From positions 1 through 64,000 of the forward strand of contig JAPPLI010000190.1 of NCBI GenBank assembly GCA_028819495.1: a DNA stretch of 64,000 nt, written 5' to 3'. The translations under genes and the position numbers were made by a program. Below the pieces are notes generated by a model. That model searched no databases, was not told the DNA's origin, and saw nothing but the letters and a program-made list of their open reading frames with translations. This stretch comes from Gammaproteobacteria bacterium. Lineage in GTDB: Bacteria > Pseudomonadota > Gammaproteobacteria > Eutrophobiales > Eutrophobiaceae. This document shows positions 1-64,000 of the stretch, piece after piece. Position 1 is the stretch's first letter; each line of letters opens with the position of its first letter.

Positions 1-2
1 TG

Positions 3-86
3 CGCTGGAACGCGGGTTATGTCCTTGCCATGGTGCTCGTCTGCACCATGGCGCTGTATATTTACCATTACCTGGTCAGGATTTAA
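3..86 (+). CDS. C-terminal end of a membrane protein (partial)
   Basis: The window opens inside a gene; its last 27 codons are visible in the frame starting at base 3 and end at TAA 84-86. The peptide is strongly hydrophobic (AMVLVCTMALYIYHYLV) followed by Arg-Ile, which looks like a C-terminal transmembrane helix with a very short tail. The family cannot be named from this fragment. The stop codon lies inside the left inverted repeat of the adjacent MITE-like element, so the native C-terminus may have been changed by insertion. Confidence 0.55.
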   Translation, partial: RWNAGYVLAMVLVCTMALYIYHYLVRI

Positions 87-241
87 GGAACCTCTGATTA
101 AGTCAGAGGTTCCTGCGATACAGGGAAGTATCGCCAAAATCAATGACTGTAAGGCGTTGATTTTGCGAGCAATGCAAAAATCGCATTTTTGTATTGCGTG
201 CTCTGGCAAGTCCAGGATGGACTTGTTCAGAGCTTCCTTAA
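83..241. repeat. MITE-like element with terminal inverted repeats
   Basis: A 159-bp non-coding element bounded by 22-nt terminal inverted repeats (83-104 and 220-241; 19 of 22 positions match) that begin and end with TTAA. Inside are nested hairpins: a perfect 12-bp stem with 5-nt loop (86-97 with 103-114), an imperfect stem 132-143 with 157-167, and a 12-bp stem with one G-T pair (169-180 with 186-197). No ORF of its own. It supplies the stop codon of the upstream gene and abuts the stop codon of the GntR gene, so it could also act as a bidirectional terminator. A TTAA target duplication is inferred only from the ends. Confidence 0.7.
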
Positions 242-898
242 TTACGCGAACGCGCTGTCGGGCAGTCCCAGAATGGCTTTCCAGACGTCGTGCATGGATT
301 TTCTGGCGTGGCGCACTGCGTGACCGGTATTGTCGTCCAGCAGCGCGCTGATGATCTCCTCGTGCCGGGCGATCCACTGTTCATGACTGCCGCTCACGGT
401 CAGGCCCTCCATTGCCAGCCTGAATAACGGCGCCTGCAGGCGCAACCTGATCTCGGACAGTACCGGGTTCCCGGCCAGGTCAGCCAGATCGCCCCAGAAA
501 CGGGCGTTCTCATCCATATATTCCAGCACCTTGATGATAGTCACCGACCGGTCATGGAATTTCCAGGCCGCGTTGAGGGACGCATGCAGACGCTTCCGCA
601 TCTCCGGTTCTTCAGCCTGGCTACCGATTTTCCGGATAATCAGCAGCGATATCTCTTCCAGCACCTCGAAGATATCGAACACCTCCTCCCGGGACACCTG
701 CCGGACTGATGCGCCGCGGTTCCTGTCGATCTTCACGATCCCTTCCGAGTGCAGGCGTTTGAAAACGTCACGCACCCTGCCCCGGGTAATATCCAGGTGC
801 GACATGATGTCCACCTCGACCAGGCGCTGCCCGGGCACGAAACGTCCCTGGAGGATGTCTCGTTTGAGTTGTTCTACTGCGTTGTCAATATCCTGCAT
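242..898 (-). CDS. GntR-family transcriptional regulator (FCD type)
   Basis: A 218-aa protein with an N-terminal winged helix-turn-helix (about residues 10-75; DITRGRVRDVFKRLHSEGIV is the recognition-helix region) and an all-helical C-terminal effector domain of the FadR/FCD kind. It is the last gene of the minus-strand molybdenum hydroxylase cluster, separated from the large subunit by about 75 bp that contains a REP-like palindrome. Position suggests it is the local repressor, induced by a carboxylated or heterocyclic substrate or intermediate, but the ligand cannot be read from the sequence. The ATG at 896-898 has only a weak Shine-Dalgarno sequence. Confidence 0.85.
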   Translation of the reverse strand: MQDIDNAVEQLKRDILQGRFVPGQRLVEVDIMSHLDITRGRVRDVFKRLHSEGIVKIDRNRGASVRQVSREEVFDIFEVLEEISLLIIRKIGSQAEEPEMRKRLHASLNAAWKFHDRSVTIIKVLEYMDENARFWGDLADLAGNPVLSEIRLRLQAPLFRLAMEGLTVSGSHEQWIARHEEIISALLDDNTGHAVRHARKSMHDVWKAILGLPDSAFA

Positions 899-930
899 TA
901 ACTTGTCTCTTTTCCGTCGTGCCTGCTCGC

Positions 931-954
931 GGGGACGGATTTAAAATCCGTCTC
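931..954. repeat. REP-like palindrome between xdhL-like gene and GntR gene
   Basis: Perfect 9-bp arms GACGGATTT / AAATCCGTC around a single A (934-952), extended outward by one G-T and one G-C pair. It shares the GGGGAC(A/G)GA left end with the palindrome at 12036-12060, so both probably belong to one dispersed REP-like family. Lying between two co-directional genes, its RNA hairpin could reduce GntR expression relative to the enzyme genes. Confidence 0.55.
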
Positions 955-972
955 ACCGGTGACACTGTTGAA

Positions 973-3279
973 TCATGATTTCGATTTCAGGGCTTGCAGT
1001 AGCTTATCCGGAGTAATAGGTGGGTCAAGCCGTACGCCGATAGCATTGTACACCGCGTTGGATATGGCGATGGGCACCGCGCAGGTGACGCCTTCGCCTA
1101 TCCCTTTCGCCCCGAACGGGCCATCTTCATCATAGACCTCCTCAAACATGATCTCCGGGTCGGGCATGTCCAGGGGACCCATCAGTTTATAATCCATGAA
1201 ATTCGGGTTAAGTATGGCGCCGGTTTCATCATCGAATACCAGGTGCTCAGTAGTGGACAACCCCATTGACTGGTAGTAGCCGCCGGCGACCTGGTTTTCA
1301 CATACCGCCGGGTTGACGATGGTACCGCTGTCATGCACCGCGACAAACTTGATCAGTTTCATCTGTGCAGTGCGGGTATCGATCTCCACCTCGGCAAAGT
1401 CCGCCATCATCATCTTGCCGGCCTTGTCGAACTCCACTCCTTTCGAGGCGCTGCCTATCACTTCCGGAGCAGCCAGGTACTCAAAAATCGGCGTACTCAT
1501 CAATTCCTTGAGGGTAACGCCGCGATCTTCGCTGCCCTTAACGAAAATTCGACGATTCTTGATGTCGAGATCCGCGGGATTGGCTTCCAGGTGTTTCGCT
1601 GCGTATTCCAGTATCTGCTCCTTCGCATGTTCGGCAGCGGCCTTGGTGGCGCGCGCCACCATGTGCATACCGTTGCTGCCGAAGGTAACCATGGTGTGAC
1701 CGCAGACTTCAGTGTCGCCATCGATCACGTTGATATCTTCCAGTTCCACACCCAGCACCTCGGCGCACACCATCGCCTGGGTGGTATCACCGGCCTGCCC
1801 CATGCGCCCGATACCCGTGGTCAACGCCATGGTGCCGTCGGGGTTGACCTTGACGGTAATACCGTTGAAACCAAAAAATGCCAGGCCGCTGATATGGGTC
1901 GAGATCCCCATGCCGACGCCGCGCACCTTGTGACCGTCCACTGAGGACGGGGTGCCCCATCCTTTCCACTTGTTCTTCCAGTCCATGGCTTCGGCGCCCC
2001 GGGTGATGCACTCCGCAAGCCCGGAACTGGTCAGTTCCACCGTTGGATTTTTATTGAACAGCAGCTTGGCGAATACGACCTCCTGGGAGGTATGGCAGAT
2101 GTCGCCGGTCTTCCAATGGTTCTTCAGGTGGAACTCGACCGGGTCCATGCCGACCCTTTCCGCCGCCATATCCACCGTCTGCTCGATCGCGTAGGCTAGT
2201 GTCAGGTCTCCCACCCCGCGCATGCACCCGGCAGGCAGCAGGTTGGTCGCCACGCCAATGAACTCCACCCTGGCATGCTCGGTGGTATAGATATCGGCAA
2301 CGGATTGGTACGGATCGAATTTATTGCCGTAAGCGCCGTTATCCATCAGGTGGCGGTATGACTGTGAAACCATTTTTCCGTCCTTTGTTATCCCGATCTT
2401 CGCATCGATCAACGGGCGCTCGCGCCGCTTCACAGTGGTCTGGACCTCATCCCGCGTCAGCACCAGCCGTATCGGACGACGCGCTTTCCTGGCAATGGCA
2501 ATCGCCAGCAACATAAAATTATTACCCCACCATAGGCCGAATGACCCGCCAGTGGGTGTACTGTAGACCCTGACCTTGCTGGGCGAGAGTTCAAAAAAAT
2601 CGGTGACTGCGTCCCTGATCCAGAACAGGGCCTGGGTGGATGTCCACAGGGAAACACTGTCTCCTTCCCAGTGGGCAATACAGGCATTCCTGTCCAGCGG
2701 GGCATGTTGCTGGTTGCCCAGGGTGATGCGGTTTTCAATGATGTAATCCGCCTGCTCGAAACCCTCCTCGATGTTACCCCATTCAAACAGGGAAGGCGGA
2801 AGGCTGTTCGGCCCCCACGGCCGCACCTGTGGCGCACCCTCTTTCATTGCCTCTTCCATATCAAATATGGCAGGCAATTCCTCGTATTCCACCTCTATGA
2901 GTTTGAGGGCTTCTTTTGCGGTTTCCTCGTCCACCGCAGACACGACTGCGACCTCGTCACCCACGTAACAGACTTCCGGTGAGATCATGGGCCCCATGAA
3001 ATTGAAGCTGAAATCATGCCACGGCGAACCACAGGTCTTCTTCTTCCCGGTTATATCATCCTTGTGGGTAATGACCGCGCTGACCCCCGGCAAGGCCTCG
3101 GCGGCAGAGGTATCGATATGCACCACTTTCGCATGGGCATAGGGACTGCGCAGCACTTTGGCATGGTGCATGCGGTGCATTGCTGGTAAATCACCGGCAT
3201 ACTTGAGCTTGCCGGTGACTTTTTCATAGGCATCCAGCAAGGGTAAGCTTTTTCCGACGACAGATGTTTCAGATGTCAT
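973..3279 (-). CDS. Xanthine dehydrogenase-family molybdopterin-binding large subunit
   Basis: A 768-aa protein with the two-part fold of molybdenum hydroxylase large subunits: an aldehyde oxidase a/b-hammerhead domain (about 10-120) and a molybdopterin-binding domain (about 135-760). Visible signatures are GGSFGLWWGNN, the cofactor loop AGCMRGVGD and the C-terminal GAKGIGEG, whose Glu matches the catalytic base of the family. The loop is not the CSFR loop of form I CO dehydrogenase, so it is more likely a hydroxylase of an N-heterocycle or aldehyde. The [2Fe-2S] and FAD subunits lie immediately upstream in the same operon, giving a complete three-subunit enzyme. ATG start at 3277-3279. The substrate is unknown. 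Confidence 0.9.
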   Translation of the reverse strand: MTSETSVVGKSLPLLDAYEKVTGKLKYAGDLPAMHRMHHAKVLRSPYAHAKVVHIDTSAAEALPGVSAVITHKDDITGKKKTCGSPWHDFSFNFMGPMISPEVCYVGDEVAVVSAVDEETAKEALKLIEVEYEELPAIFDMEEAMKEGAPQVRPWGPNSLPPSLFEWGNIEEGFEQADYIIENRITLGNQQHAPLDRNACIAHWEGDSVSLWTSTQALFWIRDAVTDFFELSPSKVRVYSTPTGGSFGLWWGNNFMLLAIAIARKARRPIRLVLTRDEVQTTVKRRERPLIDAKIGITKDGKMVSQSYRHLMDNGAYGNKFDPYQSVADIYTTEHARVEFIGVATNLLPAGCMRGVGDLTLAYAIEQTVDMAAERVGMDPVEFHLKNHWKTGDICHTSQEVVFAKLLFNKNPTVELTSSGLAECITRGAEAMDWKNKWKGWGTPSSVDGHKVRGVGMGISTHISGLAFFGFNGITVKVNPDGTMALTTGIGRMGQAGDTTQAMVCAEVLGVELEDINVIDGDTEVCGHTMVTFGSNGMHMVARATKAAAEHAKEQILEYAAKHLEANPADLDIKNRRIFVKGSEDRGVTLKELMSTPIFEYLAAPEVIGSASKGVEFDKAGKMMMADFAEVEIDTRTAQMKLIKFVAVHDSGTIVNPAVCENQVAGGYYQSMGLSTTEHLVFDDETGAILNPNFMDYKLMGPLDMPDPEIMFEEVYDEDGPFGAKGIGEGVTCAVPIAISNAVYNAIGVRLDPPITPDKLLQALKSKS

Positions 3280-3297
3280 TTCTCTTTACCTCTTGTT

Positions 3298-3786
3298 TCA
3301 TTGTCCCGCTTGCACATTGCGCATAACCTCAGCCGCGTTCAATATGGAGCGGACAATCCTGATATATGTCCCGCAACGGCATAAATGACCGCCAATCGCT
3401 TCACGCACTTCCCGTTCGGTCGGGTCCGGGTTGTGCTCCAGCAGGTGCTTGGCGGCGATAATCATCCCGGGCGTGCAGAACCCGCATTGCATGCCATGGT
3501 CCTGGATAAAGGCTTCCTGCAGGGGGTGCAATTCGCCATTATTTTCCTCTTCCACCCCTTCTATGGTGCGTATGTCGCAACCCTGGGCGTCGATGGCCAT
3601 TCTCAGGCAGGAAAATACCGGTTTGCCGTCCAGCAGCAGGGTGCAGGAACCGCAGGTGCCCATCTCGCAGCCGGTTTTAGTCCCGGTCAACCCCACTTTT
3701 TCCCTGATGACGTAGGCCAGGGACCAGTGCGGTTTTACCAGCACATCATAGTGTTCGTTATTTATCTTTAAATTAATGGCGTTCAC
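3298..3786 (-). CDS. [2Fe-2S] small subunit of molybdenum hydroxylase
   Basis: A 162-aa electron-transfer subunit with both expected clusters. The plant-type ferredoxin cluster is in the first half (GCEMGTCGSC plus a later Cys in PVFSC), and the second is in the helical C-terminal half (QCGFCTPG and HLCRCGTY). Translation most likely starts at GTG 3784-3786, which is preceded by a good AAGGAG six bases upstream; there is no competing ATG. It sits 11 bp after the FAD subunit and 18 bp before the large subunit, the M-S-L order of CO dehydrogenase-like operons. Confidence 0.93.
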   Translation of the reverse strand: MNAINLKINNEHYDVLVKPHWSLAYVIREKVGLTGTKTGCEMGTCGSCTLLLDGKPVFSCLRMAIDAQGCDIRTIEGVEEENNGELHPLQEAFIQDHGMQCGFCTPGMIIAAKHLLEHNPDPTEREVREAIGGHLCRCGTYIRIVRSILNAAEVMRNVQAGQ

Positions 3787-3797
3787 ACCTGTTCTCC

Positions 3798-4649
3798 TTA
3801 TTGCACTGCTGCAACGGCCCGTTGCAATGCGTCTTCAATGCCGCACTTCACCCAGAGACTGCGAATTTCCGCAGAAACGCGGAAGTCATGGATACACGCT
3901 ATATCACCGGATGCAGCGGCGGCCGTCTCGATCAGCGTACCGTCAATCACTTTATTGAGCAGCGCAGTTTCTGCCGCGGCGGAGCGTTCCGGCACGCCGG
4001 ACAGGGTGGCTGCGCCGGCCACCACTCTTGCTTCTGCACACGCCCCGACGTTATCCAGCGATATCCGGGTTGCCACGTTGACGATGGGCAGGTCTGCCGC
4101 GGTCCTTTCGAATTTGGCAAACCCGGCGCCCGTATTGGCTGGCGGTTGGGGGATGTGAACTTCAAGCACCATCTCCCCCGGTTCCAGGGCATTGTTGAGA
4201 TAACCGATATGAAAATCCGCCATGCTCATTTCACGCACCCCCTTGCTGCCGCCGATGACGATATTGGCGTCATAGGCCAGCAGGGTCGTCGGCATGTCCA
4301 CTTCGCCGGCGATGCATACCTCGCCGCCAATAGTGGCCATGTTCCGCACTTCATTGATGTTCAATTCTTTCACCGTCTCAGCCAGGATGCCAAACGTACC
4401 CTTGCTGGTCAGCTCATGAGCAAAAATCTCATTCAGGGTGGTTGTGGCGCCTATGCGCAAACCGTCACCATCCTGCCTGATATAACTCAAGCCGAGTTGT
4501 TTGATATTGATCACCGCCTCCACTTCATCAAACAACTCTTCCCTGTGCCCCATGTAGAATGTGCTGCCGGCGATGGGTATGGCGTCCTCGCCGTATTTAT
4601 CCAGCAAGGAGTAAGCCTCGTTAAGATCTGTCGGGCTGTAATATTCCAT
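3798..4649 (-). CDS. FAD-binding medium subunit of molybdenum hydroxylase (CoxM-like)
   Basis: A 283-aa protein of the FAD-binding PCMH fold with a C-terminal CO-dehydrogenase flavoprotein domain. It shows IPIAGSTFYMG near residue 30 and NEVRNMATIGGEV near residue 105, both corresponding to FAD-contact loops of the family. An upstream in-frame extension to 4790 exists, but the ATG at 4647-4649 matches the usual family N-terminus (MEYYSPTDLNEAY). It passes electrons from the [2Fe-2S] subunit to an acceptor. The 28-bp gap to the CoxG-like gene suggests one transcript. Confidence 0.9.
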   Translation of the reverse strand: MEYYSPTDLNEAYSLLDKYGEDAIPIAGSTFYMGHREELFDEVEAVINIKQLGLSYIRQDGDGLRIGATTTLNEIFAHELTSKGTFGILAETVKELNINEVRNMATIGGEVCIAGEVDMPTTLLAYDANIVIGGSKGVREMSMADFHIGYLNNALEPGEMVLEVHIPQPPANTGAGFAKFERTAADLPIVNVATRISLDNVGACAEARVVAGAATLSGVPERSAAAETALLNKVIDGTLIETAAAASGDIACIHDFRVSAEIRSLWVKCGIEDALQRAVAAVQ

Positions 4650-4677
4650 CAAGTGTGTCCTCTGTGGTTCAAATGTA

Positions 4678-5130
4678 TTATTCCAACGCTTGTTTAATAT
4701 TGCTTTCAAACTCGCTGAACAGGCTGTCCATCTGCCCCGCGGCAACCTTTTCGATGATGGCGCCGCCAAGCCCGCTGGCTTTGACATCACCCGAGAATAT
4801 CACCCGCGTCTTATCGTCTTCCATTGTTTCAAGATCGGTCGTGCCCGTTATCGTCAGCTTGTAGTGGTTCGAGCGCTCAAACAACCTGCCCTCACCGACA
4901 AATTCCGCGTGGGTCGGCGGTTCCATCTTCACCGTCCTGGTCCTTGCGGTAGCCTTGCGCGTGGTGCGCAGGACTTTGGTCTCCAGTTTCCAGTCAAACT
5001 CCGTTGCGCTGATTACCTTCACCTCCTTGCACCCGGGGATACACAGGCTGAACCGTTCCATGTCGCTGACCAAGTCCCAGGTCGTTTGCAACGGCGCATC
5101 GACAATAATTTCCCTGCTGATCTCCGGCAT
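4678..5130 (-). CDS. CoxG-like SRPBCC-family protein
   Basis: A 150-aa START/SRPBCC-fold protein of the carbon monoxide dehydrogenase subunit G family, with the typical opening IIVDAPLQTTWDLVSDMERF and the motif CIPGCKEV. CoxG proteins of CO dehydrogenase operons are linked to membrane anchoring or quinone coupling of the molybdoenzyme; whether that holds here is inference from context. The start at 5128-5130 is preferred over an upstream in-frame start because GGAGG lies six bases before it. It lies between the nitrilase-family gene and the FAD subunit. Confidence 0.85.
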   Translation of the reverse strand: MPEISREIIVDAPLQTTWDLVSDMERFSLCIPGCKEVKVISATEFDWKLETKVLRTTRKATARTRTVKMEPPTHAEFVGEGRLFERSNHYKLTITGTTDLETMEDDKTRVIFSGDVKASGLGGAIIEKVAAGQMDSLFSEFESNIKQALE

Positions 5131-5143
5131 AATATCCTCCCCG

Positions 5144-6034
5144 CTAGTTCCTGCACGTATCCAGGTGGTTGAATTCATTCATGATGACGTCGGACCGTCT
5201 AAGTTTTTCCAGTGATACCGCCTCCCGAAAGCGGTGCAACCTGGCAAAACTCAATGTGGCGCTGATGATCTCTTCCTTGTCTTCCGCCTGCGCATAGATA
5301 TGGGAAAAGCGCGGAAAGGCCGGGCCTGCGATGGTGCTGTGGCCGTAATATGAAAGTGTGCGCTCTTTGCCCACCAGGTTGGCGCTGGCCGTATAGACCA
5401 TGTTCTCCGTCGCCCGGGCTGCGGTCATGGACGTGATGTAAAACGGCCTGCCGGGCATGTTCATGCTGGCGGTGCTGTTGATGATGATGCGGGCGCCTTT
5501 CAGCATCAGGATGCGGGAAAGCTCAGGGAATACCCAGAAATCGGCGCAGATCTGGATGCCGATGGGGCCGTAACGGGTCTCGAATACCGGGACGCGGTTG
5601 CCTCCCGTAAAACACAGACTCTCCCTGAACAACGGCGGCGTACCGAGATGCAGCTTTCGATAATTGCCGATAAACCCCTCCGGCCCGAGCAGCGGGCAGG
5701 AAATGTAACAGGTATCAGCGTCATCGGGGTCACGTTCCGGCATCCCCAGGACCACGTAGATATCCAGCTTTCTTGTCAATTGAGCGATTTCTTCCGTGGC
5801 GGGGCCCGGTATGGTCTCGGCAAACTCCCTGTGCATGGTGTTGCCTTCGTCCGACTCATAGCCGCTCAGCGATAATTCCGGAAATACCAGGATGTTAATT
5901 CCCTGCCCCGCCGCTTCGCCGATCAGTTTTTTTACCTTGCCAATACTGGCCGCCTTGTCATTCCAGATGCTCTGGTAGTTCACGCAGCCCAAAGTGACAG
6001 TACTTTCGTATTGCTGGTAGTGTTTCGGAATCAT
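5144..6034 (-). CDS. Nitrilase-superfamily amidohydrolase (carbon-nitrogen hydrolase)
   Basis: A 296-aa nitrilase-fold enzyme with the complete Glu-Lys-Cys catalytic set: Glu53 in VFPELSLSGYE, Lys127 in NYRKLHL and Cys163 in QICADF. The family hydrolyses amides, N-carbamoyl compounds or nitriles through a thioester. Placement 18 bp after a cyclic amidohydrolase suggests that it acts on the linear product of ring opening, like an N-carbamoyl-amino-acid hydrolase in hydantoin or pyrimidine degradation. The exact amide is not determinable. It shares the promoter upstream of the cyclic amidohydrolase. Confidence 0.85.
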   Translation of the reverse strand: MIPKHYQQYESTVTLGCVNYQSIWNDKAASIGKVKKLIGEAAGQGINILVFPELSLSGYESDEGNTMHREFAETIPGPATEEIAQLTRKLDIYVVLGMPERDPDDADTCYISCPLLGPEGFIGNYRKLHLGTPPLFRESLCFTGGNRVPVFETRYGPIGIQICADFWVFPELSRILMLKGARIIINSTASMNMPGRPFYITSMTAARATENMVYTASANLVGKERTLSYYGHSTIAGPAFPRFSHIYAQAEDKEEIISATLSFARLHRFREAVSLEKLRRSDVIMNEFNHLDTCRN

Positions 6035-6052
6035 TGCGGCTTATTTCAGGAC

Positions 6053-7444
6053 TCAATTCACGTTATTACGGGAGACGTATTTGCCCTGGCCGGGTTGATA
6101 CAGGATCGGTTCTCCATCTTCAACTATGATTTCGCCGCGCAATATGGTGTGGGTCGGCCAGCCTTTCAGGGTCCAGCCGTCATAGATGCTCCAGTCGCAC
6201 ATGCTCCGAAGGTTTTCCGTTTTCACCGTGACTTCCTTGTCCAGGTCAACGATAACGATGTCGGCGTCGGCTCCTGCCGTGAGTTGTCCTTTCCTTGGCA
6301 AAACACCGAATACCCGGGCCGGATTCAGGGCGCATACTTCAGCGACTTTTTCCAGGCTGATGCGGCCTTTATTGACGCCTTCACTCAACAGGACCGGCAA
6401 TAACAACTCCGAAGTATTACCCAGCCCCATGGGGGCGTTCCAGATATCGTCCCCCTTCATCTCCAGGGTAGTGGGAGCCAGGTCGGAACCCACACATTGA
6501 ATAGTCCCATCAGCTATCCCTTCCCACAGCCTTGCATTTGCGGCCTTGTCCCGTAGCGGCGGGTTGACGCAGGCGCAGGCGGGGTGGTCCAGCAATACCT
6601 GCGCCGGTTCTTCACCGTTATGAGTCAAGTACTGCGGACAGGTCTCGCCCGTTACCTCAATGCCCTGTTCCCGCGCTTCGGCGATGATATCGACTCCTTC
6701 GGCGATGGTAATGTGGGGGATATATAACGGACAGCCGGCGCTCTCAGCCAGGTAAATGGCCCTGCGCATGCACTCCGCCTCCACGAACGGCGGGCGCGAT
6801 TCATTCCAGACGGCGAAATCATTACGTCCCTGGGCGATCAGCTCATCCCTCAGCATCAGGTGGATGTCGATGTTCTCGGTGTGGCACGCGGCAAGACTGG
6901 GAGGGCCGGATTTGTTGATCATGCGAAAGCCCTTGTATACCGCCCCGTCATCGGTTGCAGTAATGCCGATAAGGTCCGCATGGGGACCCTTGTAACCCAT
7001 ATTGAACTTGAAGGAGGTCAGGCCGACGTCAGCCGGACAGGTCTCTATCTCACTGGTGGTGATGGCGTCGATGACCATGAGGTGCCAGAAGCCATCGACA
7101 AAACTCTTGTTCTCAAAAGTGTTTTTGAACTTGTCGAACTGCCTCAATAACCCTTCTTTCAGCGCCAGGATATAGACGCCCAGCGTCGTGACACCGCCGC
7201 AGGCCGCGGCCCGGGTTTCGGTCTCGACGGCTTCCAGGGTGTCCATGTAACCCAGGTGGGCATGGGGGTCGATGACGCCAGGCAGGACATGCAGGCCGGC
7301 GGCGTCTATTTCCCTTGCTGTACCCATAGAGGCATCGCCCTTGCCGATGGCGCTTATCCTGCCTCCGGTAACGGCGATATACCCTGGAAAGGTTTTTTTC
7401 GGAGTGACAATATTGCCGTTGCTGATTAGCAGGTCACAGTTCAT
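6053..7444 (-). CDS. Cyclic amidohydrolase (dihydroorotase/hydantoinase/allantoinase family)
   Basis: A 463-aa TIM-barrel metal-dependent hydrolase. Metal ligands of the family are visible: HAH at 61-63, the candidate carboxylated Lys146 in SFKFNMGYKG, a His in ACHTEN (about 187), a His in YIPHITIAEG (about 243) and an Asp in CVGSDLAPTT (about 318). Family members open cyclic amides such as hydantoins, dihydropyrimidines or allantoin. It is first in the operon with the nitrilase homologue and the molybdenum hydroxylase, suggesting sequential hydroxylation, ring opening and amide cleavage of a heterocycle. ATG at 7442-7444. Confidence 0.87.
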   Translation of the reverse strand: MNCDLLISNGNIVTPKKTFPGYIAVTGGRISAIGKGDASMGTAREIDAAGLHVLPGVIDPHAHLGYMDTLEAVETETRAAACGGVTTLGVYILALKEGLLRQFDKFKNTFENKSFVDGFWHLMVIDAITTSEIETCPADVGLTSFKFNMGYKGPHADLIGITATDDGAVYKGFRMINKSGPPSLAACHTENIDIHLMLRDELIAQGRNDFAVWNESRPPFVEAECMRRAIYLAESAGCPLYIPHITIAEGVDIIAEAREQGIEVTGETCPQYLTHNGEEPAQVLLDHPACACVNPPLRDKAANARLWEGIADGTIQCVGSDLAPTTLEMKGDDIWNAPMGLGNTSELLLPVLLSEGVNKGRISLEKVAEVCALNPARVFGVLPRKGQLTAGADADIVIVDLDKEVTVKTENLRSMCDWSIYDGWTLKGWPTHTILRGEIIVEDGEPILYQPGQGKYVSRNNVN

Positions 7445-7473
7445 AATCTGAATCGGGAATTAAGGATTTCCTG

Positions 7474-7502
7474 AGTATAATCGTTAATAATATAATTTAC
7501 AA
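7474..7502 (-). promoter_or_regulatory. Putative sigma70 promoter of the molybdenum hydroxylase operon
   Basis: Read on the minus strand: TTGTAA (7497-7502), a 17-bp spacer and TATACT (7474-7479). This leaves a short leader before the ATG at 7444. The surrounding 90 bp are AT-rich and separate this operon from the divergent CobW-family gene. Predicted by eye only. Confidence 0.55.
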
Positions 7503-7540
7503 TTAACGGCATCCGTAAAACATCACATGCGCAGAACAGA

Positions 7541-8572
7541 ATGAATAAAGTACCCGTCAGCCTTGTAGCCGGTTTTCTCGGCGCCGGGAAAACAACTCTG
7601 CTGAACCGCATACTTAACGGCCGGCATGGCCGGCGTATCGGGGTGCTGGTGAATGATTTCGGAGAGATAAACATCGATGCTGAACTCATTACCCGGGTGG
7701 AAGGCGAAACCATCAGCCTGACCAATGGCTGTGTCTGTTGCAGTATCCGCGATGACCTGGTAGAAGCCCTGGAACAACTCCTGGCACAGGCGCCCTGCCC
7801 TGAAATGATCGTCGTGGAAACCAGTGGCGTGTCCGACCCCAAGGCCGCGGCCATGGCCATAGTGATGTCGACCCGCCTGGCTGAGGTAACGCAACTGGAC
7901 GCCATCATCACCGTCATCGACGCCAGTGAATTGTTGGAGCTGGACGAGTTGAACGCGAAGCTGGCGCAAGACCAGATCGAGGTTGCCGATATCGCCATCA
8001 TCAACAAGATCGACCTGGCGGGATCCGGAACGAGCGAGCAGGTTTCCAGACATATACGTAAGATATCGTCAAAATCGCGTATAATCGAAGCAGTTCACGC
8101 TGATGTTTCGCTGGAATTACTGCTTGGCTTGAGCCTTCATGAAGGCCGGACTTTCGCTATGACCGGCACAACGGCAGGGTCTCACGGGCATAAAAGCCAC
8201 GGACATACAGATCATACCCATGCCTATGCCGCTTATTCATGGCAAAGTGACGCACCGTTGGAATTTGAATCCGCTTACGGCGCGTTTCAGTCATTGCCGT
8301 TGTCCGTATTCCGCTGCAAGGGCATACTGCAACTCCGTGAAGTACCGGACAAACAGGTGATCCTGCAAATGACGGGCAAACGCGTGACCCTGGCAAAAGG
8401 CGCACCCTGGCATGAGATGACGCCTTCATCCCGCATCGTCGCAATCAGCGCAGCAGGCAAACTGGACTCCGGCGATCTGGACCGGCGCTTTGAGTCCTGC
8501 GTCAGCCACGGGACCGCGTCGGACGCCAATCCCATAACGCAGGCAGTTATTGAAATACTGCGCCGCCCCTGA
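7541..8572 (+). CDS. CobW/COG0523-family GTPase, putative metal chaperone
   Basis: A 343-aa G3E GTPase with Walker A GFLGAGKTT (11-19), the metal-binding CVCC motif (64-67), the guanine-specificity motif NKID and a His-rich segment (HGHKSHGHTDHTH, about 213-226) before the CobW C-terminal domain. COG0523 proteins deliver metals, often zinc, to client enzymes. It is transcribed divergently from the operon containing a metal-dependent cyclic amidohydrolase, so that enzyme is a plausible client; this is inference. The stop codon directly abuts the stop of the convergent UbiD-family gene. Confidence 0.9.
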   Translation: MNKVPVSLVAGFLGAGKTTLLNRILNGRHGRRIGVLVNDFGEINIDAELITRVEGETISLTNGCVCCSIRDDLVEALEQLLAQAPCPEMIVVETSGVSDPKAAAMAIVMSTRLAEVTQLDAIITVIDASELLELDELNAKLAQDQIEVADIAIINKIDLAGSGTSEQVSRHIRKISSKSRIIEAVHADVSLELLLGLSLHEGRTFAMTGTTAGSHGHKSHGHTDHTHAYAAYSWQSDAPLEFESAYGAFQSLPLSVFRCKGILQLREVPDKQVILQMTGKRVTLAKGAPWHEMTPSSRIVAISAAGKLDSGDLDRRFESCVSHGTASDANPITQAVIEILRRP

Positions 8573-9892
8573 TCAGGTGAAATAATCCTTAAGATTGATC
8601 TCCGTCAGTCCCGGCACGCGTTTCCTCTCGAAGTTCTCGCGCATGTCGAAGGGCTTGGTCGCATCGATCCCAAGTCGTCCCGTATAAACGCCGGCGGGGT
8701 CACGGAAGAAGCCCGGCACTCCCTGCAGGGTCATGATGTCCTTGTCTACGCGCCCCCGGGTCATCACCGCCCACCAGACGTCTTCGAAATTATGGATATC
8801 CACGTCCTCATCCACGACGATGCACACCTTGTTGTACTGCAGGTGGGAGCTGAATACCTTGAGCATGACATGTTTTGCATGACCATCGTATTCCGGTTTG
8901 ATCTGTACGATGGTATGCATCGGGGTCGGATAACAACTCACGTCCAAGATGCCCGGCACTCCCGCCGAGATATGCCTGTAGACGCGGGTCGCAAAGGAAA
9001 CCTCCAGGGCGCGCAGGTCCTCCATGTAACCACACAATAAACCATGGAAACAAGCGCCCTCTCGCCAGGTCACGTTCAGCACTTCAAATACGTGATTATC
9101 CGCCTGCTTGACGTAGTATCCCTGGAATTCGCCGAACGGGCCTTCCGGCCTGCGCTCATGGGGCAATATGCGGCCTTCAATCACGACTTCTGTCTGCGCC
9201 GGAACTTGCATGTCTATATGCCGGCACGGACGCATCGGCACCGGCGCTCCCATGAGCCGGGCGGCAAGCGCCAGTTCATCCTGCTCGACAGGGATCGATG
9301 CGCAGGCCGCCATGAATACTTCCGGCGGCGGTCCGAGCAAGATCGCCACTTCCAGCGGCTGGTTTCTCGCTTCGGCCTTCTTCTGGTATTGGGTGATGTC
9401 GTGGGGGGGCGCAAGCCGCACCCGCAGTTCATCGTCGCTGACCATCATGGAGCGGCAGAACGACAGGTTGGGCACGCCCGTGTCGGGTTCCTTTGCCAGG
9501 AACACGCCCGCGGTAATATACGGCCCGGCGTCATGTTCAAAATAGGTAATATGCGGCAAATCACTGATTTTTCCGTGAATACGCTCTTCATCCACGGCGC
9601 TCTCACAGGTGTACGCCCGATCCGGGCCGGAATTATCGTCCACCAGGGTCTGCCAGTGACGGCAGAAATTGCCCCTGGTCGTGCCGATGATCTCACACAG
9701 CCTGGCATGACTGCCGTAAATGTTGGAGATGACCGGCATGGTTGTGCCCTTCACGTTCCTGAACAGGACCGGATAATCGCTTTCCTTTTGTGAACGGCCT
9801 ACGATCGCGGCAAGCTCGAACCGGGGATCCACCTCCCGCTCGACCACGTGCAATTCGCCGCGTCCTGAAAGTTTTTCAATATAGTCACGCAT
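8573..9892 (-). CDS. UbiD-family prenyl-FMN-dependent decarboxylase
   Basis: A 439-aa UbiD-family protein. The conserved Arg-Glu-Glu catalytic set can be read as Arg147 (FCRSMMV) and Glu250/Glu255 in RRPEGPFGEFQGYY, with the five-residue spacing typical of the family. These enzymes (de)carboxylate aromatic or unsaturated acids and need prenylated FMN made by a UbiX partner, which is not in this window. Its orientation is separate from the main operon, but the neighbourhood suggests it decarboxylates a heteroaromatic acid in the same pathway. Divergent from the molybdopterin-binding gene across a 154-bp AT-rich gap in which no convincing promoter was found. Confidence 0.88.
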   Translation of the reverse strand: MRDYIEKLSGRGELHVVEREVDPRFELAAIVGRSQKESDYPVLFRNVKGTTMPVISNIYGSHARLCEIIGTTRGNFCRHWQTLVDDNSGPDRAYTCESAVDEERIHGKISDLPHITYFEHDAGPYITAGVFLAKEPDTGVPNLSFCRSMMVSDDELRVRLAPPHDITQYQKKAEARNQPLEVAILLGPPPEVFMAACASIPVEQDELALAARLMGAPVPMRPCRHIDMQVPAQTEVVIEGRILPHERRPEGPFGEFQGYYVKQADNHVFEVLNVTWREGACFHGLLCGYMEDLRALEVSFATRVYRHISAGVPGILDVSCYPTPMHTIVQIKPEYDGHAKHVMLKVFSSHLQYNKVCIVVDEDVDIHNFEDVWWAVMTRGRVDKDIMTLQGVPGFFRDPAGVYTGRLGIDATKPFDMRENFERKRVPGLTEINLKDYFT

Positions 9893-10046
9893 TTGGATGA
9901 CTTCGCTGAGCAGCGCGAAACGCTATGCACCCGATCAGGATTATTTACGATATTATTGATATTAGTTGTGATATGTGTGCATTATAACAGGTTGACAAGT
10001 CTATTTCCCGACAACAGAACACTACCTTGCGCGTTACTTTGGAACA

Positions 10047-11033
10047 ATGAAATTCGGTCGCTTGCCGGTTACGGAGGCGGAAGGGGCCATCCTCGCCCAT
10101 TCCGTGAAATACCGGGACATCAACCTGAAGAAAGGCACCGTGATATCGGCGCAGCATATCCTGTCACTGTCCCGCGCCGGCTGCGATTCGGTCGTCACCG
10201 CACGCCTTGAAGCCACAGACCTGGATGAAAACGAGACGGCGCGCCGGATTTCCGGGCTCGTTGCCGGGGATAACGTGAGCGCCCGGCGCCCCGCTAACGG
10301 CCGGAGCGATATCCAGGCGGACCGCACAGGGTTGCTGGTTTATGACATCGACCGTCTGGACTCTGTCAACAGCACGGATGAGTCAATCACCCTGGCGGTA
10401 CTGCCGCTTCATTCCGTAGTAAAACCGGGGCAGGCCGTCGCAACGGTCAAGATTATCCCCTACGGGGTGCACAGGACCAGTGTCACGCGCATAGAAACAA
10501 TGCATGCCGGACTGCCTCCCCTGATACGGGTCAACACGTTCAATAAGCTCGAAATCGGGTTCATCCAGACATCTTACCCAGGCATGAAGAAATCCATCCT
10601 GGACAAAACCCGCAGCGTACTCGACGACCGGTTGCAACACCTTGATAACCGGGTAAGTTCGGAAACGCGCTGTGAACATGAAGAGGGCGCCATTGCTGAA
10701 GCGCTTGGAAAACTGTTACGGGCCGGATGTGACATGATCCTGATTGCCGGCGCCAGCGCCACCGCCGACCGGCGCGATGTGGTCCCGGTCGCAATCGAAG
10801 CGGCAGGCGGCAGGATTACCCACCTGGGCATGCCTGTAGAGCCGGGAAACCTGCTGGCGCTGGGCGAGTCCTCTACCGGCCATCCTGTAATCTGCATGCC
10901 CGGTTGCGCCCGCTCTCCAGCCGTCAACGGCTTCGACTGGGTGCTGGAGAGACTGCTGGCGGGCATTTCCGTCACCCGGGAAGACATCATGCGCATGGGC
11001 GCGGGTGGTTATATCAAGGGAAGCTCTCTATAA
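10047..11033 (+). CDS. Molybdopterin-binding (MoeA/MogA-like) protein
   Basis: A 328-aa protein with an N-terminal MoeA-like segment (PVTEAEGAILAHSV, KKGTVIS) and a C-terminal molybdopterin-binding domain including LIAGASATADRRDVVP and the motif GMPVEPGNLL. Related proteins are often fused to a MobA-like nucleotidyltransferase; here that domain is absent. It opens a plus-strand set with the MoxR-like ATPase and VWA protein, consistent with inserting or maturing the molybdenum cofactor of the hydroxylases on either side. The precise chemistry is not certain. Confidence 0.82.
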   Translation: MKFGRLPVTEAEGAILAHSVKYRDINLKKGTVISAQHILSLSRAGCDSVVTARLEATDLDENETARRISGLVAGDNVSARRPANGRSDIQADRTGLLVYDIDRLDSVNSTDESITLAVLPLHSVVKPGQAVATVKIIPYGVHRTSVTRIETMHAGLPPLIRVNTFNKLEIGFIQTSYPGMKKSILDKTRSVLDDRLQHLDNRVSSETRCEHEEGAIAEALGKLLRAGCDMILIAGASATADRRDVVPVAIEAAGGRITHLGMPVEPGNLLALGESSTGHPVICMPGCARSPAVNGFDWVLERLLAGISVTREDIMRMGAGGYIKGSSL

Positions 11034-11100
11034 TTCCGAACCTTAGCACCCACAACCAATCATAGAAAATACCGGTTCCAACCAGTAAAGGCTAAAGCAC

Positions 11101-12024
11101 ATGTTTCAATCAATCGAAGAGATAGAACAGAAATTCGCGGCACAGGGTTACATCACCGACCGCCACCTGGCGACCACCGTTTACCTGTCTACCAGCCTGG
11201 GCAAGCCCCTTTACCTCGAGGGCGAACCGGGCGTCGGCAAGACCGAGGTGGCCAAGGTGCTGGCTAAAAGCCTGGATACCGACCTGATCCGCCTGCAATG
11301 TTACGAAGGACTGGATACCAACCTGGCATTGTACGAGTGGAACTACCTCAGGCAGATGCTCGAAGTGCGCCTGCAGGAAGCACGGGGTGTGGCCAAAGAC
11401 AAAATCGGCGCCAATATCTTTGACGAACAGTTCCTGCTGGAACGGCCGTTGCTGCGCGCCATTCAACATCACGGCAGGCGCCCGGTATTGCTGATTGACG
11501 AAATCGACCGCTCCGATGATGAATTTGAAGCGTTCCTGCTGGAAGTATTATCGGATTTCCAGATCACCATTCCCGAGGTAGGCACGATCCGGGCCGAACA
11601 ACCGCCGTTCGTCGTATTGACCTCGAACCGGACCCGGGAAATGCACGATGCGTTGAAACGCCGTTGCCTGTACCACTGGATCGATTACCCCACGCTGGAA
11701 AAGGAACTCGATATCGTGCTGACCAAAGTGCCGGAGATCAAGGAACTGCTGTCGATACAGGTATGTAAGTTCATGGAATTGCTGCGCCGGGAGGATTTCT
11801 ACAAACGGCCCGGGGTCGCCGAAACTCTGGACTGGGCCAACGCCCTGCTTTCCCTGGGTATCGAGGAACTGGACCAGCACGTGATCGAAAGCACCATGAG
11901 CTGTATTCTCAAATACCGCCAGGACCAGGAAAAACTGGCCGGCGACAACCTGCAAAAGGCCCTGGCCCTGACCAAGAATTTCAAAGGCGGTCCCACAGTC
12001 AGCGCGCCGGGCAGTATAAACTGA
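11101..12024 (+). CDS. MoxR/CoxD-like AAA+ ATPase
   Basis: A 307-aa MoxR-type AAA+ protein with Walker A GEPGVGKT (41-48), Walker B LLIDEIDR (about 131-138) and the sensor region VVLTSNRTREM. In CO dehydrogenase-type operons the CoxD ATPase and the CoxE VWA protein mature the molybdenum-copper or molybdenum active site. Here the ATPase precedes a VWA protein and lies between two molybdenum hydroxylase loci, so the same maturation role is inferred. It follows the molybdopterin-binding gene after 67 bp. Confidence 0.9.
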   Translation: MFQSIEEIEQKFAAQGYITDRHLATTVYLSTSLGKPLYLEGEPGVGKTEVAKVLAKSLDTDLIRLQCYEGLDTNLALYEWNYLRQMLEVRLQEARGVAKDKIGANIFDEQFLLERPLLRAIQHHGRRPVLLIDEIDRSDDEFEAFLLEVLSDFQITIPEVGTIRAEQPPFVVLTSNRTREMHDALKRRCLYHWIDYPTLEKELDIVLTKVPEIKELLSIQVCKFMELLRREDFYKRPGVAETLDWANALLSLGIEELDQHVIESTMSCILKYRQDQEKLAGDNLQKALALTKNFKGGPTVSAPGSIN

Positions 12025-12035
12025 TTTATTTATCA

Positions 12036-12060
12036 GGGGACAGAATTCAATTCTGTCCCC
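12036..12060. repeat. Perfect 25-bp REP-like palindrome
   Basis: Perfect 12-bp arms GGGGACAGAATT / AATTCTGTCCCC around a single C, located between the MoxR-like and VWA genes. The left end resembles the palindrome at 931-954. As RNA it forms a strong hairpin that could alter the ATPase:VWA expression ratio. No REP-associated transposase is seen in the window. Confidence 0.7.
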
Positions 12061-12084
12061 GGCAGACCAGACATGGGGAAAAAT

Positions 12085-13233
12085 ATGAGCCGGGATTCGC
12101 TGCCGTTCATCACCCATATCATCCTGTTCGGCAGGAAACTGCATGACGCCGGCATCGACGTCAACCCCGCCAACCTCATCGACCTGAGCCGCAGCCTGCA
12201 ATACATCGACGTAGCCAGTCGCCGGGACTTTTACGCAGCGGCCCTGGCGACATTGATTATCAACAGGGAAGATATGCAGTTGTTCACCCTGCTGTTCAAC
12301 GAGTACTGGGACACCCTTGAAACGTCGGAGGAGCCGGTAGATCCGGAGAAAAAAACCGGGGAAGGCGCTGCCGATTCCCAGGACATACAGCAGGAACGGC
12401 AGCGCGCAGACGGCGAAAACACTGAGGACGGAAACGAAGATGACGCTGAATCGGAACAAACCGGTTACTCCAGCCAGGAATTGCTGGCGCACAAGGATAT
12501 CGACAGCATGACCGATGAGGAACTGGAACAGGCGCGCAAGATCATCGCGGAACTGATCGCCATCCTGGCCAACCGCCGAAGCCGGCGCTTCAAGCCGGCA
12601 AAATCCGGCGCGCAACTGGACTTCAGGAAAATATTCCGGCGCAGCATGCCTTACGGGGAATACTGCCTGAAACTGGCCCACAGGACTCACCGGCTGAAGA
12701 AGAACAAGCTCATCCTGTTCTGTGACGTGAGCGGTTCGATGGAGCGCTACAGCCGGTTCCTGATTCAACTCATCTGCGCCATGGGCGCGAAGATCTCAAA
12801 TATCGAAGTCGCGGTTTTCTCGACCCGTATGACCAGTATTACGCCTTACCTGAATCGCAAGGATATCGACGAGGTCATTAAACAAATGTCGGACCAGGTG
12901 CATGATTGGGCCGGGGGCACCAATATCGGCGGTTGCCTGCGCGAATTGAACGAGCAACAGGCGCACCAGATGCTGAGTTCCCACACCATTGCCGTGATCC
13001 TGAGCGACGGCTGGGACCAGGGCGACGCCGACCTGATGCGTAGCGAGATGGAACAACTGCGGCGGCGCGTCAACAAGATCATCTGGCTGAACCCACTGCT
13101 GGGCAACATCAACTACCAACCGTTATGCAAAGGGATGCAGACCGCCCTGCCGTTCCTGGATTACTTCCTTCCGGTGCATAACCTGGAGAGCCTGGCCGAG
13201 GCCACCAGGTTGCTACGCACGCTCTGGCATTAG
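12085..13233 (+). CDS. CoxE-like VWA-domain protein
   Basis: A 382-aa protein with an acidic, low-complexity middle part (about 85-130, rich in Glu and Asp) and a C-terminal VWA domain containing the MIDAS motif FCDVSGSME. This is the architecture of CoxE proteins that pair with MoxR-type ATPases to activate molybdenum hydroxylases. The ATG at 12085 is preferred over the in-frame ATG at 12073 because GGGGA lies at good distance upstream of it. The stop codon overlaps the stop of the convergent IorB-like gene by three bases. Confidence 0.88.
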   Translation: MSRDSLPFITHIILFGRKLHDAGIDVNPANLIDLSRSLQYIDVASRRDFYAAALATLIINREDMQLFTLLFNEYWDTLETSEEPVDPEKKTGEGAADSQDIQQERQRADGENTEDGNEDDAESEQTGYSSQELLAHKDIDSMTDEELEQARKIIAELIAILANRRSRRFKPAKSGAQLDFRKIFRRSMPYGEYCLKLAHRTHRLKKNKLILFCDVSGSMERYSRFLIQLICAMGAKISNIEVAVFSTRMTSITPYLNRKDIDEVIKQMSDQVHDWAGGTNIGGCLRELNEQQAHQMLSSHTIAVILSDGWDQGDADLMRSEMEQLRRRVNKIIWLNPLLGNINYQPLCKGMQTALPFLDYFLPVHNLESLAEATRLLRTLWH

Positions 13234-15425
13234 GCCCTTAGCGCTTCCCTGACGCGTTCCCGGGTAAACGGCATGTGGCGCAAGCGCTTGCCCGTCAAAC
13301 GTTCAAACGCATTCGCGATTGCCGGTGCGACCAGTACGGCGCCGGTTTGACCCACCGCGCTGGGTTCATCCCCGCCGGGCAATATCTCCATATGGACCCG
13401 CGGCGAGTCAGCCATGGTGGGAACCGGGTAATCATCGAAGTTTGCCTGTTGCACCCGCCCGTTTCTGAACGTGATGCGCTCCGTCAGCGCGCTACCCACG
13501 CCGTAAACCACTGCACCCATGACCTGCGCCCGTATGTTGTCGGGCTGGACCGCGACGCCGGGGTCAATGGCAACCCAGATGTCATGGACCCTGATAAGGT
13601 CGCCCTCCAGGGAAATTTCTGCAATACCGGCAATCAGGGTATGGTGGTATTCGGCGAACGCGATCCCCAGTTCACGATCATTTTCCCGGCTTCGTGACCA
13701 ACCGGCCATCCCGGCAACGGCGTCCAACACCCGTTGCGCCCGCTGCGAACCCTGTAAATGACGCAACCTGAACTCCAAGGCATCGGCGCCCTGCTCCGCA
13801 GCGATCTCGTCGATGAATGATTCCACTGCAAATTTGTTGGGGGTAAATCCCACCGCCATAACCGAAAACGTCCTGATGCCGGGTTCCACCGGCAGGTGTT
13901 CGACAAGCTGGTTGGGGAAATCGTATTCCAGGTGGTCGGTGCCGGGCATGGATATTACCGGGCGCCGGTCTATGGATTCATATATGGCGGGTTCTGCAGT
14001 AGTCAGTGGTTCCTGCACCGCGACCCGGTGATGCCAGCCGTTGACATGTCCCCTGCTGTCGAGGCAGGCACGTAAAAACTGGCCGGTAACAGGTTTGAAC
14101 CAGCCGGCAATGACATCATCCTCGCGGCTCCAGGTCAGCTTGACCGGCCTGCCCGTCTGTTTCGACAACCATGCCGCATCATCGACAAAGTCCATCTCGC
14201 TGATGCTGCGTCTCCCGAAACCGCCGCCCAGCATGGCACGGTGCAGTTCGACCCGGCTTTCGTCTACGCCGGTTTCGCGCGCGATGGCCTTGATAGTGTA
14301 GACCGGCGCCTGGGTCCCCACCCAGGCTTCCACGTCGCTTCCGTTGTCCTTTGCCCAGACGACGGAATTAAGTGGCTCCAATTGCGCGTGGTAAATATAA
14401 TCCGTCCGGTAAACCCTTTCGATGATATTACCGGCCGTGTCGAATGCGGCAACAGTATCGCCCTGCCGATTCCATACTTCACCCTCAAGCGCCAGGTTGC
14501 GCGCCATTTCCGCGTGTTGCCCGAGAGCGGTTTCGCTGTCGAAATTATTGACTTCCCCGACCGGAGTCCAGTCAACCCGCAAACGGCGCCTGGCCTTGAG
14601 CGCGGCAGCGGTGCTGTCAGCCGCTATCACCACGCTGCGCTCCCGGCTATACACGCCGCCCACACCTGGGACACTGCGTGCCTGTGCGTCATCAACAGTT
14701 GCAGGCCCGGCGTTCATGACAGGTGCGCGTACCGCAGTGGCATAGAGCATGCCCGGCAAGCGTTCATTGATAGAGTAGCCGGAAGTGCCCGTTACTTTAT
14801 CGGGGATATCGCGGCGCGGAACGGAATGGCCTATCAGACGGAAATCCGCCGGATCCTTCAGGTCCGCCGCAGTTATCTCGGGTTCCGTCTCAGGCAGCCT
14901 GCCGAACCCTGCAATCTCACCATAAGTTAATTTGCGCCCTGTTCTGTTATGAACCACTACACTGGGTTCTGTAACCAATTCAGCAATGGGCGCCTGCCAC
15001 TTCTGTGCCGCATTCATCAGCAATATATGACGGGTCTGGGCACCGAAATGACGCAATTGTCTGTAATAGCCGGACACGGCCGTACTCGCGGCGGTGTAAA
15101 TCAGGCCGAAAAAACCCGGGTTGCCGTAAATCTCCGGGTCCGAAGGAGACATTTCAATGCGCACGTCGTCCCAGTCGGCATCCAGTTCCTCGGCGAAAAT
15201 CACGGGCAAGGCGGTCATGGAACCCTGCCCCAGCTCATCCACCGGAGAGAAAATAGTGATTATGCCGTCAGCGGCGATATTGACCCAGGCATTTGGCGAA
15301 AAACCGTTATCCCCGGCAGGAGACAGGTCCGGGCCGGCGTTGCCGCATCCGGGCAGCGATCCGACGGCGAAACCCACGGTCAAGCCGCTGCTTAATTTAA
15401 GGAATTGCCGGCGGCTGGTGTTCAT
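13230..15425 (-). CDS. IorB-like TAT-exported molybdopterin-binding subunit
   Basis: A 731-aa molybdenum hydroxylase large subunit of the isoquinoline 1-oxidoreductase beta type. It opens with a twin-arginine signal (NTSRRQFLKLSSGLTVGFA) ending near a Cys, so it is probably exported folded and perhaps lipid-anchored. The molybdopterin domain shows LGGGFGRRS. The C-terminal GxGE motif, which carries the catalytic Glu in most relatives, reads SAVGQTG, placing Gln693 at the Glu position. The likely [2Fe-2S] partner is not adjacent; the IorA-like protein at 27526-27990 is the only candidate in the window. ATG 15423-15425 is chosen over a TTG twelve bases upstream. Confidence 0.87.
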   Translation of the reverse strand: MNTSRRQFLKLSSGLTVGFAVGSLPGCGNAGPDLSPAGDNGFSPNAWVNIAADGIITIFSPVDELGQGSMTALPVIFAEELDADWDDVRIEMSPSDPEIYGNPGFFGLIYTAASTAVSGYYRQLRHFGAQTRHILLMNAAQKWQAPIAELVTEPSVVVHNRTGRKLTYGEIAGFGRLPETEPEITAADLKDPADFRLIGHSVPRRDIPDKVTGTSGYSINERLPGMLYATAVRAPVMNAGPATVDDAQARSVPGVGGVYSRERSVVIAADSTAAALKARRRLRVDWTPVGEVNNFDSETALGQHAEMARNLALEGEVWNRQGDTVAAFDTAGNIIERVYRTDYIYHAQLEPLNSVVWAKDNGSDVEAWVGTQAPVYTIKAIARETGVDESRVELHRAMLGGGFGRRSISEMDFVDDAAWLSKQTGRPVKLTWSREDDVIAGWFKPVTGQFLRACLDSRGHVNGWHHRVAVQEPLTTAEPAIYESIDRRPVISMPGTDHLEYDFPNQLVEHLPVEPGIRTFSVMAVGFTPNKFAVESFIDEIAAEQGADALEFRLRHLQGSQRAQRVLDAVAGMAGWSRSRENDRELGIAFAEYHHTLIAGIAEISLEGDLIRVHDIWVAIDPGVAVQPDNIRAQVMGAVVYGVGSALTERITFRNGRVQQANFDDYPVPTMADSPRVHMEILPGGDEPSAVGQTGAVLVAPAIANAFERLTGKRLRHMPFTRERVREALRA

Positions 15426-15471
15426 CGTTCCCGACAAGTTTTGGGGATGAGCCGTATTGGACCATTAACGG

Positions 15472-16617
15472 TTAAAACATAAAATCCGAATTATCCAGGT
15501 TGCTCATATCAAAATCCGACAGGATGATGGTGGTTAAATAGTCAGTACCGGACAATTCAATACGTACATTGTCTCCGTAACTTATGATTTCAAGATCGTC
15601 CATGGAGTTGATGCCGGTAAATTCCGTCAGGTCAATTACATCCTCGCCGTCAGTAAAATCCTTGATTGAACCGCCTCCCAGGTCGCTCGGGAAGAACCGG
15701 AATGTGTCACTGTCAGGCCCGCCGTGAAGTACATCCATATCGTCACCATCGGCAATTAATGTATCCTCCCCAGGACCTCCTCTGAGTAAATCATTCCCTT
15801 CCCCCCCGGTCAGGGTATCGTCTCCCCTGCCACCGAATAGTCTGTCGTCCCCGTTGTCACCGTACATCATGTCATCACCGCCGGCCGGGCCGCCGTACAA
15901 GTCGTCATTGCCGTCACCCCCCTCCAGCCGGTTATCGCCGCCATCGCCGGCCAGAATGTCGTTGTACCGGCTGCCGATAAGGTGCTCAATGCCGGTCAGC
16001 GTATCCCCCTCGGCATCACCGAGCCTGACCGCGCGGGCGTCATGCAGGCGCACCAGGACCGCGGCAGCGGAATGGTGGTAAGAAGCGGTATCAGACCCCG
16101 GGCCGCCGTCGAGCATGTCGGCGCCGGGGCCGCCGTCGAGCGTGTCGTCGCCAGGGCCGCCGTCGAGCGTGTCGTCGCCAGGGCCGCCGTCGAGCGTGTC
16201 GTCGCCGTCACCGCCATTGAGTATGTCGTCGCCCTTGCCGCCATAGAGCATGTCATTGTCCGCGCCGCCATTGAGCGTATCGTCGCCAGTTCTTATGTCA
16301 ACTGTTACCGACGGGTCCCCAGGGAGACTTTCAACGGTGGCGGTGATTCGTGTGGGTAATTCATACTCAAGGTTAATCGTATGCTCGTCGTCGTTATCCA
16401 GGGTTAATATGATCTTCGCCGTATTCGGCCCGGTCTTCTCGTAAGTGTAGCTGCCGGTTGACGGGCCGCTGCCTAAATCAAGCTCAATACTATTGCCGGA
16501 CGTAAACTCCAAGGAAATTTCCAGGCCCAGTGCTTCCAGCATAATTTTTTCCCCGGAAAGTGACGAAAAGAGCCCGTTTCCATCTTCGGGCGCATACCCG
16601 TTGTTACCATTTGCCAT
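15472..16617 (-). CDS. Small RTX (hemolysin-type calcium-binding) protein
   Basis: A 381-aa acidic protein without a classical signal peptide. Residues about 115-290 contain many GGxGxDxLx nonapeptides, which bind calcium as a parallel beta roll. The C-terminal part (DTFRFFPSDLGGGSIKDFTD onward) resembles the secretion region of type I-exported RTX proteins. No protease, lipase or adhesin domain is recognisable in the first 110 residues, and no type I exporter gene is in the window. Gene ends 46 bp from the IorB-like start, but a functional link is not evident. Confidence 0.85.
   Translation of the reverse strand: MANGNNGYAPEDGNGLFSSLSGEKIMLEALGLEISLEFTSGNSIELDLGSGPSTGSYTYEKTGPNTAKIILTLDNDDEHTINLEYELPTRITATVESLPGDPSVTVDIRTGDDTLNGGADNDMLYGGKGDDILNGGDGDDTLDGGPGDDTLDGGPGDDTLDGGPGADMLDGGPGSDTASYHHSAAAVLVRLHDARAVRLGDAEGDTLTGIEHLIGSRYNDILAGDGGDNRLEGGDGNDDLYGGPAGGDDMMYGDNGDDRLFGGRGDDTLTGGEGNDLLRGGPGEDTLIADGDDMDVLHGGPDSDTFRFFPSDLGGGSIKDFTDGEDVIDLTEFTGINSMDDLEIISYGDNVRIELSGTDYLTTIILSDFDMSNLDNSDFMF
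16129..16208. repeat. 27-bp tandem repeat inside the RTX gene
   Basis: Three near-identical copies of a 27-bp unit (16129-16155, 16156-16182, 16183-16208) encoding the nonapeptide DDTLDGGPG. The DNA-level identity, contrasting with more diverged neighbouring units, suggests recent duplication and possible copy-number variation between strains. Confidence 0.8.
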
Positions 16618-16651
16618 GTTTTTTCTCCACGCTAATCATCATTCGGTATCA

Positions 16652-17674
16652 TCATACACCATTCCCGGCAACGATCCGTGCTCGACTCTCGGCGACCAAG
16701 CACAGGATTTCGAACAGCATCTGTTTGCCGACCTGCGGCGTGTTGGTCGTGGTGTCGTACTGCGGAGCGACTTCCACCAGATCGCCGCCCACGAACCGCA
16801 AGCCGCGCAATCCCCTTAGAAGCTGGATTGCCTCGGCAGTAGTGATGCCGCCGATCTCGGGCGTACCGGTGCCGGGGGCATAGACCGGGTCCAGGCCGTC
16901 CACGTCGAAACTGATGTAAACAGGGCCGTCACCCAGTACTTCCCGTGTTCTTTCGATGACTGCCGGCACTCCCATCCGGTGAAAGTCCTGGATGGGAATG
17001 ACCGTCATCCCCGCATCATAAGAAAATTCCCAGAATACCTCCGCCGCGCCCCGGATGCCGACCTGCACGCAACGATCCGGGTCCAGCACCCCGTCCAGCA
17101 CCGCGTGGCGGAAAGGGCCGCCGTGGTGGAACTTGTGGTCCTCCAGCGCCCCCATGGTGTCGCAGTGGGCGTCTATATGGATCATGCCCAGCGGTTCGTC
17201 CCGGCCCACCGCCTTCATGATCGGGTAGGTCACGGAGTGATCGCCACCAGCAGATACCGGGATAACCCCTGCGTCCATGACCCCGTGGTAATACTGTTCT
17301 ATGGTGCGGATGCCTTCGTCCAGGCTGAAACCGTGCAGGGGCACGTCGCCGATATCCGCGATTGAACAGAGATCGAACGGATTGACCCTGGTCTGGTGGT
17401 TAAACGGACCGACTGCCATGGAGATGTTCCTTATGGACCGCGGGCCGAAACGCGCCCCGGTCCGGTGCACCACGCCGGCGTCGAAAGGCACGCCGATCAA
17501 GGCGATGTCCAGCCCTTCCGCCGTCTCCCTGTAGGGAGCGTCACACAAGGTGGCGATACCGGTCAGCATATCGGTGCCCGCAATCATGGCTTTTGCATGC
17601 TCCGGGTCATCCACTTCGTAATGAGGCTGGTCCCGGTACTTGCTGCGTAGCGCCTCAAGTTTTTCCTGATCCAT
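16652..17674 (-). CDS. Agmatinase/ureohydrolase-family protein
   Basis: A 340-aa ureohydrolase with the dimanganese ligand motifs GGDHSVTYP, HIDAHCDT and SFDVDGLDP in the usual order. Family members hydrolyse agmatine, guanidinobutyrate, guanidinopropionate, arginine or guanidine to urea and an amine. The substrate loop reads FHHGGPFRHAV, where many agmatinases have a Thr in place of the second Gly. The start is supported by GGGAGA six bases before the ATG. It sits with an MFS transporter and a DUF1989 protein, so uptake and breakdown of a guanidino compound is a reasonable inference; agmatine is not proven. Confidence 0.88.
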   Translation of the reverse strand: MDQEKLEALRSKYRDQPHYEVDDPEHAKAMIAGTDMLTGIATLCDAPYRETAEGLDIALIGVPFDAGVVHRTGARFGPRSIRNISMAVGPFNHQTRVNPFDLCSIADIGDVPLHGFSLDEGIRTIEQYYHGVMDAGVIPVSAGGDHSVTYPIMKAVGRDEPLGMIHIDAHCDTMGALEDHKFHHGGPFRHAVLDGVLDPDRCVQVGIRGAAEVFWEFSYDAGMTVIPIQDFHRMGVPAVIERTREVLGDGPVYISFDVDGLDPVYAPGTGTPEIGGITTAEAIQLLRGLRGLRFVGGDLVEVAPQYDTTTNTPQVGKQMLFEILCLVAESRARIVAGNGV

Positions 17675-17707
17675 ATCAGTCTCCCGTTAGTGTCGTTTAC
17701 CCTGGTG

Positions 17708-18847
17708 TTATGATTGTTTCCCGTAACTGCTGCGGTTTATCCAGGCAAAAATACTGACAGCCAACAGTACCGCCGGCCACTGTATCCAGGCAATTGCATC
17801 ATACCCCGTCTCTTCTATGAGAAAAGCGCCGACAACAGGACCGATCGCGGTACTGATAACGAATACTCCACCGGCGATGGCTGCCCAGCGTCCTTTTGTA
17901 TCAATACCCGCCGCCAGGGTAAACACCAAAGGTACCATTATAATGAACAGCACGGCCTCAAAAAAGGCGACCACCCCCAGCACGATGACCGTGTCGGTCC
18001 AGACTGCCAGTGTAATCGTCACGGCGTGCAATATCGAGACTACGCATAGCCCGGCCACCAGGCCCAACCGCCGGGCTACCGGCGCGGCAAGCAGTCCGCC
18101 GATTATTCCGGCAACCTGCGCCCCGGCAACAATGCGGCCGGTTTCGGCCGGATTGGCGCCGATCTGCACGGCCAGGCGTTCCAGAAATGCGTAATACGCC
18201 ATCATGCTGATACCGATGACAATGAGGCCGACCATCAGGACACTGCCGGCGCGGATACTGTCCGAAGGTAATGACAGCGACGCCGATGCGTTGCCGTGAT
18301 CCGGCACGAACCAGACCAACGGCAGAAAAATCAGCATGGTTACCGCCAAGTACCTGAATACGATGTCATAGGTGACCAGGTCATTGCTCTCCGTAATTAC
18401 GACAGCCATGATGGCGGTGAAAGTGTAGCCTGCCGCCCAGGCCAGGCCGTATAACCGGTCCGGCGCACGGGCCTGCGCAATCGAGGCATTGACCGTCGCC
18501 AGCAGGCAACCGCAGCCCGCCCCTGCGATTATCCGCCATGGATAAAGCTCGCTGAGATCTCTTGCCAAGGCAGCGCCTGCATGGCCGACGAGCAGCAGGA
18601 TGCCTCCCGCCAGGGCCAGCAGGCGATACGGTATCCTGACGCTGACGGGCGCCACCAGGATGCTGGTGATACCCATGACCAGGAATTCGGCGGTCACCAG
18701 GGCGCCTGCTTCAACTTCCCCGATTCCCAGGCCGTTAATCAGTCCCCCGACGGTGAGCGGAGACAGGATGGCCGGCGAAAAAGCAAGCACCTGTGCCGCG
18801 CAGGTACTTAAGATGTGCCGGAGGGGGTCGCGGGAGGCGTCAGACAA
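17708..18847 (-). CDS. MFS transporter
   Basis: A 379-aa hydrophobic protein with about 12 predicted membrane segments and the pattern of a small major facilitator (for example ILVAPVSVRIPYRLLALAGG after helix 2 and LLAAPVARRLGLVAGL in the second half). The substrate is unknown. It overlaps the DUF1989 gene by eight bases and precedes the ureohydrolase by 33 bp, so all three are probably one operon. The only start in the overlap is TTG 18845-18847, without a clear Shine-Dalgarno sequence; translational coupling is likely. Confidence 0.83.
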   Translation of the reverse strand: MSDASRDPLRHILSTCAAQVLAFSPAILSPLTVGGLINGLGIGEVEAGALVTAEFLVMGITSILVAPVSVRIPYRLLALAGGILLLVGHAGAALARDLSELYPWRIIAGAGCGCLLATVNASIAQARAPDRLYGLAWAAGYTFTAIMAVVITESNDLVTYDIVFRYLAVTMLIFLPLVWFVPDHGNASASLSLPSDSIRAGSVLMVGLIVIGISMMAYYAFLERLAVQIGANPAETGRIVAGAQVAGIIGGLLAAPVARRLGLVAGLCVVSILHAVTITLAVWTDTVIVLGVVAFFEAVLFIIMVPLVFTLAAGIDTKGRWAAIAGGVFVISTAIGPVVGAFLIEETGYDAIAWIQWPAVLLAVSIFAWINRSSYGKQS

Positions 18848-19445
18848 CTTGAATGCGTAGCGGTGTGGATTTGCCGCAGATGGGCTCGATGCCTTCCACC
18901 GGCAGGTCTACCGAACAGGCCGTGACCGCGACAACTATGTCCATTTCCGCCCTGAACTCAACATAGTCACCCGGTTTGCTCAATGTTTGCCCAACGGCAA
19001 AATCGCCATCTGCTTTGGGCACCGTATTCTGGAACAGGTTGAAAGGATCGGGCGGCGGTTCCATGCTGAGATCAAGCGCGCTCATGGCCCGGTAAAAATT
19101 GTCCCGGCAATTGGGATGTGAGTCATCCGCTCCGAGGGCGACATAAAAACCCGGATCACAGGGGGCAAACGCCATGTCATGGCGTCCGGGAGAGGTATCA
19201 TGCAGGAAAGTAAGCATGGGGCGGCGGCGATTGCTGTACAGGATATCCCCGGGCGTGGGCGTAAGCCTGAATATGACCTGGCGCGTCAACGCGGGACTGA
19301 AATATTCACCGATATCTGCCGCGGACAGCGTAAACATATCAGCGATCTGGCAACCTTCCACGTCGATGACCCGGAAGACACAACCCTCATCAACCCGGAG
19401 TGCGCGACCTTGGTAACCAGGGACATCAATGCCGGCGCCTGCCAT
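18840..19445 (-). CDS. DUF1989 / urea carboxylase-associated family protein
   Basis: A 201-aa protein of the DUF1989 family, with the conserved segments VIDVEGCQIADMFTL and PNCRDNFYRAM. Proteins of this family next to urea (guanidine) carboxylase form carboxyguanidine deiminase; others are glycine-cleavage-like or uncharacterised. No biotin-dependent carboxylase is present here, so that exact role is not supported. It heads the operon with the MFS transporter and ureohydrolase. Of two in-frame ATGs (19449 and 19443 ends), the one at 19445 has GGAGG at a normal distance. Confidence 0.82.
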   Translation of the reverse strand: MAGAGIDVPGYQGRALRVDEGCVFRVIDVEGCQIADMFTLSAADIGEYFSPALTRQVIFRLTPTPGDILYSNRRRPMLTFLHDTSPGRHDMAFAPCDPGFYVALGADDSHPNCRDNFYRAMSALDLSMEPPPDPFNLFQNTVPKADGDFAVGQTLSKPGDYVEFRAEMDIVVAVTACSVDLPVEGIEPICGKSTPLRIQVV

Positions 19446-19487
19446 AGTCATACCCTCCAGAGATCAGTTCGAATAGACATTATCCAG

Positions 19488-20417
19488 TCAGTTATTGGTT
19501 TCGGCAATATCGGCAGGTTCAAGCTTGTCCTGGGTCCGGGTGGAAAAATCACCGGCATCATGGCGTTCCCGCAACTGTTCCGCGGGTTCGCCCCAGCTCC
19601 GGTTCACCATGCGGCCGCGTTTAACGGCAGGGCGCTCTCCTATTTCGCCGGTCCATCGATTCAGGTGCGTATAGGACGCAGAATCCAGAAACTCGGCAGC
19701 GCCATAAACTTTATTCAGGACCAGGGCTCCATACCAGGGCCAGATGGCTATATCGGCAATGCTGTATTCCTCTCCGCAGAAGTAATGATTATCAGCCAGG
19801 TGCCGATCGAGCACATCCAACTGGCGTTTCACCTCCATGGCATAGCGATTGATGGGGTATTCGAACTTTTCGGGCGCATAGGCATAGAAGTGTCCGAAGC
19901 CGCCGCCAAGGTAAGGCGCGCTGCCCATCTGCCAGAACAACCAGGACAGGCATTGCGCACGCAGGTACGGGTCGTCAGGGATCAACGCGCCGAACTTCTC
20001 CGCCAGGTAAAGCAGGATGGCTCCCGATTCAAACAGGCGTACGGGTCTGCTGCCGCCTTGATCGATGAGGGCGGGAATTTTAGAGTTCGGGTTAACATCG
20101 ACAAAACCGCTGCCGAACTGCTCGCCTTCGCCGATATCGATCAGCCAGGCATCATATTCCGCCCCGGTAAAACCCATGGCCAGGAGTTCTTCCAGCATTA
20201 CGGTCACCTTGACGCCGTTGGGCGTGGCCAGTGAATAAAGCTGTAGGGGATGTTTGCCGACGGGCAATTCCTTTTCATGGGTAGCGCCCGCAACCGGCCG
20301 GTTAATGCTTTCAAACTGCCCGCCGCTGGGCGCATCCCAGGTCCACACCCTGGGCGGAATATATGAAGACTTACCGCCCAGGAAACCTGTTATTGCTGTC
20401 CATAAACGTGTTGACAT
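19488..20417 (-). CDS. yghU: YghU-like glutathione S-transferase / disulfide-bond oxidoreductase
   Basis: A 309-aa member of the nu-class GST family typified by E. coli YghU, with an N-terminal extension (PPRVWTWDAPSGGQFESINR) before the thioredoxin-like domain (SLATPNGVKVTVMLEE) and an all-helical C-terminal domain. YghU-type enzymes bind two glutathiones and reduce disulfides. The active-site Thr/Asn region TPNGVKV and the SNAIL-like motif LFESGAILLYLAEKF are visible. ATG at 20415-20417 is preferred over a GTG two codons earlier because of the GGGGG-rich Shine-Dalgarno. Monocistronic by position. Confidence 0.88.
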   Translation of the reverse strand: MSTRLWTAITGFLGGKSSYIPPRVWTWDAPSGGQFESINRPVAGATHEKELPVGKHPLQLYSLATPNGVKVTVMLEELLAMGFTGAEYDAWLIDIGEGEQFGSGFVDVNPNSKIPALIDQGGSRPVRLFESGAILLYLAEKFGALIPDDPYLRAQCLSWLFWQMGSAPYLGGGFGHFYAYAPEKFEYPINRYAMEVKRQLDVLDRHLADNHYFCGEEYSIADIAIWPWYGALVLNKVYGAAEFLDSASYTHLNRWTGEIGERPAVKRGRMVNRSWGEPAEQLRERHDAGDFSTRTQDKLEPADIAETNN

Positions 20418-20815
20418 GATCACCCCCTTGAGTTGGCCGATTTACCGTTTCGCTGATATCTTATCGATTAAATTGCCAAGTTTATCAGCTAATCAGGTAT
20501 TGTTCTGTATCGGTGCCTGCTTGACGCCGGTCTCGGTTCTGAAGACCTGCCGGCGCTGATGCGTCTGTATCGCAATAAAGGAAGCAGCGGCAGGAAAGTC
20601 GATGTTTATCGATGAGCACACTTTTTCAATTCCTGTTAACGACGACATCACCGGCCCGGTTGTCTACCAGTACCGGGATATCGAGAAGTTGTAACCTAAC
20701 CATGGACAAAAGCGCGCAGCGGAAAGGTTCATTGGTGGACACTATGGCCTGTCTCACGTAGTATGTCACCGGATATCCGGATACTTAGAGCAACAATCAA
20801 CTTCAGGAGAAAATC
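20418..20815. other. Intergenic region with probable gene relic
   Basis: 398 bp without a full gene, divergent between the YghU-like gene and the NTF2-like gene. It holds a possible coding relic (see 20550-20694) and a perfect palindrome CCGGATATCCGG at 20769-20780, about 35 bp before the next start codon, which could be an operator. No tRNA, clear terminator or strong promoter was recognised by eye. Confidence 0.4.
20550..20694 (+). pseudogene. Possible C-terminal relic of an oxidoreductase gene
   Basis: Translation in one frame ends with GPVVYQYRDIEKL and TAA at 20692-20694, preceded by AIKEAAAGKSMFIDEHTF, which resembles the end of a Gfo/Idh/MocA-type oxidoreductase. A neighbouring frame upstream reads DAGLGSEDLPALMRLYR, also protein-like. 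This suggests a decayed, frameshifted 3' end. A separate 30-codon reading frame from ATG 20602 cannot be excluded. The call rests on appearance only. Confidence 0.25.
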
Positions 20816-21235
20816 ATGTCCGCATTTGATACCGCAACCCGTTTTTTCCATGCCTGTGAAGGTCTTGAAGGTTGGAATGGCTGTAAACAATACGTCGCGC
20901 CCGGCGCAGGTTTTGTTGCACAGAGTGATGCCCTGGCTGACATAGACACGGTTGAAGGGTACACCGAGTGGATGGCAGGACTCGGTCTCAACCTGATGCC
21001 GGGCTGCGGTTACGAACTGCACGCATCGTCCTATGATGAAGCGACGCGAACCGCACTGTTCTTCGCAACATTTTCAGGCACCCATACCGGCGAAGGCGGG
21101 CCGGTGCCGCCGACGAAGAAGCAGACCAACTCACACTACGTCTATGCGCTGACCCTCGATGAAAACAACCTTGTTTCCGGCATGATGAAGATATGGAATT
21201 CATCGTGGGCATTAAACGAGTTGGGTTGGACCTGA
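20816..21235 (+). CDS. NTF2/SnoaL-like small protein
   Basis: A 139-aa protein with the composition and length of the SnoaL/NTF2-like alpha+beta barrel superfamily (opening ATRFFHACEGLEGW, later HYVYALTLDENNLVSGMMKIWN). Such proteins are lyases, isomerases or ligand-binding proteins. The specific function is not recognised. Start is well supported by AGGAG upstream of ATG 20816. It stands alone, convergent to the AttH-like gene, and has two Cys near the start (HAC and NGC) of unknown role. Confidence 0.7.
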   Translation: MSAFDTATRFFHACEGLEGWNGCKQYVAPGAGFVAQSDALADIDTVEGYTEWMAGLGLNLMPGCGYELHASSYDEATRTALFFATFSGTHTGEGGPVPPTKKQTNSHYVYALTLDENNLVSGMMKIWNSSWALNELGWT

Positions 21236-21265
21236 TTTACAGACCTTGAGTAACCCGGTGGACGT

Positions 21266-22423
21266 TTACCGGATCCGTGGCGCGGAAGTCGTGCCATAAC
21301 CGGTAAGTTCCACGTAACCACGGCCGTTTACGCTGCTATCACCGAAAACGCCGTCAATTTCCACCGCGCCCTCCCAGTACCGGAATGAGAGATCCAGTTC
21401 CTGGTCGGCCACCGCCGGCCGGATATTCAGGTCGAGTCCATGTTCCGGCACCCGCAGGCGCCATGCGGATGGGTAGGTGACGCCGCTCGCCAGGCTTAAC
21501 CAGGTATCCAGCACTTCAAGCTCCACCTGGTCGAAGCTCAGTGTGGACACGCTACCATCAGGCAGTATGACTGCGCCATAGCTGAACCGGTCAACCGCGC
21601 CATCCGTGCGGCGAAAACGGTAGTACATCAGTTCATGCTCATTGGACAACTGTAGAGCAAACCAGTCCCAGCCAAGCTGTTCCTCGCCCAGGGCGCTGCT
21701 GCTCCACTCCCGGTCCATCCAGCTGTTGCCGCTTACCGCGTAAGTGTCACCTGCAACGCTGATACGGCCCCCGGTAGGCATGCGGGTGTAGGAGTAGTAA
21801 TAGGAAGCATTGCCCGGTTCGTCGTTCTTTGCGCTGACGCCGTCCTCACCGTGGAGAACGACGGCCTTGCCCTGCTCCAGGTTGAGGTCCAGGGCAATCC
21901 GGTCCTCCCGGGCGCGGATACGCAGGGGGAATGTCTCCCGTGAAGTTGCCCCTGCGGACCAATCATCCAGCCAGACATGCAGCTCACCTGTACTCGCACC
22001 GGCGAGACCCGCGGCGGCGCGACTGAAGCGTTCAAAGGTATGGATCTTTTTATTGTCGATATCGGTCAAGGCGAAGTGGGCCATGTAGAAATGTCCGGTC
22101 CGCCAGCGGGAAGAACCTGTTTGTTCTTCGACTCTGGGCCGGAAACGAAAAAAGGTGAGTTGGTAACCGAAACGGCGTTCCTCACCGGCGTTGACATTGC
22201 CGGTGAAATACCACCACTCGGTGCGATATTCACCATGGGGGCCATGGTCGGCGGGAAACAGGAACTCCCTGGGCCGGTCCACTTGCGCAAAAGACCGGGC
22301 AAGGTCGCCGCGTAGTACGTCGGTGACAGGTATCGGTTCGTCGCTGTTTTCAGCGCTCCTTTCAATGCAGCCGGGAAATACGAGGACTGCCAGGATGACC
22401 GAAATGAGCTTCAGGCGATTCAT
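21266..22423 (-). CDS. AttH/CrtC-like lipocalin-domain lipoprotein
   Basis: A 385-aa protein with a short hydrophobic signal ending in a Cys (VFPGC, Cys19), suggesting a lipoprotein with a somewhat atypical lipobox, followed by the paired lipocalin-like domains of the AttH/carotenoid 1,2-hydratase family (TEWWYFTGN and the SWMDREWSSS motif). In AttEFGH systems AttH is the periplasmic or outer-membrane partner of an ABC exporter. It lies three bases downstream of the permease gene, supporting this role. The transported compound is unknown. Confidence 0.85.
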   Translation of the reverse strand: MNRLKLISVILAVLVFPGCIERSAENSDEPIPVTDVLRGDLARSFAQVDRPREFLFPADHGPHGEYRTEWWYFTGNVNAGEERRFGYQLTFFRFRPRVEEQTGSSRWRTGHFYMAHFALTDIDNKKIHTFERFSRAAAGLAGASTGELHVWLDDWSAGATSRETFPLRIRAREDRIALDLNLEQGKAVVLHGEDGVSAKNDEPGNASYYYSYTRMPTGGRISVAGDTYAVSGNSWMDREWSSSALGEEQLGWDWFALQLSNEHELMYYRFRRTDGAVDRFSYGAVILPDGSVSTLSFDQVELEVLDTWLSLASGVTYPSAWRLRVPEHGLDLNIRPAVADQELDLSFRYWEGAVEIDGVFGDSSVNGRGYVELTGYGTTSAPRIR

Positions 22424-22426
22424 CCG

Positions 22427-25015
22427 CTATTCCCGTCTCAGCGCCTCGGCAGGCTGCGTACGGGATATCTTCCAGGCAGGGTAAATACCGGCAAGCAGGG
22501 CTGCTGCAAGGCCAAGGGCCATGCCCTGCAGCACGATATCCGCGCTGAAGTGCAGTTCCATGGTCCAGCCGAAGGAGCGCCGGTTGATTACCAGGATCAG
22601 CAAGGCCGTGATGAGACAGCCCACCGGGATTGCAATCAGACCGGCAACAAGACCCAGCAGGCCGGTTTCTGAAATAATCAACCGTCGCACCTGTCCGGGC
22701 AGAAAGCCCATGGCCCTCAGCAGGCCGTGTTCCCGGCTGCGTTCCAGTTGTAATGCCATGAGTGCGCTGAACACGCCGATGAAGGCGATGATGGCTGCCA
22801 GCACCCGCAGGATATCAGTGACGACGAAAGTATTGTCAAACACCTCCAGCGATTCCTGCAATATCCTGTTTCTGTCCTGCAGCCATAGCTCGCGCTCCGG
22901 CGCCAGTTCCTGCACCTGCCTGCGCAATACTTCCAGGTCAGTTCCGGGCAGCGTGTATATGCCGAAGCCCGAATAGCGATCATCGCGCCAGTGCCGTTCA
23001 TAGGTGCGCCGGCTCAGGCTGACGACACCCTGGTCGGAACCGTAATCCTTGTATACGCCCAGTACCCGGAATGACCGGTTACCGTTATCGGTACGGAGTT
23101 CCAGCACGTCATCCTGTTTCAGCCCGTGACGCCAGGCATAGGGCTCGGAGACAATGACCGTATCCTCCCGCTGAAAGGCCGGCCAGATCTCATCCGTTTT
23201 ACCCTGTATGAACCGGAACCCTTCCCGGGCAACCTCATTCAACCCGTAGGCGGCCAGTTCCGTTTGCCCTCGTGAAGTCTCGATGTTTATGCGCCGTACG
23301 CTACTGACGGCTTTTACCTGCGGCAGCGCAAGGATGGCGTCCGCAAACCCGGTATCCAAGGCATGAGCTGAAGCGGTTGTGCCTGTCGACGGCAGGGACA
23401 CGTACATATCCGCCCGTAGCGCCTGTTGTAACCAGCGGTCCACCGAAAGACGGAAGTTATTGACCATCAGGCCAATGCCGATAACGGTGGCGATGGCGAT
23501 CATCAGGGCGGCGATGGCGGCGGTAGTGCGGCTCAGGGAAGCCGTTACCGACTGGCAGGCGTAGCGGCCCGAAATACCGAAGCCCGCGCCCAGGAGGGGC
23601 TTTACACATGCCATCAGGACAACGGTCAGGAGGGGTATTAACAGAGCAACGCCCATGATAATGATAAATATGCCGCTGAAACCCAGTTCAATACTGGAAC
23701 TGGAGAACTGGATGACCGTAATACCTGCACCGAGCGCAACAATACCCGTGATGAAAGCGGGTAACACCAGGCGTCGAGCCGACGTTTCAAGGTGAGAACG
23801 CAGCAGCGCCTGCCTCGGCGTAACCCTGGTTGCTTCCAGCGCCGCGGGGATGGCTGCCAGCATCGTGCCCGCCATACCCAGTAACGCACCCTTGAGCAAC
23901 GAGAGATTCGACAGGGTGAGATTCGAATCCGTGAGCAGGTCATAAATCTCAACTATGGTACGGTTCACGACCTGTAACAGGCCGTGCGCCAACGCGATGC
24001 CGAATACCAGGCCGGCAGCAGTGGCAGCCATGCCTATCAGTGATGCTTCCATGGCGATGATTCCTCCCAGTTGCCGGCGCGTTGCTCCCAGGGCACGCAG
24101 CCGGCCAAGCAGGGGCCGCCGCTGCATAACCATGAAGGTCATGGTGTTATAGATGAGAAACATACCCACAAGCAGGGCCAGCAGGCTCAGTGCGGTGAGG
24201 TTGGTGTGGAAAGCCCCGGTCATCTGCTTGAGCGAACGGGTTCTTGTCGTTGCCGGAAGTAACGCCGCGCCTGGAGGCAGCAGTGATTGCAGCATGTTCT
24301 TCGTTCCGACGTCCCCGTCTGCGAGCGCCACGTCAATGCGGTTAATCCGTCCCGGCATGCCAAGCAGTTCCTGGGCAACGGCAATATCCGCAAGCAGGAG
24401 GTTGTCGGGGCTGAGGGAAGAGCCCGGTGCGGTTCCCGCAAGTATCCCCGCCACGCGCACGGGTATGCTACTGCCGCCGGTCACCAGGGTAACGCCATCG
24501 TTCGTCACGAGTCCCAGCCGGGTTGCCGTAGTGACGTCGAGGAGTACGGTATTTCTCTCCATCAATAGCGGGATAAGCGCCCCTTCTCCTTCCGGGTTCT
24601 GCAGGTTATTGAACCAGGCATAGGAGCGAAATGTCCTTTCCGCAAAGGGGTCGAGACCAAGAAAGACAAGGGTTTCCTGTTTTTCGTTCTTCTCCAGGGT
24701 CACGTGGGCCTCGATCACGGGCGCAATGGCGCGCATACCATGGTCGACGCGCAGGCGCGTGTACAGCCTTTCATCAAGACCAGCGGGTCCGCCGACTATG
24801 CGATGGGTGGCCCTGCCGGCGATAGTTTCGGTGGAACGCTCGAAGGAATGCCTGGCGCTGCTGTTTACCAGGTCTACGGACACTACCACGGCAACAGCCA
24901 GCGCGATGCCGGTAACGGCCAGACCCAGTTGCCAGGGATGGCGCAGGAAAAAATGCCGGCTGGAACGTAACAGGATGCGGTTAAACGCTAACAATCGCTT
25001 TCTTCCAGCCGGCAA
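22427..25015 (-). CDS. FtsX-family ABC permease, AttF-AttG-like fusion
   Basis: An 862-aa permease with an N-terminal membrane segment, a MacB-like periplasmic domain, three central helices typical of FtsX, then a second copy of helix-periplasmic domain-three helices at the C-terminus (ending PAWKISRTQPAEALRRE). In some AttEFGH systems the two permeases are separate; here both halves are in one chain. It overlaps the ATPase gene by about 28 bp. No early ATG exists, so TTG 25013-25015 or a nearby TTG is the likely start by translational coupling. Confidence 0.85.
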   Translation of the reverse strand: MPAGRKRLLAFNRILLRSSRHFFLRHPWQLGLAVTGIALAVAVVVSVDLVNSSARHSFERSTETIAGRATHRIVGGPAGLDERLYTRLRVDHGMRAIAPVIEAHVTLEKNEKQETLVFLGLDPFAERTFRSYAWFNNLQNPEGEGALIPLLMERNTVLLDVTTATRLGLVTNDGVTLVTGGSSIPVRVAGILAGTAPGSSLSPDNLLLADIAVAQELLGMPGRINRIDVALADGDVGTKNMLQSLLPPGAALLPATTRTRSLKQMTGAFHTNLTALSLLALLVGMFLIYNTMTFMVMQRRPLLGRLRALGATRRQLGGIIAMEASLIGMAATAAGLVFGIALAHGLLQVVNRTIVEIYDLLTDSNLTLSNLSLLKGALLGMAGTMLAAIPAALEATRVTPRQALLRSHLETSARRLVLPAFITGIVALGAGITVIQFSSSSIELGFSGIFIIIMGVALLIPLLTVVLMACVKPLLGAGFGISGRYACQSVTASLSRTTAAIAALMIAIATVIGIGLMVNNFRLSVDRWLQQALRADMYVSLPSTGTTASAHALDTGFADAILALPQVKAVSSVRRINIETSRGQTELAAYGLNEVAREGFRFIQGKTDEIWPAFQREDTVIVSEPYAWRHGLKQDDVLELRTDNGNRSFRVLGVYKDYGSDQGVVSLSRRTYERHWRDDRYSGFGIYTLPGTDLEVLRRQVQELAPERELWLQDRNRILQESLEVFDNTFVVTDILRVLAAIIAFIGVFSALMALQLERSREHGLLRAMGFLPGQVRRLIISETGLLGLVAGLIAIPVGCLITALLILVINRRSFGWTMELHFSADIVLQGMALGLAAALLAGIYPAWKISRTQPAEALRRE

Positions 25016-25674
25016 TCCCGTATCGTCATCAACCGGTCGGCCAGCCCGATGACCTCCCGGCTGTGGGTGACCATGATCATGGTTCTGCCCGCCCGGCGCA
25101 CCAGGCGGTCGAGCAGGTTCAACACTTCCTGCCCGGTGTCATGGTCGAGATTTCCGGTAGGCTCATCGGCCAGGATGATGGCCGGCTTGTGAATCAGCGC
25201 CCTGGCGATTGCTACCCGTTGCTGTTCGCCGGTGGAAAGTTTATCGGGGTAAAAATCCATCCGCTGCGCCATGCCCAGTTCCTCCAGCATGTCTGCCATA
25301 TCTGTCCGGTCACCGTTGTCAAGCCGGCCGGTCAACTCCAGCGGCAACAACAGGTTGTCCCTTACCGTCAAAGTGGGAATCAGGTTGAAACTCTGGAACA
25401 CGAAGCCGATATGACGGCGCCGGAACAGGGTGCGTTCATCCTCGCTCATCCCGGTCAGGGATTGTCCCTCGACAAGTATGTCGCCCCGGCCAGGGGCATC
25501 GATACCGCTGATGAGATTCAGCAGGGTGGATTTTCCGCATCCGCTCTTGCCGAACAATACGACAAATTCTCCTTCGTACACTTTCCCGTTTACGTCATTC
25601 AGGACGACATGCTCCTGGTCGGCTTCCCAATAAGATTTGGACAGGTGGCGGAATTCTATAACTGGCGCGGCCAT
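24988..25674 (-). CDS. ABC transporter ATP-binding protein (AttE/LolD-like)
   Basis: A 228-aa ATPase with Walker A GKSGCGKSTL, signature LSTGEQQRVAIARAL, Walker B IILADEPTG and an H-loop His in VTHSREV. It belongs to the MacB/LolD type that works with FtsX-like permeases. The signature reads LSTGE rather than LSGGE/Q, a tolerated variant. ATG 25672-25674 is chosen over a TTG six codons upstream. It is the first gene of the three-gene operon and is divergent from the tannase-family gene. Confidence 0.9.
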   Translation of the reverse strand: MAAPVIEFRHLSKSYWEADQEHVVLNDVNGKVYEGEFVVLFGKSGCGKSTLLNLISGIDAPGRGDILVEGQSLTGMSEDERTLFRRRHIGFVFQSFNLIPTLTVRDNLLLPLELTGRLDNGDRTDMADMLEELGMAQRMDFYPDKLSTGEQQRVAIARALIHKPAIILADEPTGNLDHDTGQEVLNLLDRLVRRAGRTMIMVTHSREVIGLADRLMTIRDCRLEESDC

Positions 25675-25751
25675 GGATCGGAATAATAGCAAACTGTAGT
25701 AGGATCACACGTACATAACACTCTGCACAGCAACCAGGGTGACTGACTCCC

Positions 25752-27413
25752 ATGCACAGTGAACAGTATCTTCCCCGGGGATTGCTTCCGGTTCTCCACA
25801 CCGTTGCCGGACAGACCTTTGTAACAACCCTTATAATGGTACTTTTCGCGCCTGTGTCACCGGCGGCTCCGACACCGAACGGTTCAAGTTTTTCTGACGC
25901 ACAACAGTCCCGAATCGATTACACCAGGCCGGAAGTCACACAACCCCTGATGGACTGCGCAGACTTCACTCGCCTTTCCGGCGCAGATAACAGCGTCCTG
26001 TCTGCCACCCTGTTTCCAGCCGCTTCGGACAGGCCGGAAATGTGTGTGCTGACGGGGGTGAGCGCCCCCGAAGTCCGGTACATAGTCTACCTGCCCAGCA
26101 GTTGGAACGGGCGATTGTACATGCATGGCAACGGGGGTTATGCCGGGGAAGCGCTGAATGATGAGGTGGGCCACATTGCACGCCTGAAGGCGGCCCGGCT
26201 CGGATTTGCTGCCGCGTTCACCAATACCGGCCATGACGAAGCGTCGGAGCCCGGAGGCACATGGGCGCACAACAATCTTGAAAAAGAGATCGATTTCGGC
26301 TACCGCGCAGTGCACCTGACCGCGGCACATGCAAAACAGCTTGCTACAGCGTACTACGGGAGAGCGCCTGGGTATTCCTATTTTGACGGCTGCTCGACCG
26401 GCGGCCTGCAGGGCTTCAGCGAAGCGCAACGGTTCCCCGCTGACTTCGACGGCATCCTTGCCGGCGCGCCGGTCTTCAGTCTCAGGGAAATGATCTGGCA
26501 ATACTGGAAGAACCAGAAGGCGATAACCGAAACACCCCTGACCAGGGAAAGGCTTGAATTGCTGGGGGACACCGTCCTGGATCTGTTCGATATGGCGGAC
26601 GGTGTCCGGGACGGCGTAATCGGCAACCCCGATACGGTGGACTTCAACCCCGGGCGGGATTTGCCCCGCACGGGCGGCGCCGGCCCGGGGTTCACGGACG
26701 CTGAAATCACCACGCTGGCAACCATCTACGGACCTGTTTATGTGGGAGATAAGGAAATTTATCCGAGGATCGTTGTGGGTGGAGAGTTCCCGGGCCTCGC
26801 CTACGAGAGCGGTACATACCTGCCTGCAGCACCGGAAGCGGCATGGGAGGGACGCGTAGTGCCGGACAGCCGGGGCAGACTGGAACAGCAGTCAATCCTG
26901 GAATCCTGGTTCCGCTATTTCGCATTTGAAACAGACGACAGCGAACTGGACTGGAAAGAACTGGACCCCGAGCGGGGCCTGTCCCGAATGACGCAGTCAG
27001 GCCGGATTTTCAATGCAACCGATCCTGATCTCAGCGCTTTTCGCGACCGTGGAGGCAAGATGATCATCTACCACGGCTGGGCCGACTTCGGCGTCAATCC
27101 ACTGAGCACGGTGGATTATTACCGACGGGTCGCCCAATTGTTTGATGACGGGGCGGCGGCGTTCCTCCGGTTATACCTGGTTCCCGGCATGCACCATTGC
27201 GCCGGCGGAGTAAATATAGACCGGTTTGATTTGATGACTCCATTGATCGAATGGGTGGAAACCGGCGCTGCGCCCCGGGACCTGGTCGGCTACCGGATCG
27301 AGCATGGCAGGGTCACCAGGTCGCGCCCGTTGTGTCCGTATCCCCGGGTGGCCCGTTACCGCGGCACAGGCAGTGTTGACGCGCACGAAAACTTTGAGTG
27401 TGCTGAACCCTGA
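25752..27413 (+). CDS. Tannase/feruloyl esterase-family hydrolase, secreted
   Basis: A 553-aa protein with an N-terminal signal segment (about 20-40, ending PVSPAAP) and the tannase/feruloyl esterase fold. The nucleophile motif is DGCSTGG (about residues 214-220), with the family Cys before the Ser, and the catalytic His motif is MHHCAGG near residue 480, whose Cys would form the conserved disulfide. The family cleaves aromatic acid esters such as ferulates or gallates, in the periplasm or outside the cell. It stands alone, divergent from the ABC operon. Confidence 0.87.
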   Translation: MHSEQYLPRGLLPVLHTVAGQTFVTTLIMVLFAPVSPAAPTPNGSSFSDAQQSRIDYTRPEVTQPLMDCADFTRLSGADNSVLSATLFPAASDRPEMCVLTGVSAPEVRYIVYLPSSWNGRLYMHGNGGYAGEALNDEVGHIARLKAARLGFAAAFTNTGHDEASEPGGTWAHNNLEKEIDFGYRAVHLTAAHAKQLATAYYGRAPGYSYFDGCSTGGLQGFSEAQRFPADFDGILAGAPVFSLREMIWQYWKNQKAITETPLTRERLELLGDTVLDLFDMADGVRDGVIGNPDTVDFNPGRDLPRTGGAGPGFTDAEITTLATIYGPVYVGDKEIYPRIVVGGEFPGLAYESGTYLPAAPEAAWEGRVVPDSRGRLEQQSILESWFRYFAFETDDSELDWKELDPERGLSRMTQSGRIFNATDPDLSAFRDRGGKMIIYHGWADFGVNPLSTVDYYRRVAQLFDDGAAAFLRLYLVPGMHHCAGGVNIDRFDLMTPLIEWVETGAAPRDLVGYRIEHGRVTRSRPLCPYPRVARYRGTGSVDAHENFECAEP

Positions 27414-27525
27414 TCATGCGGCCTTCCCTGTCCGTGCCGGGAAAAAACCAATACAAAATCGACTCATTCTGGATTATATTGTCAGGAACTCTGTTATATA
27501 CCCTGATACGCGCTACTGAAAAGAC

Positions 27526-27990
27526 ATGATCAAGCTCAACGTAAACAACAGTCAATATGAAATCGACGTCGAAGCGGATACCCCGCTTTTGTGGGCGCTC
27601 CGTGATGAGATAGGATTGACCGGCACCAAGTTCGGTTGCGGGATCGCCCAGTGCGGCGCCTGCACCGTTCATGTCGACGGAAAACCCATGCGTTCCTGTG
27701 TGCTTCCGGTAAGCGCTCTCGGCAACAGGAAGATCACCACCATCGAACACCTGGCCAGAGACGGCTATCACCCGGTGCAGCAGGCATGGGTCGAGCTGCA
27801 AGTGCCCCAGTGCGGCTATTGCCAGTCGGGACAGATCATGTCGGCCGTGGCCCTGCTTGCCGATAAAGCCTCGCCTTCCGACGAGGATATCGACAAGGCG
27901 ATGTCCGGCAATATCTGCCGTTGCGGGACTTACCAGCGCATCCGCGCAGCCATTCATCGCGCCGCTGAATTACAACGGGAGCATCATTGA
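27526..27990 (+). CDS. IorA-like [2Fe-2S] subunit of a molybdenum hydroxylase
   Basis: A 154-aa protein with both family clusters: [17 protein letters not shown] plus a following Cys (MRSC), and QCGYCQSGQ with NICRCGTY. The sequence is closer to IorA-type small subunits, which pair with IorB-like two-domain large subunits and lack a FAD partner, than to the small subunit at 3298-3786. No large subunit is adjacent; the IorB-like gene at 13230-15425 is the only obvious partner. It is directly followed, one base after its stop, by the riboflavin kinase-HAD fusion gene. Confidence 0.9.
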
Positions 27991-27991
27991 G

Positions 27992-29029
27992 TTGGAATTA
28001 TCCGGCCGGGTAGTTACCGGAACAGGACAGGCCGCGGGTTTCACTGAGCTGGACCACGCAAAACAGCAATTCCTGGACAAACTGGGCATCGATACTTGGC
28101 CCGGCACGCTGAATCTGAAACTGGACGATGAAGATTCCCTCGCCGGATGGCACTCACTGAGAATCGGAGACGGTATCGGCATCCGCGCGCCTGACACTGA
28201 CAACTGCCACGCCCGAAGCTATCCCGTGCAGATCAACAACCATGTTACCGGGGCCATTATCTTTCCTGAAGTCGACGGTTACCCGGATGACCAAGTAGAA
28301 GTCATCGCCCCGCTGTCACTACGCGGGCATTTCTCTCTCAATGACGGGGACCGCCTTACGCTGAGCTTGATCAGGCCTGTACGGACCAGCGCCGTCCTGT
28401 TCGACCTGGACGGCACCCTGGTCGATACGGTGGACGCGTTTTACCAGCTCGCCAAACGGACCGGCGCGGAGTTCGGTCTGGAAGTATCCAGGGAGCGCAT
28501 GTACGAGACCCTGAACCACGGTATTTCCTACTGGGACCACGTTGTGCCGGAGTCAATGGAAGACCGGCCGGCCATGATCAAAAAACTGAACAGCAGGGCC
28601 ATGGAACTCTGGCCCGAACTCATCAAGGACAATGCCGGGGCTTTTTCAGGTGTCGTGGAAACCCTGTCCGGCCTCAAAACAGCCGGCTTTGCACTCGGTA
28701 TTGTTACCGGCTCAGGGGAATGGTCCCTGGATTTACTGTTTGGCCTGGGTGTGGCGGACATGTTCGATGCGGTAATTACCGGCTACGACGTAAAAAAACG
28801 CAAACCCGACCCGGAGGGCCTGAACAAGTGCCTGAAACACATGGACGTCGCTCCGGGTGATGCGGTCTACGTCGGCGACAGCGTTATCGATATGCAGGCA
28901 AGTCGCGCGGCAGGGGTACTGCCCATAGCCGTCCTGACCGGCGCCGGGACGTCTGCCAGCCTGTGTGAGGCAGGAGCTTACAGGATAGTCCGCAGCCATG
29001 AACAGGTACGCGCACTACTGGCGACCTGA
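27992..29029 (+). CDS. DUF120-type CTP-dependent riboflavin kinase domain fused to HAD phosphatase
   Basis: A 345-aa two-domain protein. Residues 1-130 match the archaeal RibK (DUF120) barrel: LSGRVVTGTGQAAGF, the GTLNLKLD motif, GAIIFPEVDGYPDDQVEVIA and LSLNDGD-like closing segment, as recalled from Methanocaldococcus RibK. Residues about 133-345 are a HAD hydrolase with FDLDGTLVDT, the Lys in KKRKPDPEG and VGDSVIDMQAS. Archaeal RibK makes FMN using CTP; HAD phosphatases of this group act on small phosphates. The fusion could balance riboflavin and FMN, but activity is inference. Likely start is TTG 27992-27994, one base after the IorA-like stop, with GGGAG upstream; no suitable ATG is present. 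Confidence 0.78.
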   Translation: MELSGRVVTGTGQAAGFTELDHAKQQFLDKLGIDTWPGTLNLKLDDEDSLAGWHSLRIGDGIGIRAPDTDNCHARSYPVQINNHVTGAIIFPEVDGYPDDQVEVIAPLSLRGHFSLNDGDRLTLSLIRPVRTSAVLFDLDGTLVDTVDAFYQLAKRTGAEFGLEVSRERMYETLNHGISYWDHVVPESMEDRPAMIKKLNSRAMELWPELIKDNAGAFSGVVETLSGLKTAGFALGIVTGSGEWSLDLLFGLGVADMFDAVITGYDVKKRKPDPEGLNKCLKHMDVAPGDAVYVGDSVIDMQASRAAGVLPIAVLTGAGTSASLCEAGAYRIVRSHEQVRALLAT

Positions 29030-29491
29030 ACGCCTCCTGGGAGATGTCATTTCATAACCGCGCTGTTCGTAGTCAAATCCCCCCAGTTCGAGACGTTCAA
29101 GGTCCGTTGCCTGCGGGGAGGCATAATAGGCCCTGATTTCACGCATCAACCCTGTTTCCCTGTCGAACACGACCCATTCGGCGCCGCGCAAGACGGTACC
29201 CTGGTATGTCTTGAAGTGGGTCCATTCGATCACCGCCTCGGCCTTGTCCGCATCAACGAGCAGTGCATCAATGGTCCAGCATGAGCCAAATTTCTCCACG
29301 GCCTGCTGCCAACGCTCCGCGATCTTGTCTGCCCCCCGGAATGGCCCCTCATACATCCCCGGTGGAAAGTAATGGACGGCGTCGGGCGTAAAACAGCGCA
29401 CTATCTTCTCCCGGTCCGCTTCATTGCAACCATCGTAGTATTCACGCATCACTGCTTCCATCTGAACGGCGTTCAACTGTTTTGCCGACAT
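29015..29491 (-). CDS. NTF2/SnoaL-like protein
   Basis: A 158-aa protein of the SnoaL/NTF2-like superfamily: REYYDGCNEADREKIVRCF at the start, then FPPGMYEGPFRGADKIAERW and a C-terminal strand region with YYASPQATDLERLELGGFDY. Superfamily members are small barrel enzymes or binding proteins; the reaction here is unknown. Its 3' end overlaps the end of the RibK-HAD gene by 15 bp. ATG 29489-29491 has AAGG upstream. It forms the left metabolic border of the AT-rich defence island. Confidence 0.75.
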   Translation of the reverse strand: MSAKQLNAVQMEAVMREYYDGCNEADREKIVRCFTPDAVHYFPPGMYEGPFRGADKIAERWQQAVEKFGSCWTIDALLVDADKAEAVIEWTHFKTYQGTVLRGAEWVVFDRETGLMREIRAYYASPQATDLERLELGGFDYEQRGYEMTSPRRRSGRQ

Positions 29492-29580
29492 GATCGTTAC
29501 CTTATATGAGCCTGAAGGTTTACTTATGTATAGATCATGATACTACGCTGGCTTGCTCTCTTATTAAAAAGTTAATAGAG

Positions 29581-29611
29581 TTGCACTCTTGGGACTTTAC
29601 TCACATATAAT
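29581..29611 (+). promoter_or_regulatory. Putative sigma70 promoter of the defence-like operon
   Basis: A consensus TATAAT at 29606-29611 preceded by TTGCAC at 29581-29586 with a 19-bp spacer. The start codon at 29634 has AAGGA seven bases upstream. The sequence around it is AT-rich. As no later gap exceeds about 35 bp, this could drive all seven genes to 44520. Predicted by eye. Confidence 0.5.
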
Positions 29612-29633
29612 GCTAAACAACAAGGATTGACCA

Positions 29634-32600
29634 ATGTCTACTGATACCCCCATTCGTGAAGGCCAAATCCTTAGAGGGCCGTTATTCAACGAACCGATGC
29701 GGGTAGAAACTGTTAAGCCAAACGGTGCCAAAACATGGAGTGTTGGGCTTGTCGGACTGCAATCAGAACAGTTCCGTCGGGTCACCCTGACTCCTGGCGA
29801 TATTTCTGATTTGACCATTGCCGAAGCTGCTTTCTCCTACAAAGGCGATGGACGGCTTTTACGCTTAGGCCTCCAGGCCTATTCCCTCGGTATCGCCTAT
29901 GAATTCGACCCTTATTTTGGCCTCTCTATCTCCCGGGTTGATCCACTCCCACATCAACTCGAAGCCGTTTACGAGTACTTGCTTAAGCTTCCCAGTGTAC
30001 GGTTTCTGCTTGCGGACGATGCGGGTGCTGGTAAAACGATCATGGCAGGACTGTTAATTCGTGAACTCAAGCTGCGAGGACTCGCCGAGCGGGTCCTCAT
30101 AGTCTGTCCTGCAAACTTGACGTTTCAGTGGCAACGTGAACTCAGGGAGAAATTTGACGAAAAGTTTCTTGTGATCAAAGGCGGTGATATTCGTGATCAA
30201 TTTGGTGTAAACCAATGGTTGGAACAAAAACAAATCATTACTTCTCTTGATCTGGCAAAAAGGGATGAAATTATCCGGGGTCTGCATCAAGCGCATTGGG
30301 ACCTGGTAATCGTCGACGAAGCACATCGTATGTCCTGGTCGCCACCGGCTCGTAAGACAGCGCGCTATGCACTTGGAGAACTACTGCGCGACAGCGCCGA
30401 TCACTTCCTCCTGCTGACCGCTACACCACACAAGGGAGACCCACAGAATTTTACTCTGTTTTTACAACTCCTCGACCAGGATGCCTATGCAGACGTGAAA
30501 TCTATCCACGAAGCCATGAATCGACAACGGGCACCCTTCTACCTGCGCCGCACCAAAGAAGCAATGGTTTACTTCCCGGAGAGGCACGCGGATGGAACAT
30601 GGATTGCTCAACCGGTTTTTACAAAACGTATTCCGCGCACAGCGAACTTTGCCATTGACGGCCTTGAGCTTGAGCTATATCAGAAAGTTACCCGCTTCGT
30701 CAAAAGACAAAGTGCCCGAGCTGCCGAACAGGGGGACGACCCGAGAGCAAGAGCCGTTGGCTTCCTGATGTCACTGTACCAGAGACGTCTCGCTTCCAGT
30801 ACCTATGCCATGCGTCGATCGTTGGAGAAACGGGCCAGGCGTTTGGAAGAAGGTCTTGAACAGGCTCAACAACTGGCGCGCACAGCACCACCCGTGCTTC
30901 CTGACCTGGAAGATATCGAGGAAATGGAAGATTCTGATCGCGAACGCTTGGAGGCTATGCTGGATGCGATCACACTGGCAGGTAATGCTGCGCAGGTGCG
31001 CGAGGAAATATCCGAACTCCGTCAAATTGCCCGGGAAGCTGGTGTAGTTGAAAATTCCGGTAGCGAAGCTAAACTCAGCCGACTTAAAGATATCATGCAG
31101 GAGGAAGGATTTTTTGAAGACCCTGACCAACGACTGCTGATCTTCACTGAGTTCAAGGATACCCTGGACCACTTGGTGGGGCACCTAAAAAGCTGGGGCT
31201 TTCAGGTTGGGCATATTCATGGCGGCATGAAATCCGGTTCTCGTGATGAAATCGGAAGCCGTCTCCATACTGAACAACAGTTTCGTGAAGGCAATATACA
31301 GGTACTGGTAGCTACCGAGGCAGCCGGAGAAGGCATCAATCTTCAATGCTGTCATATCCTTTTCAACTACGATATTCCCTGGAATCCGAATCGACTCGAA
31401 CAACGCATGGGGCGTATTCACCGTTACGGTCAACGTCACGATTGCCTGATCTTCAACTTCGTAGCAACTAATACTATCGAGGGACGAGTACTCCAACGCT
31501 TGTTGCATAAACTCCAAGAAATCCGTGACGCCCTTGATGATGACGCTGTATTCAACGTAGTCGGAGAAATTCTCCCATCTGCTCACGTGGAACGCGTACT
31601 CCGGGATTATTACGCGGGCAGACTGGGCCCCGTCGATCTCGAAGACCGGCTCTTGAAAGATGTGGACGAAAACCATTTTCGGAATATCTGTCAGACCGCA
31701 TTGGAAGGTCTGGCCTCCAGGAAGCTTAATCTTGATATGCTTCTTGAACGCCGTGCCCGTGCACAGGAACGCCGACTGGTACCTGAAACTATTGCTCGGT
31801 TCATCAAGGAAGCTGCCAAAAATACGACTCTATCGTTAAAGTCAATCAAAAATCTGCCTCATACGTTTGAACCAGGACGAACACCAACCGACTTAAAGAA
31901 ATACGAACGTGAGTCGGATTGGAAGCTACCCGAGATTGCAACCCGCTATCACCGCTTGTCAACGGACCGGAATACGGCAGAACAAAATAACCTGGAATGG
32001 GTCACACCTGGTCACCCGCTATTCGAAGCGTTGCGTCGGCATAGCCTTGAACTTGGCCAAGATACCTTTGCCAAGGGCGCATGTTTCCATTCTCTTGATC
32101 ACGAGTCACCAGTGCGACTAGATTTTTACCGGGCTCGTATTGTAGATGGTCTTGGTCACATCATTCATGAGCGACTATTCACTGTCGAACTAACCGGTGA
32201 GGGCGATAGCCGCCTTCGCGAACCGGATATTCTTGGAAACCTGAGTCCTGCCTTAAAGTCAACTGGTGACGGATTACTACATCACGACAGAGAATCGCTG
32301 GAAGTGGCCGGACTCCCAGAGGAAACAGCATGGCTCAATGAAAACGCCCTGGTGCCATTTCTGAATGAGGTTCGTAATGAACGGCTGGCCGAGGTAAACC
32401 GTATCGCTGAACACGTTGAACTATCATTAACTGAAGTATTGCAGCGTATTGACGATGAAATCGGCCGTGCAAATGAAGATGTAGAGAATAATATCACCGG
32501 CGCCGAGGGCCGTCTTGCCCAGGCCGAATCCCGCCATGCTGAACTATTGGCGCGGCGCGAACGACGCCGTAATGAATTCAAACAGCAGCAAACGGTAACT

Positions 32601-33047
32601 CTACAGGGCGTTGAGCGGCTTACCAGCATTCTTGTCCTCCCCCACCCTGAAGGTAAATCCCTTCAAGTTCAACAGCTTAGGCCAAATCCTGAGACGGAGA
32701 TGACCGCCATGCGAGTCGTGATAGAATATGAGCAGGCACAGGGGAGGCAAGTCTGCGACGTCCACGAAAAAAATCTCGGTTACGACATCACCAGTCTTGA
32801 CCTGGAGTCCGGCACGTTACGTCTGATAGAAATAAAAGGCCTTGCCGCCGGAACCGGCAGCATTCTGCTTACACCGAACGAGCGCCGGGTAGCTGAAGAC
32901 CGCCGCGATTGCTACTGGCTGTATGTGGTAACCAATTGCGCTGACGAACCTGAACTTCAAGAGCCTGTTCATGACCCGGCACGGCTACGGTGGCACGAAG
33001 TTACCAAGGTCGCCCACTATTACTTAGGCGTGGATGCCTTGAAGTGA
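29634..33047 (+). CDS. SNF2-family helicase with C-terminal DUF3883
   Basis: A 1137-aa superfamily 2 helicase/translocase related to RapA and to DISARM DrmD. Motifs in order: Walker A ADDAGAGKT (about 128-135), VDEAHRMS (about 225), LTATPHKG, LIFTEFKDTLDHL, ATEAAGEGINLQ and arginine finger region QRMGRIHRYGQ (about 590). Coiled-coil-rich stretches follow (around 400-450 and 900-990). Residues about 1035-1120 match DUF3883, with GYDITS and LIEIKG, resembling a PD-(D/E)XK-like core. DUF3883 helicases recur in anti-phage systems. It is the first gene of a seven-gene operon and probably a DNA translocase coupled to restriction. Confidence 0.88.
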   Translation: MSTDTPIREGQILRGPLFNEPMRVETVKPNGAKTWSVGLVGLQSEQFRRVTLTPGDISDLTIAEAAFSYKGDGRLLRLGLQAYSLGIAYEFDPYFGLSISRVDPLPHQLEAVYEYLLKLPSVRFLLADDAGAGKTIMAGLLIRELKLRGLAERVLIVCPANLTFQWQRELREKFDEKFLVIKGGDIRDQFGVNQWLEQKQIITSLDLAKRDEIIRGLHQAHWDLVIVDEAHRMSWSPPARKTARYALGELLRDSADHFLLLTATPHKGDPQNFTLFLQLLDQDAYADVKSIHEAMNRQRAPFYLRRTKEAMVYFPERHADGTWIAQPVFTKRIPRTANFAIDGLELELYQKVTRFVKRQSARAAEQGDDPRARAVGFLMSLYQRRLASSTYAMRRSLEKRARRLEEGLEQAQQLARTAPPVLPDLEDIEEMEDSDRERLEAMLDAITLAGNAAQVREEISELRQIAREAGVVENSGSEAKLSRLKDIMQEEGFFEDPDQRLLIFTEFKDTLDHLVGHLKSWGFQVGHIHGGMKSGSRDEIGSRLHTEQQFREGNIQVLVATEAAGEGINLQCCHILFNYDIPWNPNRLEQRMGRIHRYGQRHDCLIFNFVATNTIEGRVLQRLLHKLQEIRDALDDDAVFNVVGEILPSAHVERVLRDYYAGRLGPVDLEDRLLKDVDENHFRNICQTALEGLASRKLNLDMLLERRARAQERRLVPETIARFIKEAAKNTTLSLKSIKNLPHTFEPGRTPTDLKKYERESDWKLPEIATRYHRLSTDRNTAEQNNLEWVTPGHPLFEALRRHSLELGQDTFAKGACFHSLDHESPVRLDFYRARIVDGLGHIIHERLFTVELTGEGDSRLREPDILGNLSPALKSTGDGLLHHDRESLEVAGLPEETAWLNENALVPFLNEVRNERLAEVNRIAEHVELSLTEVLQRIDDEIGRANEDVENNITGAEGRLAQAESRHAELLARRERRRNEFKQQQTVTLQGVERLTSILVLPHPEGKSLQVQQLRPNPETEMTAMRVVIEYEQAQGRQVCDVHEKNLGYDITSLDLESGTLRLIEIKGLAAGTGSILLTPNERRVAEDRRDCYWLYVVTNCADEPELQEPVHDPARLRWHEVTKVAHYYLGVDALK

Positions 33048-33080
33048 CCCTGATAGGTGGGGAGTACATACAACAAAATC

Positions 33081-34217
33081 ATGAACCGCGCTGTATACTA
33101 TGAAAGCTTGATTAAGGTGCCGTCCTCGGCCCCGCCGCACTGGGCTGCATCCTGTACGCACCAGGAATGTTCACTGCACCAGTTGTCGCCGTATATCGGC
33201 AAGTTAAAAAGTATTATTGCCCATGACCTCATCTTGCAATACAGCAAACCCGGTGAGCTGGTAGCTGATATGTTCTGTGGCAGCGGGACCGTGCCACTTG
33301 AAGCAGCCCGCCTCGAGCGACGCGTGTTTGCTTCTGATACGAGCATCTATGCTGTCACACTGACCAAAGGTAAGCTTGAAGCGCCCTCTGATACCGAAAC
33401 TGCTCTTAAAGCCCTTGATCACCTTTTGGAACATGCAAAAACACTACCTGTGCCGGACCTTCGGTCTGTCCCGAAGTGGGTTCGTGCTTTCTTTCATCCC
33501 CAAACTCTCAAAGAAGTCTTACGCCTGAGTGAATTTCTTAATAACGAAAAACACTATTTCCTGCTGGCGTCCCTGCTTGGTATTCTGCACCATCAAAGAC
33601 CGGGATTTCTGTCGTTTCCCAGCAGTCATCTCGTTCCCTATCTCCGGTCAAAAAAATATCCCAGGGCTAACCATCCGGAACTCTATGAATACCGTCCCGT
33701 TACCGAGCGTCTCCAAGCTAAGGTAAAGCGCGCACTGAAACGCCCACCAACACAGTCACTAAATAAATTTGTCGACGATATCAGTATGTCTTCCGTGGAA
33801 TCCGTCAACCTCCCTGACGATATCGACTGTGTTATCACAAGTCCCCCTTACATGAATGCGCTGGACTACAGTCGTGACAATCGTCTGCGCCTATGGTTTC
33901 TCGGTGAAACTCATCTTGAAGCACCAGATCGCGTGCTGGCGAGTCTTGATGCTTTCAGAAGATTGATCAGTTCACTCTTGAAACAATTACAACAAAAAAT
34001 GCGCCTGGGCGGTCATTGCGTCTTTGTCATCGGCGAACAGACCTTTAGGGGTGGCGGACGATTTCCTTCCGAGGAGTTAACGAGGATTTTTTTATCACCC
34101 CCTTCGACATTTCAATTATGCGATGTGGTCAGCGACATCATACCTGACGTTCGCCGCTCCCGGAAACATTTTGCCGGCGTAAAACAGGAGAATATTCTTG
34201 TATTCAGGAAGTTTTGA
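33081..34217 (+). CDS. SPPY-type DNA amino-methyltransferase
   Basis: A 378-aa methyltransferase with AdoMet motif I DMFCGSGTVPLEA (about 63-75) and catalytic motif IV TSPPYMNALDYSR (about 252-264). SPPY is common in N4-cytosine methyltransferases and also found in N6-adenine enzymes, so the base modified is uncertain. A Cys/His cluster (CTHQECSLHQ) near residue 25 may bind metal. ATG 33081 is used; an in-frame GTG at 33057 is possible. It follows the helicase after 33 bp and precedes the kinase-ATPase gene by two bases, within one operon that encodes a second methyltransferase. Confidence 0.85.
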   Translation: MNRAVYYESLIKVPSSAPPHWAASCTHQECSLHQLSPYIGKLKSIIAHDLILQYSKPGELVADMFCGSGTVPLEAARLERRVFASDTSIYAVTLTKGKLEAPSDTETALKALDHLLEHAKTLPVPDLRSVPKWVRAFFHPQTLKEVLRLSEFLNNEKHYFLLASLLGILHHQRPGFLSFPSSHLVPYLRSKKYPRANHPELYEYRPVTERLQAKVKRALKRPPTQSLNKFVDDISMSSVESVNLPDDIDCVITSPPYMNALDYSRDNRLRLWFLGETHLEAPDRVLASLDAFRRLISSLLKQLQQKMRLGGHCVFVIGEQTFRGGGRFPSEELTRIFLSPPSTFQLCDVVSDIIPDVRRSRKHFAGVKQENILVFRKF

Positions 34218-34219
34218 AC

Positions 34220-36703
34220 ATGCGTAGAAATCTTCCTCCAAAAGAATTATTTCTTGGAAAAACGATACCACAATTTCCTAAGCATAAGATTCTGGAATAT
34301 ATTGATTCAGGTGCCAATGGGCATCTATTTCGAGCGTTTGACGAATCAACAAACAGCAACTTAGCGTTCAAGATCATTCCTGCAGGCAACTTGAAATCTA
34401 ACTATTTGGAGGAAGCATCGAAAGCTAACAGTTTGCAACATTCATCCGTTGTCAGTTGTCATGGTGTAATCGAATATTCAACCCCTGAAATACCTAGTGT
34501 CATTTTTATTTACGACTATGTGAAGGGCAAAAACCTGAGAGATTACATAAGGCAGGAGCGAGCCAATGTCAATGTACCTTTCATTGAGGGCTTTTTACGA
34601 TCCATGTTTGAGTTATTGTACGAGTTAAAACAACGTAAATTGTTCCATGGTGACCTGCACGCGGGTAACATACTTATCTCGAAGTCTGAATATGATATTT
34701 ACGGAAGAATCACCTTCCGAGTAACAGACTTTCGCGTAGGCGAACTAACAGGACATCCATCTCATCCTAACGACTATCTCTATATTGCCGAAACGCTTAG
34801 ACAGTTGCTGGAGTGCGTAGAATATCCAAATTGCGAAAGTCGGGACCGATATGCCTATGAAGTTCTTCGCCATGACTTTTTGGAACGGCATCTGACCGAG
34901 ACAAATCCTCTGGCTGACACATTGGCCACGAACCCACAGGAAATGCTGGAAAAATTGGACTCTATAGATGAAGAGTTTCTAGAGAAGGCAAAAGGAGAAA
35001 TCGTCCCGAAGCTGGTCACACCATTTGACTACCCTAACTGTGAGCAAATAGGAAACTCCCATCTTTTGCTCAAGAATCTTTATTCAGACCGTTTACTGGG
35101 ATTGTCGGACATCCAAGAACGGTCCAATTTAGTGTTGACCGGACCTCGAGGATGTGGAAAGACCACTGTTTTTCGTGCTCTGAGTCTGGACTATTTGATG
35201 TCAACAGGAAATGATCAACCAAGCGAGATTGATTATATAGGCATCTATTATAGATGTGACGACCTTTACTTTTCATTTCCAAGATATACAACTCCTGAAC
35301 GCCTTGAAGCACTGGACGTTCCCATGCATTATTTGATCGTAACCTTGTTAGCGACAGCTCTAGAGCAAATCAACACTTGGGCAAAAAAGCATTTCCCGGA
35401 GGATTTCAAAAAGAAAGAAGAAGCACTTGTTGTAAGTCTTTGGGAGTTATTTGAGTGGCCCCAACTGAATAATCCAAATGCGCGACAGTTGGCTACTCTG
35501 GTGGATAAATTAAAAGGTAAGGAAAGAAAACGCGCAGCAAAAAAACAACGTTTTGTTCATATGCAGGCTGAACCTGTCGAAGGCTATGTTGGCCCCGGTG
35601 TTTTGTTTGATGCTTGTCGTCTTATACGGAACAAGTTTTCTTTCCTTCGTGACCGCCCATTTTATTTCTTTATCGATGATTATTCTCGCCCGAAAATTAC
35701 CAAGGAGTTACAAGCAAACCTGAACCGATTGCTTATGCACCGGAGCCCAGATGCTTTTTTCAAACTCTCAACAGAAAGCCCCGTCTCTTTTGTACGCGAG
35801 GATGTGGACGGTAAACAATTTGTAGAATCCCGCGAACTTGGTTTAGTAAATCTCGGATTGAGATATATCAATGACGACAGAAATCAAACGCTTGAATTTC
35901 TTGAAGATCTATTCAGTCGCCGATTCCAAAGGGTTGAAGGATATCCTGTCCAAACTCTTGAACAACTATTGGGATCAATACCCCGCAATGAAAATGCCAC
36001 GGCCCGTGCCTTTCGAGAGAAACAAGGGCGTCAAAACTATGCAGGCAGAGAAACTATAGCTGCCATGTGCAGCGGTGATATCCACTACATCATTCGTCTT
36101 GTTGCCAGAATGGTGGATGATTATGGAGGACCAGACGCTCTGGCAACAACCCAAACTCCTTGCATACCTCCCCAGCAACAACATGATTCTATCCGTGCTG
36201 CTGCAGGTTCATTTATGGAATCTGTACGCACCTTACCTCGTTGGGGAAAACAGCTTGCTGATGTAACCGCAACATTCGGCAATGTTGCGCGTTCTTATCT
36301 CATGTACGAAACATCAACCAACGAAGCTAATGAACCTCCTCACCAGGCTTCCCGGATTGAACCATACGAAGCACTAAATCTATCCGGGCAAGCCCAAGAA
36401 ATACTTGATGAACTATTACGCTATTCAATTCTCATAGAAGATCCCAGGGGGAAAAGCCGGAGAGGAAAGGTTGTGCCAAGATTTTTTCTCAGGCGTTATC
36501 TGGTCCCCCACTTTCATCTGACGTTCAGTAAGCGTGACTCCCTTCAGTTAGAGAATCATCAGGTCGAAACGCTTTTGTGCGAGCCGAATAAATTTGAGGG
36601 CGAGATGAGACTGAAGTCAAAAAAAGATGCTGAGCGTCGCCGTCTGCGTCAACGTCGAGGTGGTCGAACACTTGATCAAGTCGATTTCCTTAAAGATGGA
36701 TAA
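34220..36703 (+). CDS. Protein kinase-like domain fused to P-loop ATPase
   Basis: An 827-aa fusion. Residues 25-230 form a Hanks-type kinase fold: glycine loop DSGANGHLF, Lys51 in AFKII, catalytic loop FHGDLHAGN (about 142-150) and DFR (170-172) where DFG is usual. From about 290 follows a P-loop ATPase with Walker A GPRGCGKT (308-315) and candidate Walker B FFIDDYS (483-489), resembling ORC/STAND-type NTPases. The C-terminus is Arg/Lys-rich (RRRLRQRRGGR). Role is probably sensing and signalling in the defence system. ATG 34220 has AGGAAG upstream and is preferred over TTG 34214. Base composition is more AT-rich than the neighbours outside the island. Confidence 0.82.
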   Translation: MRRNLPPKELFLGKTIPQFPKHKILEYIDSGANGHLFRAFDESTNSNLAFKIIPAGNLKSNYLEEASKANSLQHSSVVSCHGVIEYSTPEIPSVIFIYDYVKGKNLRDYIRQERANVNVPFIEGFLRSMFELLYELKQRKLFHGDLHAGNILISKSEYDIYGRITFRVTDFRVGELTGHPSHPNDYLYIAETLRQLLECVEYPNCESRDRYAYEVLRHDFLERHLTETNPLADTLATNPQEMLEKLDSIDEEFLEKAKGEIVPKLVTPFDYPNCEQIGNSHLLLKNLYSDRLLGLSDIQERSNLVLTGPRGCGKTTVFRALSLDYLMSTGNDQPSEIDYIGIYYRCDDLYFSFPRYTTPERLEALDVPMHYLIVTLLATALEQINTWAKKHFPEDFKKKEEALVVSLWELFEWPQLNNPNARQLATLVDKLKGKERKRAAKKQRFVHMQAEPVEGYVGPGVLFDACRLIRNKFSFLRDRPFYFFIDDYSRPKITKELQANLNRLLMHRSPDAFFKLSTESPVSFVREDVDGKQFVESRELGLVNLGLRYINDDRNQTLEFLEDLFSRRFQRVEGYPVQTLEQLLGSIPRNENATARAFREKQGRQNYAGRETIAAMCSGDIHYIIRLVARMVDDYGGPDALATTQTPCIPPQQQHDSIRAAAGSFMESVRTLPRWGKQLADVTATFGNVARSYLMYETSTNEANEPPHQASRIEPYEALNLSGQAQEILDELLRYSILIEDPRGKSRRGKVVPRFFLRRYLVPHFHLTFSKRDSLQLENHQVETLLCEPNKFEGEMRLKSKKDAERRRLRQRRGGRTLDQVDFLKDG

Positions 36704-37790
36704 CAGACAAATCCTACGGACTGATGAACGGTTAAGCAGTGTAGCTTGGCCTGCCCTACAAAAGATTGATGTTCCTGCATTGGGAGTTGATGACTGCCTA
36801 TTGATATGCGCCGGATTTGAAGAACGCTCTATCGAAACCCTACGCCGAATACGAGATGCTGGAAAATACGGTTTCTCTCTTGGATTAGTAAGTTATTTAC
36901 CGCAACAACCCGAAAACAGAGAGGAAGAATTACATACAATCAGCCAGGATGCGGATCTGCAGGAGACAAGGTTTGTCTATGACCGTGAAAATCCAGCAGG
37001 CATGGGGGAGAAACTAAAAGAGTTTACACAGGGATTCGACCGCGTTTTCATCGATATTTCCGGTATGTCCCGCCTCCTTATCGTTCAAACACTGGTAGCA
37101 CTATTGTCTCTTGAGAAGCATTCGGTGGCTGTAATCTATGGCGAGGCAAAAGACTATCCGCCGTCTAGAGAACAATTTGAACAAGATCACAGAGAGGATG
37201 TTACCAGACCGGTACCAGGTTACTTGTCTTCTGGAATTTTTGAAATAGCTGCGACACCTGAACTGAGTTCCGTCTCAATGTTGGGCGAAGCGATCAGACT
37301 GATAGCGTTTCCATCATTTGATCCCGCACAACTCACTAATTTACTTCAGGAACTACAACCTACTTATACAGAGTTTATTCATGGTATCCCACCGGCTCAA
37401 GAAAACAAGTGGCGAACGGAAGCAATCAGCAAACTCAATCGCTCAGCGTTGGATGAACTTCGAGGAAAAAGGGATCATGAGACATCAACGCTTGACTACA
37501 GAGAAATCTTGTACAAGCTACTCCAGATATATGCAGAACGGAGTATGTTTGATCGACTTGTAGTTGCTCCGACTGGCAGTAAGATGCAAGCGGTAGCAGT
37601 GGGTTTATTCAGAGCAGCGCTGCATGACGTACAAATCGTTTATCCCACGCCACAGGTTTTCACGACGCCGGAAGAACACACTGTGGGGCTACGTCAACTA
37701 TATCAACTTGATATACCTGCCGAAGCTTTTACTGATACAACCAGAAATTCCAGGGAAGATCCCAGCGACTCTTTCGAAACACACCCATGA
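36696..37790 (+). CDS. Uncharacterised Rossmann-like protein of the defence operon
   Basis: A 364-aa protein that I do not recognise as a named family. The first half has alternating strands and helices with LLICAGFEERSIE (about 36-48), RVFIDISGMSRLL (about 116-128) and VIYGEAKDYPP (about 147-157), compatible with a Rossmann-like or CARF-like sensor. A second region (about 270-340) has VVAPTGSKMQAVAVGLF. It starts in ATGGATAA, overlapping the kinase-ATPase stop by eight bases, and its stop overlaps the next gene's ATG. Tight coupling means it is probably part of the system. Ligand or enzymatic activity is unknown. Confidence 0.75.
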   Translation: MDNRQILRTDERLSSVAWPALQKIDVPALGVDDCLLICAGFEERSIETLRRIRDAGKYGFSLGLVSYLPQQPENREEELHTISQDADLQETRFVYDRENPAGMGEKLKEFTQGFDRVFIDISGMSRLLIVQTLVALLSLEKHSVAVIYGEAKDYPPSREQFEQDHREDVTRPVPGYLSSGIFEIAATPELSSVSMLGEAIRLIAFPSFDPAQLTNLLQELQPTYTEFIHGIPPAQENKWRTEAISKLNRSALDELRGKRDHETSTLDYREILYKLLQIYAERSMFDRLVVAPTGSKMQAVAVGLFRAALHDVQIVYPTPQVFTTPEEHTVGLRQLYQLDIPAEAFTDTTRNSREDPSDSFETHP

Positions 37791-40768
37791 TTCCCACAGA
37801 GTGTAAACGTCTGGCGGAGGTAGATTTCCCTATCGCCCTAGTATCCAAGCACGCTGCGCGGGAAAAATCGATCCGGCATGGGCATCCTTCGACATTGCAC
37901 TTATGGTGGGCAAGAAGGCCATTGGCGTCATGTCGGGCGATGCTGCTGGGACTGCTCTGGCCAGACCCCTGTGATCCACTCTGCCCGCAGGAATTTAAAG
38001 ACAAAGCACGACAGCTTTTGCAGCAGATACCCAACTGTAATCCAGGCATTACTGATGAGGATTTGCGCATGGCGCTGCTTCGCTTCATCGGCGATTTTGC
38101 AGACTGGAAACTTGCCGCGAACAGCACCTATCTTACCGTGAGCCGCGTGCTGGTGAAAATAGCGAATGGTGAAGAACCACCACTGGTCGTGGATCCTTTT
38201 GCTGGTGGCGGATCCATCCCACTGGAAGCATTACGACTGGGTTGTGAGGCATTCGCCAGTGACCTGAACCCGGTAGCCTGCCTCATCCTCAAAGTAATGC
38301 TGGAAGATATTCCGCGCCATGGGCCAAGGCTGGCTGAAGAGTTGCGGCAGGTTGGCAATGAAGTCAAGGAAAAAGCTCAGCAGGAACTCAAGGATTTTTA
38401 TCCGGATGATCCTGATGGCGCCAAACCTATCGCCTTTCTGTGGGCAAGAACAGTACGTTGCGAAGCCCCAAACTGCGGCGCGGAGACCCCACTCATACGT
38501 TCGTTCTGGTTATGCAAAAAGCCCAACCGGAAGCGGGCACTTCGACATTATGTTGAGTATTCTGATGAAATGCCACCGCACGTAAGATTCGAGATATTCG
38601 AACCGAAGTCCGAGGGAGAAGTAGCTAATGGTACTGTAGCCCGCGCTAGGGCAACCTGCCTTTGTTGCGGGGCGGTACTCCCACCGGAACGTGTGCGGCA
38701 GCAGCTTGCAAGCCAAAGAGGCGGTGCAGACGTAGTGTTCGATGAAAAAGGAAATCGATTAGGCGGGGCGCAAATAACGGCAGTAGTAATACACAGACCC
38801 GGTGAGACTGGACGGCATTACCGAATACCCTCCCAGTGCGACTATGATGCAGTTCGTAGGGCACAGAAACAGATAACGAATATACTTGAGGAGTGGAAGC
38901 GCGAGGGGCAAAAAAACCTGTGCCCATTACCAGACGAACCATTACCTCCGATTGGGACATTGGGTTTTCGCGTTCAACGCTATGGCATGGTGCAGTGGGA
39001 CGACCTGTTTACTGCTAGGCAGAAGGTGGTACTGGAGAGGTTGGTGCGGTTGTTGAATCACGGGTCAAACGAGCAACATATTATTCGCTTCCTTGCATTA
39101 GCGGTTTCACGTTTTATGGATGATTTCTCGTCACTTGTGCGCTGGATGGATCGTGAGACACCAGCCGCAACATACACCCTACAAGCACTACCTATAAAAT
39201 GGGATTTTTGTGAAATTAACCCGTTCGACAAGGCATCGTGGAGTCTGACAAGTTCGATAGATTGGGTAGCTCTCGTAGTCGAGAGTTTAAGCTGGTTAGG
39301 AGCCGGTCAAATCCAACCTGCCGACGCGACTGACCATCCATTACCTGATCAAACTGCCGGGGTCTGGTTTACCGACCCACCTTACTACGATGCCATTCCT
39401 TATTCTGACCTCTCTAATTTTTTTCTTGTCTGGCTCAAGCGTACACTGCCCGATAACCCGTTGCTGCGCGACCCGTTTGACCCCAACAACCCACTTGCGC
39501 CCAAGATCGCCGAGGCCGTACAGGATGAGACCAAGCAGGTAGATGGGCGCCCCAAAGATCGCGCATGGTTTGAGGAGACTATGTCGCAAGCCTTCACTGA
39601 GGGGCGCCGTCTTCTAAGCGAAGATGGTGTCGGGTCGGTCGTCTTCGCCCACAAGACCACTGAAGGCTGGGAGGCGCTGCTTTCCGGTATGATTCGCGGA
39701 GGCTGGACTATCACCGGATCTTGGCCTATCGCTACGGAGAGACTAGGTCGTCCACGCTCCCAAAATTCTGCTGCCCTTGCCACCAGCATACATCTTGTTT
39801 GCCGCCCACGCTCCGAGAACGCGCCAATCGGCGACTGGGCAGAGGTCTTGCGAGAACTGCCTAGTCGAGTTGCCAACTGGATGGAACGGCTACAGGGCGA
39901 GGGAATTCGTGGAGCCGACCTTATTTTCGCCTGTATAGGGCCGGCGCTCGAAATATTTAGTCGCTATGCACATGTAGAGACTGCGGAAGGTCAACAGGTT
40001 GCTTTGGCTGAATACCTGGAGAAAGTCTGGGAAGTCGTGGGTCGTACCGCACTTGAAAATGTTCTGGGTACGGCCGAATCAAAAGCACGCAATGGACTGA
40101 CCGGCGCATTGGAAGAAGACGCACGTCTGACCGCTTTGTTCCTTTGGGCTCTTCAAAGTACAAATAGCAACACAACGAACAACAATGACAATTCGACCGA
40201 AGAAGAAACATCACAGAACAAACCGAAAGGCTACAGCTTGATATTCGATGTGGTACGCCGTTTCGCGCAACCTTTGGGTATCGACCTTCCCAAGTGGGAA
40301 GATCGCATCATTGAGACAAGTAAAGGCGTAGTGAGGCTGATGGCCGTGACGGAGCGAGGTAAGCAACTCTTTGGCAAAGATGAAGCACAGGCCATGTCTA
40401 CGAGGATGGAACTGGAAATCTCGTCTCATCCCAACCCTTACCAGGGCATACTTTTCCCCGACCTTCAGAGTGAAGAGTTCGTTGGAGTCCGGGAACCACA
40501 GGCTGGATATGGTGAAATTCTACGTGGTAATCGAACATCAGACGGAATGCTTGACACTCACGACCACGCTACCACCCTGGATCGGATCCATGCTGCCATG
40601 CTATTGCAGGCTTCGGGTCACAGCCAGACACTTCGCAGTCTTCTCAAAACCGAACAAGAACGCGGTCCGGACTTCCTCCGTCTTGCGAACGCCCTTTCTG
40701 CCCTGTACCCTGTAAGCAGTGAAGAAAAGCGCCTGCTGGACGCCATGTTGCTGGCAATACCGAGATAA
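37787..40768 (+). CDS. DUF1156 DNA methyltransferase
   Basis: A 993-aa adenine-specific-type methyltransferase. The N-terminus is DUF1156 (FPIALVSKHAAREKSIRHGH, then HLWWARRPLASCRA), motif I is VDPFAGGGSIPLEAL (about 135-149), and catalytic motif IV is DPPYYDAIPYSDLSNFF (530-546). A Cys-rich stretch (CEAPNCGAE, CLCCGAVL; about 227-300) could form a zinc knuckle. Family members occur beside DUF499 ATPases and DUF3883 helicases in defence islands. It probably marks host DNA. Its ATG overlaps the previous stop as ATGA. The second methyltransferase at 33081 suggests either two target sequences or one acting as a sensor or specificity factor. Confidence 0.88.
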   Translation: MIPTECKRLAEVDFPIALVSKHAAREKSIRHGHPSTLHLWWARRPLASCRAMLLGLLWPDPCDPLCPQEFKDKARQLLQQIPNCNPGITDEDLRMALLRFIGDFADWKLAANSTYLTVSRVLVKIANGEEPPLVVDPFAGGGSIPLEALRLGCEAFASDLNPVACLILKVMLEDIPRHGPRLAEELRQVGNEVKEKAQQELKDFYPDDPDGAKPIAFLWARTVRCEAPNCGAETPLIRSFWLCKKPNRKRALRHYVEYSDEMPPHVRFEIFEPKSEGEVANGTVARARATCLCCGAVLPPERVRQQLASQRGGADVVFDEKGNRLGGAQITAVVIHRPGETGRHYRIPSQCDYDAVRRAQKQITNILEEWKREGQKNLCPLPDEPLPPIGTLGFRVQRYGMVQWDDLFTARQKVVLERLVRLLNHGSNEQHIIRFLALAVSRFMDDFSSLVRWMDRETPAATYTLQALPIKWDFCEINPFDKASWSLTSSIDWVALVVESLSWLGAGQIQPADATDHPLPDQTAGVWFTDPPYYDAIPYSDLSNFFLVWLKRTLPDNPLLRDPFDPNNPLAPKIAEAVQDETKQVDGRPKDRAWFEETMSQAFTEGRRLLSEDGVGSVVFAHKTTEGWEALLSGMIRGGWTITGSWPIATERLGRPRSQNSAALATSIHLVCRPRSENAPIGDWAEVLRELPSRVANWMERLQGEGIRGADLIFACIGPALEIFSRYAHVETAEGQQVALAEYLEKVWEVVGRTALENVLGTAESKARNGLTGALEEDARLTALFLWALQSTNSNTTNNNDNSTEEETSQNKPKGYSLIFDVVRRFAQPLGIDLPKWEDRIIETSKGVVRLMAVTERGKQLFGKDEAQAMSTRMELEISSHPNPYQGILFPDLQSEEFVGVREPQAGYGEILRGNRTSDGMLDTHDHATTLDRIHAAMLLQASGHSQTLRSLLKTEQERGPDFLRLANALSALYPVSSEEKRLLDAMLLAIPR

Positions 40769-40780
40769 TGTTGAGACGAT

Positions 40781-41743
40781 ATGAACGAGTGCTCTATCTG
40801 GCAGGTTTCCGCAGGTTCAAGTGATAGATCTTACATTAATCAGTTCCTTAAATATGGTGTAGCGTTGATCGGTCCTGGAGATATAGGGCCGTGGGTGTCT
40901 GGCCAAACCGATAAGGATTCGGATGATAACTTTATTCACCGTTTCGCTGAAGAAATGCAGATCGGCGATATACTACTGTTGCGAGTAGGCCAGTCGGCAA
41001 TTAGCGCAGTTGGGCTGATTGCATCCGAATACCAATATTTGACACAATTTGATGACGTAAATGGCTGGGATTTGCAGCACGCCCGGCGTGTTCGCTGGTG
41101 CCCGCTTCCTGCTTTATATGACTTTGGGAGGCCGGTGTTCGGTGCAAATCCTTCACGATTGTCGCGTGTTTTTGTTTCGGACCTAGTTGATTACGCTAAC
41201 CGCTTTGTTCGTTCACCACCAATAGAGTGGCAAACAAGCAAGTTGCCAAACCTACCAATAGAGAATCCGAGGATGGAAACGCCACCTGCCGATTTGCAAG
41301 ACATCATTACTCAGATTCAACGATTGTCCCAAATCTACTACCATAATGACTTTGATAAATGGCCGACGGAAGATGAACTCATCGCACATTGTGTCATTCC
41401 TTTTCTTCGTACCTTAGGCTGGCCTTCCGAAATGATTGGGGTCAAGTGGCGTAATATTGATGTGTGTGTATTCTCGGCCCTCCCAAGAAGTCCGGATAGT
41501 TGCTACTATTTGATCGAAGCAAAAACTTTGGGTACAGGTATTGAGGGCGCACTCAAACAGGCAAAACGCTATGTTTCAACACTCGGAGTAACACGGGATG
41601 TTATTACTACAGACGGCATCCGCTATCAAATGTATAACGCCAACAAGGATTTTGCGCCTGCTGCTTATGCAAATTTAGCACGGCTGAAACTACCGGCCAA
41701 AAAATTATTTGATAGGATGCGCCGGCCACAACCGGAGAAATGA
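40781..41743 (+). CDS. EVE-like domain fused to HsdR-N/PD-(D/E)XK nuclease domain
   Basis: A 320-aa protein. Residues 1-145 look like an EVE/PUA-like domain (IWQVSAG, YGVALIGPGDIGPW, MQIGDILLLRVG, SAVGLIASEYQY), a fold that reads modified bases in restriction factors. Residues about 185-300 match the type I restriction HsdR N-terminal nuclease: TEDELIAH, NIDVCVF and LIEAKTLG supply the Glu, Asp and Glu-x-Lys of a PD-(D/E)XK active site. It is the best candidate effector nuclease in the operon. Its stop overlaps the DUF499 start as ATGA. Domain calls are from motifs only. Confidence 0.75.
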   Translation: MNECSIWQVSAGSSDRSYINQFLKYGVALIGPGDIGPWVSGQTDKDSDDNFIHRFAEEMQIGDILLLRVGQSAISAVGLIASEYQYLTQFDDVNGWDLQHARRVRWCPLPALYDFGRPVFGANPSRLSRVFVSDLVDYANRFVRSPPIEWQTSKLPNLPIENPRMETPPADLQDIITQIQRLSQIYYHNDFDKWPTEDELIAHCVIPFLRTLGWPSEMIGVKWRNIDVCVFSALPRSPDSCYYLIEAKTLGTGIEGALKQAKRYVSTLGVTRDVITTDGIRYQMYNANKDFAPAAYANLARLKLPAKKLFDRMRRPQPEK

Positions 41744-44520
41744 CTTTGGATCCCTGGTATAAGATCGCCACCCCCCGCAAAGAAGTTCGCGAAGGCCGTT
41801 CGTTCAGTCCTGATGAATTCGCCATCGCTCTGGAGCAAGTGGTGACGGGAAATGCACCTGCTGATTACCGAGAACCGGCCCAATTTTTCTCTCGTACCTG
41901 CTTCACCCGCGCACTGAAAGAACACACAGGTATGGTACTACGGCGTCTCGCCGGAAGAACAGAGAACACAGCGCCGGTTATGACTCTTCTCACCCAGTTC
42001 GGCGGCGGTAAGACTCATACCCTGGCTTCGCTCTTTCACCTTGTCAACACCGGCGCAGAGGCTGCCAGATTTCCCGGTATAACTGACCTGTTGACAGAGG
42101 CGGGTGTGACAGAAGTTCCTGCCGCCCGGGTGGGTGTTTTTGTCGGTAATGCCTGGGACCCTGAGGAAGGTCGGGAGACCCCATGGGTCGAGTTGGCTCG
42201 CCAGCTTGGGGATGATGCCGCTGTTGCCGCGCTTGGCGCCAGCGCACGTACTAAGCCGCCAGGTACAGAGGCGATTGCAAAAATGTTAGCTACTGTGGAG
42301 GCACCGGTGCTTCTACTGTTCGATGAAGTCCTGAACTTCGTCAACCGGCACCGCGATATGGCCGAAGGTTTCCATGCCTTTATTCAAAACCTGACAGTTG
42401 CAGTTACCGGTACCACGCAAGTTGCAGCGATCATCAGCCTGCCGCGCAGTCAAGTGGAAATGACCGACTGGGACCAGCAATGGCAGGATCGAATTACCAA
42501 AGTGATCCGACGTGTCGCAAAAGACCTCATCGCCAACGATGAAACAGAAATCGGCGAAGTAGTACGGCGGCGGTTGTTCGAGGACCTTGGTGATGAGCGT
42601 GCACGCAAGAAAATTGCTAAAACTTACGCGAACTGGTGTTTCGAACGAAGCGCCCGGCTACCCCCTGCATGGATGGCGGTTGATACCGTAATGACCAAGA
42701 CCAAAGCGCAGGATTTCCTGCGCGGTCGGTTTGAGGCCTGCTACCCTTTCCATCCTGCTACGCTTGCTGTTTTCCAGCAAAAGTGGCGCGCTCTCAACCA
42801 TTTTCAACAGACCCGCGGCACCTTGGCAATGCTGGCGCAGTGGATATCCTGGGCAGCCCGCCAACACTTCCAGGAGGCGCGGCGGGAACCGCTGATCACG
42901 CTGGGATCGGCGCCGTTGCACATACCGGAGTTTCGCTCCGTGGTCCTTGGACAACTAGGCGAAACACGACTTGATGCGGCTATCAACGCAGATCTTGTCG
43001 GTCCAGTTTCACACGCGAAGGCCTTGGATGCGGACAGCACAGGGCCACTACGAGATATTCACCGTCGCGTGGGTACAGCCATCCTGTTCGAATCCTCCGG
43101 TGGCCAGGTGGATAAAGTTGCACATCTGCCAGAAATTCGCTTTGCTCTTGGCGAGCCCAATATAGAAACCACCAGCATCGATAATGCCGCGTTAGCCCTG
43201 GAAACTTCCAGCTTTTTCATACGCAGTATTGGGACGGACGGCTTCCGTATCCATCATCAAGCGACACTGAAAAAAGTAGTCAATGACCGGCGAGCGTCAC
43301 TGAATGAGGAAACAGAGATCAAGCCGGCAATTCGTAAGTTGGTAGATAGTGAATTTAAACGCGGCGCCACTATTCCGGTTGTCTCCTTTCCTGAAGACGG
43401 GTCAGAAATTCAGGACTCGCCTCGCTTGATCCTGATTATCGTTGAGCCTGAAACGGAATGGTTGAATGATAGCAGCATTGCAGAACAGATTAAGCAGTGG
43501 ACCGGGGAACGTGGTAAATCTCCGAGACTGTATCCAGGCTCTCTTGTCTGGTGTGTTAAAAAACCGGGAAACCAACTTCGCGACAGGATAGAGCTGTGGT
43601 TGGCCTGGCAACGCGTAGCACGAGAGGTGGCAGAAGGCATTCTGGGAACCGATTTCGATCGCGTGGATCGAGCGGAAGTCCAGGCCAAGGTCAAGGATGC
43701 GGAGGAAGCAGTCAAGGATGAAATCTGGGCTGGTTATCGTTTTGTGGTTCTTGCCGACCCCGGGACCGAGAATGGTCTAAAAGTCATTGACCTGGGTGCT
43801 GGACATGCCAGCGCGAATGAAACCCTCTGTGGGCGTATCATCGCCGCATTGAAGACTGAGGCCTTGTTAAACGAGTCGGTCGGCGTCGGCTATATCGAGC
43901 GTCACTGGCCACCTGCATTCAATGAAACAGGCGCCTGGCCGCTCACAAGCCTGCGTCAGAGCTTCCTTAACGGCACCCTGACAAGACTGATTGACCCAGA
44001 CTCGATTCTTCGCCGTAAGATTCTGGAATTCGTAGAAAACGGAGATTTTGGTTTGGCATCCGGTGTCAAAGACAACGATCAGTATGAAAGATTATGGTAC
44101 GGAGAACCGATTGCTGTTGAAGAAGTGGAATTCGAAACCAGCGTCTTTCTTTTGACCAAGGCCAGGGCCGAACAAATCCGAGAGGCGGAGAAAGAATCGA
44201 CTCCGACCCAGTCAGACGATACACCTGAACCAATCTCCCCACCTGAATCGGAACAGGTATCTAAGACGGATTCTGAGCCCCACCCAATTCAAGAAGATAA
44301 AAAGACGACGTTACGGCTTGCCGGTACAGTGCCTCCTGAAACGTGGAACCGACTTGGAACCAAAGTATTGCCAAAACTTCGAGGTGAAGGGGACCTTAAT
44401 GTAGGTATTGATTTCTCAGTGAGCATAAGTTCAACGTCGGCACAAAGAATTGAAGCGGAACTACTGCAAATTTTGAATGATCTCGGACTGGACGAGCGAG
44501 TTCATATCAAACAAGAATGA
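41740..44520 (+). CDS. DUF499 AAA-like ATPase
   Basis: A 926-aa ATPase with Walker A TQFGGGKTHTLASL (about 85-98) and Walker B VLLLFDEVLNFV (about 188-199), the signature of DUF499 proteins encoded with DUF1156 methyltransferases. The C-terminal third holds an acidic, proline-rich linker (about 820-860, TPTQSDDTPEPISPPE) and ends in a small alpha/beta domain. It probably powers remodelling of the methylation/restriction complex. It is the last gene of the operon; no strong terminator is visible in the 107 bp that follow, only a short TGGTG/CCACCA hairpin. Confidence 0.88.
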   Translation: MTLDPWYKIATPRKEVREGRSFSPDEFAIALEQVVTGNAPADYREPAQFFSRTCFTRALKEHTGMVLRRLAGRTENTAPVMTLLTQFGGGKTHTLASLFHLVNTGAEAARFPGITDLLTEAGVTEVPAARVGVFVGNAWDPEEGRETPWVELARQLGDDAAVAALGASARTKPPGTEAIAKMLATVEAPVLLLFDEVLNFVNRHRDMAEGFHAFIQNLTVAVTGTTQVAAIISLPRSQVEMTDWDQQWQDRITKVIRRVAKDLIANDETEIGEVVRRRLFEDLGDERARKKIAKTYANWCFERSARLPPAWMAVDTVMTKTKAQDFLRGRFEACYPFHPATLAVFQQKWRALNHFQQTRGTLAMLAQWISWAARQHFQEARREPLITLGSAPLHIPEFRSVVLGQLGETRLDAAINADLVGPVSHAKALDADSTGPLRDIHRRVGTAILFESSGGQVDKVAHLPEIRFALGEPNIETTSIDNAALALETSSFFIRSIGTDGFRIHHQATLKKVVNDRRASLNEETEIKPAIRKLVDSEFKRGATIPVVSFPEDGSEIQDSPRLILIIVEPETEWLNDSSIAEQIKQWTGERGKSPRLYPGSLVWCVKKPGNQLRDRIELWLAWQRVAREVAEGILGTDFDRVDRAEVQAKVKDAEEAVKDEIWAGYRFVVLADPGTENGLKVIDLGAGHASANETLCGRIIAALKTEALLNESVGVGYIERHWPPAFNETGAWPLTSLRQSFLNGTLTRLIDPDSILRRKILEFVENGDFGLASGVKDNDQYERLWYGEPIAVEEVEFETSVFLLTKARAEQIREAEKESTPTQSDDTPEPISPPESEQVSKTDSEPHPIQEDKKTTLRLAGTVPPETWNRLGTKVLPKLRGEGDLNVGIDFSVSISSTSAQRIEAELLQILNDLGLDERVHIKQE

Positions 44521-44627
44521 TTTTAAGGAACATCCCTATCAAGCACTGGTGTTATCCACCAAAAATCGGATTAACCTGTGGAACAGTTCAAATTGATAAT
44601 TCACTCTGAACTGGCTTTGACAGCCCC

Positions 44628-46151
44628 ATGAAAAGGCGGGATTTCATAATCAACACGGCCCTGGGCCTGGCTGCCGCACAGGCGTCGGCGCCGCTTGTGG
44701 CAGAATCCAGGTTCTCCGGGAATCCGTTTACCCTGGGTGTTGCCTCCGGCGACGTGACGCAGGACTCGGTGGTGTTGTGGACCCGGCTTGCGCCGCAACC
44801 GCTGGCGGCGGACGGCGGCATCCGCCAGGGCGCGATTCCTGTACACTGGGAGTTATTTGAGGAAGAAGGGATGCGAGTACCTGTCAGGCGGGGCGAGGAA
44901 TTAGCCGTGCCCCAGCTTGCTCATTCGGTTCATGTTGACATACAGGGACTGGAACCGGGGCGGGAGTACTGGTACCGGTTTTCCGTAGGTGCGCATAGTT
45001 CAGAAGCGGGACGCACGAAGACCCTTCCGGCACTCGACAGTCAGGCCGAATCCATCCGCTTCGTCACGGCATCCTGCCAGAACTACGCTCACGGTTATTT
45101 CGCCGCTTACGACCATATCGTTGCGGATGATCCGGACTTCGTGATGCACCTGGGCGACTATATCTATGAAACATCCTACGGTGTGAACGTCAGGAAACAC
45201 GAAACCGAAGACATGCCGTTTACACTTGACGGTTACCGGCGGCGGCATGCGTTGTATAAAACCGATGAATCCCTTAAACGGGCCCATGCCAGGCTGCCTT
45301 TTTTTACCACACTGGACAACCACGATGCCGTGATAGATATCGACCCCGCCGGGTTGGGGAGAAGAGCTGCCGCCTACCAGGCCTGGTACGAACATATGCC
45401 GACCCGGGGCTATGGCAAGCCTGGTGATAACCGGTTTCACCTCCGGCGCACAATCCATGCCGGCAGGCTGGCACAGATCAACCTTCTCGATACCCGCCAA
45501 TTCCGCGACAGACAATATCTCTGCAGTAACAACGAACCTGCGTACGGCTTCGGTAATTACCGGGAACGTTGTCCTGTGATATTCGCTGAGGAGCGTAGTA
45601 TGCTGGGAGAAGATCAGGAACGCCGGCTGATGGAAAGCATGGTGAACAACAGGGCTCCATGGAACGTGATTGCCTCAACCAGCGTGTTTTCTCCTTTCCA
45701 CCTGGATATCGATAACAAAACCTTGAATTTTACAGGTTCCTGGGATGGTTACCCGGCAAACAGGGACAAGATCGTCGATGCAATCAACCGGAGCGTTACC
45801 GGCCACGCAGTGATCCTGAGCGGTGACATGCACTCCTTCTGGGCCATCGACGGCATGCAGTCCACAGCATTATCCGACCGCTTTCCGGGAGTGGAATTTG
45901 TGGTATCTTCCATTTCAGCCAACTGGCCCGACGAGATGGACAAACCTATAACAGACAACCTGGTTCGAAACCCGCAGATAAAGTTCTATGAACCGGACAA
46001 ACGCGGGTACTTGTTACATGATATCTCCGCGCAGGAGTGGCAGACAACGGCGCGCGCCGTACATGACGTCAGGGATGCGCAGTCTGAAGTCTTTGACTTG
46101 GCGCGGTTTGTCGTCGACAACGGCAAACCCGGCCTCCGGCGCGTCTTATGA
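44628..46151 (+). CDS. phoD: PhoD-like alkaline phosphatase
   Basis: A 507-aa PhoD-family metallophosphatase. It opens with a twin-arginine signal (KRRDFIINTALGLAAAQASA), then the PhoD N-terminal domain (FTLGVASGDVTQDSVVLWTR) and the catalytic domain with MHLGDYIYET, LDNHD and LSGDMHSFW. PhoD enzymes cleave phosphomono- and phosphodiesters in the periplasm using calcium and iron. The usual DDHE motif reads DNHD, a conservative change. The gene marks the return to GC-rich sequence right of the defence island and is followed by a REP doublet. Confidence 0.9.
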   Translation: MKRRDFIINTALGLAAAQASAPLVAESRFSGNPFTLGVASGDVTQDSVVLWTRLAPQPLAADGGIRQGAIPVHWELFEEEGMRVPVRRGEELAVPQLAHSVHVDIQGLEPGREYWYRFSVGAHSSEAGRTKTLPALDSQAESIRFVTASCQNYAHGYFAAYDHIVADDPDFVMHLGDYIYETSYGVNVRKHETEDMPFTLDGYRRRHALYKTDESLKRAHARLPFFTTLDNHDAVIDIDPAGLGRRAAAYQAWYEHMPTRGYGKPGDNRFHLRRTIHAGRLAQINLLDTRQFRDRQYLCSNNEPAYGFGNYRERCPVIFAEERSMLGEDQERRLMESMVNNRAPWNVIASTSVFSPFHLDIDNKTLNFTGSWDGYPANRDKIVDAINRSVTGHAVILSGDMHSFWAIDGMQSTALSDRFPGVEFVVSSISANWPDEMDKPITDNLVRNPQIKFYEPDKRGYLLHDISAQEWQTTARAVHDVRDAQSEVFDLARFVVDNGKPGLRRVL

Positions 46152-46161
46152 CAGCCCTCTC

Positions 46162-46253
46162 CGTCATTCCCGCGCAGGCGGGAATCCAGTGGACAACAAA
46201 ACTCCTTATAATGAATGTTTGCTTACTGGATTCCCGCCTGCGCGGGAATAACG
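46162..46253. repeat. REP doublet (inverted 29-nt repeats)
   Basis: Two 29-nt arms (46162-46190 and 46225-46253) that are inverted repeats of each other with one mismatch. Each arm itself contains the hairpin ATTCCCGC/GCGGGAAT. The 34-bp centre is AT-rich and non-coding. This is a BIME-like arrangement in the gap between the phoD-like and SAHH-like genes, and ends two bases before the first possible start codon of the latter. As RNA it may terminate phoD transcription. Confidence 0.85.
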
Positions 46254-46254
46254 A

Positions 46255-47472
46255 ATGTGGTTAAATATGCCTGATTTTACTTATGACATCGAAGATATCG
46301 ATCTGGCGCAACAAGGGCTGAAGCGCATGGACTGGGTGCGCGAGCGCATGCCGGTTTTACACGGGATCAAGGAAGACTTTACCCGGACAAAGCTTTTTGA
46401 CGGCTTGCGTATCGGTATCTGCCTGCACGTGGAGGCGAAGACAGGCGTGTGGCTGGAGGCGCTGGCCGGTGGCGGCGCGCAAATTGCCATTACCGGCAGC
46501 CCCGGAACCGCCCAGGATGAGGTGGCCGCGGCGCTGGTGGCGGAATACGGCATACAGGTGTTCGCCAGAAAGAGTGAAACTTTCGACCGGCACCTGGATT
46601 ACGCGGCCAGGGTACTGGCGACCGAACCCGATTTGATCGTCGATAACGGGGCAGACATTCATATGCTGGCACTCACGAATCCGGACTTCTCCAGGGCAAA
46701 GTCAAAGATAATCGGCGCCACGGAAGAGACAACCACCGGCGGCTTTCGCCTGCGTGAAGAGATTACCGCACATGTCTTCCCTACCATCGTCATCAACGAC
46801 AGCCGGGCAAAACGCATTATTGAAAACCGCTACGGCGTCGGCCAGTCAGTGGTTGACGGTATCATGCGCTGTTCCAACCTGCTTATCGGCGGCAGGCGTA
46901 CAACCGTGATCGGCTATGGCTACTGCGGCCAGGGGATCGCCCGCGCCTTGCGCGGTCTCGGCGCACATGTGACCATCGTCGATATCGACCCCCTGACGCG
47001 GCTGGAAGCGCATACGGAAGGTTATACCACAGCCGAACTGGAAGAAGCGTTACCCACCAGTGACTTCGTCATCACGGTCACCGGCAGGCCTGACGCACTC
47101 AGACGCGAGCACCTGGCGCTGCTGAAAGACGGCGCCGTTCTATGTAACGCAGGCATGTTCGAGACGGAGATCGACCTGCCGGGACTGCGTGAACTATCGG
47201 TCGAGTCGAATCCCATCATGCCGGACATCCGCCGCTTCAGTCTGGAAAACGGGAAAACCATTTACCTGCTGGGCGAAGCCAACTCAGTCAACCTGAGCGC
47301 CGGTGACGGCAATCCAATCGAAATCATGGACCTGGGTCTGGCCATGCAATCCCTGTCCCTGGCATACCTCGCAAGTAAAGGCCGGACATTGCCGGCGGGC
47401 CCGCAAAACGTTCCCGGGGAAATCCAGAACGAAGTGGCTGTCAGGACCCTGCGTGCCTGGACCCGGAGTTAA
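46255..47472 (+). CDS. S-adenosylhomocysteinase homologue with altered active site
   Basis: A 405-aa protein of the SAHH family, archaeal/Thermotoga-like in length and sequence (CLHVEAKT, TEETTTGG, NDSRAKRI, RYGVGQS, NAD-binding GYGYCGQG). Three residues usually essential differ: the Asp before NxYG is Glu190, the His of NAGHFDVE is Met301, and the His of the GHP loop is Asn353. The fold and NAD site look intact, so it may act on another thioether or nucleoside. Start is either ATG 46255 or ATG 46267; no good Shine-Dalgarno is seen for either, as a REP element lies directly upstream. Followed after two bases by an SDR gene. Confidence 0.85.
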   Translation: MWLNMPDFTYDIEDIDLAQQGLKRMDWVRERMPVLHGIKEDFTRTKLFDGLRIGICLHVEAKTGVWLEALAGGGAQIAITGSPGTAQDEVAAALVAEYGIQVFARKSETFDRHLDYAARVLATEPDLIVDNGADIHMLALTNPDFSRAKSKIIGATEETTTGGFRLREEITAHVFPTIVINDSRAKRIIENRYGVGQSVVDGIMRCSNLLIGGRRTTVIGYGYCGQGIARALRGLGAHVTIVDIDPLTRLEAHTEGYTTAELEEALPTSDFVITVTGRPDALRREHLALLKDGAVLCNAGMFETEIDLPGLRELSVESNPIMPDIRRFSLENGKTIYLLGEANSVNLSAGDGNPIEIMDLGLAMQSLSLAYLASKGRTLPAGPQNVPGEIQNEVAVRTLRAWTRS

Positions 47473-47474
47473 GG

Positions 47475-48242
47475 ATGAAGTTAACCGATAACACTGTCCT
47501 GATTACCGGCGGCTCGAGCGGTATCGGCCTTGAGATATCCAGGCAGTTTTTGAACAGGAACAACAAAGTCATTATTACCGGGCGGGACGAGAAAAAACTG
47601 CAACATGCGAAACAACAACTGGACGGGGTGGCTGTAATACGGAATGACGTCAGTAATCCTGACGATATAGAGAAACTCTATCAACAGGCCACTACAGATT
47701 TCCCTGAGCTGAATATATTGATCAATAACGCAGGAATCCTGCACACGCTTGATTTACGGGACAGCAATCTTTCAGCAGCAGATTTGACGATGGAAATCGA
47801 TATTAACCTGAAAGGGACCATATTGATGAATAACGTCTTTCTGCCGCTATTGAAGTGTAACAACAACCCTGCAATCATCAATGTGTCCTCAGGACTGGCA
47901 TTCGTGCCCTTGCCGATGACCCCGGTATATTGTTCGACCAAGGCCGCAATTCACTCATATTCATTATCATTGAGAGCGCAATTAAGGAATACCGGTGTCA
48001 AGGTATTCGAACTGGCTCCTCCTCTTACTGAAACCGAAATGATAGGAAGCTTTAATGAACAGGACATCAGGGGAGTTTCTGTCATGTCCGTTGACGGTAT
48101 GGTGGCAGATTTCCTGAAAGGATTGGCAAAAGATGAATATGAAATCCGGCCTGGCCTGGCTAACCAGCTCAAGTTCATGAGCCGGTTTTTCCCGAGCTTT
48201 ATTCTTCGACAATTAAGCAAATCTGTTGATAGGTTACATTAG
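47475..48242 (+). CDS. Short-chain dehydrogenase/reductase (DltE-like)
   Basis: A 255-aa classical SDR: cofactor motif TGGSSGIG (12-19), NNAG near 88, active-site Ser in INVSSG and Tyr-x-x-x-Lys in YCSTK. It resembles DltE/COG3967-type oxidoreductases. Substrate unknown. The start lies two bases after the SAHH-like stop, within its reading distance of GGATG, so the two are likely co-transcribed. It appears more AT-rich than the SAHH-like gene, so it may have a separate history. Convergent with the amidohydrolase gene with a two-base gap. Confidence 0.88.
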   Translation: MKLTDNTVLITGGSSGIGLEISRQFLNRNNKVIITGRDEKKLQHAKQQLDGVAVIRNDVSNPDDIEKLYQQATTDFPELNILINNAGILHTLDLRDSNLSAADLTMEIDINLKGTILMNNVFLPLLKCNNNPAIINVSSGLAFVPLPMTPVYCSTKAAIHSYSLSLRAQLRNTGVKVFELAPPLTETEMIGSFNEQDIRGVSVMSVDGMVADFLKGLAKDEYEIRPGLANQLKFMSRFFPSFILRQLSKSVDRLH

Positions 48243-48244
48243 AA

Positions 48245-49696
48245 TTATAATTTATTCAGCTCCTTGAACTCCAGTTCCCCAGGGTTGATGATCTTACCAT
48301 TTTTCACCACCAGTTCGACATTGCCCAGGGCAGACAGGTCCCGCAACGGATCGCCGTTGACGACGATGATATCAGCAAGCTTGCCGGCTTCAAGGGTGCC
48401 CAGTTCCTCTCCCCGGCCGATGACTTCGGCCCCGTTCCGGGTGGCAGCCACCAGCACCTGCATCGGCGTCATACCTGCTTCGTTCATCAACTGCAGTTCG
48501 CGCAGTACCGATGCGCCGTGCAGCATCCCGGCATTGCCCGCATCACTCCCCATCGCAATCCTGACGCCCGTCTGCAGCGCCCGCTCCAGGTTCGACATCG
48601 AGATTTCCAGGCTGCGCTCCCTGTCATTGAGGAGACCCGGAACGTTCCGGGAAGCCAGGACCACGCTGCCCGGAGCGGTGATCGACGCCAGCAGGACATC
48701 CCATACCTTGCCATGCAGATGTGGGGAAACAAAGGAGCCGGGTTTCGTTGTATAGCCCCCTTCAAACACCGCGAGGGTCGGTATATAGGCAACATCACGT
48801 TCGACCATCAGTTCGAACACGTCCCGGGCGCCGGTTTCGGCCATGTGTATGCTGTGCACGATAACGTCACCACCTGCTTCAACAAATTCCCTGGCCTCGC
48901 TGGGAAATGACGTGTGCGCATACACCTTCAAATTGCGGGCATGGGCTTCCTCAATCAAGGTGTGGAGGATATCGGGCTTTAACTTGTCCATGTCGGCGTC
49001 AAACCGGGTGGTCCCGGCTTCGACGCGCGAATGGAACAGCTTGATGCCGTCAACCTGTTCCGCACTGATCCTGCGCACCGCCTCTTTGGCATCTTCCACG
49101 CTGTCAACCTGGAAATAGAAGGGACCCAGGTAGTCCAGGAGACCGAGCTCGGTTATCAACCGAATGGGATGCGAACCGGGGGCGGTAATACCGAAACCAT
49201 TGCCGTACAACCTCGGACCCATCAGTTCACCGGTATCGAGCGCCGTTTTCATGGCATTGAGACTGGGGTGCGCAGCCATATCGTAAATACTGGTCACGCC
49301 GAACTTCAGGTAACTCAGGAGGCTGTTTTCAACGGCAGCCGGGGTGAATTCACGCGGGTCTGCCGACCCGCCGCCACTGCCGCCGATGTGGATGTGCGCA
49401 TCAATGAGACCCGGCAAGAGGGTCTTGCCCCCAAGGTCTACTATACGCGCGTTTGCAGGGACGACGAAATCGGGACCGATTGAGGCAATTTTCGAGTCCC
49501 GGATGACGATTGCAGCATCTTCCAGGGGCGGCCCTCCGTTGCCATCGATAATCCTGCCGCCTGTCAGGACCAGGAATTCTCCGGCCCACAAATGGCCGGA
49601 ACAGACACAGAGCAACAGGATACCTGCCGGCAACAGCCGGCATGAGAAAGACCTCCTTCCCGGGCGACCGGCAGTATCAGCGCTCAAATCCAGCAA
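48245..49696 (-). CDS. Secreted metal-dependent amidohydrolase
   Basis: A 483-aa amidohydrolase related to imidazolonepropionase-like and prolidase-like enzymes: DAHIHIG (metal HxH), KVYAHTSF (His), IVHSIHMAETG (His) and MGSDAGNAGML (Asp). A signal-like segment (LLPAGILLLCVCSGHLWAGE) indicates export. The start is uncertain: the frame has only TTG/CTG near the signal, with TTG at 49694-49696 used here. A perfect AAGGAGG eight bases before an ATG lies in the wrong frame, hinting at a frameshift or sequence error. It follows the TonB receptor gene by 22 bp and probably degrades its imported substrate. Confidence 0.82.
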   Translation of the reverse strand: MLDLSADTAGRPGRRSFSCRLLPAGILLLCVCSGHLWAGEFLVLTGGRIIDGNGGPPLEDAAIVIRDSKIASIGPDFVVPANARIVDLGGKTLLPGLIDAHIHIGGSGGGSADPREFTPAAVENSLLSYLKFGVTSIYDMAAHPSLNAMKTALDTGELMGPRLYGNGFGITAPGSHPIRLITELGLLDYLGPFYFQVDSVEDAKEAVRRISAEQVDGIKLFHSRVEAGTTRFDADMDKLKPDILHTLIEEAHARNLKVYAHTSFPSEAREFVEAGGDVIVHSIHMAETGARDVFELMVERDVAYIPTLAVFEGGYTTKPGSFVSPHLHGKVWDVLLASITAPGSVVLASRNVPGLLNDRERSLEISMSNLERALQTGVRIAMGSDAGNAGMLHGASVLRELQLMNEAGMTPMQVLVAATRNGAEVIGRGEELGTLEAGKLADIIVVNGDPLRDLSALGNVELVVKNGKIINPGELEFKELNKL

Positions 49697-49718
49697 CCCC
49701 TGTCCCAGGTCCTGCCCG

Positions 49719-51884
49719 CTACATTTCGTAACGTAGTTCTATACCGTACGTTCTCGGGTCGTTGATATCGCCGTTGCGGGGGAAACCACCACTGGCCAGG
49801 CTGATATAATTGGTTATATACGCATCCTTGTTGTTCAGGTTGTTGACCCAGGCCGATATTGACCAGTTCTGGTTGCGGGGCTGAAAAGTGCCCCTCATGC
49901 TGACGTTCGAATAGGAGTCCTGGGAGGCCACATCCCGTTTATAGGGGTCAAAATAGGCCGTATCCCGCCAGCGCCAATCTACCCTGAAGTCGAAGTCACC
50001 CATAGTAGTGGGGAAGGTATGGCTCCCGCTCAGGGTGAACATGTGTTTGGGTGAATTAGGCAGCGGGTTGCCCTTGAGATTCAGCAGTCCCAGTTCCGGA
50101 AAGATCGGATCCTGGGTATAAAATTCGGTAAATTCATTATCCAGATATCCGTAAACCAGTTCCAACTGGGTATTATCGGTCAGCAGGTAGGCAAGTTCCG
50201 CCTCGACACCGATGGCCTCGGCGGACGCGGCATTGGTGAGCGTAAACGACAGGCCCAGCAACTGGCTCACCTGCAAATCCGTATAATCGTAATAGAAGGC
50301 CGACAGGTTGGCCTTCAGCCTGTCGTTAAACAGCACGGATTTTACGCCGCCTTCAAAGCTCCAGATAAACTCCGGGTTGAGCGGCGGTGCCGTGTTGCCG
50401 GGCAGTATCTGCCCGCTTTTAAACCCGCGCGATGCGGTAAAATAAACCATGGCATCGTCGCTCAGGGCATAATCGATGGAGAAGCGCGGCGTCCAGGCGT
50501 CATAGGTACGCTTGTTGTTCAATGGAATAAACAAGTCCAGTCCGAACAGTTGAATCTTTAGCTGGAACGAACTTTCCGTCGTACGCTTTTCCTCGCTGTA
50601 GCGAACACCGGCCGTCAGGTTCAGCCGTTCCGTCGCCGCCCAGGTGACGCTGCCGAATGCCGCGTAGGCTTCCGTTTTTGCATGTCCGCGTTCATCAAAG
50701 ATGTCGCCGGGCAGATTTATGGCGAACTGGAACGGGACCGTATTGGTGACAAACACGTCATCATCGAAGTAGTACAGACCGAACACGCTGTTGATCCTGT
50801 CCGTGTCCCAGTTCAACTGAAATTCCTGGCTCCAGTGGACGCCGGAATTGATATTGGTGGAAGGCCAGCCGGGATTATCCGTACCATCGTACTGTGATTT
50901 TTTTACGCTGTGCTCATCACGGTAACCCGTCAGGGACTTGAAGGTGAAGTTCTCGTTGATTTCATAAGTGACATCCAGGGAGTAGCCATAGGTCCTCATA
51001 TCCCGGCTTTCCTCGGTTTCGCTTGCTATATCCCTGAAACTCTGCTTGCCGTTACCGCCCTCGACAACACCTTGTAACTCCCCGAATGCCGATCCGAACG
51101 TATGAACCACTGCGCCCGAATCGTCGGCATCCCAGTAATCCATCGCCGCAACCACGGTCAGGCCGTCCGTCACCTGCCACTTCAGTTTGCCGCGCGCCGC
51201 GATCTCATCCCGGTCGTCAATATCCTCGCCGTTAAAAGTGTTTTCACCGAAGCCGTCCCGGTCCACCTTGTAGAAAGCCGCGCGCGCCGATAACTTGTCT
51301 TTTACCAGCGGACCGCCGACGCCGAGTTCAAACTCCCGTGCTTCATAGTTGCCGAAGTTGGCGCGGGCATTGACCTTGACCTCATCCGTCGGCTCCCGGG
51401 TAATAATATTGAGCGTACCGCCCGTTGCATTCCTGCCGAACAGGGTGCCCTGCGGCCCGCGCAATACCTCTATCCGCTCAATATCGTAAAACGAGGTGCC
51501 CTGCGAGTTCGGATAGGCGATGACGACACCGTCCTGGTGCACCGCGACTGCGCCTTCCGAACCCGAGTTATCCAGCGTGAGACCGATGCCGCGGATAAAT
51601 ACCTTTACCCTGCCGTTATTCTGTGCTATGTCCAGGTTCGGAGCCAGGGACGTGAGGCCGAACAGGTCATAGACGCCTTTATCATTGAGGCTCCTGGCAG
51701 AAAAAGAGGTAATGGCCAGTGGAACATCCTGCAGGTTCTCGGTGCGCCGCTGCGCGGTGACTATTACTTCCTCCAGAACTCCCTTGTCTTTCTCCTGCGA
51801 GTATGCCGCTACGGCATCGAACATGAATAAACCCGCGCACGAAAATATGATGAGAAATTTCGCATAATTTCTTGACTTGAACAT
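49719..51884 (-). CDS. TonB-dependent receptor
   Basis: A 721-aa outer-membrane receptor with a signal peptide (FLIIFSCAGLFMFDAVAAYS), a TonB-box-like segment (EEVIVTAQRR), a plug domain (VFIRGIG, IERIEVLRGPQGTLFGRNA) and a C-terminal beta barrel ending in aromatic strand motifs (YGIELRYEM). The plug motif GRNATGGTLNI is typical of substrate-uptake receptors of marine Proteobacteria. GGAGGA precedes ATG 51882-51884. It is the first gene of a two-gene operon with the secreted amidohydrolase, suggesting uptake of a small amide or peptide-like compound. Confidence 0.93.
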   Translation of the reverse strand: MFKSRNYAKFLIIFSCAGLFMFDAVAAYSQEKDKGVLEEVIVTAQRRTENLQDVPLAITSFSARSLNDKGVYDLFGLTSLAPNLDIAQNNGRVKVFIRGIGLTLDNSGSEGAVAVHQDGVVIAYPNSQGTSFYDIERIEVLRGPQGTLFGRNATGGTLNIITREPTDEVKVNARANFGNYEAREFELGVGGPLVKDKLSARAAFYKVDRDGFGENTFNGEDIDDRDEIAARGKLKWQVTDGLTVVAAMDYWDADDSGAVVHTFGSAFGELQGVVEGGNGKQSFRDIASETEESRDMRTYGYSLDVTYEINENFTFKSLTGYRDEHSVKKSQYDGTDNPGWPSTNINSGVHWSQEFQLNWDTDRINSVFGLYYFDDDVFVTNTVPFQFAINLPGDIFDERGHAKTEAYAAFGSVTWAATERLNLTAGVRYSEEKRTTESSFQLKIQLFGLDLFIPLNNKRTYDAWTPRFSIDYALSDDAMVYFTASRGFKSGQILPGNTAPPLNPEFIWSFEGGVKSVLFNDRLKANLSAFYYDYTDLQVSQLLGLSFTLTNAASAEAIGVEAELAYLLTDNTQLELVYGYLDNEFTEFYTQDPIFPELGLLNLKGNPLPNSPKHMFTLSGSHTFPTTMGDFDFRVDWRWRDTAYFDPYKRDVASQDSYSNVSMRGTFQPRNQNWSISAWVNNLNNKDAYITNYISLASGGFPRNGDINDPRTYGIELRYEM

Positions 51885-52128
51885 AACAGTCCTCCCCCCG
51901 AAAATTATCGATTCTTAAAGGTATTGCCCCATGGATACAGGCCAACAGGGTTTTTGCGATCCTGCTCCTTACGTCTCCAATGGTATCATAAAATCCATGA
52001 GTCTATAGGTATTCCAACCACTGATGTTTTTTAGCTACATTGATTTTGTCGATACATCCTTGTACCGTAGAAACTTGAAACCAGGCAGATTTTCCTGACA
52101 CAGTGTTATCAACCCGGGGACCGCAGTA

Positions 52129-54192
52129 ATGAGTTATGAAATTGGCATCGACGTTGGAGGAACGTTTACCGATTTTGTCGTGCGCAGCGCGGATGAGATC
52201 ATCAGCGGCAAGGTGTTGACCACACCGAACGATGAGACCGTCGGCATCATGAATGCCATCCGCACGTCGGCAGAGCATTTCAGCCAGGATACGCAAGGCT
52301 TTCTGAAAAACGCCGATAATCTTGTTTTAGGCACGACGGTGGTGACCAATGCCATGCTGGAGTACGCAGGCGCCAAAACAGGACTTATAACCACAAAGGG
52401 ATTTCGCGACATCATCGAACTGCGTACCGGCTACAAGGAAGACCATTTTGACATTCGTCTGCCCGCGCCCTACCCCATCGTACCCAGGCAAAGGCGGCTT
52501 GGAGTCACCGAACGCATCAACCACCTGGGAGAGATCGTGCTTGAGCTCAATGAGCAGGAAGTACGTGATGCGGTCAACAAATTAAGGCAACTGGAGGTCG
52601 ATTCAATCGCGGTATGCCTGTTATTCTCATTTAAAAACAACGAACACGAATCCCGCATCAGGGAAATCATCCGGGAGGAATACCCGGAAGCATACGTGTC
52701 CCTGTCCTGCGAAGTCCTGCCCCAGGTTCGGGAATTCGACCGTTTCAGCACGACCATACTGAACGCTTACCTCAGCCCGAAACTCGATAATTACCTGCGC
52801 CAACTGGAAATCAGCCTGAATGAAGCGGGTTTCGGCGGCCGCCTGTTCATCAAGCTTTCCAACGGCGGCGTCATGGACACCGACTTCTGCTGCCAGCGCG
52901 GGGTTGAACTCATCCAGTCAGGGCCGTCCGGCGGCGTGACTGCGGCGGTTGCAGTGGGTGAATGGTCCGGGTACAAGGACCTGATCGCAGTGGACATGGG
53001 CGGAACCAGTTATGACGTCTGCTTAATCAAGGAGGGCCGCCCCGATATCGGCGTTGATTCCTGGGTCAGCCGTTACCGCGTCGCAACCCCGATGATAGAC
53101 ATACACTCCATCGGCACCGGCGGTGGGTCGATCGCCTGGATCGATGAAGGCGGCGCGCTCAGGGTGGGACCCAGGAGCGCCGGGTCCGACCCGGGACCTG
53201 CCTGCTACGGCAGGGGCGGTGTCAAACCCACGGTCACCGATGCCAACCTGGTACTGGGCTACCTGAATCCGGGCGCTATCGGAGGGGGGGAAATCAACCT
53301 GGACGTAGCAGCCGCACACAAGGCGATAGAAACTGAAATTGCACAGCCCCTCGGCATGTCGGTCGAAGAGGCGGCAAGCGGGATATTTCGTATATCCAAC
53401 AGCGCCATGACCAATGCCATCCGTTACGTTTCGGTTTCCCGAGGGCGCGACCCCAGGGATTTCGCCTTGATGGCTTTCGGGGGCGCAGGTCCGGTTCACG
53501 TGGGTGTCCAGGCCAAGGATCTGGGCGTCAACACTATCCTGGTGCCGAAGAACGCGGGCGTTTTCTGTGCACTGGGTTGTATCATATCGAATTTCAAAAT
53601 ATCCAAGGTCAAGAGTTTCATCAGTCGTTCCAATACCATCCGCATCGATGATTTGAATGCCATCTTCGATGAGATTGAGAACGACGCCCTGGAATTGCTC
53701 AAACAAACGCCGGGCATCGTCGAGACCCAGACCCACCGCGCCATCGACATGCGCTACGTGGGCCAGACTCACGAAGTCACTGTCCCGATCCGTTCAAGGA
53801 CAAAACGGGTAACGGAACTGAACCTGAACAAAACCTTTCAGGACTTCCATGAGGCCCATGAGCAACTCTACTCTTTCAAACGTCCCGACCAGACGGTCGA
53901 AGTGCTCAGTGTCCGTTCGGACCTGGTAGGTACCCGCGACACGCTCAAATACCACAGTACGCCGTTTGAATCCGAGGACCCGTCCGCAGCGTATAAGGAA
54001 ACGCGCCGGGTCGGTTTTGACGGCGTCGGGTTTGTCGACACGCGTATCTACGACGGCACAAAAGTACGGCCGGGAAATCTCATCACGGGTCCTGCCGTCA
54101 TCGAGGAACCTGAAACGACGATAGTCATTTATCCGCAGCAGGAAGCCATGCTGGATCATTACCAGACTTACATTATTGAAAGTTTCCAGTAA
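52129..54192 (+). CDS. Hydantoinase/oxoprolinase A subunit (HyuA-like)
   Basis: A 687-aa ASKHA-fold ATPase subunit with phosphate-binding DVGGTFTDF near the start, VDMGGTSYDV near residue 285 and GTGGGSIAW near residue 325. HyuA/HyuB complexes hydrolyse hydantoins or oxoproline with ATP, and related ones carboxylate acetone or acetophenone. It is divergent from the TonB receptor gene across 244 bp with no recognised promoter, and is followed four bases later by the first HyuB gene. Substrate is unknown; hydantoin or lactam hydrolysis fits the rest of the operon. Confidence 0.9.
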   Translation: MSYEIGIDVGGTFTDFVVRSADEIISGKVLTTPNDETVGIMNAIRTSAEHFSQDTQGFLKNADNLVLGTTVVTNAMLEYAGAKTGLITTKGFRDIIELRTGYKEDHFDIRLPAPYPIVPRQRRLGVTERINHLGEIVLELNEQEVRDAVNKLRQLEVDSIAVCLLFSFKNNEHESRIREIIREEYPEAYVSLSCEVLPQVREFDRFSTTILNAYLSPKLDNYLRQLEISLNEAGFGGRLFIKLSNGGVMDTDFCCQRGVELIQSGPSGGVTAAVAVGEWSGYKDLIAVDMGGTSYDVCLIKEGRPDIGVDSWVSRYRVATPMIDIHSIGTGGGSIAWIDEGGALRVGPRSAGSDPGPACYGRGGVKPTVTDANLVLGYLNPGAIGGGEINLDVAAAHKAIETEIAQPLGMSVEEAASGIFRISNSAMTNAIRYVSVSRGRDPRDFALMAFGGAGPVHVGVQAKDLGVNTILVPKNAGVFCALGCIISNFKISKVKSFISRSNTIRIDDLNAIFDEIENDALELLKQTPGIVETQTHRAIDMRYVGQTHEVTVPIRSRTKRVTELNLNKTFQDFHEAHEQLYSFKRPDQTVEVLSVRSDLVGTRDTLKYHSTPFESEDPSAAYKETRRVGFDGVGFVDTRIYDGTKVRPGNLITGPAVIEEPETTIVIYPQQEAMLDHYQTYIIESFQ

Positions 54193-54196
54193 TGCC

Positions 54197-55966
54197 ATGG
54201 TAGACAAAATTACCGCCGAAGTCCTGCGCAGCAAGTTCGACGCGGTTGTTGCGGAAATGCGCGCCACCGTGATAAATACGGCCTGCTCGACTACCGTCAG
54301 TGAGGCAAATCAATGCTGCAACGGATTATTTACCGAGGCGGGAGCGCTGGTCACAATCGACAACCCGTTATACCTCTCATCCATGGCGGATACCGCTGCC
54401 GCCGTGCTTGATTACTTCCAGTACGACCTGGGCAGCGAAGATATCCTGCTTACCAACGACCCCTATGGCGGAGGCTCACGTCTGCAGGAATTTACCGCAT
54501 TTGCGCCGGTGAGTTTTGAAGAGGAAATAGTCCTGTACGTGGGCGTGCGTGCGCATACGGAGGATATCGGCGGTGATTTGCGTGGAAACTACAATCCCAG
54601 GGCCACCGACATCTGGGCTGAGGGTGTGCGCTGCCCACCCGTCAAGATTTACCGTGACGGGAAATTGCTCAAAGACACGTTGAACACCATCGCCTTGAAC
54701 AGCCGCAATCCAAAAGCCTTCAGGCTGGATCTGGAAGCCATGTTTTCTGCAATCAGGATCGGCCAGACGCGTATGGCGGAACTGCTTCACGACTATGGCG
54801 CCGAAGTCGTATTGGATGCGCTGGACTGGTCGGTCGATTACGCTGAAGCCCGTTTCAGTTCAATGCTGAAGGATTGGGGAGACATCAGCGCTGAAGGCAG
54901 TTGCAGGCTGATGCATGATTGCCAGGGCCGGGACAACCTCGATATCCGCGTCAGACTGGAAACAACAAACGGCCGCCTGCTCCTGGACTTTTCAGAAACC
55001 GATGCCCAATCCACCGGCTTTATAAACACTACGCCGGCGCAGGCCCTGAGTTATGCGCTGCTCCCTGTTTTTGCTGCGCTGGGTACCGATGTTCCGAAGA
55101 ATGCGGGCAGCCTGCGCTGTGTCGACCTGGTTGCTCCGGAAGGCTCCCTGGTGAATGCCCGCATGCCGGCGCCGACGGGCTGGTCGGCCTCCCACGTCGG
55201 CACCGACCTGGCGCTGGCGGTCACGGATGCCCTGTCCGGCCTGGTTCCGGAAAAAGTTGCCAACGTGGCGGGGAATTCGATGCTGATATACATGATCCGG
55301 CGTGGCATACGCAACGGCTTTACCGTCGAGCAATTGGCATTCATTGACTATGCCCGCTTTACCCAGGGTGGCTGCAGCGGTGCGGCCGGACGGGACGGCT
55401 GGGGCATGCCCGGTATTTCCTCAACGACCCCCCTGCCGTCAATTGAGATGTTTGAGGCGGAGGTCGACGGGGAAATCCGCAAGCTGGAATACGTGACAGA
55501 CTCGGCCGGCGCCGGGCAGTGGCGTGGCGGACCCGGAACGGAAGCATGTATTGAATTGCCCGCTCCGGATCCGGATGAGTTCTATTTGACTGCCTGTGTC
55601 TTCCCGCGCCAGCAGGCAGCCGGATTTGCCGGAGGAACCGCAGGCACGGACAATTCCGTGCTGGTACATTCCGGTGAAGCGAAAATAAACGTCGAGAATG
55701 CCTATGTGGACCAACTACTCGGACAGGGATCCGACCTCAGTATCAGGATGGGCGGCGGTGCCGGCTGGGGCAACCCCATGGCCAGGGACCCGGAGCAGGT
55801 ACTGGCGGACGTACTGGATGGTTACGTATCCCTGGAAGCGGCAGAGGAACAATATGGTGTCATCGTTGATCCTGAGAAATTGCAAATCGACACCGCCCGT
55901 ACCGCCGAACTGAGAAAAGAACTGGACATGAATGACTATCGCCCGGAGAAATACGACAATGATTGA
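54197..55966 (+). CDS. Hydantoinase B/oxoprolinase subunit (HyuB), first copy
   Basis: A 589-aa HyuB-family subunit with EVLRSKFDAVVAEM at the start, TNDPYGGGSRL (the family metal/substrate region), the RAHTEDIGG-like motif and IRMGGGAGWGNP near the end. It acts with HyuA. The ATG at 54197 is chosen over an upstream TTG; it lies four bases after the HyuA stop. The next gene is a second HyuB of exactly the same length, overlapping by eight bases, so two non-identical B subunits are probably expressed together. Confidence 0.9.
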   Translation: MVDKITAEVLRSKFDAVVAEMRATVINTACSTTVSEANQCCNGLFTEAGALVTIDNPLYLSSMADTAAAVLDYFQYDLGSEDILLTNDPYGGGSRLQEFTAFAPVSFEEEIVLYVGVRAHTEDIGGDLRGNYNPRATDIWAEGVRCPPVKIYRDGKLLKDTLNTIALNSRNPKAFRLDLEAMFSAIRIGQTRMAELLHDYGAEVVLDALDWSVDYAEARFSSMLKDWGDISAEGSCRLMHDCQGRDNLDIRVRLETTNGRLLLDFSETDAQSTGFINTTPAQALSYALLPVFAALGTDVPKNAGSLRCVDLVAPEGSLVNARMPAPTGWSASHVGTDLALAVTDALSGLVPEKVANVAGNSMLIYMIRRGIRNGFTVEQLAFIDYARFTQGGCSGAAGRDGWGMPGISSTTPLPSIEMFEAEVDGEIRKLEYVTDSAGAGQWRGGPGTEACIELPAPDPDEFYLTACVFPRQQAAGFAGGTAGTDNSVLVHSGEAKINVENAYVDQLLGQGSDLSIRMGGGAGWGNPMARDPEQVLADVLDGYVSLEAAEEQYGVIVDPEKLQIDTARTAELRKELDMNDYRPEKYDND

Positions 55967-57728
55967 TGTGATCACGGCTGAAATCATACGGGAATACCTG
56001 GAAACGGTATCGGAGGAAATAAGCAAAACCATGGAGAATACCTCCGTTTCCACTGTTTTCAGCGAGGCCCATGATTACTCCACCGGTGTGTTTTATTCGG
56101 ACGGCAAGGAAGTCAGCCTGCTCGCCAGGGCAAACTCGCAACCCATCCATATATATGCGTCCGTCCATTCGGTCGAAACGCTGCTGAAGTCGTTTAAATA
56201 CAACCTCAATGAAGGGGACATCGTGCTGGCTACCGATCCCTATTCGGGCGGGAGTCACATCCCCGACTGGACCCTGATGAAGCCCGTGTTCTACCATAAC
56301 AAGCCCGTTTTCTTTCCCGCCGTACGCGCCCACTTTATCGAAGTCGGCGGCCCCGTGCCGGGAGGATACAACTCAATGGCCACGGAAATCTGGCAGGAGG
56401 GTTTTCGCCTGGCGCCCGTCAAGATCTGTGAAAAAGGAGAAATGCGCCGTGACATCGTTAACCTGCTCGCAGGCAACAATCGGCTCCCGGACACCATGGA
56501 GGGGGATCTCAATGCGATGATCGGCGCCTGCAAGGTCGGCGAAGACCGGATCGTCCGGCTGGTGGAGAAGTACGGCCTGGATACGGTGCTGGAGTCGGTG
56601 GACTACATCCTGAACTACAGTGAACGGCAGGTGCGCGCCGAGATCTCTTCGTGGCCGGATGGCGAATACAAGGGCAGAAGTATCCTCGAACACGATTTCA
56701 ACGGCGGCATTGATATCAACGTGGACGTCACCATCAACGTCGAGGGGGACGGCTGCACGGTGGATTTCACCGGCACCCACCCCCAGACCAAGGGGTTCGT
56801 CAACAGCGTCAAGGGCAACACCCTGTCCTGGGTGTTTACCGAATTTTCCGTAGTGATGCCGGATGTGCCGCTTAATTCCGGGTTTTTCAGACCGATCGAG
56901 GTGACCGCTCCGGAGGGTACCGTGATTAACCCGCTGCCGCCGGCGCCGGTGGGCAACTCAACGCTGTGTATCGGCAGTGATATCGGCCAGGCTGTAATGA
57001 AGACCCTGGAGAAGATCGTTCCGGAAAAAACCGGCTCGGCATTCATCGACCTGACCATCAATACCGTGTTCGGGTTGAACTCGCACTACGATAACCAGAT
57101 GTACGTCAGTTTTGACTATTCAACCACACCGACCTCCAGCGGCGGCGCCTGCGGCACCGACGGCTGGGGCGGATACTCGGCGCCGCATGCCTCCCTGCGC
57201 ATCCCGTCGTTCGAATTGCAGGAAGTGATGTATCCGTTCCTGTATTACCGGAATGAATACAGTACCGACAGCGCGGCTCCGGGCAAGTGGCGCGGTTCGC
57301 CCGCGCATCAGATGCTGCGCATGAGCACCACGGATCCGGTAATCAATTTTATCCAGGTGCAGGCGTGCAGGCGCCCATTGAAGGGTTTTGCCGGCGGCAA
57401 GGAAGCGGCCGGCAATCACGTAATCCTTGACTACGGCGGAGATAATGAAGAAGAGGTACGGGTTGCCAAGGCGGACTATGCCCAAAAACCCGGCGAAATC
57501 ATGTACGCACAGAGCGGCGGCGGCGGCGGTTGGGGCGACCCGCTTGCCCGGGACGTGGACGCGGTACTGCAGGACGTTGTGGATGAATATGTTTCCATAG
57601 AGGGGGCCGCACGGGACTATGGCGTGGTAATTGATCCCGGGACAATGACCATTGACGTGACGGCTACCGAGACCCTGCGATCTTCCCTCTCCGCGGACCC
57701 GGCAACACACGGGAGGACACCGGCATGA
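55959..57728 (+). CDS. Hydantoinase B/oxoprolinase subunit (HyuB), second copy
   Basis: A 589-aa HyuB-family subunit parallel to the preceding one: AEIIREYLETVSEEISKTME, ATDPYSGGSHIPDW, RAHFIEVGG and SGGGGGWGDPLARD. It is clearly diverged from the first copy, so this is an old duplication rather than a recent one. The start ATG overlaps the first copy's stop by eight bases, and its own stop overlaps the Rid-gene ATG (ATGA). Two B subunits per A are known in some acetophenone carboxylase-like complexes; which reaction occurs here is not clear. Confidence 0.9.
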   Translation: MIDVITAEIIREYLETVSEEISKTMENTSVSTVFSEAHDYSTGVFYSDGKEVSLLARANSQPIHIYASVHSVETLLKSFKYNLNEGDIVLATDPYSGGSHIPDWTLMKPVFYHNKPVFFPAVRAHFIEVGGPVPGGYNSMATEIWQEGFRLAPVKICEKGEMRRDIVNLLAGNNRLPDTMEGDLNAMIGACKVGEDRIVRLVEKYGLDTVLESVDYILNYSERQVRAEISSWPDGEYKGRSILEHDFNGGIDINVDVTINVEGDGCTVDFTGTHPQTKGFVNSVKGNTLSWVFTEFSVVMPDVPLNSGFFRPIEVTAPEGTVINPLPPAPVGNSTLCIGSDIGQAVMKTLEKIVPEKTGSAFIDLTINTVFGLNSHYDNQMYVSFDYSTTPTSSGGACGTDGWGGYSAPHASLRIPSFELQEVMYPFLYYRNEYSTDSAAPGKWRGSPAHQMLRMSTTDPVINFIQVQACRRPLKGFAGGKEAAGNHVILDYGGDNEEEVRVAKADYAQKPGEIMYAQSGGGGGWGDPLARDVDAVLQDVVDEYVSIEGAARDYGVVIDPGTMTIDVTATETLRSSLSADPATHGRTPA

Positions 57729-58132
57729 GTAAAATGCAATTCATCGACCCGGGCTGGAACTGGGATGAAGATTTCCCCCTGTCCCAGGGCATCCGCACAG
57801 GCAACCTGGTGTTTCTCTCCGGACAGGTCCCGTTTGACGGAGACGGCAACGTCGTCGGCATCGGCGACCTGCGCCGGCAGACCCGTCAGGTCTTTGAAAA
57901 TATCAAGGGTATCCTGCAGGAGGCGGGGGCTTCCTTTCAGGACGTGGTAAAAATGACCACGTTTTTTACCGTCGATATCACCGATCACGACAAGGTGTCC
58001 GATTACTTCGAGGTACGCATGGAATACTTCGGTGACCACAAGCCTTGCAGTACGGGGGTGCAGGTTACCGCCCTGGTCGATCCGGAACTGATGCTGGAAG
58101 TCGAGGTCGTCGCCCTGCTCCCGGACGGCTGA
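57725..58132 (+). CDS. Rid (YjgF/YER057c/UK114) family protein
   Basis: A 135-aa protein with the Rid fold: GNLVFLSGQVPFDGDG, then QVFENIKGILQEAG and VKMTTFFTVDI. The Arg that deaminates enamines/imines in RidA is normally in a PARxT motif near the end; here the motif reads PCSTGVQV, with no Arg, so classic imine deaminase activity is doubtful. Other Rid subfamilies lack it too. ATGA overlap with the second HyuB gene points to coupling; it may act on or protect against an intermediate of lactam or hydantoin opening. Confidence 0.88.
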   Translation: MSKMQFIDPGWNWDEDFPLSQGIRTGNLVFLSGQVPFDGDGNVVGIGDLRRQTRQVFENIKGILQEAGASFQDVVKMTTFFTVDITDHDKVSDYFEVRMEYFGDHKPCSTGVQVTALVDPELMLEVEVVALLPDG

Positions 58133-58147
58133 GCGGCGCAACAGCAG

Positions 58148-58969
58148 ATGCGTGTTTTACGGCACTATCGTAACGGCGCCCTGAGACTGGCGTACGAGAA
58201 GGAGGGATCCGGCCCGGTTGTCATCTTTATGCACGGCATCGGCGGCAACCGGACCAACTGGGCTGAACAGCAGGCCGGATTGGGTGGCCGCTATAGCACG
58301 GTTGCCTGGGATGCCAGGGGTTACGGCGGCAGTGACGACCCGGATAAGCCGCTGGAATTTTCAGACTTTGCCGACGATCTCAATACCCTGCTGGATCATC
58401 TCGGCGTCCGCACGGCGCACCTGGTCGGCATGTCGATGGGCGGCATGATTGCCCAGGACTTTTATGGCCGCCATGCGGACAGGGTAGCAACATTGACGCT
58501 GGCGGATACATCACAGGGATTCGGCGCCGCGAGCGAGGCAGACAGGCGCGACTTTCTGGCGCCCAGGCTGAAACCGTTGCAGGATGGGCTGACTCCGGCA
58601 GACCTCGCGCCAAATATTGTAGACGTGCTGGCCGGCCCCGAAGCCGCGGAACATGTGCGCCAGCGCTTGTTCGAATCCGTATCGGCGGTGCGCGCCGGGC
58701 CATATATGCAGGCGTTGAAAGCAACGGTAACCACGGATTTCAGGGAAATTCTTCCCGCAATTGACGTGCCCACGCTCATCATCGTGGGGACCCATGACAA
58801 GGTGCTGCCCGTATCGGAAAGTCGAACACTGGCGGGCGCCATCCCGGGATCGGAGTTGACGCTGATCGAACAGGCAGGACATCTGACCAATATCGAAGCG
58901 CCGGATCGGTTTAATGCAATTTTGGGCGACTTCCTTGATCGCTATGCCGGCAGGGCAACCACCATTTGA
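58148..58969 (+). CDS. Alpha/beta hydrolase
   Basis: A 273-aa alpha/beta hydrolase with oxyanion loop HGIGGNRTNW, nucleophile elbow GMSMGGM, acid VGTHDKVLP and His in QAGHLTNIEAP, the complete triad. It resembles RutD and 3-oxoadipate enol-lactonase-type enzymes acting on small esters, lactones or carbamoyl compounds. Located 15 bp after the Rid gene in the hydantoinase operon, so it likely processes the ring-opened product. No secretion signal. Confidence 0.88.
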   Translation: MRVLRHYRNGALRLAYEKEGSGPVVIFMHGIGGNRTNWAEQQAGLGGRYSTVAWDARGYGGSDDPDKPLEFSDFADDLNTLLDHLGVRTAHLVGMSMGGMIAQDFYGRHADRVATLTLADTSQGFGAASEADRRDFLAPRLKPLQDGLTPADLAPNIVDVLAGPEAAEHVRQRLFESVSAVRAGPYMQALKATVTTDFREILPAIDVPTLIIVGTHDKVLPVSESRTLAGAIPGSELTLIEQAGHLTNIEAPDRFNAILGDFLDRYAGRATTI

Positions 58970-61952
58970 GAGGCGGGGTAATTGCCTGCCCTGCCCGTTC
59001 TTCTCCACCTTGAGGTGTTGCAGTACACTACAACTCTTCCTGCTCTGCATCCTCCTGACCGGCGTTTTGCCGGCACGGGCACAGGATGATACCGGGGCAG
59101 TCATCGAAGAGATCGTCGTTATCGGTTCCCACATCAGGATGGACCCGGAAGAGGCTTTGAGCCCGGTTACACGCCTGGATCGGGATGAACTGCGCTACCA
59201 GGGGTCGCCGACTGTCCTCGACATGATCCTCAACCTGCCCTTCAGCCAGGGCGCGGACGGCGAATCGGACCGGTTCCAGGGCGGTGGCGGCGGTTCCGGG
59301 GTAGGACCCGACCGGGCGACCATCAACATCCGCGGCCTCGGGCCCAGCCGCTCGCTGGTGCTCATCAACGGCCGCCGCACCACCTGGTCACCCATACCCA
59401 TCGGCGCCGACACGCAACTGCTGGTGGATGTGAACATGCTGCCGTTTATTGCCCTCGAGAACATCGATTTCCTGCGCGACGGCGCGGCGGCCAGTTACGG
59501 TTCCGATGCAATTGCGGGAGTCATGAACTTCCAGACCCGCAACGATTTTACCGGTATGGAACTCAGCGCCAACCACAAGATCATCGAAGACTCAGGCGGC
59601 GACACCGAGTTCGGCTTCATCGGTGGGTTTGATGTTGCCGGCGGCAGGGGGCATATCACCACATCCGCAAGCGGCATCCGGCGCAGCGAACTTGAAATAT
59701 ACCAGCGCGGCTGGGCCCTCCGCCCCTACGCGGAAAACCCGAAAGGCGGCTGGTCTTCCACGGGCCGGCCGGCCACGTTCGTCCCCGGCATGACCACGGA
59801 CGTGAATACGCACGGCATCATCGATCCGAACTGCGCAGCCCTGGGCGGCGCGCCGACCGATAACAATAAACGCTGCCGCTTCCAGTACACCCCGTTTGAC
59901 AACCTGGTCGAGAAAACCCGTCGCTGGCAGAGTTTTACCGAAGCATTCTGGGATCTGAACGATGCCGTAACCTTAAGCGCAGAATTCCTCTACAGCGAAA
60001 GCAGCGTGCCGGACTGGAATACTTCACCCTCTTATCCGCCTAACCGCGTGATCGCCCCGGATCGTTCGCTCCGGGCCAACAACCCGGCCCTGGTCGATAT
60101 GGCCATGAAACATCCGGACCTTTACGGTCCCTATGCCTACTGTGACGACAAAACCCGCTGCAGGTGGTCCGGTGATGCCTGGGACAGTATAGGATGGGTG
60201 CTGGGCCGGTCCTTCGGCCAGGACGGCCCGTTGCGGGCCGAGCCGGTGAAATCAAAACTTACCCGTGGGGCTATCGGCCTTGACGGGCAGTTTGGAAACC
60301 TGGATTTCACTACCTCGGCCACCTGGTCTTCATCTTCCCGCAGAATCAGGAAAGCAGATGTCATGAGCTACCGGGACAAGCGCGCGCTGCAGGGCCTGGG
60401 TGGTATCGAGTGTGAACAGGAGGTACCTAATCAATACGTGGACGGCAGGCTGGAATTCGACCTGGAGACCCTGCAACAACAGGCCGGCAGAGGGAACTGC
60501 ATGTACTGGAGTCCGTTCTCCAACGGCATGTACGGCGCCCACCCCCAGGTGCCGGACGCGCAATATTACGAAAACCCGGACTTCAACCCGGACCTGGATA
60601 ACCGGCGCCTGTTCGATTACCTGCTCACTGAGCGCATCACCAGGGGCAAGACATCACTGCTCGTACTCGAAGGTATCGTCAGCGGCCCGGCGCCATTCCG
60701 TCTCATGGACAACGAAATTGACTTTGCGCTGGGAGCGCAGTGGCGCAGGGAAACCTTCAAAAACGGGCCCATCCGGGGGGCGTTGAACGACGGCAACGTC
60801 AACCCCTGCCCGGCCGGTCCCGGCATTACAAATTGTCCCGAATCGGAGCGTAGCGGACTGTTCGGCTACCTGCCGCCGCAATTCACAGTCGATGAAGCGC
60901 GCGATATCTATTCGGTTTTCGGCGAACTCCATGTGCCTCTCGGGTACGACATCGATACACAGGTGTCATTGCGCTACGAGGATTACGGCGCCGGCACCGG
61001 CGCCAGCCTGGACCCGAAAGTTGTCCTGCACTGGCACATGTCGGACAACCTGGTGCTGCGGGGTTCCGTCAGTACCGCATTCCGCGGGCCGACGCTGAAT
61101 CAGACCGTAAGCGGAAATTCGGTACATTCACTACGCTACGTGGCGGCGACCGGGGCATTCAAAAGCCTCATCATCAAGGGCAACCCCGGTCTGGACCCGG
61201 AATCGGCCGTCACGTTCAACGTCGGCCTGGTGCTGGACCAGGATAACCTGCTGACCGGCAACGACGATGTCAGCTTCTCACTTGATTACTGGTCGTACCG
61301 GTTCTCCGATCCACTGGTCGTCGAACCGTTCCCCCGGGTGCTGGAGCTGGCCTGCCCGGGTGGAGATTGTGATGCGGGCGACCCCGATTACCTGGAGCGG
61401 ATACGTTTCGGCAAGGCAACCAGCCTGGCAAACCTGCAGGCCATAGAAGTCAATATAGTCAACGGCCCTGACATCGAAACGGACGGTATTGATTTCAGCG
61501 GCAGCTACCGTTTTCTGGCAGGCTCCGGCGAAATGGAACTCAAGGTTTCCGGCACACGCATCCTGTCATTCGACATCGATTCATGGGAACTGGGCGCTTC
61601 CTTTAACGCGCTGGGCCGGCTGAACTATGAAACGCCCCTGGCCCGGACCCTGACCGAATGGAAAGTCCTGTGGCATGTGAACTATGCCTGGCGCGACATT
61701 AACCTGCGTTACGCGGCAAAATTCGTCAACGGTTATGACAACATAGAGGATAACATCAGGATAGATGCTCTTATAACTCACGACCTGCATCTCAACTGGG
61801 CGGTGAAGGAAGACAGACTGAACCTGTGGGCAACACTGCTCAACTTTACCGACGAAGACCCGCCCTACGCCGGGGAAGATATGAACTATGACGCGTTTAC
61901 CCACAATCCGTTAGGGCGCATCTTCAAGCTGGGATTTACTTATTCTTTCTAG
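58944..61952 (+). CDS. Large TonB-dependent receptor
   Basis: A receptor of about 1002 aa: signal-like segment (LQLFLLCILLTGVLPARAQ), TonB box (EEIVVIGSHI), plug (INIRGLGPSRSLVLINGRR, DFLRDGAAASYGSDAIAGVMN) and a barrel ending FKLGFTYSF. The start is uncertain: ATG 58944 overlaps the hydrolase gene by 26 bp without a clear Shine-Dalgarno, while TTG 59010 would give a shorter N-terminus directly before the signal. It is probably the outer-membrane importer for the hydantoinase pathway substrate. The gene is followed by 54 bp with a weak CTGAGA/TCTCAG hairpin. Confidence 0.88.
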   Translation: MPAGQPPFERRGNCLPCPFFSTLRCCSTLQLFLLCILLTGVLPARAQDDTGAVIEEIVVIGSHIRMDPEEALSPVTRLDRDELRYQGSPTVLDMILNLPFSQGADGESDRFQGGGGGSGVGPDRATINIRGLGPSRSLVLINGRRTTWSPIPIGADTQLLVDVNMLPFIALENIDFLRDGAAASYGSDAIAGVMNFQTRNDFTGMELSANHKIIEDSGGDTEFGFIGGFDVAGGRGHITTSASGIRRSELEIYQRGWALRPYAENPKGGWSSTGRPATFVPGMTTDVNTHGIIDPNCAALGGAPTDNNKRCRFQYTPFDNLVEKTRRWQSFTEAFWDLNDAVTLSAEFLYSESSVPDWNTSPSYPPNRVIAPDRSLRANNPALVDMAMKHPDLYGPYAYCDDKTRCRWSGDAWDSIGWVLGRSFGQDGPLRAEPVKSKLTRGAIGLDGQFGNLDFTTSATWSSSSRRIRKADVMSYRDKRALQGLGGIECEQEVPNQYVDGRLEFDLETLQQQAGRGNCMYWSPFSNGMYGAHPQVPDAQYYENPDFNPDLDNRRLFDYLLTERITRGKTSLLVLEGIVSGPAPFRLMDNEIDFALGAQWRRETFKNGPIRGALNDGNVNPCPAGPGITNCPESERSGLFGYLPPQFTVDEARDIYSVFGELHVPLGYDIDTQVSLRYEDYGAGTGASLDPKVVLHWHMSDNLVLRGSVSTAFRGPTLNQTVSGNSVHSLRYVAATGAFKSLIIKGNPGLDPESAVTFNVGLVLDQDNLLTGNDDVSFSLDYWSYRFSDPLVVEPFPRVLELACPGGDCDAGDPDYLERIRFGKATSLANLQAIEVNIVNGPDIETDGIDFSGSYRFLAGSGEMELKVSGTRILSFDIDSWELGASFNALGRLNYETPLARTLTEWKVLWHVNYAWRDINLRYAAKFVNGYDNIEDNIRIDALITHDLHLNWAVKEDRLNLWATLLNFTDEDPPYAGEDMNYDAFTHNPLGRIFKLGFTYSF

Positions 61953-62005
61953 CAGGGGCCGCGAGCGAACCCGAAAAGGAACCCTCTGAGACTCAAGCAG
62001 GCTTC

Positions 62006-62638
62006 TCAGTCTTCGGAAATTACCTCATTGAGCGTATTTTCCGCATCCTTGAACATTTTTTCCAGCAGCATCTTGCGATGGACTCTCAGTCGCTCAATTT
62101 CCTCCCACAACACCTTTTTTATCCTGGAGGTTGCAGCTTCACGTACTTCTGAAGACAGGACCACGTCATTCGTAAATTCGTATTTTTCAATGGTAAAATT
62201 AGTAATATCTTCTATGTTGTCCCCGACGATAACATAATCGACTGCTTCCTTAACTTCGATCCGCTCTTCACCAGGCTGTTTCTCCAGCGCATCGCCCTTT
62301 ATGACCTCGTCTATCGCTTCGGTTCGGGTCCCGCGAATCGTCATGGCCTGGTCCAGCCCGGTCATCGTGAAAAGCTTCTTGATCGGCTCGGAAAGGGCGC
62401 AAATGACAAGTTTCTTGTACGGCCCCTTGAACTTTTTGGCCATTACCACCACGACCCGAAGCCCCGCGCTGCTGATATAGGAAATCTGCTCGAAATCCAT
62501 GATTAACGCCCTGTCTTTAGGGTCAATTTTGGCTTCCATCATCTTTTGAAATTCATTGGCATTATTGCTGTCCACACGGCCGTTGAGCGCGGCTACCAGA
62601 ATTCCGTCTTTTCGTTGCCACTCAATACTTATTCTCAT
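62006..62638 (-). CDS. STAS-domain protein with C-terminal extension
   Basis: A 210-aa protein. Residues 1-105 are a STAS domain of the anti-anti-sigma factor type, with the conserved phosphorylatable-Ser region ISYISSAGLRV. Residues 110-210 form a charged, helix-rich extension (KKVLWEEIERLRVHRKMLLE) without a recognised fold. Such proteins join partner-switching systems with a kinase and phosphatase, but none is adjacent; the next gene upstream is an aminotransferase, 34 bp away. The target is unknown. Confidence 0.85.
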   Translation of the reverse strand: MRISIEWQRKDGILVAALNGRVDSNNANEFQKMMEAKIDPKDRALIMDFEQISYISSAGLRVVVVMAKKFKGPYKKLVICALSEPIKKLFTMTGLDQAMTIRGTRTEAIDEVIKGDALEKQPGEERIEVKEAVDYVIVGDNIEDITNFTIEKYEFTNDVVLSSEVREAATSRIKKVLWEEIERLRVHRKMLLEKMFKDAENTLNEVISED

Positions 62639-62672
62639 TCGTATTCACTCCTGCCAATCACTTGTTGACGAT

Positions 62673-64000
62673 TTATCCCCGGATAATCTTCTCAAATCCG
62701 TTCAGGGCAACCTGCATTTTATCCACCAGGAAGTCGATTTCCGGCTCGGTAATAATCAACGGTGGGCACAGCATGATCGTTGAGCCTATCGGGCGTACGA
62801 TAATGCCCTGTTCAAGACACAGGTCGCGAAACACTTCGCCGGTTCGTTCAATGTCTTCCATATTGTCTGCTACAGCTTCCATGGTTTCGCTATCCCTGAC
62901 CAGCTCGACAGCGGCTATCATGCCGCAACTGCGCACCTCTCCTACCGTCGGCGAATCGAACAACGCCGTTAAACGCTGATTCAGGCAGGGCCCTGTTTTT
63001 TCTCCAACCTGGCGGACGATTCCCTCTTCATCCAGGATGCGGATATTCTCCAGGGCCACCGCGCAACTGACCGGATGCCCGGAATAGGTAAATCCGTGAA
63101 AAAATTCACCGCCTTTCTCGACCAGGGTATCCGCTACCCGGTCACCGACCATGACCGCAGACAGCGGCACGTAACCGGACGTGATTCCCTTGGCGATACA
63201 CATCAGGTCCACCTGTTCAATCTGCATGAGGTCGCTGGCGAACCACTTACCGGTCCGGCCAAACCCGGTAATGACCTCATCGATAACCAGCAGGACATCG
63301 TATTTCCTGCATATCCTGCCAATTTCCCTGAAATAATTCCGCGGCGGAATCTTGCCGCCGCCGGCGCCCTGCACCGGTTCGGCAAAAAACGCCGCCACCT
63401 TCTCAGGGCCCGTTTCCAGGATCCTGTCCTCGAGCCAACGCGCAGCGAGCGCCCCGAACTCTTCCTCACTCATATCCCGGCCGTACTGGAACTGGTAAGG
63501 ACACTGGATATGCTGAACATCAGGTACTACCGCGGCCTGTTCGTGCATAGGCGGCATACCGGACAATGCTCCGGCCGCCACGGTACTGCCGTGATAGGCC
63601 ATTTCCCTGGCGATGACTGTCTGCTTTTCCGGCCGACCTTCCAGCATCCAGTACTGTCTTACCATGCGCAACGCGGTATCGTTTGCCTCGGAACCGGAGT
63701 TGGCGTAGAAGACGTGGTTCAATCCATCCGGCGTTATGTCAACCAGTTTCTCGGCCAACCTTATGGCTGGTGGATTCGTCGACTTGAAAAAACTGTTGAA
63801 GTAGCTCAATTCCGCTACTTGCGCGGCGGCAGCCCGCCCGAGTTCAGTCCGTCCGTAACCGATGTTGACACAGGCAAGGCCGGCCAGACCGTCAAGGTAC
63901 CTGTTACCGTCATTGTCCCAGACGTAACAACCTTCACCGCGCGTGATAACCAGTGCCTTTGCGTCCAGCAGTGCCTTATAATCCGTAAACGGGTGCAGGT
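62673..64000 (-). CDS. Class III aminotransferase (partial, 5' end outside window)
   Basis: A PLP-dependent aminotransferase running off the right edge: reading continues beyond the first internal ATG (63809) back to base 64000 as LHPFTDYKALLDAKALVITR with YLDGLAGLACVN. The visible 440 aa include the PLP region ANSGSEANDTALRM, DEVITGFGRTGKWF (Asp binding the pyridine N) and the PLP Lys in CIAKGITSGYVPL. It belongs to the omega-amino acid/adenosylmethionine transaminase group; the amine donor is not known. About 15-20 residues may be missing. Confidence 0.93.
   Translation of the reverse strand, partial: LHPFTDYKALLDAKALVITRGEGCYVWDNDGNRYLDGLAGLACVNIGYGRTELGRAAAAQVAELSYFNSFFKSTNPPAIRLAEKLVDITPDGLNHVFYANSGSEANDTALRMVRQYWMLEGRPEKQTVIAREMAYHGSTVAAGALSGMPPMHEQAAVVPDVQHIQCPYQFQYGRDMSEEEFGALAARWLEDRILETGPEKVAAFFAEPVQGAGGGKIPPRNYFREIGRICRKYDVLLVIDEVITGFGRTGKWFASDLMQIEQVDLMCIAKGITSGYVPLSAVMVGDRVADTLVEKGGEFFHGFTYSGHPVSCAVALENIRILDEEGIVRQVGEKTGPCLNQRLTALFDSPTVGEVRSCGMIAAVELVRDSETMEAVADNMEDIERTGEVFRDLCLEQGIIVRPIGSTIMLCPPLIITEPEIDFLVDKMQVALNGFEKIIRG

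Follow-up and report, generated by a model that had tools for sequence, protein, structure and literature searches.

A gene in the 64,000-nucleotide stretch of gammaproteobacterial DNA analysed here (referred to as the window) joins a CTP-dependent riboflavin kinase-like domain (PF01982, DUF120) to a HAD phosphatase in a single chain. The kinase half is of a PF01982 type other than the housekeeping one, and some relatives of this type lie beside ubiX and ubiD. The best explanation, to which we give a probability of about 0.45, is that the protein would act as an accessory CTP-using riboflavin kinase and flavin-phosphate HAD phosphatase that sets a local FMN pool, chiefly for UbiX prenylation; we infer both substrates. 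The features of the window that bear on this proposal are the following.

8573 to 9892, minus strand: UbiD-family decarboxylase gene, the nearest UbiD to the fusion, 18 kb away
27526 to 27990, plus strand: orphan [2Fe-2S] subunit gene, xanthine dehydrogenase family, upstream of the fusion in most congeners
27978 to 27982, plus strand: GGGAG, likely ribosome-binding site, within the 3' end of the [2Fe-2S] gene and 9 nt before the TTG
27992 to 29029, plus strand: DUF120-HAD fusion gene, 345 aa, TTG start, TGA stop, kept in 10 genomes
28010 to 28363, plus strand: CTP-dependent riboflavin kinase-like domain PF01982, aa 7-124, 89 bits in Pfam, with MJ0056 and Thermoplasma RibK matches
28103 to 28114, plus strand: GTLN motif, aa 38-41, aligned with Thr43/Asn45 of MJ0056
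28394 to 28933, plus strand: HAD-IA phosphatase domain, aa 135-314, with four HAD motifs and a fold match to the AlnB phosphatase (Z 25.5)
29015 to 29491, minus strand: SnoaL-like protein gene, convergent neighbour, kept in most congeners

An earlier note on this DNA had described a bacterial fusion of an archaeal-type riboflavin kinase domain with a HAD phosphatase, and the Pfam scores bear this out (89 bits for PF01982, 122 bits for HAD_2). The motifs it had listed are all present in one frame at 27992-29029: GTLNLKLD (aa 38-45), GAIIFPEVDGYPD (aa 87-99) and EVIAPLSLRG (aa 103-112) on the kinase side, and FDLDGTLVDT (aa 137-146) and VGDSVIDM (aa 294-301) on the HAD side, with neither a stop nor a frameshift between the domains. 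The one-base gap that it had seen after the [2Fe-2S] gene is also there, as that gene ends at 27990 and the TTG of the fusion lies at 27992. This TTG is present in 7/7 genomes of the genus, and a GGAG-type site together with the TTG is retained in five of the six congeners checked; in G003, where the upstream context differs, the fusion may start earlier. With the N-terminal part aligned to the archaeal riboflavin kinase MJ0056 at E 2e-12 and the frame open throughout, nothing that could have undone the earlier reading (failure to align with RibK, a stop, a frameshift) was found. A chance, assembly or frameshift artefact was rejected since the same 345-aa architecture occurs without stops in 10 independent genomes at 40-93% identity, and dN/dS values of ~0.06-0.25 in both halves indicate purifying selection. 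One copy of the fusion comes from a contig of 3.57 Mb whose title calls it a chromosome (L036), and an AlphaFold2 model made from a ten-sequence alignment reached a mean pLDDT of 88.6 and a pTM of 0.85.

The Pfam match of the kinase half, CTP-dep_RFKase (E 3e-25, with a cut-off of 25 bits), is the only PF01982 copy in its genome, and the half matches Thermoplasma riboflavin kinase in addition to MJ0056. In common with archaeal RibK (MJ0056; Thermoplasma 3cta) it has the PF01982 domain, the glycine-rich loop, the GTLN motif, which we take to have a metal/CTP role, a conserved Glu, and LR at the C-terminal end. Residues G10 and G12, G38, T39, L40 and N41, in the loop and the GTLN motif, are invariant in alignment A2. 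However, the window protein differs from archaeal RibK in that it stays below the NCBIfam RibK equivalog cut-offs (63.8 bits versus 168 for NF040694, 73.1 versus 279 for NF010762), carries x.YP.D and a conserved Cys, is fused to a HAD domain, and is found in a host with RibF. The x.YP.D motif stands at the place of the archaeal [KR]T.H-type stretch, ahead of the conserved Glu, and in the alignment is common to forward, reverse and stand-alone bacterial copies and to a second archaeal copy (L084); the Cys is found in most bacterial copies where RibK has F/Y-G, but not in L084. These replacements suggest that the flavin site may be altered. In the DUF120 tree, which is midpoint-rooted and has several long branches, the bacterial types and the extra archaeal copy are placed apart from the canonical archaeal copies. 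In an archaeal Bathycorpusculum genome (G797, L099 4750-5145), a second stand-alone PF01982 gene with YP.D is present in addition to the canonical RibK. Judged by its sequence, namely the scores below the equivalog cut-offs and the different motifs, the PF01982 domain of the fusion is not a housekeeping RibK. The presence of ribF, which the earlier note had left to be checked, points the same way: an ordinary RibF-type flavokinase is encoded in the window's genome and ribF in 14 of the 15 PF01982 carriers, which argues against the fusion as the housekeeping kinase, and replacement of ribF was rejected on this ground. The single carrier without ribF is G002, an assembly that is 88% complete in 760 contigs. 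The literature search returned nothing relevant on bacterial CTP-dependent riboflavin kinase, nor on prenylated FMN (prFMN) with riboflavin kinase.

The HAD half is a complete C1-capped HAD-IA phosphatase. Pfam HAD_2 covers aa 135-314 at E 4.7e-35, the motif residues D138/D140, T239, K271 and D296/D300 are invariant in alignment A2, and the subfamily IA profiles TIGR01549 and TIGR01509 both score above cut-off. The domain has the HAD-IA fold and four motifs of Gph, AlnB and the BT2121 pyrophosphatase, but it scores far below the curated single-function cut-offs listed and falls in a tree clade apart from Gph. A phosphoglycolate phosphatase was therefore rejected, as the TIGR01449 cut-off is not reached (109.8 bits versus 180) and the clade is separate from Gph-like proteins. 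When the whole model was used in a fold search, the HAD half matched AlnB (closest), Gph and beta-phosphoglucomutase, and only HAD structures were among the matches listed; the kinase half was placed by its sequence match to MJ0056 and not by the fold search. AlnB dephosphorylates a C-riboside phosphate. The HAD domains of forward and reversed fusions form one clade (support 100/99) relative to Gph-like and a few other HADs, a small sample in which the tree speaks to kinship within the sample and not across the superfamily.

Full-length fusions turned up, among 193 genomes, in 7/7 members of the genus; the family adds G014 and G027 and with them a second genus, and G171 belongs to a different family. 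Identity to the window protein is 67-93% in congeners, ~50% in G014 and G027, and 40% in G171. PF01982 is rare at large, occurring in 8/369 genomes of the class and 2/398 across the phylum. Other bacterial DUF120-HAD fusions, which the earlier note had thought worth a search, turned up in several lineages and in both domain orders. The reversed form, with HAD first and PF01982 last, is encoded in G406, G312, G201 and G013; its PF01982 part matches MJ0056 by profile and its model has a pTM of 0.62. Its occurrence in four genomes suggests that the two domains stayed paired through a change of order, or were joined twice. The haloarchaeon Natrinema gelatinilyticum carries a forward fusion of 307 aa on a plasmid, and the search for DUF120-HAD fusions in the sampled archaeal phylum gave no open frame >312 aa among the matches listed. 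Extra DUF120 genes adjoin ribB on haloarchaeal plasmids (L109, L110, L107), near flavin-dependent catabolic genes. Behind the reversed fusion, a gene for a protein of 147-148 aa was observed in 4/4 genomes (L054 6450-6890, L060 8628-9071, L052 and L053); the 147-aa protein has no Pfam family, and its NCBIfam matches are weak and far below cut-offs (one at E 0.014). Weak PF01982 matches were also noted in a 187-aa frame (L071, G536) and where a 529-aa ORF, glycosyltransferase-like by eye, begins (L055 6045-7634, G231).

The association with UbiD and UbiX went unnoticed in the earlier note and is stronger than the molybdenum link that it had proposed. Among plasmid matches to the kinase half, the nearest is a stand-alone DUF120 protein of Azoarcus KH32C (AZKH_RS23515, 43% identity) with the same Cys and YP.D motifs. 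Unlike the window protein it has no HAD domain; its gene shares 4 bp with the end of ubiX in a phenylphosphate carboxylase (phenol-carboxylation) operon, with a NUDIX gene next, in the order ppcB-ppcD-ppcA-ppcG-ubiD-ubiX-DUF120-NUDIX. In G066 30 bp separate ubiD from the PF01982 gene that follows it, and ppc-like genes, NUDIX and ubiX belong to the same cluster; in G406 the reversed fusion lies 32 bp behind ubiD. Direct ubiX/ubiD neighbours are thus found in Azoarcus, G066 and G406, and none in the window or in G027, G171, G201 and G312; in these last four no close ubiD was found either. A UbiD at 18 kb, as in the window, is expected by chance in ~9% of cases. The distance to ubiD is ~5 kb in G014 and 13 kb in G013, where it is the only ubiD, G003 has two short UbiD gene remnants 3 kb upstream of the fusion, and the remaining carriers have no ubiD nearby; no ubiX was seen near the G000 UbiD genes examined. 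At least two direct ubiD neighbours in six lineages have a chance of ~4e-4 under random placement. Carriers have 1-14 UbiD copies per genome (median 6) versus 0-4 in non-carriers (median 1), with p 7e-6, or p 3e-4 with one value per genus, the level to which phylogenetic independence extends. UbiD number also tracks catabolic lifestyle, which is a confounder; the window's genome has 19 matches to Mo-hydroxylase large subunits.

As a working mechanism we propose that the N-terminal domain, going by its family, would phosphorylate riboflavin to FMN with CTP, separately from the FAD-making RibF. The FMN would be supplied to flavin-hungry aromatic catabolism, chiefly for UbiX prenylation, leading to working UbiD decarboxylases. 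The HAD domain would hydrolyse a flavin phosphate, either FMN or a flavin nucleotide that is spent or wrong, and the kinase/phosphatase pair would set the local FMN pool, as the plant enzyme AtFMN/FHy does with an unrelated kinase. UbiX requires FMN plus dimethylallyl monophosphate (DMAP) or diphosphate (DMAPP) (PMC6541611). Since RibF-type enzymes are bifunctional and continue to FAD (PMC9678776), a separate FMN-only kinase could be sensible where the demand for prFMN is high. LpdD, a prFMNH2-binding chaperone of UbiD (PMC10865409), is an example of a small accessory gene serving UbiD; we liken it by role and claim no homology. The HAD substrate is the weakest step of the proposal: by analogy with the plant enzyme and from the AlnB match FMN may be favoured, and an FMN phosphatase would counteract the supply of FMN, which is a point against our explanation. 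The prFMN link is the most interesting reading; for the window protein itself it is a putative one. More tentatively, and with the odds against so broad a statement, UbiD-rich bacteria may have a distinct PF01982 subfamily, stand-alone or fused to HAD in either order, that serves as a dedicated second riboflavin kinase route, making or recycling flavin phosphate for prFMN cofactors; this would be a step in prFMN supply that had gone undescribed.

Much of the above could also be explained if the protein were a bacterial counterpart of AtFMN/FHy that serves as a general switch between FMN synthesis and hydrolysis and is not tied to prFMN in particular, which we consider unlikely but the first alternative to be weighed. 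The kinase of AtFMN/FHy is of the RibF/flavokinase type, and its HAD comes first, resembling the reversed bacterial form. The window protein shares with it a HAD phosphatase and a riboflavin kinase in one chain, going by the account of the plant riboflavin kinase-HAD FMN hydrolase fusion that PMC9678776 cites from Sandoval and Roje (2005); the kinases are unrelated, and the window protein has no PF01687 match among Pfam matches up to E 1. The 18 kb between the window fusion and UbiD would fit such a switch, as would the haloarchaeal extra DUF120 genes, which are near LLM flavin oxidoreductases, flavin reductase or ribB and not UbiD, whereas the direct ubiX/ubiD neighbours in three lineages and the higher UbiD numbers in carriers argue for the prFMN tie. 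It is rather doubtful that the PF01982 domain has a changed substrate, such as a modified flavin, or that it binds flavin without catalysis and delivers it to the HAD: the retained GTLN motif and glycine loop, the invariant conserved Glu and the purifying selection speak for a working kinase, even if the motifs differ at RibK-conserved positions in all bacterial types (and partly in the extra archaeal copy) and the score is below the RibK equivalog cut-offs. We regard as improbable a UbiX supply unit with the kinase as the source of FMN and with DMAPP cut back to the monophosphate by the HAD or, in the phenol operons, by the NUDIX protein. Some UbiX enzymes do need DMAP (PMC6541611), a NUDIX gene follows DUF120 in two phenol operons, and the HAD gives scores to the pyrophosphatase-type BT2121 and PpaX, all far below cut-off; but HAD substrates are not readable from such scores, and the Azoarcus UbiX is closest to fungal PAD1 with Gln at the position of Phe181 of the DMAP-specific P. 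aeruginosa UbiX, which points to DMAPP use, a residue that by itself does not fix specificity.

The earlier note had further proposed a bifunctional FMN-making and dephosphorylating, or cofactor-editing, enzyme coupled to a molybdenum hydroxylase. The bifunctional part is plausible by analogy with AtFMN/FHy; the coupling is not supported, as the [2Fe-2S] gene is an orphan and is missing upstream of the G004 fusion (L056), and we judge a cofactor-editing partner of such a hydroxylase to be very improbable. No Mo-hydroxylase large subunit is found beside the [2Fe-2S] gene in the window or within ~8 kb in relatives, the nearest ones in the window being at 13230-15437 and 973-3279, and the surroundings of the G027, G171, G406, G066 and Azoarcus genes showed no Mo genes. 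In favour of a coupling are the [2Fe-2S] gene one base upstream, kept there in most congeners, and the MoeA/MobA-like genes near the haloarchaeal fusion (read by eye, with one BLAST match). In G014 the fusion has a divergent Mo-hydroxylase set and is followed by XdhC and MoeA-like genes, so that the two may share a catabolic setting in a looser way. The [2Fe-2S] gene is probably transcribed together with the fusion as its neighbour, and is at most a candidate partner. No small-subunit gene was noticed next to the large-subunit gene at 13230-15437, whose product the orphan [2Fe-2S] subunit might serve.

On the downstream side, a ~15-kb block (29634-44520) lies in the window between the SnoaL-like gene and a PhoD gene, and contains HmaA-, HmaB- and HmaC-like genes (PADLOC E values 1e-180, 5e-108 and 8e-100) together with an extra methylase, a kinase/ORC-CDC6-like protein and a CARF6-like protein. 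The two flanking genes are spaced by ~40-110 bp in G001 and G005 (L058, L057). In G002 a match to the candidate defence family PDC-S01 (L059 8128-9417, E 1e-133) occupies the SnoaL/PhoD junction, which suggests that the junction beside the fusion is an insertion hotspot.

If our explanation is true, CTP-dependent riboflavin kinases would have taken on, in bacteria, the part of a separate source of FMN, beyond their archaeal housekeeping role. The fusion would also be a candidate gene for the delivery of FMN to UbiX, about which little is known, and riboflavin kinase/HAD phosphatase fusions would have evolved twice independently, the plant enzyme being the other case. Even without the prFMN link, the bacterial PF01982 type with its changed motifs is an uncharacterised family that is automatically annotated as DUF120 or HAD hydrolase.
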